Translations under genes and position numbers: made by a program
In this document: piece after piece, positions 1-64,000 of the stretch
Numbering within the stretch: position 1 is the stretch's first letter
Layout of the letters: every line of letters begins with the position of its first letter
The notes under the pieces: generated by a model
Told to the model about the DNA's origin: nothing
Databases searched by the model: none
What the model saw: the letters and a program-made list of their open reading frames with translations, nothing else
DNA from: Zingiber officinale
Lineage: Eukaryota; Streptophyta; Magnoliopsida; Zingiberales; Zingiberaceae
Length of the DNA stretch: 64,000 nucleotides
Assembly: GCF_018446385.1 (NCBI RefSeq)
Contig: NC_056002.1
Span: forward strand, 5,009,474-5,073,473
Direction of reading: 5' to 3'

Positions 1-156
1 TTTTCAAATATGGCACAATTTACTCTTCAAGGAGTAAACGATAATTCCTTTTCATTTTCAAAGGTTCACAAAACCTTGAAAATGCTCCTTGAGTGTCAAT
101 TTCCTCAAAGTTGGGTTAACTACCCTTCTTATTGGAGTTGACACTCTCTAACCCAT

Positions 157-1632
157 TTATGGGGTAGAGAAGATGCTCCTAGGAACCCAATATCTATGTG
201 AGCTCATTGGGTTCACTAAATATTCACTAGGGATGACTTCCCTAGCAACCCTCCTAATGACCCTCTTAGGCTTTGAAGCCTTGGTCATTTGGGACTCATC
301 AAGATCAACTATAGGGGTGACTCCCCTTGTGACCTTGGTGGTGGTCTTCCTAGCCCTAGGTTTTGTTCCATAATCGAATGGAACACTATGATAAGTGGGC
401 TTGACCACTTGGGACTTAGGTTTGTGACCCAAACCTTTCTTGTCCTTGGACTTGGGTTTTTGACTCTTAAACCCTAGAGATGACTTCTCCATGTTTTTAA
501 GAGCCTTTTCTAAATTATCAAGTCTTGACCTCAAGACTTGATTTTCCCTCTCTAATACCTCAAGTGTTAATTTGTCACTCTTCCTTGAGGTATTCCTAGG
601 CATATGTCTAGTTGATTTAGGATTCCTACCTAGGTTATCCTTAGCCTTAGATGGGTTGATCCTAGGGTTAGCCTTTCTAGAATTATCCTTATCTAGGCTC
701 ACATGTTTAGCTCCTAAGCACATGTATTGATTCCTAAGGTTATCATGCTTGTTATTATCGACAAGTGCAATAAAATTCCTAGCATGCATTTTATTAGAAT
801 TGCAAAAATGAACCTTAGAGGTTACCTTAGGGTTTGCCTTAGCTCCCCCTATCGATGTGCCCGGTCTCTTGCCCTTGTGAGGTTGCCTCCCCCTCGGACA
901 ATGGCTCCTATAGTGTCCCCTTTGCTTGCATTGGAAGCACACGATGTGCTCCTTGCCCTTGCGTTTCGGGACTCCGGCTTCCTTGACCTTTGGCGCCGGT
1001 GGAGTCTTCTTAGTCTTCTTTGGACATTTACTCTTGTAATGTCCAAATTCCCTACACTCAAAACACATTATATGCAATTTACTTGAACTTAAAGTGTTTG
1101 AGTTACCTAGGGTTGAGGATGGATGGATGCTCTCTTCTTCATCCCTCCCGGAGGTAGAAGCTTCTTCTTCGTGCTCCGATCTTGAAGAAGAACTCACCTC
1201 CTCTTCTTCTTTAGATGTTGAGTAGCCCTCAACTTCTAATTCCTCACCTCCACGATGTGAGCTACTTGGCTCACTTGACTCCTCTTCATGGCTTGAAGTG
1301 GAGTTCCCCTCATGGAACTTAGCCAAGTTGTTCCACAACTCCTTGGCATTGTTGTATCCACCTATCCTACACAAAACATCATTAGGTAAAGAAAATTCAA
1401 AAATCTTCAATACCTCATCGTTGACTAGGGATTGGTGGACTTGTTCCTTGGTCCACTCCTTCTTCTCTAGGGTTTCTCCTTTCTTGTCCGTCGGAGGCTC
1501 GAAACCTAATTGGACACAACTCCAATTCTCAAGATTAGTCATAAGAAAATATTTCATTCTTACCTTCCAAAACGCGAAGTCGTCGCGATCGTAGAAGGGT
1601 GGAATGGTGATGTCGTCTCCGAGTTGATCCAT
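157..1632 (-). CDS. Copia gag polyprotein with two zinc knuckles (element 1)
   Basis: A 491-residue retrotransposon capsid/nucleocapsid protein. The start MDQLGDDITIPPFYDRDDF resembles the DUF4219 start of copia gags. Residues about 95-108 (AKELWNNLAKFHEG) are the beginning of a UBN2-like gag domain, but the text then jumps to a Ser/Glu-rich acidic stretch (about 112-180), so most of UBN2 appears to be deleted. Two CX2CX4HX4C knuckles follow: CFECREFGHYKSKC near residue 190 and CFQCKQRGHYRSHC near 231. A basic tail follows, with a coiled-coil-like segment near 355-385. The ATG lies 48 nt past the primer-binding site in the reading direction, as expected for gag. It is open throughout, but the missing capsid core makes a functional particle unlikely. 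Confidence 0.85.
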   Translation of the reverse strand: MDQLGDDITIPPFYDRDDFAFWKVRMKYFLMTNLENWSCVQLGFEPPTDKKGETLEKKEWTKEQVHQSLVNDEVLKIFEFSLPNDVLCRIGGYNNAKELWNNLAKFHEGNSTSSHEEESSEPSSSHRGGEELEVEGYSTSKEEEEVSSSSRSEHEEEASTSGRDEEESIHPSSTLGNSNTLSSSKLHIMCFECREFGHYKSKCPKKTKKTPPAPKVKEAGVPKRKGKEHIVCFQCKQRGHYRSHCPRGRQPHKGKRPGTSIGGAKANPKVTSKVHFCNSNKMHARNFIALVDNNKHDNLRNQYMCLGAKHVSLDKDNSRKANPRINPSKAKDNLGRNPKSTRHMPRNTSRKSDKLTLEVLERENQVLRSRLDNLEKALKNMEKSSLGFKSQKPKSKDKKGLGHKPKSQVVKPTYHSVPFDYGTKPRARKTTTKVTRGVTPIVDLDESQMTKASKPKRVIRRVAREVIPSEYLVNPMSSHRYWVPRSIFSTP

Positions 1633-1679
1633 CTCTAGCTTGTGCTCCCTCGGGTGTTAATCCGGCGAAGAGCGACCTC

Positions 1680-1691
1680 GCTCTGATACCA
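1680..1691 (-). promoter_or_regulatory. Primer-binding site (tRNA-iMet), element 1
   Basis: On the minus strand this reads TGGTATCAGAGC, complementary to the 3' end of plant initiator tRNA-Met, two bases inside the LTR end at 1694. It fixes the orientation and the LTR edge. Confidence 0.9.
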
Positions 1692-2309
1692 CTTGTTAGA
1701 ATCCTTTGTACGGCTAGAGAGGGGGGGTGTGAATAGCCGCCCCAAATTCTCGCGTTCTTCCTACAGTTAGGGTTAGTCGCAGCGGAAATACAAGGAAGAA
1801 ACTAAGGAGAAGAAAACCAAACCTTAACACAAGGATGTAACGAGGTTCGGAGATTAGGGCTCCTACTCCTCGGCATGTCCGTAAGGTGGACGAGTCCAGT
1901 CAATCCGTCGGTGGATGAGTCCCCGGAGAACCGGCTAATACAATATACTCCTTCTGGGTGGAGAAACCTCACCACAATCTTTGCAACAGCAATAAGGAGT
2001 ACAAGAACAAAGAATAAGTAAGAAATACAGTAAGAATACACAAGCACTCTACCAAACTTGCTTTCTCGTCGACTGGAGTCCGGATGAAGCAGCAGCTTCA
2101 AAAACCCTAACAGCAGCAGCTGTTCTAGTCGGGGAAGCTCACGCGAAGCTTTCGGAAGGAACTCAACAGAGCTCTTATCGCAGCCCACAAATCTTCAGCA
2201 GAAGAGAAGGAAGAAGGAAGGAGAGAATATACAGCAGCAGCCCTCGACCCCTTTATACCTGCGTAGAAGAAACAGTAAAAAAACTAGCCGCGTCGCGGTT
2301 AGAACTCGA

Positions 2310-2600
2310 TCGGCGTGGACCGATCAGTAACATCCCGATCGGTCCGACCGATCAGAAAGAAGCTCGCTTGTTCCATCCTGATCGGTCCATGGACCGATCA
2401 GAACTCTCTGATCGGTCCGGGACCGATCAGATTTGATCGGTCCCCACCGATCGGCCCCTCTGCGCCGATCTGTTCGGCCGATCGACTCGATGGTCGGCCA
2501 CCGATCAGTTAACACACTGATATGCTGATGTATTCTGATCGGTCACCAGACCGATCAGAATATTCTCAGTATCACTGGATCGATCTCCAGATCGATCCAG
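2310..2600. repeat. Cluster of GATCGGTC/GACCGATC palindromic hairpins in the element 1 LTR
   Basis: At least six inverted pairs of GATCGGTC and GACCGATC with 0-6 nt loops, for example TGATCGGTCCGGGACCGATCA. A variant unit near 2576-2600 reads GGATCGATC..GATCGATCC, so both arms have changed together. It sits just upstream of the LTR TATA box in the element's orientation. Confidence 0.85.
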
Positions 2601-2630
2601 CTCATGGTTTTCGCCCAAACCAAGTCCAAA

Positions 2631-2832
2631 CCAACATCCGGTCAATCTTGACCTGTTGGTACATTGCGCCTAGCATCCGGTCACTCCCTTGACCTGCTAG
2701 GATTCCCCGCTAAGTGTCCGGTCAATCCCTTTGACCCACTTAGACTTTTCTCTCCGTGTCAAGTATCCGGTCACCCTTTGACCTACTTGACCTTCTCAAC
2801 ACCAGATGTCCGATCACCCTTGATCCATCTGG
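2631..2832. repeat. Five nested-stem hairpins with different, self-complementary outer stems
   Basis: Each unit reads outer arm, TCC, inner arm, short loop, inner arm, outer arm. Outer arm pairs in order: CCAACA/TGTTGG (2631-2659), CCTAGCA/TGCTAGG (2669-2701), CTAAGTG/CACTTAG, GTCAAGTA/TACTTGAC, CCAGATG/CATCTGG (2802-2832). The inner stem is GGTCA/TGACC in four units and GATCA/TGATC in the last. Both arms change together in every unit. Confidence 0.9.
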
Positions 2833-2842
2833 ATTTTCCCTT

Positions 2843-3330
2843 GCCCGGCTTCACTCACCAGGACTTCCCAATTGCCTAACATCCCAGTTAAGACTTTCCC
2901 ACTGCCTGGCTTCACTCACCAGGACTTTCCACACTGCCTAACATCCCAGTTAGGACTTTCTCACTGCCTGGCTTCACACACCAGGACTTTTACCTAGCTT
3001 CACTCACTAGGGTTTTCACCTGGCTTCACTCACCAGGATTTCCACCACTGCCTGGCTTCACTCACCAGGACTTTTCCCACTGCCTGGCTTCACTCACCAG
3101 GACTTTCACTTTCACCTAGCTTCACTCACTAGGATTTTCACCTGGCTTCACTCACCAGGATTTCCCGACTGCCTGGCTTCACTCACCAGGACTTTTCCCG
3201 TGCCAAACTCCCTGTTTGGACTTTCCCAGTGCCAAGTCTCCATACTTGGACTTTTCCGGTGCCAAGCTCCCTGCTTGGACTTTTCCGTTGCCAAGTCTCC
3301 ATACTTGGACTATTTCCCGAATCAGGTCAA
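2843..3330. repeat. Array of simple 19-22 nt hairpins (CCTGG..CCAGG type), element 1 LTR
   Basis: More than ten tandem units spaced by ACTTTCC-like linkers. The commonest is CCTGG CTTCACTCA CCAGG. Others have changed stems on both arms: CCTAG/CTAGG with the same loop, CCTAAC/GTTAGG, CCAAAC/GTTTGG, CCAAGT/ACTTGG, CCAAGC/GCTTGG. The 3330-3548 tail has further repeats of TTGACCTAAGGTTGCACC. Confidence 0.88.
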
Positions 3331-3548
3331 CCAGGTCAACCTTGACCTACGGTTGCACCAACCATCTCCCAAACATCTATTCTTGTCAAACATCAAGAAT
3401 AGAACGCTCTTTTCGTCAAACATCAACATGCAACTCAACTAGGTCAACCTTGACCTAAGGTTGCACCGACAATCTTCCTAAGTCAAACATCAAAATACAA
3501 CTCGAGTCAGGTCAACCAGGTCAACCTTGACCTAAGGTTGCACCAACA

Positions 3549-4129
3549 CGTCCGAGGTTAGAAGAGGAATACGGTAGAAGATCAAGAGGTTTTTTATACA
3601 AGGTATAACTAGTAATTTCTATTTCCGCATCATGCTAGTTATTTATGGAAATAATACCAAATACAAGAGGCTTACGTTCTAGTATTTCGAATACGTTTTT
3701 TCGAAGTTGTGTTCTTTTGTTTCTTTCTTTTCCTTGTGATTTGATTGTTCTCTTTGGTTAACCTAAAGTTATTTTAGGAAATTAAATATTAGCTTTCTAT
3801 TAAAGGTTTTGTCTAGTCGGTGGTGGTTGCTCCCATATCCAAGAAGGCCATGTGCCTCGCCACGTCAGTACTGGGAACCTTTTATGGAAATTAATATTTA
3901 ATGGAATTAATAACTTAAGGAGACTTGGGTCGAACGTATTAAGTTCCGCAGGAGATCCAAGTCAAAACCTAAAAGAACAAATAGATTAAGTTTTGGATCA
4001 AACGTGTTAAGTTCCGCAGGCGATCCAAAATTTAATTTAAAAGAACACATGGTAGCTAGGAAAAGGTTCAGACCTTGTACAAAATTTTTGTACAGTGGAA
4101 CCTATAGGTTTTCCGAGTAGCAACCAACA
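3549..4129 (+). repeat. 5' LTR of element 2 (last ~580 bp only)
   Basis: Begins CGTCCGAGGTTAG, matching the intact 3' LTR at about 10979, and runs nearly base for base to the shared end GAGTAGCAACCAACA. The first ~1.8 kb lies beyond element 1, outside the window. CGTCC is the expected right-hand target-site duplicate of element 1. Confidence 0.9.
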
Positions 4130-4131
4130 AT

Positions 4132-4143
4132 TGGTATCAGAGC
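4132..4143 (+). promoter_or_regulatory. Primer-binding site (tRNA-iMet), element 2
   Basis: TGGTATCAGAGC, two bases after the LTR end. Confidence 0.92.
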
Positions 4144-5240
4144 TAGGGTTTTGCCTCTGTGTATTTGGTATTTAGTTTAATTATGCACATGTCATACATA
4201 ATTTAGGCAGGATAATAGTAGGATGTGCTAACTTTGTGGATGCAGGATCCAACTATTATGGCTTTTAGTTATTATGTGTGTGATTGGACCCTTGGACATG
4301 TCAAGGGCATTTAATGTGTGTGCATGATTGTATTAAAATACAGCAGGAGCTGTATTTAGTTTTTATTAGGATTTTATTTTTTGATCTAGATACATGTACA
4401 TTCCTTTTATGGAATATAGGATCAAAAATGTAAAATTCTATTTATGTCGCGGATCGAATCTTGCAAAGCGTGGAACCTTCTAAGGACCAGAGGTGCAGCG
4501 AAACTAGGAGCAAGATGGATGCGACAGCTAGACCCGGTGGCGGTGGCCAAATGTTGCAGCAGCTTGGGATGACAACACACGGAGGACAATTAGAGATAAA
4601 AGCCATAATAGTTGAAAATTAAATTTTCTATTTATTGCTTTTATATTGTGCTGTGTGTGCATGTTAGTTTACAAGTTTAAGTAGGCTAGCATAGTTAAAA
4701 TTCCTCATTTATAAATAACTAAGTGGGAGAGGGATTTTTAAATAAATCCCATGGTCTCCATTACTGGTTTGTAAGTGATGCAAACAAGCTTGCGCGTTGG
4801 CTCTGAGTGCCTTCCTCCATAACGGATGAGCTTGTTTCCGGATCACTAGAATAGACTTCTATTTTTGGATGACTATAGGAAGTTAATTAAGAGCGTGTGA
4901 TCTTCCCCAACGGAAGGGGCATAATCTTATTAATGGACTTAGTGTCAAGTAATGGTATACACTTAGGCACATCTAATAGTATCCTCCCCAACGGAGTCAC
5001 TGCTATTATTTGTGTGACCAAATGATACCAACTATTATTTTTATTTGTCAAAAAGTTAGGTTGACAAGATAATAAAATTAATGGGTTAAAACCCTCCTTT
5101 TACAAATGTTGAATTTGTATACGTCCACACTAACGTGGCATACAAAATTCACGGTGTTATGAGGTGTTGGTTAATTTAAAATAGTATTGTTTGAGGAATC
5201 AATATTATTCTAAATTTAGAGTTATGACCAAAAGTTATTT
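4144..5240 (+). other. Untranslated leader of element 2
   Basis: About 1.1 kb between PBS and gag with no credible ORF. It is matched in inverted orientation by 16396-17497 in element 4, so it is a conserved part of the family. It includes paired statements of CTCCCCAACGGA-like sequence and a purine-rich TAAGTGGGAGAGGG near 4720. Confidence 0.75.
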
Positions 5241-5760
5241 GTGATTCTTAGGATGTCTTTCAACCCACTGTCCATCATACTTCAACAGAATAGACTTACT
5301 GGACCAAACTACATAGATTGGAAAAGAAACCTGGACATTGTTCTTACTGCTGAAAGCTATAAATATTCTGAGCAGTGCCCTGATGCACCCATCGGTGAAT
5401 CTACCCAAGAGGAGATTGAATATCATAGGAAATGGGTAAAAGCGGATGAGATGGGGCGGTGTTACATTTTGGCTTCAATGTCAAATGTATTGCAACATCA
5501 AGATCAAGATTTACCAACAGCCTATGATATTATGAACAATCTCAAGGAACTCTTTGGTCATCAAGATAGGGCTTCTAGGCAAGAAGCCATGAGAAAGATA
5601 ATGACCACCATGCAAGAGGGTACTCCTGTGAGGATCATATCCTAAAGATGATGGCTTATCCGAATGAGATATGATCCTTGGAGGAGAAATTGATGGGGAA
5701 ACCCAGATCGATATGATCCTTCAACGCTACCTAGAAGTTTTGAGCCCGCCCGAACTATAA
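5241..5760 (+). pseudogene. Copia gag N-terminal part (element 2), frameshifted
   Basis: Open from 5241 to 5645, giving a UBN2-type gag start (MSFNPLSIILQQNRLTGPNY, then YILASMSNVLQHQ and YDIMNNLKELFGHQDR). The real start is probably the second Met (5251), because element 4 has the same MSFNPPSIILQQ text. After PVR the frame slips; DHILKMMAY-type sequence continues out of frame to 5760. The intact frame in element 4 confirms a small deletion here. Confidence 0.88.
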
Positions 5761-5761
5761 T

Positions 5762-7063
5762 ATGAATAAGAGGGTTTATTCATTAGCGGAACTACTTACT
5801 CAAGCAGCAGAAGGATTATTTCGTCACAATGCTCAAATTCACTATGCTGAAAATGGTTCTACTTCTAAACCGAAAGGAAAGAAGAAGAAGAAACAAGCTG
5901 GTTCAGCAAAGAAAGTGAATAAATCTCAGAGTACGGGATTTAAAGCTGGAATGAAGAAGCCGAAGGGCAAGTGCTTCATTTGTAAGCAGGCAGGACATTG
6001 GAAGGCGGACTGTCCTCGTAGGAACCAAAACAAAGGTATATCTCATACTCTAGTTGTTGAAACATGTTTAGCGGTGTTATCTACCAGCACCTGGTGTGTA
6101 GATACGGGAGCCACTGATCATGTCTGCAATTCCTTGCAGGGGTTCCAGGAAACCCGACGACTATCTGAAGGAGAAATTACCGTCTACATGGGCAATGCTA
6201 CTAAGGTGGCAGCTGTTGCAGTGGGAGACGTCTACTTATCTTTTAGTAGAAATAGGAATTTGGTTTTAAGAAATTATCTTTATGTACCCAGTTTTAGAAA
6301 GAATTTAATTTCAGTTTCTAAACTGTTTTTAGATGGATATTCAGTTTCTTTCAGTAACGATGTAGTTATTAAAAGAAATAAAGTGATTATCTGTTCTGGT
6401 GCATTAGTTGGCAATTTGTATATTTTAAATCCAATTTCTTCCACAAAGCAAAACATGGAAATTTATAACTCATCTTCTAATTCTAATAAGAGAAAAGAAC
6501 CTTCAGAAATGAACCAAGCATATCTTTGGCATCTAAGACTTGGTCATATTAATTTAAGTAGGATTCAGAGGCTTATAGCCGATAGACTTTTGAGTTTATT
6601 AGAGTTGGAAAATTTTCCAACTTGTGAATCTTGCTTAGAAGGTAAAATGACCAAGAGGCCGTTCAAGGCCAAGGGGTATAGAGCCAAAGAAGTGTTAGAG
6701 TTGGTTCACTCTGATTTGTGTGGTCCTATGTCTGTCCAGGCAAGAGGAGGTTTTGAATATTTTGTCTCTTTCATAGACGATTATTCAAGATATGGATACA
6801 TTTATCTAATGCGCCGCAAGTCTGAGTGCTTTGACAAGTTCAAAGAATACAAGGCTGATGTGGAGAAACGATTAAGTAAAAGTATCAAGACACTACGATC
6901 TGATCGTGGTGGCGAATACCTCTTAGGAGAGTTTAGGAATTACTTATCAGAGGCTGGGATTCAATCCCAATTGTCTGCACCTGGAACACCCCAACAGAAT
7001 GGTGTAGCAGAACGAAGGAATAGGACTCTTATGGAAATGGTTAGATCGATGATGAGTTATTGA
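5762..7063 (+). pseudogene. Copia gag C-terminus, protease and integrase (element 2)
   Basis: 433 codons. Order: end of capsid (NKRVYSLAELL), Lys-rich linker, zinc knuckle CFICKQAGHWKADC near residue 75, aspartic protease WCVDTGATDH near 117 with the DTG active site, GAG-pre-integrase LWHLRLGHINLSRIQ near 255, and integrase core with HSDLCGP, FIDDYSRYGYIY, LRSDRGGEY and PQQNGVAERRNR. The D, D and E catalytic positions are all present. It stops at SMMSY* where homologous proteins continue into the next frame. Reverse-transcribed copy-and-paste polyprotein, acting in virus-like particles. Confidence 0.93.
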
Positions 7064-8193
7064 ATTCGTTTTGGGGATATGCTCTGGAAACAGCAGTATA
7101 CGTTCTGAACTTAGTACCTTCTAAATCAGTTTCTTCTACTCCCATAGAATTGTGGAATGGGCGAAAGCCCAGTCTAAGACATATTCAGATTTGGGGTAGT
7201 CCAGCACATGTGCTGAAGCCAGATGCTGATAAGTTAGAATCTCGTACAGAAGTTCGCGTGTTTGTAGGATATCCCAAAGGAACGAAAGGTGGTTTATTTT
7301 ATAGTCCTAAAGACCAGAAGGTCATTGTTAGCACCAATGCCCAGTTTTTAGAAGAAGACTATATAATGGATCACAAGCCCAGTAGCAAAGTTGTTTTAGA
7401 AGAACTTAGAGAGGACATGTCTACTTCAGTACCAACAGTACAAGATGAAGTATCACAAGAGACTGCAACACGTGTCACACATGATACACAACCACAGACA
7501 GTGCCTCGTCGTAGTGGGAGGGTTGTAAGGCAGCCTGAAAGATTCATATTTTTGGGAGAGTCTTCGGACTTGATCCCGGGTAAACATGAACCTGATCCAC
7601 GAACATATGACGAAGCACTCCAAGATATAGATGCAGCATCTTGGCAAAAGGCAATGAATTCTGAAATAGAGTCTATGTACTCTAATAAGGTCTGGGAGCT
7701 TGTAGAACCACCTGATGGTGTAAAAGCCGTTGGATGCAAGTGGATCTACAAAAGGAAAAGAGGGACAGACGGGAAGGTAGAAACCTTCAAAGCTAGGCTT
7801 GTTGCGAAAGGGTACACTCAGAAAGAGGGAATCGATTATGAGGAAACCTTTTCACCGGTAGCCATGCTTAAGTCTATCCGGATACTCTTATCCATTGCTG
7901 CTCATATGGATTATGAGATTTGGCAAATGGATGTCAAGACAACTTTCCTTAATGGAAGTCTTGAAGAGAACATCCATATGAAGCAACCAGAAGGATTTAT
8001 TGAAAAAGGCAAAGAGCATCTAGTGTGCAAGCTCAATCGGTCCATTTATGGATTCAAGCAAGCTTCAAGATCTTGGAACATCCAGTTTAATGAAGTAATC
8101 CAGTCATATGGATTTATTCAAAGTCCGGATGAGTCTTGTGTATATAAGAAGTGTAACGAAACGTGGTGTTATTTCTTGTACTATACGAGATGA
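7060..8193 (+). pseudogene. Copia integrase C-terminus and reverse transcriptase (element 2)
   Basis: Continues the previous ORF in another frame. It begins with the integrase end (SFWGYALETAVYVLN, FVGYPKGTKGG), passes an acidic/Thr linker, then RVT_2: [52 protein letters not shown]. It ends at FLYYTR*, where YVDDILL is expected; the DDILL codons survive in the next frame at about 8188-8203. The catalytic YVDD box is therefore broken. Confidence 0.93.
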
Positions 8194-9125
8194 TATTTTG
8201 TTAATTGGCAACAATGTCAAGGTATTATCGACGTAAGGGTATGGTTGTCCAAATAATTTGATATGAAGGACTTAGGAGAATGTGCACATTCTTGGGATCA
8301 AAGTTATAAGGGATCGCAAGAAAAGAATGTTGTGTCTATCCCAAGCTTCATATATAGATACAATCCTTGCTCGTTTTAGCATGCAAGACTCCAAGAAAGG
8401 TTTCTTACCTTTTAGACATGGAATAGCTCTATCTAAAGAGATGTCTCCAAAGACATCAAAAGAGATAGAGGACATGAAAGCAGTTCCTTATGCTTCGGCT
8501 GTAGGAAGCCTAATGTATGCAATGCTATGTACGAGACCTGATATCTATTTTGCCGTAGGCATGGTCAGCAGATATAACCCTGGACAAGGACATTGGACTG
8601 CGGTAAAGCATATATTAAAGTACCGAGAAGGACTAGGGATTATATGCTAGTTTACCAAGCGGATGATTTGCTCCCTGTGGGTTACAGATTTTCAATCAGA
8701 TAGGGACAATAGTAAGTCTACATCGCTATGTGTTTACTTTAGGAGGTGGAGCCATTTCATGGAGGAGTGTTAAGCGAAATGTGTTTTGGACTCAACCATG
8801 GAAGTCGAGTATGTAGCACCTCCGAGGCGGCTAAAGAAGCAGTATGGCTCGGGAACTTTCTAATGGACTTAGATGTGATTCTGGTTTGCCTAAGATCATC
8901 ACAATTTATTGTGATAATAGCGGTGCGATTGCAAACTCGAAGGAACCACGAGCTCATAAAGGCGAGTAAACATATAGAGCGCAAGTACCACGATCCGAGA
9001 TATCGTGAAGCGAGGAGAAGTTGTCATCGCCAAGATTGCATCGGCGGATAACCGAGATCCTTTCACTAAGGCCCTTCCAGCTTTCGATCGGCATGTGGAG
9101 GAATGGGAATCGGATGTATGGTAGA
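8194..9125 (+). pseudogene. RT end and RNase H (element 2), decayed
   Basis: 8282-8650 is open and gives HILGIKVIRDRKKRMLCLSQ and YASAVGSLMYAMLCTRPDI, the RT/RNase H junction of copia. Downstream, RNase H text appears in pieces across frames: VEYVAPPRR, CDNSGAIANSKEPRAHKA and ASADNRDPFTKALPAFDRHVE. Multiple frameshifts. Confidence 0.88.
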
Positions 9126-9150
9126 AGATATGGCGACTTAGTCATTAGTA

Positions 9151-9162
9151 TAAGTGGGAGAT
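9151..9162 (+). promoter_or_regulatory. Polypurine tract, element 2
   Basis: TAAGTGGGAGAT directly before the LTR start TGTTGAGTG at 9163; plus-strand primer of reverse transcription. Confidence 0.85.
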
Positions 9163-11559
9163 TGTTGAGTGTATACTGAAAGCCTAAGCTTTGTAAACAT
9201 TCATTATGAATAAAGAATCACATTTGGTCTAATTATCTACATTTGTTTGTAGTTGTTCATTTAATTTATATTGTAGATAACATAGTATGTGGTGTCACAT
9301 ACAGAAGATGATGTTATCAGTACCTTATAAATTATAAACAGTAGCTCACGACCAGAATGGAAAGGAACAAACCATTAGAAGGTCGTAGTGTAATTAGGTA
9401 TTAGTTTATCTTGACTATATAATTACACTAGTACACTCAGAGTGTATTGAGTAGGACCATTTGAGGTCGTTCCTTTTATACTGACTTTATAAAGGAACAA
9501 AGACCTCAGTTATTATGGAAGTGTGTGCTCTTAATCCTAATATAATAACAAGCACATATGTTTGATATTTATTTCTTTAATTTATCAATGGGTGAGATTT
9601 AGTTCGATGAATCAATAAACCCGATAAATTGGGAAATGGTATCACTTATAGTGTGTGTTGTTGATTATAGAAGGAAACTGTGTCCTAGTGATACTAGGTT
9701 GATAATGTCCTCAAGAGGAGCTCATAAAGATTGTCATGTTAAACCCTGCAGGTGGACTTAGTCCGACATGATAATAAGGTTGAGTGGTACTACTCTTGGA
9801 CTTAGATATTAATTAAATGAGTTGTCAGTAACTCACTTAATTAGTGGACATTCGATATCTTAAACACGGAGACTAACACACTCATAATAAGAAGGAGCCC
9901 AAAATGTAATTTGGGATTGGTGCGGTAGTTCAATGATAGTTCTCTAGTGGAATGAATTATCATTGATAAAATTAAGTTGTGTGTTCGGGGCGAACATGGG
10001 ATGCTTAATTTTATCGGGAGACCAAAACCAATTCCTCCTCTCGGTCCCTATCGTAGCCTCTTATTTATAGAGTACTATACCCACATATACCCACCTTCTA
10101 TACCCACCTAAAAGGGCCCGGCCAAGCTAGCTTGGGAACCAAGCTAGGGCCGACCTAAGCAAGGCGGCCCTAGCTTGAACCCAAGCTAGTAGGGCCGGCC
10201 ATAATTAATTAAAAAGAAAATTTAATTTTAATGTTTATTATTATGTGGAAGATTTAATTTAAAAGAGAATTAAAATTAAAATATCTCTCTTGTAAAAGAT
10301 TTACAAAAGATTAAAGAAAGAGATTAGATCTCTTTCCTTATTTGTAGATTGGAGAGATGTTTTATTTTCTCTTTAAAATTATTCACATGTTAATAAAATT
10401 AAAATTATAGATATTTCCTTTTATTAACCATGAAGAGATTTTAAAGAGAAATTTTATTTTTTAAAATTTCCGGAAACAAATAAGGAAAGTTTTAATTGTT
10501 GATTGAAACTTGTCCAATTTGCTTCCTATTGATTTGGCCGGCCATCATTGTTTAATTGGGAAAATATTATTTTATTTTTCTCAATTAAATCATGTCAAGG
10601 AAATTAAGGAAAATTTATTGTAATTAAATTTTCTAATTTACCTAGGCCAAGGAATATAAAAGAAGGGGTGAGGGTGCCTTCACAAGACACAACATCTATT
10701 ATTCCTCTCCCTCTTTTGTTCCTTGGTGTGGCCGGCCATCATCTCCTTCTCTTCCTCTTGTGGTGGCCGAACCTCTCCCTCTCCCTTGGAGTTCTTGTGG
10801 TGGTCGGATACTACTCGGAGAAGAAGAAGAAGAAGGAGAGAAAGCTAGCATCTCTTGGAGCTTGGTTAGTATTTTGGTTTTCTCCTTGGTAAAGCTTTTC
10901 TTTTGTGGCCGAACCTTGCTTGGAGGAGAAGAAGGTGGTTGGTGGTTTCTCATCTTGGAAGATCGTTGCCCACACAACGTCCGAGGTTAGAAGAGGAATA
11001 CGGTAGAAGATCAAGAGATTTTTTCTACAAGGTATAACTAGTAATTTCTATTTCCGCATCATGCTAGTTATTTATGGAAATAATACCAAATACAAGAGGC
11101 TTACGTTCTAGTATTTCGAATATGTTTTTTCGAAGTTGTGTTCTTTTGTTTCTTTCTTTTCCTTGTGATTTGATTGTTCTCTTTGGTTAACCTAAAGTTA
11201 TTTTAGGAAATTAAATATTAGCTTTCTATTAAAGGTTTTGTCTAGTCGGTGGTGGTTGCTCCCATATCCAAAAAGGCCATGTGCCTCGCCACGTCAGTAC
11301 TGGGAACCTTTTATGGAAATTAATATTTAATGGAATTAATAACTTAAGGAGACTTGGGTCGAACGTGTTAAGTTTCGCAGGAGATCCAAGTCAAAACTTA
11401 AAAGAACAAATAGATTAAGTTTTGGATCAAACGTGTTAAGTTCCGCAGGCGATCCAAAATTTAATTTAAAAGAACACATGGTAGCTAGGAAAAGGTTCAG
11501 ACCTTTGTACAAAATTTTTGTACAGTGGAACCTATAGGTTTTCCGAGTAGCAACCAACA
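9163..11559 (+). repeat. Intact 3' LTR of element 2 (2.4 kb)
   Basis: Begins TGTTGAGTGTATACTG and ends GTAGCAACCAACA. A TATA-like TATTTATAG at 10062-10070 lies in a conserved segment. 10105-10205 holds GC-rich inverted repeats built from GGCCGGCC and AAGCTAG/CTAGCTT. Mirrored by the LTR of element 4 (17512-19884). Confidence 0.93.
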
Positions 11560-12517
11560 GATCGAGTGTGCAGGAGAAGTCCAGCTAGGTCGACGGGCTG
11601 ACCGGATAGCTGGCGAGAAGTCCAAGCGGGTCGACGGGCTGACCGGACGCTTGGCGAGAAGTCCAGCTAGGTCGACGGGCTGACCGGATAGCTGGCGAGA
11701 AGTCCACAGGTCGACGGGCGGACCGGACGTTGGCAAGAAGTCCAGCTGGTCGACGGGCTGACCGGATAGGTGGTGAGGTAAGTCACTGGAGGGGAGTGAC
11801 TGTGAGGACGTGTTCCCGAGAAGGGGACATTAGGCGTCGATCCGGCTTAGATCCATTTCGGATGCCTAAGTCGAGATCGTGACTAGATTCCGGTCTCGGA
11901 AAGACGGAATCTAAGTCATACTCTCTTTATCCATCTGTTGAACTTTAACTGTGCTAACAATTTATTTTACAGGATGTATATTTGCCTCGGACTAACTTTG
12001 TTTTGCAGGAAAAAGGAGTCTTTCTGGAACAAGGTGGTCCGGGCGCCCGGAAGGCTAATTTTATCCAGCCAAGTCGTCGCCACGTGGAGCATCTTGGTTT
12101 GAGCAGTTACGTCACACTCCAGGCGCCCGGAACAGCATATAAAAGAAGCCCCAGGCAGGAGCTTCAGAAATCAATTTTTACTGAGAACTCTTCTACTGCT
12201 GGTCTTGCTGCTCGACGTTCAAGTGCGACGTCAACAACGCTCCGACAAAAGTGCTCCTCCGGTGTTTATTTAATTTTTCTTTGTCGGTATTGCTTTATTA
12301 TTACTAGCATTTCCTGTACTTATTCTGTAATCATATTTCGACTTGTTAGTGATTGCCCAACGAAAGTGGTCAAGGACCACGGGCCTTCGAGTAGGAGTCG
12401 TCACAGGCTCCGAACGAAGTAAAAACATCTGTGTCTACTTTATTTTTCCGCTGCGTTTATACTCGTCTTTTTCGAATCGATATTCACCCCCCCTCTATCG
12501 AATCTAACGGTCCTACA
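11560..12517 (+). repeat. 5' LTR of element 3 (first ~85 bp missing)
   Basis: Starts GATCGAGTGTGCAGG where element 2 ends and follows the 3' LTR to the shared end CTAACGGTCCTACA. TATA-like TATAAAAG at 12138-12145. Includes AGGCGCCCGG motifs and a C-rich end. Confidence 0.92.
11581..11765. repeat. 41-bp tandem hairpin units in the 5' LTR of element 3
   Basis: Units read outer arm, GGTC, GACGGGCT loop, GACC, GGA, outer arm. Outer arm pairs: CCAGCTA/TAGCTGG (11581-11613), CCAAGCG/CGCTTGG (11622-11654), CCAGCTA/TAGCTGG again, then two decayed units. The linker is CGAGAAGT. Confidence 0.92.
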
Positions 12518-12519
12518 AG

Positions 12520-12531
12520 TGGTATCGGAGC
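12520..12531 (+). promoter_or_regulatory. Primer-binding site, element 3
   Basis: TGGTATCGGAGC, one base different from the usual iMet site, two bases after the LTR end. Confidence 0.88.
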
Positions 12532-12720
12532 AGGTGCAATCAGACAGGGGGTGAATTTTTTTAATTAACTTTAAAACTGTTGTTTCGTTAACTTAATATT
12601 TCTCTAATCAATTTAAATTAGTGCAACACGAATCTAGATTCCTTTCTATTTTTCTCTTCCCGCACTACTAATCCAAGACCAAGTCTTGGGTTTTTTTTTG
12701 GTTATTTACCTGTGCACAGA

Positions 12721-13540
12721 ATGTCCCAACAAGAAGGATTCGACCTCCACTCTTCAATGGGGACGACTTCCCTTACTGGAAGAAGCGCATGGAGGTCTAC
12801 CTCAAAACAGACTTCGACCAGTGGATGAGCATCACGAGACCCTACAAAATTCCAGTGGACAACGCCGGGAATCTAGTGGATCCTGAAGACTGGACAGCAG
12901 ATCTCAAGAAAAAAGCATCAACAGAAAATAAGGCGATCAACACTCTACAATGCGGATTGACAAGAGAAGAACTGAACAGAGTCGGCCCACACAAAAACGC
13001 TAAAGAGCTATGGGACAAGTTGATCGAGCTGCACGAGGGAACGAGCAACGCCAAGGTAACAAAACGAGACCTTCTCTTAAATAAAATTTTTAATATAAAA
13101 ATGCAGGAAGGTGAAACGGCGAATCAACTACACGCGAGGATCAAGGACATCCTCAACGGGCTCCATGCGATAGGCCACCAGATGGAGAACAGAGACTTAA
13201 TAAGGTACGCATTAAACGTCTTTCCACGTAATAGTTTGTGGGCATCAATAGTGGATGCCTACAAAATTTCTAAGGATCTTTCTAACTTAAAATTAGATGA
13301 GCTTTTCTGTGAATTAGAATTACACGAACAAACTAATGCTAGAGCCGAGAAAGGTATAGCTCTATTTGCAGGGTCCTCCAAAGAAAAGAAAAGCAAGCCT
13401 GAATTTGAAGAAGAATCGACCAAGACTCCGAAAACGAAGAACATCGGTGAACTTGGTAAGAAAAATGTTCACCAGAGAAAGAGGAGCTTCAGCAAAAGGA
13501 TCTTCAAAAGATCGCCTCCTCAAGACAAAAGAACGTGACT
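12721..13540 (+). pseudogene. Copia gag N-terminal half (element 3)
   Basis: ATG at 12721 (MSQQEG) is followed after a few codons by a frameshift into the frame that reads RPPLFNGDDFPYWKKRMEVY and stays open to 13538. DUF4219 then UBN2: ELWDKLIELHEGTSNAK, LLLNKIFNIKMQEGET, LKLDELFCELELHEQT. Ends in a Lys-rich segment at a stop just before the zinc knuckle. Confidence 0.9.
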
Positions 13541-14378
13541 TACTAGGCTGCAACAAAAGGGACATTACAAGAACGAATGCCCAAAACTAAAGTTCGACAA
13601 ACCAAAACCAACAAAAAAGAAAGCACTTAAAGCAACGTGGGACGACTCCTCGGACGAATCAGAGGAAGAAGAGCAGAAACATCAGAGCCACCTCGCACTG
13701 ATGGCCCGCGAAGCCGAAACTAAAAATGAGTCGGAAGATGAAGACGAGTCTGAACCCGAAACAAGCCACGAGTCCGTACTCGTTTCCGAAGGCTCGAATG
13801 AGGTATATTTTAATTTAAACAAAAAGTTTTTTAGAATCATTTCTTGTTTAAATAGTAAATTAACCAAAGTAGAAAATGAAAACAAATTACTTCTTGAGGA
13901 AAATCAAAACCTAAAGGAACAATTAAAAAATTCAAATCCAACTCAAGATCTAACACTTGAGGAGGAGAATTTATCATTAAAAAATGAAATAAACAATTTA
14001 AAGGAGATGTTAGAAAAATTCACAACAAGATCAAAAAATTTAGACTTAATCCTAAATAATCAAAAAGCATGTTATAATAAAACCGGACTAGGATATAAGT
14101 CGAATTCAAATAAAACCTTCAAATCATTAATAACCCAATACAAGTCAACCAATCTAGCTTGGGTTCCGAAAGCGTGTCTAACCATGCAAGTAGGACTTAA
14201 TCAATATTATATACCTAAAGAAAAAATACATTATATAAAATTAAATAAACCAAACCAAAATCCAAAATACAAACCTAAATCAAATTCAAAATCTAAACAG
14301 TTTAAAAAACAACAAAATTATCACCAAGTTAACTATAACTATAAAAAGAATCAACACAAGCCTAAAATCAAAACTTAA
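13541..14378 (+). pseudogene. Copia gag C-terminal half (element 3)
   Basis: 13541-13590 carries a degraded knuckle: GCNK and the HYKNEC codons are in different frames. From 13701 the frame is open for 225 codons: an acidic Glu/Ser stretch, then a heptad-like coiled coil (NKLLLEENQNLKEQL, LSLKNEINNLKEMLEKF) and a Lys/Asn-rich tail. Typical of long SIRE-like gags. Confidence 0.85.
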
Positions 14379-14899
14379 ATTAATGGCCAATAATTCAGGG
14401 GGGAGGCTCCAGAATAGCTGGCACCTCCAAAACTAACTTACCCGACAGGGTAACCCAAAACTAACAAACCCGGCAGGGCAATTAGAATTAGAGACCAAGT
14501 TTAACTTGAATCATGGTATTGGTGAAATTTTTGGATGATAGTACGTTAGGGAAACTTGGGCATCGCATGTCTAGAAAGATATGGTTTCGATCTGGTGCAT
14601 TTGGCCAAGTGGAACTGACCGAAGCTACCCTTAAACGAATCCTAACCAGTTAGACCAAGATTTAGTACTAAGTTCCGTGGATAGAACTATTCGGAAAACC
14701 TCGAAAGGTTGGTTATTTCTAATGATGTCCTTGTGACTCACCAAGCTTAGAAGTTTATCCGAAGAATGTCTATTTGTGGAAACCAAAGCTAAGTCTGAAT
14801 CTAACACAAGTTAAACCAAAACTCTGTAATCAAACCAATTTCATCTCACAAAATCATAGGATTCCCTGATTGATAATATAGATCGGGTGAGATGAATAA
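14379..14899 (+). other. Decayed internal sequence of element 3
   Basis: Contains no ORF. It starts with a GGGGGGAGGCTCCAG tract after the gag stop and probably represents gag-pol linker/protease-proximal sequence; no protease motif is readable. Confidence 0.6.
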
Positions 14900-15654
14900 G
14901 GCTTAAAAATTAATTTTAAAATTTTAAACTTAAATTAATTTTAAACTTATTTTAATTTTAAACTTAAAAATTAATTTCAAAATTTTAATTTTAAACTTAA
15001 AAATTAATTTCAAAATTTTAATTTTAAACTTAAAAATTATTTTCAAAATTTTAATTTTAAACTTAAAAATTATTTTCAAAATTTTAATTTTAAACTCAAA
15101 AATTATTTTCAAAATTTTAATTTTAAAAATTATTTTCAAAATTTTAATTTTAAAAATTATTTTCAAAATTTTAATTTTAAAAATTATTTTCAAAATTTAA
15201 ATTTTAAAAATTATTTTCAAAACTTTAATTTTAAACTTAAAAATTATTTTCAAAATTTTAATTTTAAAATTAAAAATTATTTTCAAAATTTTAATTTTAA
15301 AAATTATTTTCAAAATTTTATTTTAAACTTAAAAATTTATTTTCAAAATTTTAATTTTAAACTTAAAAATTATTTTCAAAATTTTATTTTAAACTTAAAA
15401 ATTTATTTTCAAAATTTTAATTTTAAACTTAAAAATTATTTTCAAAATTTTAATTTTAAACTTAAAAATTATTTTCAAAATAATTATTTTCAAAATTTTA
15501 ATTTTAAACTTAAAAATTATTTTCAAAATTTTAATTTTAAACTTAAAAATTATTTTCAAAATTTTAATTTTAAAAAATTACTTTCAAAATTTTAATTTTA
15601 AACTTAAAAATTACTTTCAAAATTTTAATTTTAAACTTAAAAATTATTTTCAAA
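14900..15654. repeat. AT-rich minisatellite (~32-bp unit)
   Basis: About 750 bp built from near-identical units of the type TTTTAATTTTAAACTTAAAAA + TTATTTTCAAAA, with unit-length variants lacking the AAACTT portion. Similar unexpanded phrases occur in the 3' region of element 3 (22500-22900), so it probably arose by local expansion. It ends exactly where truncated element 4 begins. Confidence 0.9.
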
Positions 15655-16395
15655 CTTGCCCTTCGGCTTCTTCATTCCAGCTTTAAATCCCGTACTCTGA
15701 GATTTATTCACTTTCTTTGCTGAACCAGCTTGTTTCTTCTTCTTCTTTCCTTTCGGTTTAGAAGTAGAACCATTTTCAGCATAGTGAATTTGAGCATTGT
15801 GACGAAATAATCCTTCTGCTGCTTGAAGTTCTGTCAGTAGTTCCGCTAATGAATAAACCCTCTTATTCATATTATAGTTCAGGCGAAACTGCTCAAAACT
15901 TCTAGGTAGCGTTTGGAGGATCATATCGATCTGGGTTTCCCCATCAATTTCTCCTCCAAGGATCTGTATCTCATTCAGATAAGCCATCATCTTTAGGATA
16001 TGATCCCTTACAGGAGTACCCTCTTGCATGGTGGCTGTCATTATCTTTCTCATGGCTTCTTGCCTAGAAGCCCTATCTTGATGACCAAAGAGTTCCTTGA
16101 GATTGTTCATAATATCATAGGCTGTTGGTAAATCTTGATGTTGATGTTGCAATACATTTGACATTGAAGCCAAAATGTAACATCGCGCCATCTCATCCGC
16201 TTTACCCATTTCCTATGATATTCAATCTCCTCTTGGGTAGATTCACCAATAGGTGCATCAGGGCACTGCTCGGTCAAGACATATTTATAGCTTTAGCAGT
16301 AAGAACAATGTCCATGTTTCTTTTCCAATCTATGTAGTTTGGTCCAATAAGTCTATTCTGTTGAAGTATGATGGACGGTGGGTTGAAAGACATCC
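15655..16395 (-). pseudogene. Copia gag, truncated (element 4)
   Basis: 16209-15655 reads ADEMARCYILASMSNVLQHQ through DHILKMMAYLNEIQILGGEI and FEQFRLNYNMNKRVY to GMKKPKGK, the UBN2 and basic linker found in element 2 but without element 2's frameshift. The N-terminal 60 codons (SFNPPSIILQQNRLIGPNYI) lie upstream in another frame. The last codons before the breakpoint are those preceding CFICKQ in element 2. Confidence 0.9.
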
Positions 16396-17497
16396 TAAGA
16401 ATCACAAATAACTTTTGGTCGAACTCTAAATTTAGAATAATATTGATTCCTCAAACAATACTATTTTAAATTAACCAACACCTCATAACACCGTGAATTT
16501 TGTATGCCACGTTAGTGTGGACGTATACAAATTCAACACTTGTAAAGGAGGGTTTTAACCCATTAATTTTATTATCTTGTCAACCTAACTTTTGACAAAT
16601 AAAATTAATAGTTGGTATCATTTGGTCACACAAATAATAGCAGTGACTCCGTTGGGGAGGATACTATTAGATGTGTCTAAGTGTATACCATTACTTGACA
16701 CTAAGTCCATTAATAAGATTATGCCCCTTCCGTTGGGGAAGATCACACGCTCTTAATTAATTTCCTATAGTCATCCAAAAATGAAAGTCTGTTCTAGTGA
16801 TCCACAAACAAGCTCATCCGTTATGGAGGAAGGCACTCAGAGCCAACGCGCAAGCTTGTTTACATCACTTACAAACCAGTAATGGAGACCATGGGATTTA
16901 TTTAAAAATCCCTCTCCCACTTAGTTATTTATAAATGAGGAATTTTAACTATGCTAGCCTACTAAACTTGTAAACTAACATGCACACACAGCACAATATA
17001 AAAGCAATAAATAGAAAATTTAATTTTCAACTATTATGGCTTTTATCTCTAATTGTCTTCCGTGTGCTGTCATCCCAGGCTGCTGCCATATTTGGCCATC
17101 GCCTCCGGGTCTAGCTGTCGCATCCATCTTGCTCCTAGTTCCGCTGCGCCTCTGGTCCTTAGAAGGTTCCACGCTTTGCAAGATTCGATCCGCGACATAA
17201 ATAGAATTTTATATTTTGATCCTATATTCCATAAAAGGAATGTACATGTATCTAGATCAAAAATAAAATCCTAATAAAAACTAAATACAGCTCCTGCTGT
17301 ATTTTAATACAATCATGCACACACATATTAATGCCCTTGACATGTCCAAGGGTCCAATCACACACATAATAACTAAAAGCCATAATAGTTGGATCCTGCA
17401 TCCACAAAGTTAGCACATCCTACTATTAACCTGCCTAAATTATGTATGACATGTGCATAATTAAACTAAATACCAAATACACAGAGGCAAAACCCTA
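16396..17497 (-). other. Untranslated leader of element 4
   Basis: Reverse complement of the leader at 4144-5240; no coding content. Confidence 0.8.
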
Positions 17498-17509
17498 GCT
17501 CTGATACCA
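17498..17509 (-). promoter_or_regulatory. Primer-binding site (tRNA-iMet), element 4
   Basis: Minus-strand TGGTATCAGAGC two bases from the LTR edge. Confidence 0.9.
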
Positions 17510-17511
17510 AT

Positions 17512-19884
17512 TGTTGGTTGCTACTCGGAAAACCTATAGGTTCCACTGTACAAAAATTTTGTACAAAGGTCTGAACCTTTTCCTAGCTACCATGTGTTCT
17601 TTTAAATTAAATTTTGGATCGCTCGGAACTTAACACGTTTGATCCAAAACTTAATCTATTTGTTCTTTTAGGTTTTGACTTGGATCTCCCGGAACTTAAC
17701 ACGTTCGACCCAAGTCTCCTTAAGTTATTAATTCCATTAAATATTAATTTCCATAAAGGTTCCCAATCGACGTGGCGAGGCACATGGCCTTCTTGGATAT
17801 GGGAGCAACCACCACCGACTAGACAAAACCTTTAATAGAAAGCTAATATTTAATTTCCTAAAATAACTTTAGGTTAACCAAAAGAACAATCAAATCACAA
17901 GGAAAAGAAGAAAACAAAGAACACAACTTCGAAAAAACATATTCGAAATACTAGAACGTAAGTCTCTTGTATTTGGTATTATTTCCATAAATAACTAGCA
18001 TGATGCGGAAATAGAAATTACTAGTTATACCTTGTAGAAAAAAACCTCTTGATCTTCTACCGTATTCCTCTTCTAACCTCGGACGTTGTGTGGGCAACGA
18101 TCTTCCAAGATGAGAAACCACCAACCACCTTCTTCTCCTCCAAGCAAGGTTCGGCCACAAAAGAAAAACTTTACCAAGGAGAAAAACCAAAATACTAACC
18201 AAGCTCCAAGAGATGCTAGCTTTCTCTCCTTCTTCTTCTTCTTCTCCGAGTAGTATCCGGCCACCACAAGAACTCCAAGGGAGAGGGAGAGGTTCGGCCA
18301 CCACAAGAGGAAGAGAAGGAGATGATGGCCGGCCACACCAAGGAACAAAAGAGGGAGAGAATAATAGATGTTGTATCTTGTGAAGGCACCCTCACCCCTT
18401 CTTTTATATTCCTTGGCCTAGGTAAATTAGAAAATTTAATTACAATAAATTTTCCTTAATTTCCTTGACATGATTTAATTGAGAAAAATAAAATAATATT
18501 TTCCCAATTAAACAATGATGGTCGGCCAAATCAATAGGAAGCAAATTGGACAAGTTTCAATCAACAATTAAAACTTTCCTTATTTATTTCCGGAAATTTT
18601 AAAAAATAAAATTTCTCTTTAAAATCTCTTCATGGTTAATAAAAGGAAATATCTATAATTTTAATTTTATTAACATGTGAATAATTTTAAAGAGAAAATA
18701 AAACATCTCTCCAATCTACAAATAAGGAAAGAGATCTAATCTCTTTCTTTAATCTTTTGTAAATCTTTTACAAGAGAGATATTTTAATTTTAATTCTCTT
18801 TAAATTAAATCTTCCACATAATAATAAACATTAAAATTAAATTTTCTTTTAATTAATTATGGCCGGCCCTACTAGCTTGGGTTCAAGCTAGGCCGGCCAC
18901 CTTAAACCCAAGCTTAGGCCAGCGTTCCCAAGCTAGCTTGGCCGGCCCCCTTTAGGTGGGTATAGAAGGTGGGTATAGTACTCTATAAATAAGAGGCTAC
19001 GATAGGGACCGAGAGGAGGAATTGGTTTTGATCTCCGATAAAATTAAGCAATCTATCATTGAACACACAACTTAATTTTATCAATGATAATTCATTCCAC
19101 TAGAGAACTATCATTGAACTACCGCACCAATCCCAAATTACATTTTGGGCTCCTTCTTATTATGAGTGTGTTAGTCTCCTGTGTTTAAGATATCGAATGT
19201 CCACTAATTAAGTGAGTTCGACAACTCATTTAATTAATATCTAAGTCCAAGAGTAGTACCACTCAACCTTATTATCATGTCGGACTAAGTCCACCTGCAG
19301 GGTTTAACATGACAATCTTTACGAGCTCCTCTCGCGGACATTAACAACCTAGTATCACTAGGACACAGTTTCCTTCTATAATCAACAACACACACTATGA
19401 GTGATACCATTTCCCAATTTATCGGGTTTATTGATTCATCGAACTAAATCTCACTCATTGATAAATTAAAGAAATAAATATCAAACATATGTGCTTGTTA
19501 TTATATTAGGATTAAGAGCACACACTTCCATAATAACTGAGGTCTTTGTTCCTTTATAAAGTCAGTATAAAAGGAACGACCTCAAATGGTCCTACTCAAT
19601 ACACTCTGAGTGTACTAGTGTAATTATATAGTCAAGATAAACTAATACCTAATTACACTACGACCTTCTAATGGTTTGTTCCTTTCCATTCTGGTCGTGA
19701 GCTACTGTTTATAATTTATAAGGTACTGATAACATCATCTTCTGTATGTGACATCACATACTATGTTATCTACAATATAAATTAAATGAACAACTACAAA
19801 CAAATGTAGATAATTAGACCAAATGTGATTCTTTATTCATAATGAATGTTTACAAAGCTTAGGCTTTCAGTATACACTCCAACA
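17512..19884 (-). repeat. 5' LTR of element 4
   Basis: About 2.37 kb; plus strand begins TGTTGGTTGCTACTCGG and ends GTATACACTCCAACA. Reverse complement of 9163-11559 with small differences. Minus-strand TATA box TATTTATAG at 18983-18991. Flanking AAAAC after 19884 belongs to element 3 integrase. Confidence 0.92.
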
Positions 19885-19888
19885 AAAA

Positions 19889-20270
19889 CCCCCCAACAAA
19901 ATGGAATTGTAGAAAGAAAAAATAGAACCTTACTTGAAGCTTCTAGAACAATGTTAAATGAGTATAACCTACCCAAATACTTTTGGGCAGAAGCCGTTAG
20001 TACAACCTGCTATGTACAGAACAGAACAACAATAAATAAAACTCATAACAAAACTTTCTTCAAAATATTTTATAATAAACAACCAAACATAAAATACTTT
20101 AAGGTATTTGGGTGCCCAGTTTTTATCTTAAATACAAGAGAACACTTAGGGAAATTCACCTCTAAAATTGAAAATGGAATTTTTGTAGGATATTCCCTAA
20201 ATAGTAGAGGCTACAGAATTTATAATAAGGTTACCTTAAAAATTGAAGAAACTACTAATGTATAATTTAA
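19889..20270 (+). pseudogene. Copia integrase C-terminal part (element 3)
   Basis: Reads TPQQNGIVERKNRTLLEAS (containing the catalytic Glu), KYFWAEAVSTTCYVQNR, KVFGCPVFILN and FVGYSLNSRGYRIYN, then stops. The two catalytic Asp regions should lie upstream but were removed by the deletion next to element 4. Confidence 0.92.
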
Positions 20271-20970
20271 AGAAACTAAACAAGACATAGAACCTACACA
20301 ACCACCGGAGTTTGTTCCAGAAATCAACCAAACACTAAGTCATGAAGAGGAGGAACAACATCAAGAGAATCAACCTCCTAAAACAATAAGGGTAAACCCA
20401 AATCATCCAACTGATCAAATAATTGGTGACCCAGACTTAAGAGTTCAAACCAGATCATCTTTTAGAAACCTAAGTCAAATTTCATTAATTTCAAAAATTG
20501 AACCTAAAACTGTGGATGAATCCCTACTAGACCTAGATTGGATTATAGCTATGCAAGAAGAACTAGCCCAATTTGAGCATAATGAGGTCTGGGACCTAGT
20601 CCCACCACCTAAGAATAAGAAAATAATAGAAACAAAATGGGTATTCAGAAACAAACTAAGTGAAACTGGGGAAATTACTAGAAATAAGGCTAGGCTGGTT
20701 GCCAAAGGATTTAGTCAAGTTGAAGAACTTGACTATGACGAAACATATGCCCCAGTAGCCAGATTAGAATCCATTAGAATGTTACTAAGTTATGCAGCCC
20801 ATAAGGGATTTAAACTATACCAAATGGATGTTAAGTCTGCCTTTCTTAATGGACTAATCAAAGAAGAAGTTTATGTAGGTCAGCCTCCTGGTTTTGAAAG
20901 CTTAGAACACCCTGATTATGTTTTTAAATTAAAGAAAGCCCTATATGGACTTAAACAAGGCGTGGTATGA
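20271..20970 (+). pseudogene. Copia reverse transcriptase, N-terminal part (element 3)
   Basis: 20271-20510 is the acidic/Pro linker, still readable. From 20512 RVT_2 is open: [81 protein letters not shown] small deletion at about 20963 removes the APRAW-type bridge and shifts frame. Confidence 0.93.
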
Positions 20971-22018
20971 GAGGCTAACATCTTACCTAACATCTAAAGG
21001 ATTCAAACAAGGTCAAATTGACCCAACCTTGTTTGTTAAATCATTAAATACAAACATATTTATCGCACAAATATACGTGGATGACATAATATTTGGCTCA
21101 ACAAATTCAGAATTTTTAGAAGAATTTATTAATCTAATGGAAAAAGAATTTGAAATGAGCTTAGTAGGAAAACTAACCTATTTCTTAGGATTACAAATCA
21201 AACAGACAAATGTAGGAAACTATATTTCTCAACATAAATACACCAAAGAATTACTTAAAAAATTCGGAATGGAAAATACAAAAGAAATAAAAACACCGAT
21301 GGCTGTAAACACAATCTTAGATAGTGACCCAAATGGAAAACCAATTGATTTAAAATATTATAGAAGTGCAATAGGTAGCCTACTGTACTTAACTGCAAGC
21401 CGACCTGATATTTTATTTGCAGTTAGTATGTGTGCTAGATACCAAACTTGTGCTAAGGAATCCCATTTGACACAGGTTAAAAGAATTTTTAGATATCTTA
21501 AAGGAACAACAAATGTAGGAATCTGGTATCCTAGGACAAATAATTTTGAACTAATAGGGTATTCTGACTCAGATTATGCTGGATGCAAATTAGACCCCAA
21601 AATCACAAGTGGTGGATACCAATTATTAGGTGCATCACTTGTTAGCTGGTTTAGTAAAAAGCAATATTGTGTTGCTCTGTCTACAACTGAGTCAGAATAC
21701 ATAGCTATAGGCGAATGTGTTGCAAAAATATTATTGATGATGCATACTCTAAAAGATTTCAACTTAAATATCACAAATGTAAAAGTATTAATTGACAATA
21801 TAAGTTCAATTAACTTAACCAAGAATCCTGTGCATCATTCAAGAACCAAACATATTGAAATTAGACACCACTTCATCAGGGATCATGTTACTAAAGGCGA
21901 TATTGAACTCAAGTACATTGAGTCCAAATCAAATTTAGCTGACATTTTTACAAAACCTCTCCCTGAAAGTGAATTTAGTAACTTACGACGAAAATTAGGG
22001 ATGTGCTTAATAGACTAG
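20945..22018 (+). pseudogene. Copia reverse transcriptase C-terminus and RNase H (element 3)
   Basis: 357 codons, fully open. [18 protein letters not shown], then the intact catalytic YVDDIIFGS, LVGKLTYFLGLQIKQ, YRSAIGSLLYLTASRPDI, and RNase H IGYSDSDYAGCKLDPK, ALSTTESEYIA, HIEIRHHFIRDHV and LADIFTKPLPE. Only the junction frameshift at the start breaks it, so this element is less decayed than element 2. Confidence 0.94.
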
Positions 22019-23166
22019 GATCTTTCAAAAATACTTTCAAAAATGATTTTACCAAATTATAAGTCAAATTTATTTGTTTTCAAACTCTCCATTCTTAGAT
22101 TTTCAAAAACAGTTTTTGCCTTAGACTAGTTTTGAATCCTTAGAAAGCATGTACCCATAGGACTAGTTTTTGAGCATCTCACCAACACCCTAGGTTTACC
22201 TTGCTTGTATTTGACAAACATAGAAAGGGGTGAGATGCATAGGCCAACTGTCTGGACTTAAGATGCTTATTTCAGTGCATCAACATAAGTCTGGACGTTA
22301 AATACAACTCAGATATTAATCAGATTAAAGTTAATCAGTCAAGTCAAAAAAACTGACTGCTTGTAATCAACTTAATCTGACTAACCATGTGAAAGCTACT
22401 ATCCTCTGATAGCTAGTTAGTACCTAATTGGTTAGACAGTTGGTTAAAGTTAAATATCAAGTTCAGGGGGAGAATTAACTCAAATTTTGTGTGTTTGAAA
22501 AATGCCTTTTAAAACCTAACCTATGTTTGAACATTGATTTACAAAATTTAAATTTAACTAAGTATTTGAAAAATGTGAAAGTTTAATCCCACCCAATTTT
22601 CAAACCTGATTTGAAAAATTAACTATTTCCAAATTTAGCCTTTATCAAATTAGCCTTAAAAATTAATTTTGGAAAAATTTTATTTCTTGAAAAATTATTT
22701 AATTTTTGCTTTGTTTTGAAAAATCGAAGTTGAAAATTTTACCTTTTTGAAAAGTAGATGTTACTTAAACATAAAAAGTAAATTTGAAAAACCTATTCCA
22801 CACGCTTGAGAGTTAAACTTGATTAACCTTAAATTTATACTTTTCAAAACTCAACCTGTCTCCCCCAAGTCAACTTGACTATTTTTTGACTTGGTGTTAA
22901 AAATTGCACTTTTATCTTTCAAATTTTGAACCAAACTTAGATATCTTTCAAAATTTGATTACCTGTTACAGTAACTCTTCACTATGATTATTTACCTTTG
23001 TTCATTTTTTTGATGAATGCCAAAGGGGGAGGAGGGTTAGGTGGTTAAGTTAGCTAAACCAATTTGAAAATACAAACTAACTTTAAAACCACATAAATGC
23101 ATGTTGTTTCTTGCATATGTTTTCACTAACTTAACCAGGTTGTCATTCCATCAAAAAGGGAGAGAT
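22019..23166 (+). other. 3' untranslated stretch and polypurine tract of element 3
   Basis: About 1.1 kb with no credible ORF, rich in TTTGAAAA phrases. It ends in AAAAAGGGAGAGAT (about 23153-23166), the polypurine tract before TGTTGGTGC. Confidence 0.8.
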
Positions 23167-24243
23167 TGTTGGTGCGGTTAGCACTAACGATTTAACCCAG
23201 GTTTTGATGAATGACAAATAGGTTAAGTTAGTTTTGTTGTTGTCTGACACTTTGATCGAGTGTGCAGGAAAAGTCCAGCTAGGTCGACGGGCTGACCGGA
23301 TAGCTGGCGAGAAGTCCAAGCGGGTCGACGGGCTGACCGGACGCTTGGCGAGAAGTCCAGCTAGGTCGACGGGCTGACCGGATAGCTGGCGAGAAGTCCA
23401 AGCGGGTCGACGGGCTGACCGGACGCTTGGCGAGAAGTCCAGACGGGTCGACGGGCTGACCGGACGTCTGGCAGGTAAGTGAGGTAAGTCACTGGAGGGG
23501 AGTGACTGTGAGGACGCGTTCCCGAGAAGGGGACATTAGGCGTCGATCCAGCTTAGATCCATTTCAGATGCCTAAGTCGAGATCGTGACTAGATTCCGGT
23601 CTCGGAAAGACGGAATCTAAGTCATACTCTCTTTATCCATCTGTTGAACTTTAACTGTGCTAACAATTTGTTTTACAGGATGTATATTTGCCTCGGACTA
23701 ACTTTGTTTTGCAGGAAAAAGAGTCTTTAACAAGGTGGTCCAGGCACTGAAGGGCGCCCGGAAGGCGAATTTTATCCAGCCAAGTCGCCGCCACGTGAAG
23801 CATCTTGGTTTGAGCAGTTACGTCACACTCCATGCGCCAGGGATCCAGCGCCCGGAAGAGATATAAAAGAAGCCCCAGGCAGGAGCTTCATAAATCAATT
23901 TTTACTGAGAACTCTTCTACTGCTGGTCTTGCTGGTCGACGTTCAAGTGCGACGTCAACAACGCTCCGACAAAAGTACTCCTCCGGTGTTTATTTGATTT
24001 TTCTTTGTCGGTATTGCTTTATTATTACTAGCATTTCCTGTACTTATTCTGTAATCATATTTCGACTTGTTAGTGATTGCCCAACGAAAGTGGTCAAGGA
24101 CCACGGGCCTTCGAGTAGGAGTCGTCACAGGCTCCGAACGAAGTAAAAATATCTGTGTCTACTTTATTTTTCCACTGCGTTTATACTCGTCTTTTTCGAA
24201 TCGATATTCACCCCCCCCCTCTATCGAATCTAACGGTCCTACA
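23167..24243 (+). repeat. Complete 3' LTR of element 3 (1077 bp)
   Basis: TGTTGGTGCGG to ACGGTCCTACA. TATA-like TATAAAAG at 23862-23869. Matches the truncated copy at 11560-12517. The right flank is the LTR fragment at 24244. Confidence 0.94.
23275..23473. repeat. Five 41-bp tandem hairpin units in the 3' LTR of element 3
   Basis: Stem pairs in order: CCAGCTA/TAGCTGG, CCAAGCG/CGCTTGG, CCAGCTA/TAGCTGG, CCAAGCG/CGCTTGG, CCAGACG/CGTCTGG. All five outer stems are perfect, the inner GGTC..GACC, loop GACGGGCT and bulge GGA are invariant, and linkers are CGAGAAGT. Confidence 0.95.
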
Positions 24244-24770
24244 TAAAGTAGTCGTTGGCTACCTCTAACGGTAACACCAGTCGACTGATGGTTTTGTTAA
24301 TTGACTAGTGCTGAGATGAGTTGATATGATGATCAACTCTCTCCTCTTATTTAAGGGAAGTTTTGGGACTTGAAGGAGATTACTCATGCTTCTGAATAAC
24401 TTCTTAGCAATTATCCAAAGCTTCTAAGTCATTCTCTTCCTCCTAATCTAAGTCTTCATCTTATAAGAGGAAGAGAGCTTTGTGAGAGGTTGTACTCCAC
24501 CGAGAATGAGTAAGAGCTAGCCGGAAATTACCGAGGATTGATCCACCGAAGGATCAAGGGCTCGTCCACCTCAAGGACACGCCGTGGAGTAAGAGCAAGC
24601 AATCTCCGAATCACGTAAAGGATTTGTGTTAGCGTTTATGCTTTCTTGCTTGTTCTTATTGTTTTTGTTTAGTATATTCCTCTACGCACTAACACCTTGT
24701 AGAGAAGAAAGTAAATTGAGGGTGACTTAGCTATCCAACCCCCCTTCTAGCCGGCCACCGGTCCCCTACA
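24244..24770 (+). repeat. 3' part of another copia-type LTR (host of element 3)
   Basis: Has a TATA-like TTATTTAAG near 24346, a leader-like region and a typical end CCGGCCACCGGTCCCCTACA. The front part must lie left of the nested stack, outside the window. The right end interrupts a gypsy RNase H. Confidence 0.7.
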
Positions 24771-25850
24771 CAGTTGACTAGTCGACCTGAAGCTTCCGAG
24801 TTGGTTAATATTCGCCCCAAAGGACTATTAGTGAGGATTGCCTCTGGATGAGATAAGAAATAGGGTCTCAACCGTCGGGCGGTCAAGACCAATTTGTCCA
24901 GAACAGAGTATCGACTCTTTGTATCTTTTATAAAATGACTTAATAAATAGATTGGATATTGGATGTTACCTTTTTCGCGAAGTAGGACAGAACATACTCG
25001 TTGTTCGGCGACTAATAGATATAGTGATAAGCTCTCACCTACCATTGGCTTGGAAAGGGTGGGTAGTTCAGGCGAGTTTTCCTTAAGCTCCATAAAGGCC
25101 TGATTATATTTTTCATCCCACTCAAATTTAGAGGCCCGCCAAAGTACTTTGAGAAAAGGGAGACTCTGGTTAGCCGATCGGGAGATGAACTTGGAAAAGG
25201 TTGTGATTCAACCAACCAATCTTTGTGCTTCTTGAAGATTCTATGGAGGAGACATTTGTTGAATCACTTTGACTTTCTCTAGGTTAGCTTCAATTTCTTG
25301 TTTAGTAACCATATACCTTAGAAATCACCAACTTTTTATGCCAAATAAGTATTTGCTCGAGTTTAATTTAAGCCCAAGCTTCCTCAGAGTACCGAAAGTT
25401 TCTTCTATATCAGCCATTAGATCTTTGGCCTGCCTAGTTTTGATTAGAATATTATCCACATAAACCTCGATATTTCTTCTGATTTGGTAGCAAGACACTC
25501 AACCCATCATTTGCTGATAAGGTACCCATGCATTCTTTAAAACGAATGGCATAACATTATAACAGAAAATCTCATCAACGGTGACGAAACTAACCTTGAT
25601 CCTCCTAATGGAGAAGGGGCTTCTATTTCGACTTATAGAGATTCTTGAATCTTTTGGGTTTTACACAAATCCATTTGGATGAAATCCATGTAGCACTTGT
25701 GAGAGGTCTGATGGTCTCCTTTGGCTTCTCTAACCTACTCTCCACTAGGAACTTTATTTTTTAATGAAACATTGATACTATATATAGCTTGAAAGTCATT
25801 TAGCATTGGTCTTCCTAATATGACAATGTAGGAGGAAGATGTTGGAGCAG
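24771..25850 (-). pseudogene. Ty3/gypsy protease end, reverse transcriptase and RNase H (Tat-like)
   Basis: Reading right to left: YIVILGRPMLNDFQAIYSI (protease end), then RT text in broken frames including RRNIEVYVDNILIKTRQA (the catalytic YVDD has become YVDN), LRKLGLKLNSSKYLFGI, FISRSANQSLPFLKVLWRA, FEWDEKYNQAFMELKE and RNase H YLLVAEQRVCSVLLREKG and ASGRLVN. These phrases are characteristic of plant Tat-lineage gypsy elements. Stops and frameshifts are frequent. The protein continues upstream at 36607, across element 6. Confidence 0.9.
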
Positions 25851-26372
25851 ATTGGGCCGTCAAGAGAGGATGAATTACCTGTTTAAAAAGAAAATAAAAA
25901 CCTTTCTCAAACTTTCAACTCAGATTAGCAACATACTTATAAAAAGAAAATTAAACAACTAATAAATTAAAGACACTAAGAACTTATTTGGTTACAACCT
26001 AGGTGGTTGTTAATCCAAGATAGAAGAAAGTACTGAAAAGATCTCTTTCGTGTAGGCAGAGAAGCCTATTACACACGTTGAACGCTCAGAAATGTGCTAG
26101 GAAATAAATATAACGGTTGTTGAATTATTCCTAAATCCAGGGGTCTTTTTATAACCCCTGGAAAATTCTATCCGAGGTTGGAAGGCGCCTTCGTGGAAGG
26201 TGCCTCTAGCATAGCAATTTTATTTGTGCGAAGATAAAGTTTTATCTTTGCCAACGATCATTGGGAAGGCACCTTTGAACTGTTCATGAAAGACATCTTT
26301 GAACTGTTCATGGAAAGCACCTTCAAGCCATTGAAGGCGCCTTTGAACTGTTCATGGAAGACGCTTTCAATA
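25851..26372 (-). repeat. 3' LTR of element 6, left portion
   Basis: Matches 35892-36310. Includes a minus-strand TATA-like sequence near 26144-26153 and several GGAAGGCACCTTC inverted pairs. Its last five bases CAATA (26368-26372) are the target duplicate of the solo LTR. Confidence 0.88.
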
Positions 26373-27223
26373 TGTAGGATTGGAAAGAATGCTAGAGGGG
26401 GTGGGGTGAATAGCGATTGTGAAAATTGTTAGCAAATTAATCAAAGTACGCAACGGAAAAAATGAACCAATGCTAACAAACTGAGTTTTAATTGGTTCGG
26501 AGCCTTCCACGAATCCTACTCCAAAGCCCGCACTAGTCGAGTGTTTTCATTGGGCAATCTACTAACAATTCACAAAATATTACAGGAGAAAAGTACAAGA
26601 ACTGGAAATAAAAGTTACCAATAACAACAATAAAATGGAAAAGTCTTGGTCGTCGGTTGTCGGTGAAGCGTAGCAGCGTTGCGAGAGCCTTTTCGGAGCA
26701 CCAAGCAAGAAGACGATTTGTAGTGATTATTGTTCTGAAGCTCCAAGTCGAGGGCCTTTAAATAGGTCTACTCTGGGCGCCTAGAACCCCTCCGGATGCT
26801 TAGATCACATGGCTCGGCCAATCGACGTGCTCCACATAAGCTTGTGGATGAGTTTTTGGGTCCAGGCGCTTAGACTGCTTCAACGCCCGTGGCTGCGCTC
26901 GGGCGAGCCTGCTTTGGGAGCCCGGACCAACTCTGGGCGCTCGGAGTTCGAGCGTACGGATCCCTACCGGGCACCCTGAGTCCTTTCTTCAACAGCCTTC
27001 TTCCTACCAGAAAAGGTTAGTCCGGACAATCGAAGATTATACCTATCCTGCAAAACAGAGTTAGCACAACATAGCAAATAGGGTAGTAATTGGATCTTAT
27101 CTCCAGGAGACCAGAATTTAATCAAGATCTCAACTTAAGCTTCCCAAATAGACCTAAATTGAATCGACGCCTACAGTTCCCTCAATGGGGAACACGTTCT
27201 CACCGAATCACTCCCTTTAGTGA

Positions 27224-27540
27224 CTTACCTTTACTTACCTGCCAAACATCTGGTCCTTCAGACCCGTCTGGATTTTCTCTGGCATTGCTTAGTATCCGAC
27301 CAAGTTGATCTACTAACACTTGCCTGCAACACTGAGTTAGCACAATAGATACAAAAATGGTAAGGAAAAACAATGTTATCATTATTAATAATTCACTGGT
27401 CCAATCGACCGCGATCACATATTACCTAGTGTTACCTTCCTGTAGGGATGTCCAGCTTCACTTACTAGGACTTCCATTATCTGGCTTCAGTCACCAGGAC
27501 CTCCATCACCTGGCTTCACTCACTAGCGCCCGATTTCACT
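27224..27540. repeat. Decayed hairpin array in the solo LTR
   Basis: Contains TTAGTA-TCC-GACCA..TGATC-TACTAA (27289-27316), the same nested layout as in element 1, and several CTGGCTTCA..CACCAG units. Continues at 31295-31480 beyond the CACTA insertion. Confidence 0.7.
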
Positions 27541-27739
27541 CACACTACAAGAAAAAACATCTATTATGACATTTTCTTTACGACACTTATTAAAAAGTGT
27601 CATTATAAATATTGTATAATGACACTCTTTGCATCTAATTAATTTTTTATAAAAATCATCATATTAGACGTTTTCCCGTGACATATTTTATAAATGTCAT
27701 TACATTATAAACATATTAATCAAACCTTTTCCTTTGACC

Positions 27740-28600
27740 CTATCATTTCCTTCCCTCTCCCATTTCTTCTTCATTCCTTTTCTTTATCGCTGCTAGGTTT
27801 CTTCCATCTCCCACCTCTTCTTTTCTTCCCTCTCCACAGCACAGCCAGGTTTTTCCCTCTCTGTAGCAAGCAAGTAGTGGTTCAAAGGTAACCCTATTTC
27901 TCACTTCTTCCTTTTCCGCAACACCGCGCACAACCTCGCCAGGCGACGAGCAACCATTTTACAAGCGATCACACTCGAGAGGGCTGCAACCTCGCCAGGC
28001 CGTTGGTTCACTAGCGGCATATTCGCGAATGGCTACACGCGAAGGGGTCGATGCCTCACTAGGTAACCCATTCACAAATAGGCACATACGAGGGGGACGA
28101 TGCCGGGCAGTGACCTATAGCGAGGTAGCGACATTGCTATCTTCTTCTGAAACTCTCGCCCTTTTCCATCTCCATATACTAGTAGGAAGCTTGCCCTTTT
28201 CCTCACGCAGCACCGAGTCGAATTGATCGGTCTTTCCTTTCCCGACATTCATCTTCTCACAGGTTTGTGTCTTAATCCTCGATTGCCCCTCCCCGCTTTT
28301 CAATTCTTCCCCTCATGGCACGGTCTCGTAGCGCTCTTGCTGGAGCACGTCCGAAGGATATGTTGCGAGCACTGTATTCTTCTCTTTTTCTAACTATTTT
28401 CCTTGTTTGTTGGTTGGCACATGTTCCCCTCCCCTTTTCAATTTCTCCTCTCACGGCATAGTTGTGATGGCGGGTGTTGGTCTTGATGCTTGTTGTCATT
28501 GCGCTAATGTTGGTGCACGGTTGAAGGATCAATTTTCTTCTTCAGACGTGTTCTTCAAAGATCTGAAATCCTTGAAGAAGGTATGATGCTCAATTTTGTT
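27740..28600. other. Unidentified GC-rich segment inside the CACTA
   Basis: Higher GC than the rest of the element, short ORFs on both strands, a splice-donor-like AAGAAG|GTATG near 28580. It could be another captured gene fragment or 5' UTR; I do not recognise any protein. Confidence 0.4.
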
Positions 28601-28769
28601 TTGTTTTTTCTATCTCCTTGGCTTTAGAAATGTTTGAGTAATTAAATTGTGCTATAGAAGACATGAATGGAAGAATGAGAATGAAATAAATCAGTCTGCA
28701 TGCAATACAAGTAGATTTACCACTAATAAGCACATCTCCCATATTAAACTATCAATTCAATTTTATATA

Positions 28770-30600
28770 AAGGAGTGTGAAGAGGCATTGGTTTTGGATC
28801 CTGCTTTCAGGCATGCACAGCAAAGGTTGGCATCGTTGCTTATAAGGTTGTAACACTTTAAAAATGTTCCATTCTTTCTAATTCAAGTTTGCAAATTGAT
28901 TGCTACTGGTCCTAGTGTTATGCTGAGATATTGATATTGCTTAATTGCATATGATTCATTTCCTTGGAGCTAGTCACCCACTACTGTTATTAATTATGAC
29001 ATGTAATTTATTTATGAATACTTCTATTACATAATTAATAGGTATAATCGAAGAACTATCTCAATTTTATCAAATTTTATTCTGATTGATAAGGTTGCAT
29101 CTTTTTTTTATGGTAGAGTTGTCTTATGATTTTTGCATTGTTTATATTTGTTTTCAAAGTTGCAACATCAATCCCTTGTCCTTACTACAGTCATTTTGCT
29201 TGATCACAATTCTAAATTGTAAAAGAGATCTTTTTGTAGAATTGTGATGGAACAACTTTAAATAAATTACTACCCATATATTTGTCTTACATTCTTCTGT
29301 TTTAACTCACAATATTGGTAGATAGCCTTGGAGTGCCATTAATTGCAGTAATTAAAATGCATCCTTGTGTTGCTCAATAAGAAAACAAAAAAATAACATT
29401 GTTATTGCCATATATTAATGTTGCTCCGGATGCACTTATATATGATTAATTGAATTCTAGACATACAATCAAGTGTATGTTTTGTTTACTATGATTAGTA
29501 GACCACACTGCAACAAATATTGTGATCAGAAATAAATAATAACACGTGAAGTTTTTTATCATGTTATATGAACTCAAGAGCTTGAGAAGAAAAACAAATT
29601 GTTGTTTTTTGTGCTTAGTTTGTTTTAGTTTTTAAATTTCATTGTTCTTTCTTTTGACTCATTGTGATAAATGATGTTGATGAGTAAATCTTATACTGAA
29701 ATATGCATTCTTCTAAATAAACTGTTTATTTTGGTCAATAGGTTAGGTTAAGTTGAGAATGCTAGGAAACATCTCTTGCTAGGTTAAGTTTACATTATGT
29801 TGAATTTAGGGAGCTTCAAGCAGTGGAAAGACATTTGGACATGTGTGCAGAAGCCCGAAAGGTTGTAGATTGGAAGAGTGACCTTAAGGAGAGTGATGCT
29901 GCCTTCATTGAAGGAGCAAATGCTTCATCATTTGTAAATTCATACTAGCACTTAATCTCATTAGTTTGGATGTCATGTTAATGTTATTATAAGATAATAC
30001 AATAATGTATTCTTATAATGCCCACAATTGCAGGTAATGGCTTCAAAATGTGAAGCGTAACTTTAACTTCATCAACTTGAAGAAGCTGATATGGTCATAT
30101 CCAATGTATTTAAACTTGATAGTGTAAATTCACCATCCTCAAATACTAAGTTTTTTGGTATGCTGGCAAATTCATACTTGTATGCTGTCAATGTCGAAGT
30201 TGACATGGCTCGAGGAAGCTAATGTTAAAGTGTTATATTGCATATTAAGGTAGTTTTCAATATTTTTATGTTCATTGAAAATGTGTAATGAATAATTTTC
30301 AGGTTTGAAAATGTCTTCACAATAAGCAAAGCAGATTCATCCTAGAAATGTGGAGATATATACATTATTGAACAACACAAGAGCTATATCTCAAGCACGA
30401 GCATTAGGCAATGAACTCTTTAACTCAAGAAAATTTATGGAAGCAAGCTTAGCTTACGGGAAGGACTCAAGTATGACCCTGCAAACCTTGTTCTTTACTG
30501 CAACTCGGATAATACGAAAGACTGTTGAGGATTGCAACAAACCTTAGTATTCAAGTCAACTACATGAATGCCCTTCTTAGTTGTGCTACCTCATATTCAG
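28770..30600 (+). pseudogene. Captured fragment of a TPR-thioredoxin-like (TTL) gene with introns
   Basis: Four blocks read like consecutive TTL exons: 28770-28851 (CEEALVLDPAFRHAQQRLAS), 29741-29935 (VENARKHLLLG, then LQAVERHLDMCAEARKVVDW and AFIEGANASS), 30033-30230 (LHQLEEADMVISNVFKL, NTKFFGMLANSYLY, VEVDMA) and 30302-30600 (RFENV, then IYTLLNNTRAISQARALGNE, LFNSRKFMEASLAYGKG, VEDCNK). Spacers are AT-rich with AG acceptor ends, for example before 30302. TTL proteins are plant TPR scaffolds involved in stress and hormone responses; this copy has stops and frameshifts and lacks both ends. Family assignment is from remembered wording of TTL proteins. Confidence 0.8.
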
Positions 30601-31585
30601 AGGTGATATGATTCCCTTCTAAAATTTAATATTTTGAGTATAGTGTATAACTAGTTTTGGATGTAAAAGACTCATCATTAGTTTGCATTTGTAACTTTGA
30701 CCCAAATATTTATAGATGAATTTAGATGATCTACTTGCATTTTAAATTATATTTTATAATTTTTTTTCTATTCTAAACGGTGGATGAATTGTGATGATAT
30801 ATAAATATTGAAGTCATATTATATTCTAAATAAATATTAGTGATCATTTTAAATATATTTATAAATTATTATAATGATATTTATTAATGTTATTATAGAT
30901 TAGTTAATGTGATATTTTAAAATGATTTTATAAATTATTTTTATTGATATTTTTTATTGTCCTTATAAAAAATATAAATGTCATAATAAATGAGTTTTGG
31001 TGACATTTAACTTTGTCCATATTATAATCATAACAAGACAAATATAAATGTCTTTAAAATATGATTTTTCTTGACATTTTAGAGTGTCATTATATTTTGA
31101 AATTGTGACACTTTTGACGTTAGCATTGATATTGTATAACGACATTATAAAATGTCAGGAATGTGAGGAAGGTCTAAAACGACATCACTATATAGGGCGT
31201 TTTTTGGAGATGTCACTAAAATGTTAGTGTCACCATAAATATACTATAAGGACATTTATGTGTGTCATAATAGACTATTATTCTTGTAGTGTCACTAGGA
31301 CTTCCACCACCTAGCTTTACTTACTAGGATCCGGTTTCACTCACCAGGACTTTCACCAGTTAACTTCACTTACGAGGGCCCGACTTCACTCACTAAGACT
31401 TTCCCTTGCTTAACCTCCAATTAGGACTAGTCACTTAGTAGACTTCTCACCTCCCTATCCTTTGGTTAGGACCTACCCTTGCTAGTCAATTTTCTCTTCC
31501 AAACATTAAACCATTAGTCAAACTAACTAGACTAAGGTACATTTCAAACATCAAAACCCTATAGGTCGATTGCACCAACACAATA

Positions 31586-31918
31586 ACTTGAAGGAGCCTT
31601 CGCACTGTTCATGGAAGGCACCTTCTATAAGGCAGTTTAGCTTCTTTTCTCCTCAAGCAAGCTTCCGCTCCAGCTTCTCGTCCTTTGGAAATATCGCGTG
31701 CTTCCTTCTCATCTGCCAGCATACTTTTTCGCAACACTTGGTCCCTCAGACACACCGAGCCCGTCGACTCTCTCCCATGCTATCCTTCTCGCTAGCTGCG
31801 TCTTTCGCTCGACTTCTTGTGCTCCTAAGTTCCAATGTACTTAAAAGCAGGGGTTAAACAACAACAGAATCTAACTTGACATGGTTGATCATATCAAAAT
31901 TATCACGGGGTACTTAAA
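31586..31918 (-). repeat. 3' LTR of element 6, right portion
   Basis: Continues the LTR after the solo LTR insertion and matches 36320-36606 (CTTCCGCTCCAGCTTCTCG and onward), ending GGGTACTTAAA. A polypurine tract lies just outside it on the minus strand (31919-31934, AAAAAGGGAGAGAT). Confidence 0.85.
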
Positions 31919-31934
31919 ATCTCTCCCTTTTTGA

Positions 31935-32737
31935 TGTGAGCAATTTTAAGTTAAGTTAGGGTAAAAAAATAATATTAAGATAATTAATATTGCAAATAAT
32001 AATGTGTAAAAAATAATGATACCCTCCCCCTAGACTTAATGATCACTTCTTCCCCTTTTATAACATAAAAATAGGGTATTCTAAAATGTTTTAAGAATAA
32101 AGTCAAAAACAAAGTCTAAGGAAAAATATTCTTATCTAGAAAAGTTTGAAAGATTAAATGTCAAAAAATCTAGACTTAAAAAATACTTTGAAAAATATTT
32201 TTAATTATCGAAAAAAATTTAACAGACATATATAAGACAGATAAAAATTTTCATATAAAGTTAACATTATTGTAAGTAGAAATAAAGTCCTTTCTACATA
32301 AAAAATGGTTATTAATCATGAAAAATCTTGAACTATTTTCTGAGAATCCATTATAGCAAGTAACTTTGCAAAAAAAATAAATTTTCAAAAATTTGAATTT
32401 TCAAGAATTTTTAATATTAAATATTTACATTTGGATAGATAATTCATAGAAACTTCAATAACAGTCAGAAACTTTTAAAATTTTTCTTACAGATAAATGA
32501 TGAAATTAGTTTTTTTTTTAAATAACTTCTAATTAATTTATAACAAAATGTATGCAAACCAATTTATTTGAAAGTACTTTTATAACGATTAAATGTTTAA
32601 CAGTTAGTCAATTAAATATTTATTTCAGTAATTGACTTCCAAGCTGTGACGAGATACTAGGTCTTTTTGATAATTGGAACAACAATTATGTTGTGGATTT
32701 TAAACAAAACAACAACACCACAAAAAAGGCGAAAGGT
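31935..32737. other. AT-rich internal remnant of element 6
   Basis: No ORF or motif recognised. Probably the 3' untranslated region of a SIRE-like copia element, by position. Confidence 0.55.
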
Positions 32738-33449
32738 GTTGGGTACTAGACTGCCGAGCGGAACACAAAAAAAGTTACAAACATCTATAATGAAGGGATG
32801 TACAGGGAAACGCAGACCGACAGTAAACTAGTCGCGGAAGACACAGAAAGCTCCGCGCGGCGGCTTGTGTGGCCGAGCGGAGGGACCGGGGAAAAGAAGG
32901 TAAAGAAAGCACCGGAAACAAGGAAAGAAGGAAATAAAGCCTTACGAAGAGGAGAAGGATCGGGGAAGAGGCGCCGGAGGTCGTCGGAGAGCAGGAGCGA
33001 GATCGCCGGAGCACCGAAGCAACAGGGACGGAGGTAGAAATCGCGACAGCAAATGCGGTGGAAGGGAGGAAAACGGAGATTTTATAGGGAGGAGGCCGAG
33101 CGGCCTCCACCGTTGGATCCAGGTCACGGGAATCAGAGCGCGCATCGTACCGTCCATTTCGAACCGTGTCGATCCCATCACAGTACCACGCCGCCGCCGT
33201 ACAATTACGGCAGCACCGCCACGTGGCAGACAGCCACTGGAACGCATTTAATGGGCGCGTGCTCGACCTTAATGACTGGGATTGGCGAAAACTTCGAAGA
33301 GACGTCGATTAAGGCAACCGTTGACTGGCGTTTTATCTACCCCCTGTGTCTCCGAGCGGAAGGTGGTTTTAGTAGGCCGTTCGGATCAACTAATGGTTCA
33401 GTCAGTCGGACTAATCGCCTCCTTCGACTAGACTTGAAGGGGAGGCAAG
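32738..33449. other. GC-rich insert preceding an LTR; internal end of another retroelement or a separate insertion
   Basis: Sharp GC increase at 32738. Short ORFs on both strands, none recognised. It ends GACTTGAAGGGGAGGCAAG, a plausible polypurine tract for the LTR at 33450. A minus-strand CCTATAAAAT near 33075 raises the alternative of an oppositely oriented LTR or promoter fragment. Confidence 0.45.
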
Positions 33450-34297
33450 TGATCCGGCGGTAAGAACAGGGGACCCCCGTTCTGAGGAGCCAACGCCACG
33501 TGGAAGTCAAAGGGCCAGGTGGTCGATAGGAGAAAGATGGACCGACCGGACGCCCCAGAAAAGGTTGGACCGATAGGCCGACCGGAGAGTGGTGAGTCGA
33601 TTGCCCGGCCGACCGACCACTGTCTAAATGATGGCAAAAAGGCGCCCCGGCAGGAGCCGAGGTTCCGGCGCTTATTGAACAGGATTACAGGGTCGAGCGG
33701 ATGGCACGCTCGGCCGAAGACGTAAGATAGCATACTGCTAACAGTCTCCACAGAGCACGTTACCAAGAATCTCCCAAGTAAATCACTATATATGGCCGGT
33801 CGGACGTAAGGTGAGTGCTGGCCGGCCGGACGTCCGATAGGGAGTAAGGAGAAAAGGACAAGGGACACCTTCTGACAGCGGGCATGTTCTGTGATCCGGC
33901 CATGCGCCAAATCTTACTACACGGGGTTCCGCTGTCCCATCGAAGACGTGCTTGAACTGTAGCAGTATGGTGTCAGGTAAGCTTGCTGACAGGCCCTTAC
34001 TGGGGTATGGGCTGAGGACACATGTTCGCCTAGGTATGTGTGTCGAAGCTCCTTCCCTGCTCTATATAAGAAGCTCCGCATTTCGCCAGAGGTACGCGTT
34101 CTATGCTATTAGGAGTCACTTCTTAGTTGTCTGCTTACCTGACTTGAGCGTCGGAGGGTTGTCGCTGGGAACCCCTTCCCGGCCCGACTTCTGTGCAGGA
34201 TCACCGGAGGTCCGTGCGGACGGTCAGAGATCTACTTCAGCAATTCGGAGAGCACCACGTGCCCAGCGTCCGTTGATTCGACTTTCGGACAGGATCA
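33450..34297 (+). repeat. LTR (family shared with 42783-43584)
   Basis: Begins TGATCCGGCGGTAAG and ends CGGACAGGATCA, with the same 6-bp inverted ends TGATCC/GGATCA as the minus-strand copy at 42783-43584. TATA box TATATAAG at 34063-34070. Rich in CCGAGCGG and GGCCGACCGG palindromes. Inserted in the internal region of element 6. Confidence 0.75.
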
Positions 34298-34716
34298 AAT
34301 TACTTCTAGACAAAGTCTTTTAAAGAAATTAAATATTTAATTTGTTTTTGAAAGCCCTATGTCTAACTTTCAAAAATTTTAATTAAGAAAAAAAATAGGG
34401 CATGCAAAAAAAAAATTAACCTAAAATAGATTTCTTCCTATATGATTAATCAAAAATTTCTTAGGAATATATTTCTGTGATATGTTTTTAATTTGACCCT
34501 TATGGTATCTAAAGTACCAATTTAATCTATTAGATCTTCTAACTTGTTGAATATGTGAGCATGCGTGATTTTTTTAAACTCTTTTATGTCTATTTTTAAT
34601 TTTTAATTTTCTATTTTTATCTTGTCGAAGTCTTCTAATCGATAAAATGTTGCTAGAATTCTTTTTGAATTTATCATTTTCTTTTTCTAATTTACAAGAA
34701 TTTGTTGATAACACTT
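34298..34716. other. AT-rich internal remnant of element 6
   Basis: No ORF. Lies downstream of gag on the minus strand; pol would be expected here and is absent. Confidence 0.5.
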
Positions 34717-35890
34717 TTATAAACTGAAATAATTTATCAAGAGGTAGAGACCGTATTTGACTGACTTTGTCGATCCATAATCTGAAGCTCCCCCTGAAGT
34801 GTTGTAGTCTTCTAATGTCGCTCCCCCTTTATCGATGTTCATTTCAGATGAGCTTGCTTTGTCTTTATCTTCTTGGTGACTTGCCACTAGCGTAAGTCTA
34901 GCAATGGCTTCGATCTCTGATTCGGACAACGTTTCGTCCCATATCGCCTTTAGATTTTTGTACTTGTTCTGGGCTGGCTTCTTGTTCTTTACCTTGTCCT
35001 TGTCCTTTCTTTTCAATTTTGGATAATTATCTTTCACGTGCCCTTCTTCATTGCAGTGGTAGTATCTTACATTTCTTTTTCTTTGTTTACCCTGCACTTA
35101 ATTAATTTTATTGGTTTTAAATAACTTTTTAAACTTCCTTACCATGAACGCAATTTCTTCATCATCAAGAGAAGTTTCAGAATTTGGTTCGTTCATTTTT
35201 GCTTTTAAGGAGATATTATGCTTGGGCTTCTTCTTCAAATCTGCACATCTCGTTTCATGAACTTCAAAAGTTGAAAATAATTCTTCTAGGGTACTTACTT
35301 CTAGATCCTTAGAGATATAATAAGCATATACTAATGATGCTCATTCAGTAGTCCTAGGAAATGCGTTAAGCGCGTATCTTAGCGAATCTCGGTTGGTTAC
35401 CTTTTCTTCGAGATTCGTGAGTTCGATGATGAGTTTTTTTATTCTTGAGTAAAGGGGTGCAACAATTTTGCCTTCTTCTAATTTGATGTCGATGATATGA
35501 TTCCGGAGCAAATCCTATCTCACAATTTTTGCCTCCTAGATCCATTCATGTAGTTCCAGGAATTTCTCCCAGAGCTCCTTGCCTGACTTGTAGGCTCTGA
35601 TCCGGTTGACTTATTATGAAGGTAAGATGCTCACCAGATGGAACTCTGCTTTGTCGTTTGTCACGAAGTCGGCTTGCTCCTTCTTAATCTACTGGTATTT
35701 TGTCTTCTGGTGCTTCAAAATCAAATTTCATAACTAGTAATACATCAAAATTGGTCTTAAAAATATCTCCATTTTTTTTTCCAAATCACGAAGTCCCCCT
35801 CGAACTTAGGTGGGTTGATGTTCGGTCTGACCATCTCTTGTGTTTCGATCGGCAGTTAGTCCTTCTAAAGCGACATCGCTCTAATACCAC
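34717..35890 (-). pseudogene. Copia gag remnant (element 6)
   Basis: 35097-34717 is open: a zinc knuckle in which two Cys have become Tyr (YHCNEEGHVKDNY), a basic KDKDKVKNKK stretch and an acidic tail. Upstream to 35870 the capsid region is broken into frames but still shows FEAPEDKIPVD and KELWEKFLELHE phrases. Both Cys-to-Tyr changes are G-to-A on the coding strand, consistent with methylcytosine decay. Confidence 0.82.
35878..35889 (-). promoter_or_regulatory. Primer-binding site, element 6 (one mismatch)
   Basis: Minus-strand TGGTATTAGAGC, one C-to-T change from the iMet-type site, two bases from the LTR edge at 35892. Confidence 0.85.
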
Positions 35891-35891
35891 T

Positions 35892-36606
35892 TGTTGGAGC
35901 AGGTTGGGTCGATAAGAGAGGGTTAATTGCCTGTTGAAAAATAAAATAAAACCCCTTTTCAATCTTTCAACTCAGATTAGTAGCACACTTATAAAAAGAA
36001 AATTAAATAACTAATAAATTAAGGACACTAAGGAGTTATTGGGTTACAACCTAAGTGGTTGTTAATCCAAGACATAAGAAAGTAATGAAAATATCTCTTT
36101 TGTGTAGGTGGAGAAGCTTGTTATACTTATTAAACGCTCAGAAAACTAGAAAGTGAATACAAGAGTTGTTAAATTATTCCTAACTCCATGGGTCTTGTTA
36201 TAGCCCCTAAAAAATTCTATCCAAGGTTGGAAGGCGCCTCCAATGTGACAATTTTATCTGTGCAAAGATAAAGTTTTATCTTCACTAACGGTCACTGGGA
36301 AGGTGCCTTCGAACTGTTCATAGAGCAAGTGTCTTTTCTCCTTGAACAAGCTTCCGCTTCGGCTTCTCGTTCCTCGGAAACGCCGCATGCTTCCTTCTCA
36401 TCTGCCAGCGTACTCCTCCGCAGCACCTCGTCCCTTAGATGCACCGAGCCCGTCAACTCTCTCCTGTGCCGTCATTTTCGCTAGCTACGTCTTTCGCTCG
36501 ACTTCCTGTGCTCCTAAATTCCTGTACACTTAGACACAAGAGTTAACAACAACAGGACCTAATTTGACTTAATTGATCATATCAAAATAACCACAGGGTA
36601 CTTACA
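35892..36606 (-). repeat. 5' LTR of element 6 (715 bp)
   Basis: Plus strand TGTTGGAGCAGGTTGG to GGGTACTTACA; matches the split 3' LTR. Followed by GAAGA. Confidence 0.9.
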
Positions 36607-36667
36607 GAAGAGACATCTACCACCATGAAGAGTGTTTTCGTGGTCCTTTCTGGGACTCTTCTCCTAG

Positions 36668-36703
<36 letters not shown>

Positions 36704-37540
36704 ACTCGAGCAGTAGCAATTGATGGCCCCTAAAGCTAAATAACGGAGTAACTATTGGACACAACTCTTCATCTTCTATTGCATTTGATCAAGGGTTGCC
36801 TTAAATATAATGTTGACTGAGCTGCTTATAACTATAATGACTCTTTTAACATTATAATTAGCAATTAAAGCATGAATTACCAGAGCGCCCTCAAGGGGGG
36901 CTTCCACCTTTTGTAGGTCTTGTGTACTAAAGCTTAAAGAGGGCCCAACCTTCCATCTCGACCGATTCCTACAACATAATTCTCCTGATGATGGACATGG
37001 GTTTTCCAGGCTCGGTTCAAATCTCTATTGGTGGTCCTTCCAAAATCAAGTTTATAATTCCTCTAGATGGACTCCTGACTTTCTCCTTGCCTTTGTGTCA
37101 GTTGCTCTTTATGGGAGATATTGATTTTTCTTGTTAGCGCCTTGATTTGCCCGAGTGTCTACATCAACTAGCAAGATTATTTTTTTCCCAGGTGATCTCT
37201 GGGCGGGCGATAGGTCACTTGTGTTTTTCCTTTCAGGGGTAGGGGAGGTTCCTTCCACTCTGAATACGGGATGGAAAAATTTGAGGATCCTAGATCCATT
37301 GTCCGAGCAAATTGAACCTCCTCTACATTAACATACTTGACTGAACGACCGAGCAAGTTGTCAAAATTAACTTGGGGTTTCCTTACCAGGGATAGGAAAA
37401 AGTCTCCTTCTTCTAGGCCTTATGAAAAGGCACTCATTAATATCTTTGAAATCATCGAATGTACATCCTGAGCTACCTGATTAAAGCGTTGAATGTCATC
37501 CTTTAGTGTTTCCTTAGTATTTTACTTGAAAGCGAATAAA
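36607..37540 (-). pseudogene. Ty3/gypsy gag end and protease (continues into 25850)
   Basis: Minus strand ends TKTLFMVVDVSS at the element 6 insertion and resumes SYIVILGRPML at 25850. Upstream: APLEGALVIHALIANYNVKR, then VIIVISSSVNIIF where DSGSSVNILF-type active-site text is expected, so the catalytic Asp is lost. 36900-37540 is decayed linker. Confidence 0.82.
36672..36701. repeat. (GA)n microsatellite
   Basis: About 14-15 uninterrupted GA units within the gypsy protease region. Confidence 0.95.
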
Positions 37541-37541
37541 T

Positions 37542-38208
37542 TCAATGACATTTTATGATACCTCCGACTATTAGTGAAATGATGTAAGAATACAGTTTTG
37601 AAGTCGCCAAATGATCGGATAAAAGTAGCAGCGAGCCGGCTAACTGCATTTGAGCTAAGCTCGACAAGGTAGTTAAAAATATTTGACACTTAATGCCATC
37701 AGAATATTGATGCAGCATAGTGACATTTTCAAACTTACACACGTGATCTTCTGAGTCAGTCATGCCGTTATACTGTCCAATTATTGGTGGTTGGTAATGA
37801 CGAGGCAATGAATCCTCCAGAATGTTCAGACATAAAGGAGAAGGATCCTGGCTATCCCTCTGAACAACTGCCGACATTCTATCCCGGTTGGAGTTACAGG
37901 GAGGGTATTTCTTGCAGAAGATTCAGAATGTATTTCCTACAGAAGATTCAGAATGTATTTCCTACAGAAGATTCAGAATGTATTTCCTGAGCATAAGCAC
38001 TGGTAGTGGTTACCACCAAGTTTTGATGTATACCAGTCGGAGGTATTGTTGCCGGTGGAGCGCGAGGAATTCTTGTTGGAACCGGACCACGAGAAGTCAA
38101 CTGTTGCACTTGTTGTTGTTCGAGTGTGCCTCTTACCATAGCAACCACAATCCTATCCAAGTCTTCTTGTGTGAGGGTGAGTGTCGGGATATTTCTAGTG
38201 TAATCCAT
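37542..38208 (-). pseudogene. Ty3/gypsy gag (Tat-like)
   Basis: 38208-37948 gives the N-terminus (IPTLTLTQEDLDRIV, VVTTTSAYAQEIHSES) and 37877-37542 gives the capsid start ILEDSLPRHYQPPIIGQYNG, DSEDHVCKFENVTMLHQYSD and KCQIFLTTLSSLAQ. The parts are separated by a 24-bp tandem repeat and frameshift. Phrases match Tat-lineage gag. Confidence 0.85.
37913..37990. repeat. 24-bp tandem repeat, three copies
   Basis: Three near-perfect copies of GCAGAAGATTCAGAATGTAT + TTCC with C/T-A variation at the joint. 24 bp is a multiple of three, so the gag frame is not changed by the repeat itself. Confidence 0.93.
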
Positions 38209-38224
38209 TGAGTGTCTCGATTTA

Positions 38225-38250
38225 GGTATTTACCTTCCCATAGATTACGC
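38225..38250 (-). promoter_or_regulatory. Probable gypsy primer-binding site
   Basis: Minus strand TTGGCGTAATCTATGGGAA, similar to the TTGGCGCCGTCTGTGGGAA-type site seen after 5' LTRs of Tat elements. Several C-to-T-like differences. Confidence 0.55.
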
Positions 38251-39130
38251 CAATTTATTCCTACTCTGATATGCTCTAGGGTGACTCGCCAATGAGATGG
38301 CACGTATGTTGTCCACAGTTGACAAGTAAATAAAGGATCATCGTTGCCGAGAGTATCTGCAAACAAAGTCACCGGGGGAGCGATCCGGCGCTTGCACTTC
38401 AATGCTCAAGTCAGACACAATAACACGAAGAGGAATTGAAGAAATAAAGAGTTAGAGATAATGTCTAACCTTGCCCTCAGCATACACTTTTATATTTTTC
38501 TTGGGGACTTTCCCTCTTTCCCTATTTAGGAGCATTAATTACTGATAGAAGATATCTTTACTTGGGCTTCTTTGCCTTCAATGGAGCCAATATTAATTTA
38601 GCAGTATTGATTGCCGATAGAAGATGTTTTTGTATTGACTTCTTTATCTTTAATGGTGTTGTAACAAATATAGACGAAATCTCTTTTGTTTTCTTCTCCC
38701 TTTGTTTCATTGGTTTGTTATTATTTTGTCATGAATAAGTACAACAGTTATCTTCAACATCTGTTAATCATTAACACCCCTATCCGTTTATCCTCAACCC
38801 TCCAATGCTACTGTATATCTGATAGTCCTCTTAGCCTCCATAGGCAGCCTCGATCGATAGAGCACTTTGGTATTTACCCCTGTCATCTAAGCTAACTTCG
38901 TCCCAGTCGGCCGGGTACTTGGACAGCTAACTGGGACAGCTAGCTTAGTCGGCCGGGTACTTGGGTTGCTACTTGGACATCCAGCCCAGTCCGAGTGATA
39001 TTCACCCCGGATAGTCGGGTACTTGGACAACTACTTGGGATAGCTAGCTTGATTGGTCAGGGTACTTGGGTTGCTACTTGGACATCTAGCCCGATCCGAG
39101 CGATATTTATCCCAGTCAGCTGGATAGGTA
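38251..39130 (-). repeat. Probable 5' LTR of the gypsy host
   Basis: Follows the primer site. The outer edge is uncertain because the 3' LTR is outside the window. 38900-39120 holds two copies of a ~105-bp unit built around CGGGTACTTGGACA and CTACTTGGACATC. Confidence 0.5.
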
Positions 39131-40886
39131 TTATTTCGATCGTTCTAATTTTAACTTTTTAATCCATGTAGATAAAATATCTTAACTTAGAAGGACACGT
39201 GAAGACTTTATCTTTTCCCCATTTCATTACTCTATAGTTTTGATATAATCCTGGATTTGAGGTCTCTGAATTGACATATTATGGGCAATTGCAATAAAAA
39301 ATCGTTCTTGAGTGAACAAATGAAACTACTCGTTTTATTAAGTTGCCATGGATTGCTTTAAAAGCCTTCTTATGATTATATGCGCCGAAAGAGGGAGGAG
39401 GGAATTTGTAATTGTAAACAAGTCATTAATGGGAGGATAATATACCATAAAATATTGAAATGTGTTGACAGACACTTGATTTATGTGAGCTATCACATTG
39501 ATGATAAAACTATTATATTAAGTGTCAAAACATACAATAGAAAACTTATTCAATTGTAAAATTATGGCAATCCTTCAAGCGCAATCAAACTACAGTACCA
39601 CAGAATAGTACTTTGCCTTGGAAACATAATAATAGGATTAAATCCTCCCACGATAGATTAATCAACTAAAGTTGAAGATTCTATTGTAATATATTATAAA
39701 AAAAATTTCTCTGGTAGTGAATCAAGAACATTAGCCGTCAATATTAGTTCAGATCTTTTGTCCTGAAATCATGTATGCTCGTGTTCCTTAAGATATGTAC
39801 TTTCTTAATTTATTCTAATAGTATAAATTTTTATAAAGTTAAGCCAATCATTATCAGGATTAATTAGAACCTAGGGCCTTTTAATAAAAAACCGTCCGTT
39901 GCTTCGTCAAAATCCTTCCGTTGCAGCCCGGCCCAATACATATCGCAGCGGACCTGCTACTGAAACCGTCCGTTCGTTGTCTCATGGCGGTGAGTTCTCC
40001 GGACACTCTCGCCGTCATTTCATCCGTTTCGGACCGCGCATTCACGATGCGGCACTTCTGTCTGTTTCGTTGGGCCTCGCTCGAATGGGAAGCCGAGCCA
40101 CGACGAGTCGTCGTCGTACGTCCTCGTCCCAGCCCCGCGCATATTTTACGTGTTTTCCACTGCACATTCAACGGATTGTCCTGCCTGCGGCCCACTTTCT
40201 CTCGTTTCTCACCCCACCAATCGATTAAATATTCCAAGGCACAGAGCAGCGACCCCATCAACAGTTCGCGTCTATGCGGTCGAGAGGCCATGCACGCAAC
40301 TGAATTATTCTCATCAGTTGCGGCACTCGAGGAATCGTAATACTGGCTAACTAGCTAGCTAGCTACCCGACCGCCACCATGACTTTCTTCCGTCCGTACC
40401 CTGTCCATTGTGTTGCGTACGTGTCGTCGTGCGCGTAGTGAATGACGCCATCCTCCTCGACTTGGGTTTCTAGAAAGCGATGGCTTAATGTGGGCCGTGA
40501 GGCCCAATATCCGCACTCAAGCGGGACGAGTCTCACGTGCTTGTCGGTTTTGCACGGCCACCACGCGGCAGGTCGTCACGACGAGATTTCATATGAATTA
40601 GTTTACCCAGCTTGATTGCCTGCCTGCACGTGCCGTGGATAATAATGGTATTTGCATAAAGAGTTATTGCCTTCTCGTGCGTGTAAAAAATTGAAAAATA
40701 GATAAATAAAAAAGATGTCACGTGGTCAGTCGTGGAATTTTCGGAATTAGACTGAGATATATATATATATTTTTATTTTAGAAGTACAATAAATTGAGAG
40801 TAACTCTGCCGCTGTAGCTTTTATTGTCCCAAGCGAGATGTATGCATATAATTAATGGTGATAAATAGTAATATGTTTATCTCACA
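39131..40886. other. Intergenic; nothing identified
   Basis: 39131-39880 is AT-rich without ORFs. 39890-40560 is GC-rich with overlapping ORFs on both strands (up to 139 codons) that match no family I know; there is a (CTAG)n run near 40347-40365. Confidence 0.5.
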
Positions 40887-40919
40887 CCTTGTTTGAAAAC
40901 AACTTAAATAAATTAGTTG

Positions 40920-41935
40920 AGGGAATGTTTAATTTAGGGGAATAGAAGTGAGGAATGGGGAATGAGAATAAAAATTATTGATTGTCATTATTAATATTTG
41001 GATTATAAGAATAGGAATATAAATAAGGGAATGAATCCTTGAAATCAGGTAATGACTCATTCCCATGTACCTCCCCTTCAATGAGTCATTACCCTATTTT
41101 CATCAATCAAAATATTTTCTTATTCCAAAAATACCCTTGACCTAAAATTAAAATTTTCTCCCTTAATATCAAATATCAAAATATATTTATTTATTTTTTC
41201 TTTAATATCACTTCTCTCTCTTTGTTCTCCCTCCATATTTTCTCTCTCGTCATTTTATCACACTTTCTCTCTCCTATCACACTCTCCTTCCTCCTTTTTC
41301 TCATTACACTTTCTCTCTCATCATACTTTCTCTCTCCTCAATCTCTCCCATCACACTCTCTTTTTTCTTTTTTCTCATCACACTTTCTCTCTCCTTAATC
41401 TCTCTTGTCACACTTCCTCTTTTTTTTTTCTCAACACACATTCTCTTTCATCATACTTTCTCTCTTCTCAATCTCTCCCATCACACTCACTGTTCTCTTT
41501 TTTTCTCATCACACTTTCCCTCTCATCATACTTTCTCTCTCACCATACTTTCTCTCTCCTTAATATCTCTCATCTCACTCTCTCTCTGCTTTTTTCTCAT
41601 TACATTTTCTCTCTCTTCATCCTCTCCCATCATACTTTCTCTCACATCATATTTTCTCTCTTATCATTCTCTCTCCTATCACACTCTCTTTTTTCATTTT
41701 CTCTCATCACACTTTCTCTCTCATTATTCTCTTTCATCATATTTTTCTCTCACATCTAGTTTTTTCTCTTATTTTCCTTTAAGGGTAAAAAAGGAAATTT
41801 TGATTTATTCCGATAGAAAATATGCAACTAACCAAACATTGCTTTTAAGAGTGATATCCATACTCATACCCATTCTCATTCCACAATATAATGATTCTCA
41901 TTCCGATTCCTATTCCTAGGAAAGAATCAAACGCC
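40920..41935. mobile_element. Inner MITE with GGG(A/G)..TGTTTAAT-type ends, TSD TGA
   Basis: Left GGGAATGTTTAATTTAGGGG and right AAAGAATCAAACGCCCCC are inverted; both arms continue with AATAGGAAT/GAATGAGAAT phrases. TGA flanks both ends. The core is the CT-rich repeat below. Confidence 0.65.
41205..41765. repeat. Degenerate CT-rich tandem repeat
   Basis: About 560 bp of TCTCTC(T/A)CATCACACTTTC-like units of variable length on the plus strand, an expansion inside the MITE. Confidence 0.9.
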
Positions 41936-42782
41936 CCCTGAATTGAATTCCATTAGGAATTGAATTCTAGCAGGAATTCAATTCAATTCCTATGTTTGGA
42001 ATAGATTAGTGAATAACAGATTTGAATTGAATTCCTTAATTTGGAATCTATTTTAATTGAATTCCATTCTTATACATTTATCATTTTATCCTCATAACTA
42101 ACCATTTAATAACAAAAATTTCAGAAAGAGAGTGTTAGCATACCACTCTTGATCTATCCAAACAAAATGTAGAGGCTACTGAGGAAGTCGTTGATTTTGT
42201 TGCTGATTCTATTCAGCAGATAAGAACTCGTGTTTGTTTTGCTAGGATTTCAATCCAGCGCACGGGAAGAAGTTGGCACACGGCGCACGGGAGCAGACAG
42301 TCGGTAGATAAAAAAAGGGGGGGGTTTTAAAAGGGGCATTTAAGTAATTCTAGTTCTTCAGGGTAAATTCCCTATCCAAATCAGATGGGTTTTGGTCTGA
42401 TTTACATTTGCACTATTTCATGGAATTAGAATTCAATTCTTGAGCGATTCCATATCAAAATTTTATACCAAATAATGGAATTGAATTCCAATTCCACTAA
42501 GAATTCAGTTCTTAGTCTTTCCAAACAGGGTGTCAGTGTCTCCATCAATTTATCTTTGGATCAATACGGAGGAAATAATTCACATACGGCTACTAATTTT
42601 TTGAATAGTGACTAGCACATAAAAAAGATATTTATCTCAATTCTATTGATATTTGAATCTCATACCTTATGATGATAATATTTTATGTGTTAATGATCAT
42701 ATTATCCCGAGAAGATTGCATGTATATAACTAATGCACTTTAGTTTCATGATTAAAATATCAAATTGATGGGTGATGGTGAG

Positions 42783-43584
42783 TGATCCTGTCCGAACGCT
42801 GAATCGACGGATGCTGGGGACGTAGCGCTCTCCGGACTAGTGACGTGGATCTCTGACCGACTGTACGGATCTCCGACAAACCTACAAAGAAGTCGGGCTG
42901 GGAGGGAGTTCCCGGCGACGACCCTCCGACGCTCAAGTCAGACAAGAGGAAGATGAGAAAGTAGCTTCGAATATCAGAGATTGCGTACCTCCGGCGAAGT
43001 ATGAGGACCTTTATATAGAGCTGTGAAGAGGCTTATGCACACATACCGAGGCGTTCACGTGTCCTACTACCATACCTCAGTATGGGCTTGCCAGAGGACC
43101 TTGCCTGACACCATACTACTACAGTCCGAGCACCTCTCTGATGGGACAGTAGAACCTTCCGTCATAGGATTCTGTGCATGACTTGGTCTTCGAACATGCT
43201 TATTGTCAGAAGATGTTCCTTTGTCCTTTTGTCTTTTCTCTACTCACGCCGAGCGCCCGACCGCTCGGTAGTCCCATCACGTTCGATCGGACATAGGTAA
43301 TGGTCCGCTCAGGAGATTCCAGGTCGTGTGCTCGGCCGAACCTGTTCCTTCCCCGCCTTGCTGCTTTATGCCTCGGCCGAGCGGGCCACCCGCTCGGTCA
43401 GTGACCTTTGTTCACCATGAGCGTCGGAAACCCGACTCCCGTCGGGTTGTCTTTGATTCTGACCCATTTGGCCGGTTGACTCGATCCTTACCCGATCGGC
43501 TGAACTCCATATTACCCTTAACTTTTGACCTCTAAGTATCATTGACTTGCCTCAAACGGATCTCCCATCTTTACTGTCGGATCA
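42783..43584 (-). mobile_element. Solo LTR (family of 33450-34297)
   Basis: 802 bp with ends TGATCC and GGATCA. GTGAG precedes and GTGAA follows, a 4/5 target-site match. Minus-strand TATA box TATATAAAG at 43009-43017. Homology to the other copy runs through the whole transcribed half. No primer site or polypurine tract adjacent. Confidence 0.8.
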
Positions 43585-44770
43585 GTGAAAAAAAGTCAAA
43601 GATTGAGAAATTTTTCCACAACGCTACGAATAATGGATTGAGTAATTAGTGATCAAGTGAAAATGTGTCGACGGTGGCAAGACGTGTTGTTTGGTTAACT
43701 AAAGACACTAATTAATTCATCATCAATTCTGTATTTATTTGTTTGTTTGTTTTCTATAACAAACTAAAAAATTCATCATAAAGTACCATTACGAAGCAAT
43801 TGTATTTCTTAATTGAATCCATGTGCAATCGATTGATATTTTTCCACGGTCCAAAAAAAAAATAAAGACTAATAAATGTAAGACGCTTGTTTAAAGAAAC
43901 AAAAATATCAATTGCCATATATAAAATTCCGAGATATTTCAGTCAAAAAAATGTCGAATCCAAATTTCTCCATTCCTGTCCTCCGTTTTTGGTTTTGATT
44001 GATCGATTAATGTCAACAACGACTCCACTAATTCCATCAATTGTCAACGACAGGACCATGTACTTACTACGTAATCATTGAAGTTGTGTCTATGCCGTAT
44101 CTAAAGGAAGCATCGAGGAAGGAGAGTTGGAGGAGGATCTTACGAGGTCAACTCTTCATGTGAAGATGTCAATTACCATACTGTAGAAATTCAGACATTC
44201 TAAATTTATGTTTGAATGAAAAATCAATTTTTGGAGTAGGGAAAACCTTCTTTTACTACCAAGCACGTTGGTGTTTATTAAACTTAGAGATTCATCCTAT
44301 TTAATATATTTTTAAAATGTCTTCTAAAATTTTACTAATATTAAAATATCTCAAAATATTTTTACTGATAAAATATTGCTCTCGTAAAATCATCATCCAA
44401 ATTTGAATTTTACGAGTGAAATGGACATTGAAAGAAGTCTTTTAATATCAGTGATGCTTGGAGATAATTTTTAAAAATTATAAATCTGTTAGGACATTTT
44501 AAATTATAGTAAAAGATTATCATTTTAGACACAATCTGTTGTTAGATTATGTAAAGAAAGAGAAATCGACTATCAAATAGTTAAAGAGTACCCTAGAAGT
44601 TTTTTTTTTCTTCGAAAATGTGTCAAAATTTAATCCTAGTCTTATTACAGAAAACTTTCGATCATTTTAAAGAACCAATGTTGTGTAGTCAACTTAGAAA
44701 ATAGCTTGATAATATATTTGTATTTCAATGCATATTTAATACAAAAAAATTTAGTGAATTTATTTAAAAG
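43585..44770. other. AT-rich intergenic; nothing identified
   Basis: No ORF above shadow quality and no recognisable repeat. Confidence 0.5.
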
Positions 44771-44772
44771 GA

Positions 44773-45477
44773 CTAGGGGTGTAAATGAATTAAGTCGCTC
44801 ATGAGGTATTCGAAACTCGATTTGATAAAAATTCTTTTGAGCTCGTTTAATGAAATTCGTTAAGATAAATAAATCAAGATCAAACTTCACAATATTCGAT
44901 TCGTTAGCTTATAAACATGTTCGTTAAACTCACGAATCAACTTTTAAATAAAAAATAATAATTTTGATATTAATTTATAAATTTTACACATTACTTATGA
45001 AATAGATAGACAAATATATTGCCCCTAAGGTAAGATTAAGTTGGCTAGTGCAAAGTAGAGTTGCTATCATAGGGTAAGGGTTTGATGAAAAGTCAAGAAA
45101 AAAAACTCTCCTTTGCAATGGTCAACTACAACTTTCCGATTTATCTTTTCATAGATGATCGTGGGGTCGACCGTGTGGGGCCGTTGAGTTGACAGATTCC
45201 ACCTTTTACTACCATATAGATAAATATATTAAATTTATTTATTAGAATAAAATTGTAAATTTTAATAAGAATATTATAATTTTCTCTAAATATATAATTT
45301 AGTTTTTAATGAATATTTAAATTTATAATTTATATTTATTTAGTTCGTTTAGATTCGATAAAAGTTCGAATAAGCTCGTAAGTCATTAATATATTCGTTA
45401 AATAAAATTCGAGTTCGGTTCGATTATAAATGAGCCAAACTAAAATATTAAAGAGTTTGATTCGACTTGAGTCGATT
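44773..45477. mobile_element. Decayed MITE-like element
   Basis: Left AGGGGTGTAAATGAATTAAG and right GACTTGAGTCGATTATACCC are imperfect inverted ends; the interior repeats TTCGTTAAA/GAGTTCG phrases in both orientations. Related phrases occur at 52035-52585. Confidence 0.5.
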
Positions 45478-45947
45478 ATACCCTTAAAAAGAGCATAATG
45501 TAGAAAATGAATTGTTGATGATTAGAAAATAAATAAATTTTCAAGGCTAGAAATTAAATTAGTGCCAAAACTACCCACTTCCTTTTTTTTTCTCAAATTT
45601 CTCTTTTACCCACCTAACTAATAATGAATATTTATAAACTCCCAATAATTAAGGGCCCAATAATAAACACTCAATTAAAATGTCGGGATTCATAATGCAC
45701 AAAAAGATCCTGCTGATGACTACGAAGCTAATAAATTCACACAAAGTTCCAGATCACTAATCTCCGAAATTAGTGAGTTAAGCATATTTTGATGATTAAT
45801 GAGTATATATTTTATCCAAATTATTTTAAAAATTAAAATGCTTTTGAACTTTTCTGCTTATTGTTTGAGCTGTTTCTGTGCCCCCTTTCAGTCTTCAACT
45901 CTTCTCGCTTTAGTCAGTGCGCGCGTGCAAAATTTGAACCCTATCGT

Positions 45948-46187
45948 AGCCGTCCGATCCTGGGTCCAACGCCAAGATGCGTGAAAGGAAGCACTGGCGG
46001 GGCCCTGCGGAGAAAACTGAGCCGCGACAGCCGTCCGATCCTGGGTCCAACGCCAAGATTCGTGAAAGGAAGCACTGGCGGGGCCCTGCGGAGAAAACTG
46101 AGCCGCGATAGCCGTCCGATCCTGGGTCCAACGCCAAGATTCGTGAAAGGAAGCACTGGCGGGGCCCTGCGGAGAAAACTGAGCCGT
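45948..46187. repeat. 81-bp tandem repeat, three near-identical copies
   Basis: Unit starts GCCGTCCGATCCTGGGTCCA at 45949, 46030 and 46111. Copies differ at only a few positions (GATGCG/GATTCG; CGACAG/CGATAG/CGTAGG). About 0.7-0.9 kb upstream of the CRF start codon; promoter or 5' UTR position. Confidence 0.95.
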
Positions 46188-46386
46188 AGGTTCCTCATCT
46201 TCTCCCGTTTCCGTTCGTTATTATTAATGCGCCTGACGCCGTCTTGTTCGTCCCCTTTTATCCTCATTTCCTTCGCTTCGGGGTTTTAGCGGCGGGCAGA
46301 TCGAGAAAGCGAAGAGAGGTTGAGGGAGGGGCGGGCGGCGACAGCGAACGCCGACGAGTTAAGGTTGAGGTTTGGATTCGTGATTT

Positions 46387-46647
46387 ATGTCGTCTGGCGA
46401 TCTCGATCTATTCTCGCACGGTGCCGGAAACTTTGCAGCTTCGAACCAGCGAAGCATCTCTGGCTCCTGCGTCGTCGGTGGGCTCACCTTCTTTCTCTTC
46501 GCCCTCTACGCCACCTCCTCCTTCATATCCTGCGCTCCTTGCGTTCCACTGAAGTGGGAGGGTTCGAAGAGGACGGACTCGATGCGATATACCAGGTTTG
46601 ATTTCTATTATGATTCCTTGATTAGTTGGTTGCCTTCGTCGTCTTAA
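46387..46647 (+). CDS. Short upstream ORF with a hydrophobic segment (uncertain)
   Basis: 86 codons, unknown product. Starts MSSGDLDLFSHGAG; residues about 28-55 (VVGGLTFFLFALYATSSFIS) are hydrophobic enough for a membrane helix and Cys-containing. The reading after residue 71 runs through a CAG|GTTTGA donor-like site (46593), suggesting an exon end; an acceptor-like TGGCTGCAG occurs at 46704. It could be the first exon of a small gene, an upstream ORF in the CRF 5' UTR with an intron, or chance in GC-rich DNA. Confidence 0.3.
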   Translation: MSSGDLDLFSHGAGNFAASNQRSISGSCVVGGLTFFLFALYATSSFISCAPCVPLKWEGSKRTDSMRYTRFDFYYDSLISWLPSSS

Positions 46648-46910
46648 ATAACTTGGTCGGGAAAGTTTCAAGATCTTTGCTTTCGTGGTTTCCATGGCTG
46701 CAGGGTTGGTTTTGGAGTGAAGTACTTTGGGTTTCAGCATAAAAATCTGTGCTTTGTCCTGTTCATCTTCTTGAGAGGAGCCCTTACTTGACAAAGGGAG
46801 CAGCCGAACAACTCCCCCTTTTTGGCTTGCGTTTTCCTCGTTTTTTTTTTCCTTCTTCCTTTGCTTTTTCGTTTTTCGTTCTTGATTCCGTCTTGAGGTT
46901 GAGGAAGACA

Positions 46911-47789
46911 ATGACTGCACTTCGGCACATGCTCGGGAAGCAACCGCATAAGATGGGTAAAAGGAGGGCAAAGAACCAGCAGCAACTCGTCAGATCCGGT
47001 TCCTCCTGTCAGCACGAATCGAAGCGATGGGCAAGAACAATCCGCGTCGTCTTTGACGACCCCGACGCTACTGAATCAAGCGGCGACGAGGGCTTCAGCT
47101 ATTCCTTTCGCAGGAGGAGGGCGATTCACGAGTTCCCGGCTCCTCTGTCTCTCCCTGCTGCTTTCTCGCCGGCCTCGTCGCGGGAAAGCAGCGGGAGGAA
47201 CCGTAAAATCGCCCAAACGCGAAAGCCCCAGCTCAAGTCACTCGGTTCACTGACCTCGTCATCTTCCGCCAGATTTAAGGGGGTCAGGCAGCGGCCGTGG
47301 GGGAAATGGGCGGCGGAGATCCGCGACCCAATCCGCGGTGTTCGCCTCTGGCTCGGCACTTACGACACGGCGGAGGCTGCGGCCGCCGCTTACGCAGCCG
47401 CCGCTCTCCGCTTCCAAGCCGAGAAGAAGAATCTGTCTCGCACTTCCTCCGATACCACTTCATCCTCTGCCTCGACGCGCTACGACGCCATAGGGACCCA
47501 GGATCCGCCTTCCCCGTCGTCCGTGCTCTACCGCCGAGGCGCCCCCGCGAAGGCCTCCATCGTAGTAGAGGAGTCGATCGCGGAGCTCTTCGTGGAGCAA
47601 AGCCTGTCGCTCGCGGAGACAGGCTTAGCATTCGAACCGGACCTCTTTCCTATGGATCAAATGGAACCTGAGCTTCTGCCAACTGATCAGTTCATCGGCT
47701 TCGAAAGCATTCCCATAGACGAAGAAATCACCGGCGACGACTTTCCCAGTCTGGAGATCCTCAATCAATGGATGGATTTTGAGTTCTAA
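46911..47789 (+). CDS. AP2/ERF transcription factor, cytokinin response factor (group VI) type
   Basis: A single-exon 292-residue nuclear DNA-binding protein. Residues about 42-58 ([19 protein letters not shown]) are a CRF domain, the hallmark of ERF group VI/VI-L. A basic/Ser linker follows, then the AP2 domain at about 121-170: [40 protein letters not shown]. The GCC-box-binding Arg and Trp positions are present. An acidic C-terminus ([19 protein letters not shown]) may act in activation. The frame is open from 46749, but the first 54 codons are Phe-rich and unlike ERFs, so I chose the Met at 46911; those at 46926 and 46953 are also possible. Upstream are an 81-bp triplication and a short ORF. 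CRFs act downstream of cytokinin signalling and in stress; which member this is cannot be said. Confidence 0.9.
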
Positions 47790-49503
47790 CGAAGTTGAAA
47801 ATTTTGCAGCGTAATCCCCGTTGACGAACTAGTGCCTGCCGTCTATCAGTCTACAAAAATCCTATTACCCTAATTTTTGTCACCTATAATTTATTATTAT
47901 TATTACTATTACTCCTATCACTATTATCTAGAGAGAGTTTGCTGGAATAGAGGAAGAGTCGTGTTCAATTTTGCAATGTTTGTGAGATTTTCTTGGATTT
48001 TCCCGAAGCTATAAGAGCTGCTCCAAGAAGTTTGTTGCTCTGCCCTCTCTTTTGACTGTAATCGTGACAGTGATCTTCTTGTTGTCAAACCTGGTGCCAA
48101 CTTTGATGTCTTCTCTTTCTCATGCTCACTGTGTGTTATTCTTTAGTAGGAGGCTGGCCGGTGTTCGACTGCTTGTTGCGTACGCTCTTTGCTTCCATTG
48201 CTTTGATGGTCGAAAGTGCTTTGTGCGACGCATTAATAACGCACTGTAAAAGGTGAATCTCGGTCATGGCTCTTAGCTGGCCTCAGGAACCAATTGATAG
48301 AGGTCGTAGTCAAACCTTACTTGATTCACCTTCTGCCGCGTCTCATTCAACTATCGCTGCTTGGCTGAATAGTATGGATTCTTTTCTATTGCGTAGAGTT
48401 GACGTTGGCCTCGAGGTCCCAAGGAGGAACACGCCAAGCAGTTGGCGACAACAGTGTTGGTTATCCAGTGCCGGTCGCCAATGCAGTGGACTTGGTCATG
48501 GCACACCAAGCCGCCGTGCGAGAGGGGCAGCCAAATGTTCAATGAAGTGAAGTAAAGCAAAGATTAGGATATGCCTACTTTAATGGTCCACGAATAAACA
48601 GTACTGCTGAGGAATTTTTAGCAGCCTTTTACCACTCAAAGGATTCACCGAAAGAATCTCTACCAGCAGAGTTCACCAGTGCAGTCATTTTTGCGAGTGT
48701 GAGATAGATTAAAAAAAAAAACAAATTGGCACTAATTTGACTAATTGAAATTATATTAAAACAAGTAGTTTAATTAAAAAAAACTAATTTTTTTTAAGAG
48801 CTGGTGTGTGTCCCGGCGCTGTGGCTGTCGACAGAGTCGTTAAAGGCGTGGAATCGTCCATGCTTATCCTCTGAATTCATGGGCAGCGCACGTCTCCATC
48901 AATTAACGTCGCACTGTACCAGGAGATCGATAGAGGCCGAATAGGGCCACACGTAGCAGGATACGATGACTCATCGTGCAGATAACGAAATCTAGTGCCC
49001 TTTGGATGCATCTGACGCAGCTCGAGCAGCACAGTCACCCTCTTTTATCGGATGGTGGGTGCAGGTAGAAAATAGGAGTGATAGTAGTGGGAGCAGTGAG
49101 TTCCCAGGCTTTAGGAATATCTTTTAATAATAACTTGATAATCTTAATTAATTAACCTACTTTAGAAGCATGCCACTGCCACAGTTCAGCCTTATGGGCC
49201 TGAGGTTTAAAAGAATACCCTAAGTAGAGTTCTGACTAGGACTAACTGAGAGAGAAATGAGTATCTTCGAAACTCATCATGAGTCGGGCCTGATTCAGCT
49301 CGGCCCATTTGCTTATGGCCTGCAAGAGCAATTTTTTTACAGATTTTTTGCACGTAAAGAACGTGATTGGAAGCTTCATTACGCATATATCGTCGCGTCA
49401 AATTAGCTTTGAACGAGGCAAGTTCTTCAGCCATCGTCATTTATTTCCACACGTACACAAGTTCATGATATGAACAGCATTTATTGATCGATACAGGCAC
49501 GAA
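47790..49503. other. Intergenic region between convergent genes
   Basis: 47790-48050 is probably the CRF 3' UTR (AT-rich, with TATTATTATTATTAC). 48266-48560 has overlapping ORFs on both strands that I do not recognise. 49207-49440 (-) has a 77-codon ORF without known motif. No repeat identified. Confidence 0.5.
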
Positions 49504-50497
49504 TCACTCCGCTGCTTGTGAACATGGTCGCTCAATCTACAATCCAGAAAGCCAGGTTTAGGGTTTATATTTGAACAGACAACAAATTAAACCATGTGCA
49601 TTCCGCTACTTAATTACCTTGAAAGTTGCACCCCAAGTGTCTTCGTCCGTTGCTGGCAAAACTGTGACTCTGTTCTTGGGATGCTCGTAGCTCCGTATTC
49701 CAGTGGAAGTCGAGAAGAAACAACCTACTTATTACAATCCCACATTAAAAAACCTTTGAGAAGAAAAAAAAAAATTAAGGTAAAGGACCTGGTGGAAACG
49801 ATGCTAGTGATTGGCCACATGCGCTTCTGAGCACCTCTGTTTCATCTGAGAAAGCTAGGTAGCCATCGACGGTTATTCCCAAGAACAAGGGCACCTTCCC
49901 ATCTTGGTCCTACGCAAATTAGATGGATTAATGTTTTCGATTAGTTAACTGATTGATTTGTGCGTGATTAATTACGGCTGCGGCGAAGACAGTGGAGGTG
50001 ACGCGGTCGAAGACGACGAAGGCGAATTGGCCGACGAGGTGGGCGAGCATTTGGTTCGTTGAGTACGGAGCTCGGTCCCGCAGAGCTCGATAAGCTTCCA
50101 TCACCAGCACAACCTCGCTCGCGTTCTTCGCCAGACCGTAGTGCTGCTTCAGGCTCGGCAGGTTCTCCAGCGTCCCCTTGAACAAGCAATAAATCTCCTC
50201 GTTGACTGCGAACGACCTGAGAATTAAGAAAATTCATCGAATATTGGTTCATTATATTGATCAAACAGATAGAGAGAGAGAGAAGATTGAGCACCTTGGT
50301 TGCAGCAAGGATTGGTTTCTGTGGGTGAAGGCGATCCGTGCGGCTCCGCCGATGTTGAGGGCCATGGAGCAGGGGTTGCTTTGGAGGAAGGCATCAAGAA
50401 GCTTGGTAGCTGTTTGTTTCGGGGTGGGAGTTCGGCTGCCGGCTTGGACGAGCTCCTCCGGTGGGCTGACGACTGCGTCGCTGAAGACTGCAAGCAT
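49504..50497 (-). CDS. DUF3700 aluminium-induced/TSJT1-like protein (YGL and LRDR motifs), five exons
   Basis: Exons on the minus strand: 50497-50295, 50216-49976, 49909-49789, 49724-49618, 49536-49504. All introns are GT-AG; phases join exactly (AG|G, GCC|GAC, G|GT, AAG|ATT), giving 705 nt, 234 residues. The MLAVF start is the family's conserved N-terminus (a glutamine-amidotransferase-like fold). Exon 2 carries YGL (KQHYGLAKN) and LRDR (EAYRALRDRAPYS), then GQFAFVVFD and FAAA; exon 3 gives DQDGKVPLFLG and CGQSLASFPPG; exon 4 GCFFSTSTGIRSYEHP and GATFK. Family members are plant stress/auxin/sugar-responsive proteins of unclear enzymatic activity. Length fits the family (~230-250). It runs towards the CRF gene, about 1.7 kb away. 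No frame damage, so it looks functional. Confidence 0.93.
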
Positions 50498-52030
50498 CTT
50501 CGATTACTTCAACAAAGATATATTAACCCCCTTCGTTTTGGCAATTAAGAGATGCATCGATAGAACTTTATCTTTCATGAATTGGTAGAGAAATAGAGGA
50601 GGGCAAGAACAATAAAGGTGGCATGGACATTGAAGTGACCGCAATGTCCACTAGCTTCTTTTGCTCTCTGGACGGTTTGGGAAAGCGACAAGGGAGGTGG
50701 TTTTAGGAAGGCCAAGTGCAAGAAGAAGAAGGAGCTAGAGAGGCATGGAAGACGTGCAATTGGTGGAGGTGGCTTTGGGAAGATCGATGTCTCCCTGGGC
50801 CCTGGTCCAAATCCTGCGTTTTGATTCAGAGGAGAGCTCCGTTTCGTAACGTAGGTTGCTTAGGGGACGACGACAAGGCCGAGTGAAGCCAAACAGTTGC
50901 TTCCTAAGAGACGTAAAGGCAAAACTGATACATTAATTTTATTTTGTTCGTGTATTCTATTGTTTTATTATCATTCTCGTAAGTTTGTCACAGGGTGTAG
51001 TGCAATGATAAATAAGTTACTGGAGATAATGAGTGTTTAAATTTCATGCATGACACCTAAATCATATTCTTTTGCCTGATTAAAGCAACAATTCATTCAA
51101 AAACCTCTAATCATAAATCTATTTGAACCAATTTAAAAGGTCATCAATTCCCGAGTTATACGTATTCTTGAGAAAAAACTCTTTTCATTCTATAGTTATT
51201 TAACGATGGATTATAAACAGATGATATAATTTATCTCCTATAATTTAGAGTTGAATTATAAAAAACATCTAATATAAATGTAATAATATTTTTCTACCAC
51301 TAACAAATTTAGAAAAGTGTATGGGCAATCTCTGCCGGGCTAATATGATCTATGGTAGCAAATGAGCATATATAGAATCATGACTAATGAGGGGCTAAAG
51401 GTATTAAGGCTTTGTTTTTTTATTATTACCTGAAGTTACGGTGCAGAGGTTAAGTTTTCCAAATAGTTAAACAAACATCTCCGGTTTAAATCTTTAACTA
51501 CAGTATACTGTACACTGTATCTAAAAATATTGACCGCTTGAATAAGTCTCTATCAGGACTTTCTAATTTATTCTAGTAGTCAGTAAGAAATTTTCATCCA
51601 GTGCTTTCCGATTTATCTTGGTGGCTGATAAAAAATTTTTATAGATCAAGCTGATTATTTTTAAATTAGTCCGTTTGAAAAATTAAATACTTAATAGTAC
51701 GGTGATAAAGAGAGGCCCCACCAAAATTAGGTCAAAGCAAGGAAGGCTGACTGACGTGGAGGTTAAAGTCAAGGAAGACATCAAAGACAACCAAGCGAGG
51801 TAGTTATGGCCGGATGGACGACATGCCCGAATGAACGAGCAAGGCCAAGCGGATAAACATAAGACTGTTGAATAACAATTTGCCGAAGATTTTGGGAATT
51901 AGTCGAATTTAAATAAACTAAATTAAATTCACTTATATGTCAAGATGACCTGAGTAGATAATCTTAAGCTGTCAACGGAGGTTGGTTTCTGCTAAATGCT
52001 GAAGGCAGCTCTGTAAATGAACCAAGCGTT
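50498..52030. other. Upstream region of the DUF3700 gene, then AT-rich intergenic
   Basis: 50498-50900 is moderately GC-rich and should hold the promoter/5' UTR. No clear TATA box can be assigned. 50900-52030 has nothing recognisable. Confidence 0.45.
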
Positions 52031-52034
52031 CGTG

Positions 52035-52585
52035 AACAAGTTTGGCGTTCGGCTTGGTAAGAGCTTGTTTATGTTTGTTCAATATACATAAAACTAATTA
52101 AACAAACCAGTTTTAACATCTCGTTAAACTAAACAAACAAGCTTGAACACATATGTGTTCAGCTCGTTAACATTCGTGAACAATATTCGTGAACAATGTT
52201 CGCAAACCATATTCATTAATAAAACTCTTTTAAATATGCTAAATAAAATAAAATAAACAAATAAGTTTGAATTATCAAGCTCAATAAACAATCAAACAAC
52301 TAAAAGTTTTAAACAATCAAACAAGCTTTGAATTGAGAGCTTGATAACATCTAAACGAACCAAGCTCAAGCTAAGCTCGAACCAAGCTCAAGCCAAGCTT
52401 GAATTGAGAGCTTGATAACATCTAAACAAGTCAAGCTCAAGCTCATAAAAAATAAATCAACGCAAGTTTGAATAACTATTTCAAAAGCTTGGTTCATTTT
52501 AAACTTGACTCAGCTCGGTTACCTTATCAAACAAGCTTGAACCCCCCAAAGCTCGGCTTGGCTCGGCTCGTTTACAGCCCTAGGA
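52035..52585. repeat. Repetitive segment of AAGCTC/GAGCTT phrases
   Basis: Iterated TTCGTGAACAA, CAAGCTCAAGC and GAGAGCTTGATAACATCTAAA phrases, ending GGCTCGGCTCGTTTACAGCCC. Resembles the MITE-like sequence at 44773-45477 in style; ends not determined. Confidence 0.5.
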
Positions 52586-52772
52586 AGACTGCACAGTGAT
52601 GGTAGAATGGGCTGAGAGGCCGAGTAGGCAGATCGACCGGGCAGATAGGTCAACGGGATAGTATGGTCAAGCGGACTGAGAGGCCGAGTGCTCGGTCTTA
52701 TAGAGAAGTCGAGTGAATAGTGTGGCCGAGTTACCGAGCGAGCATAGCAACCATGCGGTTGGTCGGGCAGAG
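52586..52772. repeat. GC-rich GGCCGAG/GAGCGAGC repeat, left flank of the CACTA element
   Basis: Repeated GAGAGGCCGAGT and CCGAGCGAGC phrases. Comparable sequence resumes at 58224-58440, so this is probably one older repeat (LTR-like) split by the transposon. Confidence 0.55.
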
Positions 52773-53334
52773 TGACTTTTAACGATGCATTTTAGCGTCG
52801 CCATATGTACGTAAAATGCGTCGCAGAATATTTTGCGACGCAAACACGCGTCGTCGGCATGCGTCGCAACTGGTTCGTATGCAAATGTCAATATGATCTT
52901 TGGCGACGCATTAAGGTACGGGTCGCTAAAGGTTACAACATTTCGCGACGCAAGTATTGGCGACACCTTCTTTTATTACGTCGACAAATGATGTCGTCAA
53001 AGGTGATGTCATTTCACAACACTAATATTGCCGACACCTTCTTTTATGCGTCACGAAAAGGTTATATCATGTCACGACACATGAAATGTGTCACGAAATG
53101 TATTTTTGGTATATTTTTTCTTTAATTATTTGTGACGCAGTCTATGCATTACAAAATATATTGCTCATTCAGTCACAACATCATAATGTGTCTAAAATGC
53201 ATCATAAAAGTGCAATTTACTATTAATTAGTCAAATATTTTTAAAGCATGAACACAACTAGTCAAATATTATCCAAAAGAACATAAGTAGTGAAATGCAC
53301 ATTACATAATATTGCAAAATAAAAAACTACGTCG

Positions 53335-53690
53335 ATGATGGAGACGGGGGAGGTGGTGGAGGAGGTTGAATTGAAGAGCATGTTGGTGGAGGCTGGAATG
53401 AGAAGCCAGGAATGACCTGTTGAAGTTGGTGCAATAATGCTTCAAATTTTTGATGCTACTCACGTATAGTCAGATTCTGTTCATCGATTATTTTTTGCAT
53501 AGTTGCAAATTTTCCATAATCATCATGATGTTTTGAATTGATGTTTGTGGCTCTAGAACCACCCACTACAGATAGTTTAGGTAATTGACCTAAACCCTTC
53601 ACGTAACGAGACCGTGAGCCTAAGACTTGCGTCATAATATTGATATCCTTTGGCTGGTTCACATTATCAACATTAGAGGTAAATACTTCA
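53335..53690 (-). pseudogene. Second CACTA protein (Transposase_24/PttA-like) C-terminal remnant
   Basis: 53662-53456 reads VLGSRSRYVKGLGQLPKLS, then a helical MQKIIDEQNLTIRE; beyond a stop it continues in frame to a Pro-rich end at about 53335. The RSRYVKGLG phrase is typical of En/Spm plant transposase family members that accompany TNP2. Confidence 0.7.
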
Positions 53691-54339
53691 CTTTATGATT
53701 GAGTCAATCGAAGATCTACCATTTCAGTCTAAAAAAAATATTAGAATGAAAAATAATAGATTAATGAATTTAAATTTTATGAATAAATACATCAACAATA
53801 TATAAAAAAATTATAAACAAATAAATCACCAAATATACAAATAAATAACCAAATGTTATTTCATTTTACATTAATTCAATGAAGCAGAAGAAATTATGTG
53901 AAGTACGTATCAATTATATATGCAGACAACACGATCAAAATACAATTGGATCATTAAACAATTAATTATGTATAGATCCTTTGGCTGGATATAGATCCTT
54001 TGGATGGATATAGATACAAATGCTATTTCATTCTACAGATCCTTTGGCTGGATCAAAATACAAATGTTATTTCATTCTACATATCCTTTGGCTGAAAATA
54101 GATATTCATTAAACAATATAATTATGTATAGATATTCATTAAACAAAAATTTTAAAACAAAATATTAAGAAACATGCAAGCACTGTTAACGTAATTAATT
54201 AGTTAAGAGTCAAATAGGTTAAGTAATTTAATGTAAGGGTGGTGTGTGGTGAAGGAATGCCTCATTATCTCAAAGTGTAGTTAAAGATTATTATTATCCA
54301 TCAACTTTTCTTATTCTACATTACTATATATGTATGTAG

Positions 54340-55968
54340 TTAGAGATATATGAAAGGTTTGCTTGAATATGTAACTTTCAACAATAAATACTTACATGTT
54401 TTTCTCGAAGATAATGAATACTTCACTAATTTGATAAATTGACAAAATAATCTTCTCTCTTGAGAACTTAATGTATATGTTGCTGGTGGCTTCTTCCATT
54501 TATTTCCATCTTTGTAGAGATGCAACTCTTTCCTAATCCCCATGTCTTGAAGATCTAGTCTTGCCTTTTCCGTGTCTTTTGATTTTTCTTCTATATTCAA
54601 CAACGTACTGAGAACATTATCATTTACATTCTTCTCGATGTGCATTACATCTAAGTTATGTCGAAGTGGTAAGTGTTGCCAATATTCAAGCTGAAAAAAT
54701 ATGCTCTTTTTCGACTAATTAAGCTTAATGGGAGAACGATTGCGCTTTATACCTCCATATTGCTTATGTTTTTTCGGAATACCAATATGCACATGTTCTA
54801 ACTGAGCTAATATTTCTTTAGCAGTTATTTCACTAGGAGGAGATATCCTTTCCGTCTGACCATCAAATTGTTTGCTTCGTCTCATTGGATCATTTAGAGG
54901 AAGAAAACGTCTATGTCCAATATAAGCGATCTTATTCCTTATGCCTTTTGAAGGAGTTTCATCATTAAAAGTTGGGCATGCTTTATACCCTTTTGTGCTA
55001 CATCCATACATTAAAGCATGCGCAGGGAAATCATTGATGGTCCACAAAACTGCTGCACGCATTAAGAAAGTATGACTACTTATTGCATCTCAAGTATTCA
55101 CACCTTCCCACAATTATTTTAACTCCTCTATAAGTGGCTAACGGAACACATCCATGTCTTTTCCAGGAGATGTCGGTCCAGGTATTAATAAAGACAACAT
55201 CATGTTTTCAGACTTCATACACTTCCAAGGTCGCATGTTATATGGAACAACTATAACAGACCACATACTGTAAACAGTGTTCATCCTGCAAAATGGATCA
55301 AAATCGTCTGTTGCCAAACCAAGATGCACATTTCTAGGTTCCATGCCAAATATTGGAAATTTATCATCAAACATCTTCCAAGCAGAACCATCTGCTGGGT
55401 GTCTTAAAACACCATTCTCTTTTGGTCGCTCAACATCATGCCATCTCATATCTTTTGCGGTATGCCTAGATCTATACAAACACTTTAATCTAGGAGTTAG
55501 GGGAAAGTATTGCATCACCTTTTTTGGTACCTTTTTCCCTTTTGTATTTTTGCCAACCCATTTACTTGAGCCACATATAGGACAATTCTCAAACCCAACA
55601 TTTTCTTTCTAAAAAAGAGCACAATCATGTTCACAGACATGGATTGACTCGTACCCTAGTCCCAATTCACGGAGCTTTCTCTTTGCCTCATAGTGTGAGT
55701 CGGGTAATATTGCTTGAGGAAATGCTTGCTTCAATAACTTAAGTAACATATCAAAAGACTTGTTACTCCACTTGTTGAGTACTTTCACATGCATTAATTT
55801 TACCAAGAAATTAAGTGCCGAGAAATTTACACATCCCGGATATAGTTCTTTTTCAATTTCCTCCAACATATCATCGAAATTCTCAGTTTGGAAATCTTCT
55901 TGTTGAATAGGCTCACTAGATTCTCCAATCTCTACTGGTCTCATCAAATCAGTTAGAACATTCGTCAT
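54340..55968 (-). pseudogene. TNP2-type CACTA transposase (Transposase_21) remnant
   Basis: Four open stretches in family order: 55968-55609 (KLLKQAFPQAILPDSHYEAK, LGLGYESIHVCEHDCALF), 55518-55138 (RSRHTAKDMRWHDVERPKE, GVLRHPADGSAWKMFD, FGMEPRNVHLGLATDDFDPF, LLIPGPTSPGKDMDV), 55062-54715 (LWTINDFPAHALMYGCSTKG, IGHRRFLPLNDPMRR) and 54645-54340 (MHIEKNVNDNVLSTLLNIE, ARLDLQDMGIRKELH, YTLSSQERRLFCQF). Small frameshifts and one gap separate them. A cut-and-paste transposase acting on the CACTA ends; this copy cannot be made intact. Confidence 0.92.
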
Positions 55969-56499
55969 TTCATCTGAGGCATCAATATTAGATTAGTTAA
56001 ATTGCTAAGAGAAAAGAGAGAGTGACACAATTTCAGTATGATGGCATGACATAGATTAGTTAACTAATTTTAAATTACTTTCTTAGTTGTTTCATAAATG
56101 CCTACTTAAGTATATCACTAATTTGGCAAACATGGATCAAATGATAAGTATGACTTATGTTACACGAACAATCACATTGCACAAAATGCATTCATATTTC
56201 TATTTTTGTAAATTAATTTAGTAGAAAAATCAATATGTGAGCTTAAGCAAGGCTAGTAATTGAAGCAACCGCAGGTACTATTTATGCAAATGAGTGTTCA
56301 TACTAAACCATAATGGTTTGATTGGTTCAATTTGAATCATTAAGCCATAAGTTGGTGACATCCTATTTAATAATTAGAATTGAGCTGGGGAGGGCTACTA
56401 TGCCACATACATTGCTAAAGAAAGAATTGAAAATTTGCTAGAACATTTGTTTTCAATAATTTTTCAAATTTTTAAAACTTGTTTTGATTGTATAAGAGC
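55969..56499. other. CACTA interior, AT-rich, no coding content seen
   Basis: Nothing recognised apart from being within the transposon. Confidence 0.5.
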
Positions 56500-56514
56500 T
56501 AAGTTAACAAATCC

Positions 56515-56723
56515 TAGTCCCCTCGGGGCGGTGCAATGGTTAAGACATGGGGCGTTGCCACATGAGGTCTTGGGGTCGAAACTGTCGTGACCGAGCATAA
56601 CCTCCTCCATGTCTTGGCCATTTGCACTAATGGCTAGTAGTAACCCGTGATTTACCTCCTCCGTGTTGGCCTAGGGACGGGTTGACGGGGGCGCTGGGGG
56701 CGAGCGAATCGCCTTTTGCCACA
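56515..56723 (+). mobile_element. tRNA-derived SINE with 15-bp target-site duplication
   Basis: TAAGTTAACAAATCC occurs immediately before (56500-56514) and after (56724-56738). The head GGGGCGGTGCAATGGTTAAG resembles a pol III A box and GGGGTCGAAAC about 40 nt later a B box. 209 bp, ending near CTTTTGCCACA. Inserted inside the CACTA element. Confidence 0.85.
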
Positions 56724-56739
56724 TAAGTTAACAAATCCC

Positions 56740-57835
56740 AAGTCTAAAGATGCATAATTTATGACCTCCTAGAAATTAACTTTATTATGCTGTCACTTGC
56801 CTCGTGTGAAAATCACTATCTTATTGCATTCATTGATGATTTTTTTATTCTAATAGAAGAAGAAATTTTCTTTAAAGAATTTTAAAGTTCCAAAACAAAG
56901 GTAGAGAGATAATTAAGGAAAGTCATTGAGATTGTATGAATTAATGTTGGTTGTAATTATTATGCAAAACAAGATGTAGTTAGGTAACAAATTGTTTTTT
57001 TTTTTGTAAGTTCTTTCAAAATTGTGGCAATTTTCCTCACGGTGGCAAAAGCTAACAGTAGCAGCAGTTGTGGCCAAGGAGGCGGTAGCAAGTCGTTGCA
57101 ATTTGGTCACACGCCGCTAAAGAGGCCACAGGTCGCTCGTCGCTAAAGAGGCCAATGATCGCGCGCATCTACGACCAAGGAGGCGGCAACAGGTCGCTGT
57201 GATTGGGTTGTGTGCCACCAAAGATACCATTGGTTGTGCACATCTGCGACCGACAACAAGGGCATGCAATAATATAGTATAAGGATAAACCAAGGATTAC
57301 CTATTGAGAGAGAGTAGGAGATCCTCAGCGAGCAATCGGCAATGGTGAGAGTCCTAGAACGAAGAAATGGAAATTCTGCTCATAAGCGCCCTATTAGCTC
57401 CAGATTTGCTTTTTTCCTGACAACGATTTGGAGGCAACGACGAGAAGGCTTTTTGGTGAAAACGGGATTGTGCGAACGAACAAGAGAATAGGGTAGGGGT
57501 TTAATGTATTAAAATAAAATAAGAATTATTTAATAATTGTTTGATTTGTTTTAAAATAATATTTATTTTGATTTATAATTTTGTTAAAAGAGAATATATA
57601 CTAGTAGTTAATTTATTAAAATAAATTAAAATATTAATTATTTAATAATTTGTTTGATTTATTTTTAAATGATATTTATTTTGATTTATAATTTTGTTAA
57701 AAGAGAATACGAGCAGTTAATTTATTAAAATAAATAAAAATATTAATTATTTAATAAATTTCTTTCTAATACGTTTTCAAATGATATTTATTTTAATTTA
57801 TAATTTATAAAAAAATTTAATCTCGAATTTTATTT
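56740..57835. other. CACTA 5' interior
   Basis: 56990-57300 contains GGTCGCTCGTCGCTAAAGAGG-like repeated phrases; 57500-57830 contains three AT-rich ~120-bp units sharing GATATTTATTTTGATTTATA. No ORF of note. Confidence 0.5.
57545..57810. repeat. ~120-bp AT-rich tandem repeat, two to three copies
   Basis: GATATTTATTTTGATTTATAATTTTG-type text with TTAATTTATTAAAATAAAT recurs at about 57560, 57670 and 57780. Confidence 0.75.
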
Positions 57836-58223
57836 TAACGACGCTTAAAATGTATCTACGATCGCCAAATGATCACAATTTGAGGAGGGAAAAATTTCCA
57901 CTACTATTAGTGACGTTGAGTGCAGAATGCATCGCCATAGTGTCACATTTGGCGACGCGTTTTCTATGTCGTGTTGCCAAATAATCCAGGGAAAATTTGC
58001 GCTACCTTTTAGCGACGTGGAGTGATGTGCGTGTCGCCAAAGACCTTCATTTGACGACACGTATTGTTTAATGCGTCGCTAAATAATACAAAATAAATGT
58101 GGAAAAATTCCCTCCTAATGTTCTATCTTTTAGCAACGCGAAACATTCCACGCATCGCCAAAAAGTCATATTTTGCAACGTTGACTGTGCTATGCGTCGC
58201 TAAAAGTCAGAATTCTTATAGTG

Positions 58224-58440
58224 AGAGCGGCAGAGCGAGCAAGCAGTCGGGCGAACAGAGAAATTGAGTGATCGAGCGAGCGTTCAACTCGACGAGTGTG
58301 CGGTCGGATGGGCAGAACAGCCAAGCGACCGAGCAAGCATGGTTGGGTGAGCGTGCAATTGGAGGGGTGAGCAGCTGAGAGAGTGTGCGGGCGGACGGGT
58401 AAGTGGCTGAGCGAGCGTGCGACCAAATGGGCATGCAGCC
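58224..58440. repeat. GAGCGAGC-rich repeat, right flank of the CACTA element
   Basis: Iterated GAGCGAGC, GTGCGGTCGGATGGGCA and GGGTGAGCGTGCAA phrases with period near 25-45 bp. Probable continuation of 52586-52772. Confidence 0.6.
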
Positions 58441-60057
58441 GAGTGAATGAAGAGGTTGAGGCCTGTGATGATGGTAGCTAGTTTCCTTGAAACATATTCA
58501 CTTCACCTCTCGCTGTGCTTCGATGTTTTTCTCCGGTCATTTGTTTCCCATGATACAACGGTTAACAGTGATGAGTATCAAACACTAGTGGTCACGACGA
58601 ATTGAGAGGTATCTGACTGCTATCACGGGTATACTATCGAGTAAGATATGCACGATAGAGGAGGTGAGTAAACGTAGATGGTGAGCTTCAGCTTTTTGTG
58701 TGTAACCATTTTTCCTATGATTGTAGTCTCCTTATATATGAGTTCAAACCAAATGGTAACTTTAATGATCTATTAATGATTATTATTCGTCAAGCAGTAA
58801 AAAGATTTATGTGATAAAATATAAATTGTTCTAGTTAGATAAATTTTACTCTCATCGATCTCTAACGATCCCTTCACGACTACCCCATATTATTAAAGAA
58901 AATAAATTAAGAAATTGAGACTAGCTATAATATGAAAAGATAATTTCTCGATGTTTATTACATTCAACCTTTATTCTAGAATTTGTTATACGATAATCAA
59001 TTGTACCATTCCTTGAGGCAAGAGATGTTAAAGAAAGAGAGTAATGAGCTTGCCGGTGAGAGAAACGATCACTTTCCTTTCCAAATTCCAACTAAAAGCA
59101 TGAGGGAAGCTGACTTAGCTCAATTGATATGTTTAAATATAAATTGTAGATAAATTAATAAAAATATTTTGAGATAAAAGCGTTTTATATATTGTAATTT
59201 TAATTAATTTGGAATAATTTATTTTTGTTGATAGCAGCGTATTAATTAAGAATATTTTGGAATTAAAATATAAAGAGGTTGATTATATATATATTTTAGA
59301 TTTTAAATTAAAAAATTAACAATTTTTTTATAAATCTCTAATATATTAATATATCGTAAATATATTATAATATTTAGTAAATATTTAAATATATTTCATT
59401 TTTAATTTTTCTTTTAACTAAATATTATAACCGAATTCAAAAATCTGAATTCAAGGATAAAATCTTAAAAAAAAAAACTTAAAATTATAACTCAGAAGCC
59501 TGAATCCTAGGAATAAAATTTTAAAAAATAGTTTAATTAATTTTCAATTTAAAATATATATATATATATGAATGATGGCGTCGAGTTAAATGATTAGAAT
59601 GGTTATGTGTGATCATTTGGTTAATTTGATATTAATTTTATATAAATTTTTATTATTATTATTTTAAATAAATTTAGTTAATTCAGTATTATTATTATAT
59701 GATAGAATGGAAATGAAAATAAAAATCAAATCCACTAACTCTATGAATTTGACTTATTTAAAAAATCATTCTTAAAATATCATTACTAAATCCACAGTGT
59801 CAAAACTATTTTTCATTTCCTCGTTCTTAAATCCACCAACTAAACACCATCTATATAATTTGTTTTTTTTTTAAAAAAAAATCAAGTGTAAGTAAAATGT
59901 CGCGTCCATTGAATTGCGCTATATATATTTCTCTACCAGTCAAACAGTTGCCCGGTTGCTGACCGGTACAAGGTGTTACTTGATCTTCAACGTATCTGAT
60001 GGCCTGGAATGTTAAACCTCTGCGACTTTCTCTCGTCAGGGTAAAAAGTTTTGTAAC

Positions 60058-60095
<38 letters not shown>

Positions 60096-60445
60096 GAAAT
60101 CTCGAATCTTACAGAATTGAAATCCAAATTATTCTCCCTACAGGATTGAATCAACTTCGCAAACAGAATTGTTTATTTAATTTGACTACAGACTGTTGGT
60201 TGAGATGATCCCTCGTCTCGTCTGTTGTAATGTAATTTTAGATGATTATATTTTCATAATTCGTACCTGATTATAAAAGTAAAATAAATTATAAGTTAAC
60301 TAATTATAATCGATCATTAAATATTAGGGATGAGAAAAGTTTTTTTCAAAGGATATATATTTATTAGAAATATAATTAATCTCTATCTTACTATAATAAA
60401 TTTATCTTCTTCTAATTAATTGGACGACTTAACTCCACGAGCACA
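58441..60445. other. AT-rich intergenic; nothing identified
   Basis: No protein or element recognised. (AT)n near 59558-59570. Confidence 0.5.
60058..60096. repeat. (TTA)n microsatellite
   Basis: About twelve uninterrupted ATT units. Confidence 0.95.
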
Positions 60446-60741
60446 CTAAGAGTATCCACACCAGCTTCTCTATTCAAAATGTATAATTTAGAGTAAAAAA
60501 GTTACTTTATTAAATTTGGATATCCACTTTTCAAAACATCATATATCAGCTTCTTTATTTCTTCTCTCTCCTCTATAATGTTTAGGGAATGGAATCCATT
60601 CCCTAAATTTAGAGAAGTACAGTTCATAAATATATAATTTAGGGAATAGATAGGGTAACTGATGCAAAGATTTTTTAACTACCCTATCTAAAATTTAAGG
60701 TAAAATCTTTAAATAGGGTATCTATGCAGATGCTCTAATAT
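60446..60741. mobile_element. MITE with AGAG(T/C)ATC ends
   Basis: Left TAAGAGTATCCACACCAGCT and right GGTATCTATGCAGATGCTCTAA are imperfect inverted repeats; inner copies of CTCTATTC/CCTATTT continue the fold. About 295 bp. Confidence 0.65.
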
Positions 60742-60979
60742 CTCATCCATATAGTTTATGTTTCTGGCTACGTTACAATAAATAAGATCAATTGTTATTT
60801 GATCTTATGATTGTTGCTTGGTCTGATCGTAATTAGTGAGTTAGATCCCACTTGTTATTTTATTAATATATGGTGGGAATGCTAAAAGTCTCCACATGTA
60901 TACCAAGGTCAAGATTTCTATTGACGTGGAGCTTATGTGGAAGACAAAAGTCATGCGGCTTAGTTGGGTAAAACCGACT

Positions 60980-61440
60980 CGAATCATGTTGACCGTGGCG
61001 GGATTCATAAACTTACTCCGTCTAATACTCTCGATCGATCGTGCCCGCCCGGGCATCACTTGGTCCAGGCGTTAGGAGTCAATGCCACTCCCGATCGCCC
61101 GTGTCCGCCCAAGCATCACTATCACTTCAGGGCATTATTGTGGGAATGCATCTTCACTGAATCTCTTCTCCAATTTCTTACTTCAACTTACCAATTGCAG
61201 ACTTCATGTCCCTTAACCCACCATGACTTCTTGTCAGATTTCAACCAATTTGGACTCTTGTCGGCTATCAACCTAACTGGACTTCTTTCTGCCAGATCTC
61301 AACCAATCTAGACTTCATGTCAGCTATCAACCTAGCTGGACTTCCTCCTGTCAGATCTCAATCAATCTGGACTTCATGCCCCCTATCAATTTAGTTGGAC
61401 TTCCGCTTGATGTTCCGATCCTCTAGATGAATCATGTCCT
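60980..61440. repeat. LTR-like remnant with hairpin units
   Basis: 61030-61120 has two copies of CGATCG-(A/C)TCGTG(C/T)CCGCCC spaced about 60 bp. 61233-61420 has six units of ~45 bp, each arm-TCAACC-arm then GGACTTC; clear stems are CAGCTA/TAGCTG and CAGAT/ATCTG, others are decayed. Confidence 0.6.
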
Positions 61441-61946
61441 GTACACTTGGTAGAAAGATCAGATAAATAAAACATTTAACTTGTAACTTATTTATCATCC
61501 ACCTCCTATTTCTCTCCAAGTAGGTAGATCGGTTTCAAATTCTACAACCACTAACTTAGTGTATTGAGACATCATTCAATAGTTCTTGCCATTGACTAAA
61601 ATTATTGCTTAATTTTGGACTATTTTTTATTTTCTACCATTATGTGGACGAAAATCATTTACAATTCAGTTCTTAATAACTTATATTTGTCAGTTCTTTT
61701 GACTACCACAGACTTAAACTACCTGACATTTTTGTTGTTTTTAGACTTAGAAGCCGATCTAGATATGATTATACAGACATTTCCCCTTAAACTTACTACT
61801 AATTGTTCTTTAATAAAGGCTATGGTACTTGACTGGGCTCTCTAGATTTTCTTGCTGAAAGGAAATTATATTATATTAAAAAAATATAAATTGTGTCCCA
61901 AAACATTTATCAAAAATGACTGATAGAAGTTCTCCAGGTTGCACAA
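61441..61946. other. AT-rich intergenic; nothing identified
   Basis: Short ORFs only, no recognised motif. Confidence 0.45.
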
Positions 61947-61958
61947 TGATGTTGAACA

Positions 61959-62897
61959 GTGGCGGATTTAGCTTAGGGCTTAGGGGCGACAACGCTCCAA
62001 AAATAATTAATTATTAGTGTTAATTTCATCATAGGTGAGAGTAGTTAACTACGGATTAAAAGGACGGATCCTTTAGGAGCAATGATAATACAATTATAGG
62101 TGAGACTATCAAATTCAATGGAAATCTTCTGGTTGACTAGGAATTGGAAGCCAAGGGACGGAATTTTTAGGAGCAATAATACAATTATAGAATACTCTAG
62201 AAAAATAACATGTTCAACTGAAACTTAAACTTATGTATTACTTAAGAATGGAGAATATTTATCAACACCGAAGATAATAATTAACATAAACTTCCATAAT
62301 AATTAACATAAACTTTCATGGTTACATAAAATAGAGGATTTAGTCATAACTCTTTAATTTAACATTGTTTGTGTCGATGGATAGGAAGAGACACAATGAT
62401 GAAAATAGTCCTTGGAATGATGACTACTTGTGTAAGTTCATTAAAAAAATAATTATTACCTTCATGAGTTGGTCGTAGTTAGTATCTGCATGGCTCTTTA
62501 ATCTAATAGATTTTGTGATCAATTTTCAGCGAATACAAAATGTTTCATTTGAGATCTAATTTCTCTCATACAAAGGACCAATGCGCTAAGGTAAAATATC
62601 TTCCGTGATTTACCTGGTTGTATCTTACTGTAGGATAGATGATATTGTGTCGTTTTAGATAAGCGATATCACCTTTGCTTAAAGAGAAATTGCCCTTGAT
62701 TTAAAAATCATGAGAAAAATGATTATCGGCATCAGACAAGTAACCCAAACCCTATAAGACTTGATTCAACCTATTTAATTGGTAGATTTCTCTTGGAATT
62801 CACTTTGGCTCCTCCAAAGATAAATATATATAGTTGATCCGATGGTACTCATCACTTAGTATGTGGCTCCTCTAAATTTAAAATCTTAGATCCGCCC
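61959..62897. mobile_element. MITE/non-autonomous DNA transposon with 12-bp flanking duplication
   Basis: Ends GTGGCGGATTTAG and CTTAGATCCGCCC are inverted. TGATGTTGAACA occurs on both sides (61947-61958, 62898-62909). 939 bp, no transposase. A long duplication suggests a Mutator-like origin. Confidence 0.8.
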
Positions 62898-62909
62898 TGA
62901 TGTTGAACA

Positions 62910-63455
62910 TCTATAAAATAGGTTACTTAGGTTGCTTCTTAGTTTTTTTTTTTCTAGTTATTTATTACATAATAAAGGATATACTCTGATTCTTTTGTAA
63001 GCAGGTAATCTCCTTACTAAATATAGGAGTTGATTTTGTTGATATTATAGCACTGTGTAATCCTTCACCTTCCTTCAAGAAATGTTAAAAATATTTATGG
63101 AACATGGAAAGAGAATACGAATTCATTTACCAAAATAAAAAATTATCTTGTAGCAAAGATAACAGAGATAAACAATGGTATATATGTAATCTATTCTTAT
63201 TTTTGGGTTTAGCCATGTTGCATCATCTCTTCATTTGTAAGCAATTCATTCAGGTAAGGTTATTGCAATAACACAATTAATTTTCCCATTAAGAATTGGA
63301 TGATTTTATTGTTTGGATTTAGGAATAGAGACAACATGTGGTTTGACAATAGACAATTTATTTCTATCCAAATCTGCAAATGCTTCGCATAGGGCTAGGT
63401 ATTTTCGCTTGAGGCATGCAATGGCTCCAGTTTGACTATTTATTCATCAGATGGA
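62910..63455. other. AT-rich intergenic; nothing identified
   Basis: No ORF or repeat supported. Confidence 0.45.
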
Positions 63456-63456
63456 A

Positions 63457-63656
63457 GTAGGGGTGAGCATTCGGTTAATTCGGTTCATAAATTAATCGAA
63501 TTAACCGAAAACCGATTTAATGTTGGTTAATCGAATCAAATCAAATTAGTTATTTCAGTTAACATCGAATTAACTAAATTTGTTTAAAATAACAATAAAA
63601 AGAATTTATATAAAATTAATATCAAATTAATCGAATTAACTGAATGCTCACCCCTA
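63457..63656. mobile_element. Short fold-back MITE
   Basis: About 200 bp: AGGGGTGAGCATTCGGTTAA at left and TTAACTGAATGCTCACCCCT at right are near-perfect inverted ends, with further GGTTAATTCGG/CGAATTAACC repeats inside. Flanks AGATGGAAG and AGATGGAGT suggest an 8-bp hAT-like duplication. Confidence 0.82.
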
Positions 63657-64000
63657 GATGGAGTTGTAAATTTTCAAAGTACACAAATCAAATTGTTTTA
63701 AGTAATTTCTCCGTTCCTGTTGTTTGTATATTCTTATCATTCACTCTTTTGAAATAATGTTAGCCCCTTAATGCAATATTAATATTGAAATTGGTCTCTC
63801 TTTCTCTTTTCTTATTTATTTTTTTTCCTTCTAAAATTACTATCCATTTGGGTCTGAATTGCTCCTGCATAGTAAGAATGCCTTTTACATTTGAAAATTG
63901 GCACAAGACACCTTTTTTTTCTCATTGTCTATGATAAACCCTTCAAACCTGTATTGATGGAGCTTTGTAATATTATCAAGCTCCCTTGTTTTTTTCTGTT

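Follow-up and report, generated by a model that had tools for sequence, protein, structure and literature searches.

A distal U3 array of nested hairpins with unit-specific, compensated stems in a Sirevirus-type LTR retrotransposon of Zingiber officinale

The window analysed here, a 64,000-nucleotide stretch of Zingiber officinale DNA, contains a tandem array of nested hairpins (23275-23471) within the 3′ LTR of a retrotransposon designated element 3. Its sequence features assign the array to the distal U3 of an LTR retrotransposon of Sirevirus type (Ty1-copia). The features of element 3 are as follows:

11560-12517, plus strand: 5′ LTR, first part removed by element X
12523-12531: PBS, TATCGGAGC; 5′ LTR junction CA-AGTGG-TATCGGAGC, one mismatch to the Sirevirus form
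23157-23164, plus strand: polypurine tract (PPT) AGGGAGAG, adjoining the 3′ LTR
23167-24243, plus strand: 3′ LTR, TGTTGGTGC ... CCTACA; begins after AGGGAGAG-AT and ends with TACA
23275-23307, plus strand: unit 1, word A, CCAGCTA / TAGCTGG
23316-23348, plus strand: unit 2, word B, CCAAGCG / CGCTTGG
23357-23389, plus strand: unit 3, word A
23398-23430, plus strand: unit 4, word B
23439-23471, plus strand: unit 5, word C, CCAGACG / CGTCTGG, the usual terminal unit of the family
23862-23869, plus strand: TATA box TATAAAAG of the 3′ LTR

The first-pass annotation of this DNA described five 41-bp units with perfect 7-bp outer arms in the order A-B-A-B-C, and this description was confirmed. Read on the plus strand, each unit comprises an arm, GGTC, GACGGGCT, GACC, GGA and the complementary arm, with GCGAGAAGT as linker. 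The 19-nt core is identical in all five units and the arms are exactly complementary within each of them. The array begins about 110 bp inside the 3′ LTR; the position of the TATA box (23862), downstream from it, places it in U3. It is therefore promoter-upstream in the DNA and part of the 3′ portion of the transcript. The 5′ LTR, whose start was cut off by element X (ending at 11559), retains units at 11581-11613 (A), 11622-11654 (B) and 11663-11695 (A), followed by two decayed units reaching to about 11773. Rfam covariance models gave no matches up to E = 1 on either strand of the 23100-24300 segment. More U3 hairpins of element 3 lie beyond the array, at 23487-23612 (AGTCACT-GGAGGGG-AGTGACT and TAGATTCCG..CGGAATCTA); the matching place in a further LTR of the window, LTR4, retains TCACT-AAAGGG-AGTGA and GTTCCC-CATTGA-GGGAAC. 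Two oppositely oriented copies of another copia-type element (3549-11559 and 15654-19880), with many blocks 94-100% complementary, also break into this element: one truncates its 5′ LTR and the other sits within it. Between the element 3 gag and the inserted element is a very AT-rich tandem array (14903-15654) made up of 22.8 copies of a 33-bp unit, with a 273-bp higher order.

Similar hairpins are found at other places in the window:

1680-1688: PBS of element 1, TATCAGAGC; 5′ LTR junction CA-AGTGG-TATCAGAGC, exact Sirevirus form
1694-3548, minus strand: 5′ LTR of element 1, of Sirevirus type
2285-2590, minus strand: GATCGGTC..GACCGATC palindrome cluster of element 1, of the published RM type, directly upstream of the TATA box
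2630-2832, minus strand: five nested units of element 1 (CCAGATG, GTCAAGTA, CTAAGTG, CCTAGCA, ACCAACA)
2905-3313, minus strand: element 1, 14 simple hairpins, all perfectly paired (CCAAGT, CCAAGC, CCAAAC, CCTGG, CCTAG, CCTAAC)
26373-31580, minus strand: LTR4, a solo Sirevirus-type LTR with a 5-bp duplication, TATTG, interrupted by a CACTA-like element
27239-27269, minus strand: LTR4 nested unit CCAGACG / TGTTTGG
27289-27316, minus strand: LTR4 nested unit TTAGTA / TACTAA
61150-61480, minus strand: LTR5, an old fragment with CAGAT and CAGCTA stems alternating around a simple loop

The first-pass annotation also proposed that two LTR families share one design (outer arm, GGTC, loop, GACC, GGA, outer arm). 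This finds support, as the GGA of element 3 and the TCC of element 1 are equivalent once element 1 is read in its sense (minus) strand. Its unit at 2802-2832, additional to the earlier list, has GATC/GATC as inner stem. Most of the element 1 hairpins (14 simple and 5 nested) are preceded by an AAGTCC-like leader. The CCAGACG unit of LTR4 directly precedes CAGGTAAGT..AGGTAAGTCACT, the same context as that of unit 5 in element 3. As to the surroundings of LTR4, the CACTA-like DNA transposon (27542-31294; ends CACTACAAG / CTTGTAGTG, 3-bp duplication TGA) lies inside one of its hairpin units. LTR4 itself is inserted, with the TATTG duplication, in the first LTR of an older LTR element, Y (25840-36546), in which 25840-26092 and 31643-31857 match 35892-36144 and 36332-36546.

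The same annotation had called the two LTR families unrelated. This view has to be abandoned: both LTRs start with TGTTGGTGC, share a Met-tRNA-type PBS with the Sirevirus spacer, and have a poly-C signal close to their end as well as a TATA box that follows the array. By sequence, both elements bear hallmarks listed for the genus Sirevirus by Bousios et al. 2010 (PMC2829016). There, the 5′ LTR junction is given as CA / ATTGG or AGTGG / TATCAGAGC. The PPT was scored on element 3, as the 3′ end of element 1 falls outside the window. The junction reads AGGGAGAG-AT-TG (23157-23168), its octamer differing at one position from the Sirevirus AGGGGGAG, additional copies of which occur at 22465 and 23024 (plus strand) in the linker upstream of the 3′ LTR. 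An inverted repeat identified by eye around this junction (TTGTCATTCCATCAAAA, 23140-23156, and TTTTGATGAATGACAA, 23202-23217) has its left arm bordering the PPT, as it does in Sireviruses. Poly-C stretches of the ATTCACCCCCCC type are present close to the LTR ends of element 1, element 3 and LTR4. Element 1 has a 491-aa ORF with a zf-CCHC domain (Pfam, E = 0.00023); element 3 matches the copia-type gag and RT domains Retrotran_gag_2 and RVT_2 (Pfam), in broken frames.

The array is far beyond chance. The window contains 14 GGTC-N4-10-GACCGGA cores, 12 of them with a flush outer arm of at least 5 bp; in 100 dinucleotide shuffles of the window, cores averaged 0.08 and never had arms. A word-free descriptor of the nested hairpin (any outer arm of at least 6, any inner 4-mer, a 3-nt bulge) matched 17 + 6 times. 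Sirevirus arrays account for 13 of these matches, element 3 contributing 8 and element 1 another 5; among the rest are AT-rich repeats and a single place that was counted threefold. In 60 shuffles, the means were 0.73 and 0.83 and the maxima 3 and 4. As a chance control, 35 bacterial and viral loci (27 with the exact core) showed arms of at least 5 bp at 0 of 40 cores, the longest being 4. In the source genome (an assembly of 3,090,333,446 bases, 3.09 Gb; counts may include both haplotypes) the exact element-3 core occurs 41,825 times (21,013 + 20,812), against 0 + 0 for the reversed control. The element-1 type, GGTCAAN{3,8}TGACCGGA, has 87,279 matches (43,418 + 43,861), and its control 9 + 9 = 18. 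Word A alone is perfect 12,220 times genome-wide. Thus, the excess of the descriptor over shuffled sequence in the window and over the reversed control genome-wide is the opposite of the outcome that the first-pass annotation had named as speaking against the design.

Fetching of 30 loci yielded, with the window, 44 arrays and 194 fuzzy-core units; the array listing contains two stray fuzzy matches, of which one lies in L081 (at 932) and the other is an element-1 unit from the window. Exclusion of 10 units with more than 3 unpaired positions left 184 usable element-3 units, 121 of them perfect over 7 bp, the commonest words being A (50), B (32), C (19) and E (CCAGACA, 13). Among exact-core units, 76 of 109 were perfect. 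The family has a recurring unit order, E-A-B-A-(B-A)n-C. In 40 further loci, selected for containing word A, E came first in 29 and C last in 32, with 5 unclassifiable ends and 3 B in the rest; their tally, from which word-A units were excluded on account of this selection, showed 100 of 132 B, C or E units to be perfect. The proposed duplication of the A-B pair is borne out by an 82-bp period at 97% matches and by ABAB in several arrays. The idea that stem C was newly diversified was rejected, C being terminal in 32 of 40 sampled arrays and occupying the same place in a third LTR, LTR4. Hybrids of two words account for at most 8 of the 194 units.

In a set of ten different natural units taken from element 1, element 3 and LTR4, pairing holds in 107 of 107 cells (G-U counted as standard). 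Two-sided changes affect 8 of 11 pairs, including one inner-stem pair. The covariation score of this set is 0.693, compared to 0.298 for shuffled units (0 of 500 reaching 0.693) and 0.040-0.149 for slid ones. In the unfiltered collections, own arms pair in 0.895 of cells in the 194 element-3 units versus 0.627 with arms shuffled (maximum of 1000 shuffles, 0.667), and in 0.811 versus 0.482 in 185 element-1-type units. This comparison replaces a count of 91 of 91 pairs, dropped since its right arms had been derived by complementing the words. The inner stem is GGTC/GACC in 109 and GATC/GATC in 28 of 150 element-1-type units (the 185 minus 35 with fewer than 5 paired positions). An asymmetry between GGTC/GATC (12) and GATC/GACC (1, no real unit) in these 150 was not used: only the right-arm C, and not the position opposite it in the left arm, is part of a CCG, and cytosine methylation by itself could produce the difference. 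The GGA bulge is retained while the stems vary. These data show that arms and inner stem change on both sides together across families, and that the outer-arm sequence is fixed by unit position, differing between units yet pairing, around an invariant core.

Where perfect units of one array carry different words, 908 of 2030 stem sites and 102 of 2755 core sites differ between them. The two LTRs of single insertions gave another picture. In 20 LTR pairs (3 of 23 dropped for identity below 0.85), changes after insertion affected 31 of 1677 stem sites and 54 of 2256 core sites; cells were counted from both sides, and only units having 6 or more paired positions were used. Six further pairs (11 minus 4 below 0.9 identity and 1 on opposite strands) showed changes at 27 of 484 stem versus 5 of 665 core sites, 8 of the 27 coming from one pair that is probably out of register. 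The post-insertion contrast is thus much smaller than that between units and not uniform, stems and cores having changed to a similar extent overall. The stems therefore do not stand out clearly as a genomic mutation hot spot, and the large difference between units seems to date from the active phase of the elements.

Covarying stems rank among the strongest sequence-only signs of a functional fold. Stems that vary yet pair around an unchanging centre suggest that the folded shape matters. The interpretation we favour, and to which we give about an even chance, is that the array would be a selected, folded U3 cis element, with both arm pairing and core sequence under selection in active copies. 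The between-unit contrast of stems and cores points to such selection on pairing, and the fixed bulge to a hairpin presenting core and GGA as what a factor would recognise. Exchange within identical cores would yield unmatched arms; a pairing requirement would purge these and let distinct stems persist. The array might then act as a multi-copy cis signal, either in RNA, U3 being in the 3′ part of the genomic transcript, or in extruded or single-stranded DNA. Counting against the folded element are the stem excess in the six LTR pairs (27/484 versus 5/665), tolerance of the CGCTTAG variant of word B, inconsistent signs of folding as sense RNA, and folding in which the designed hairpins compete with inter-unit pairing in the sense RNA and do better on the antisense strand.

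On the question of which molecule folds, a perfect palindrome has the property that a C-to-T change in one arm and a G-to-A change in its partner represent a single kind of event on opposite DNA strands, so that sense G.U in excess of A.C would indicate RNA. Word A conforms to this at pair 4 (491 G.U versus 311 A.C types) and at pairs 1, 2 and 5 (668 versus 604). Word B goes the other way, with 10,190 on the C.A side and 9,740 on the U.G side, a difference of 450 that, judging by the listed places, comes largely from the spread of the CGCTTAG variant; because this C.A variant was passed on, one mismatch is tolerated. The samples were balanced, with 31 versus 32 in element-3 units, 17 versus 12 in element-1-type units and 19 versus 12 in the 40 loci; among LTR-pair changes, the numbers were 3 versus 11 in the 20-pair set and 11 versus 2 in the 6-pair set. 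With words A and B in disagreement, the ratio was rejected as a decisive sign of RNA folding; we read the pattern as lineage effects plus neutral decay and no proof of an RNA fold. No strand preference was found in the decay, and no consistent sign of sense-RNA folding. When single strands were folded, element 1 reached a z-score of -6.0 on the sense and -8.6 on the antisense strand, against 20 shuffles each; the values for element 3 were -2.0 and -4.2, against 100 shuffles each. With natural 60-nt flanks, the mean arm pairing probability was 0.60 sense and 0.89 antisense in 118 units, and 0.38 and 0.58 in a second set of 72; the gap is smaller with DNA parameters. Antisense folds better in part because the unpaired bases of the sense strand abound in G and are short of C (of 470 such bases in element 1, 183 are G and 40 are C). 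When the whole element 3 array is folded as sense RNA, the designed hairpins lose to inter-unit pairing; they fold best in single-stranded cDNA (antisense).

Reporter arrays of the MS2 or PP7 kind and retroviral packaging hairpins consist of a constant loop and bulge on interchangeable stems, in tandem. Their likeness to the element 3 array is an analogy only. A bolder version of the folded-element reading, rather unlikely as it stands, would make the array a natural counterpart of an engineered multi-hairpin tag, with one protein-binding loop-plus-bulge module carried on distinct, position-assigned stems. Stem diversity would favour local folding, and core exchange, by unmatching arms, would render recombinants self-defeating; the whole might provide, in several copies, a signal for assembly, localisation or regulation, carried either by the 3′ portion of the RNA or by single-stranded cDNA.

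A mutational origin is an unlikely alternative. If the template were switched at the hairpin while the element was being reverse-transcribed or replicated, one arm could be copied onto the other, which would account for two-sided, multi-base stem changes without any selected function; confined to reverse transcription, such a process would escape a comparison of dead copies. In the dead genomic copies, arm restoration was not seen at pair 4 of word A, where both sides are changed 18 times versus 12.5 expected under independence (P = 0.08). The 20 LTR pairs show 20 one-sided and 3 compensated changes, all 3 in two doubtful pairs, and the 4 compensated cells of the 6-pair set come from one pair whose units are probably out of register. 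Moreover, copying across the stem should erase or double the one-sided 3-nt bulge, and the bulge is kept.

Also to be weighed, and quite unlikely in our estimation, is a role as duplex-DNA cis-regulatory repeats, in which host factors bind the core, with its inverted TGAC words, in double-stranded form, and arm pairing is incidental or mere dyad symmetry. The location in U3 with the TATA box downstream fits this proposal, as do the decay without strand preference and, in passages of PMC2829016, the interpretation of Sirevirus palindromes as regulatory boxes. These palindromes (repeated-motif or RM boxes) are described there as multi-copy LTR elements of U3 upstream of the TATA box. The array is like them in being made of multi-copy palindromic units, in U3 of the same genus, before the TATA box (array 23275-23471 in the upper half of LTR 23167-24243, TATA box at 23862), and some RM boxes shown in PMC2829016 have GGTC/GACC-like halves (Osr10 CGGTCTGACCG, Osr8 CGGTCAGACCG). 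RM boxes as presented there are short and near-identical within an element, with a CGG-CCG core, whereas the array has covarying, unit-specific stems, which between different words differ at the 908 of 2030 sites given above, and a one-sided GGA bulge. In all 13 nested units with perfect arms that elements 1 and 3 have in the window, GGTC is preceded by A or G and never by C, so that CGG/CCG halves do not pair. We therefore rejected the equation of the array with the RM boxes of the literature: it lacks their paired CGG-CCG core, and the RM-type cluster of element 1 forms a block of its own, separate from the nested units and nearer the TATA box. This distinct block counts against the duplex proposal too, which moreover leaves unexplained why arm words should differ between units at about 45% of sites and nonetheless pair. 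An RM pattern lies downstream of the nested block in 10 of 30 fetched element-1-type loci, representing 5 distinct places.

The core, under the duplex proposal, also resembles tandem palindromic enhancers of other plant LTR elements. In the plant copia element Tnt1, U3 repeats are tandem and partly palindromic, as in the array; they are read as enhancer repeats, and covarying stems are not known in them. Tandem U3 repeats of Tnt1 are mentioned in a passage of PMC3601003.

Maize Sireviruses reportedly have a palindrome-rich, hairpin-forming cis region (Bousios et al. 2016, Genome Res). According to passages of PMC10760457, which relay this work, hairpin-forming palindromes in maize Sireviruses are associated with small RNAs; they share with the array a hairpin-forming block in the regulatory part of the LTR. 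The maize consensus, CACCGGACNNNGTCCGGTG, is reportedly a single palindrome word, and those passages make no mention of unit-specific compensated stems. That association lends itself to a further explanation, a very unlikely one, in which the array is a small-RNA target or source and what matters is processing of the hairpins by the host, or evasion through stem diversification. Diversifying escape would not be expected to leave words constant by position through thousands of copies, word A being perfect in 12,220 cases, and stems of 7 bp are short for Dicer substrates. Scarcely credible, finally, is a functionless array of ancient stem words kept passively while inter-unit exchange homogenised the cores: the recurrence of CCAGCTA and CCAGACG with different loops in LTR5 and LTR4 and the rarity of two-word hybrids (at most 8 of 194) agree with it, but core exchange would unmatch arms and the commonest forms stay matched.

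Palindromic, hairpin-forming Sirevirus LTRs are thus already on record in the sources cited, and the unit-specific compensated stems around a fixed core are a new twist; RM boxes near the TATA box aside, searches of open-access full texts turned up neither an account of such compensated stems assigned by unit position nor one of covarying hairpin arrays in LTRs. The array allows a direct test of a question left open by the published authors: do the palindromic blocks of Sirevirus LTRs function as a folded nucleic acid, or as binding sites in duplex form? It is also a case of tandem repeats keeping distinct units despite identical cores. With tens of thousands of nested units, few stem words and a fixed order in one genome, it constitutes a large natural experiment in which the two LTRs of each insertion date the changes in the hairpin array.

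Two other repeat regions lie elsewhere in the window. A long pyrimidine-rich, degenerate tandem region of the TCTCTC/ATCACACT type extends over 41257-41771. In the interval 45948-47789, three almost identical 81-bp GC-rich repeats precede a probable host gene, an ORF (46749-47789) that encodes an AP2 domain.
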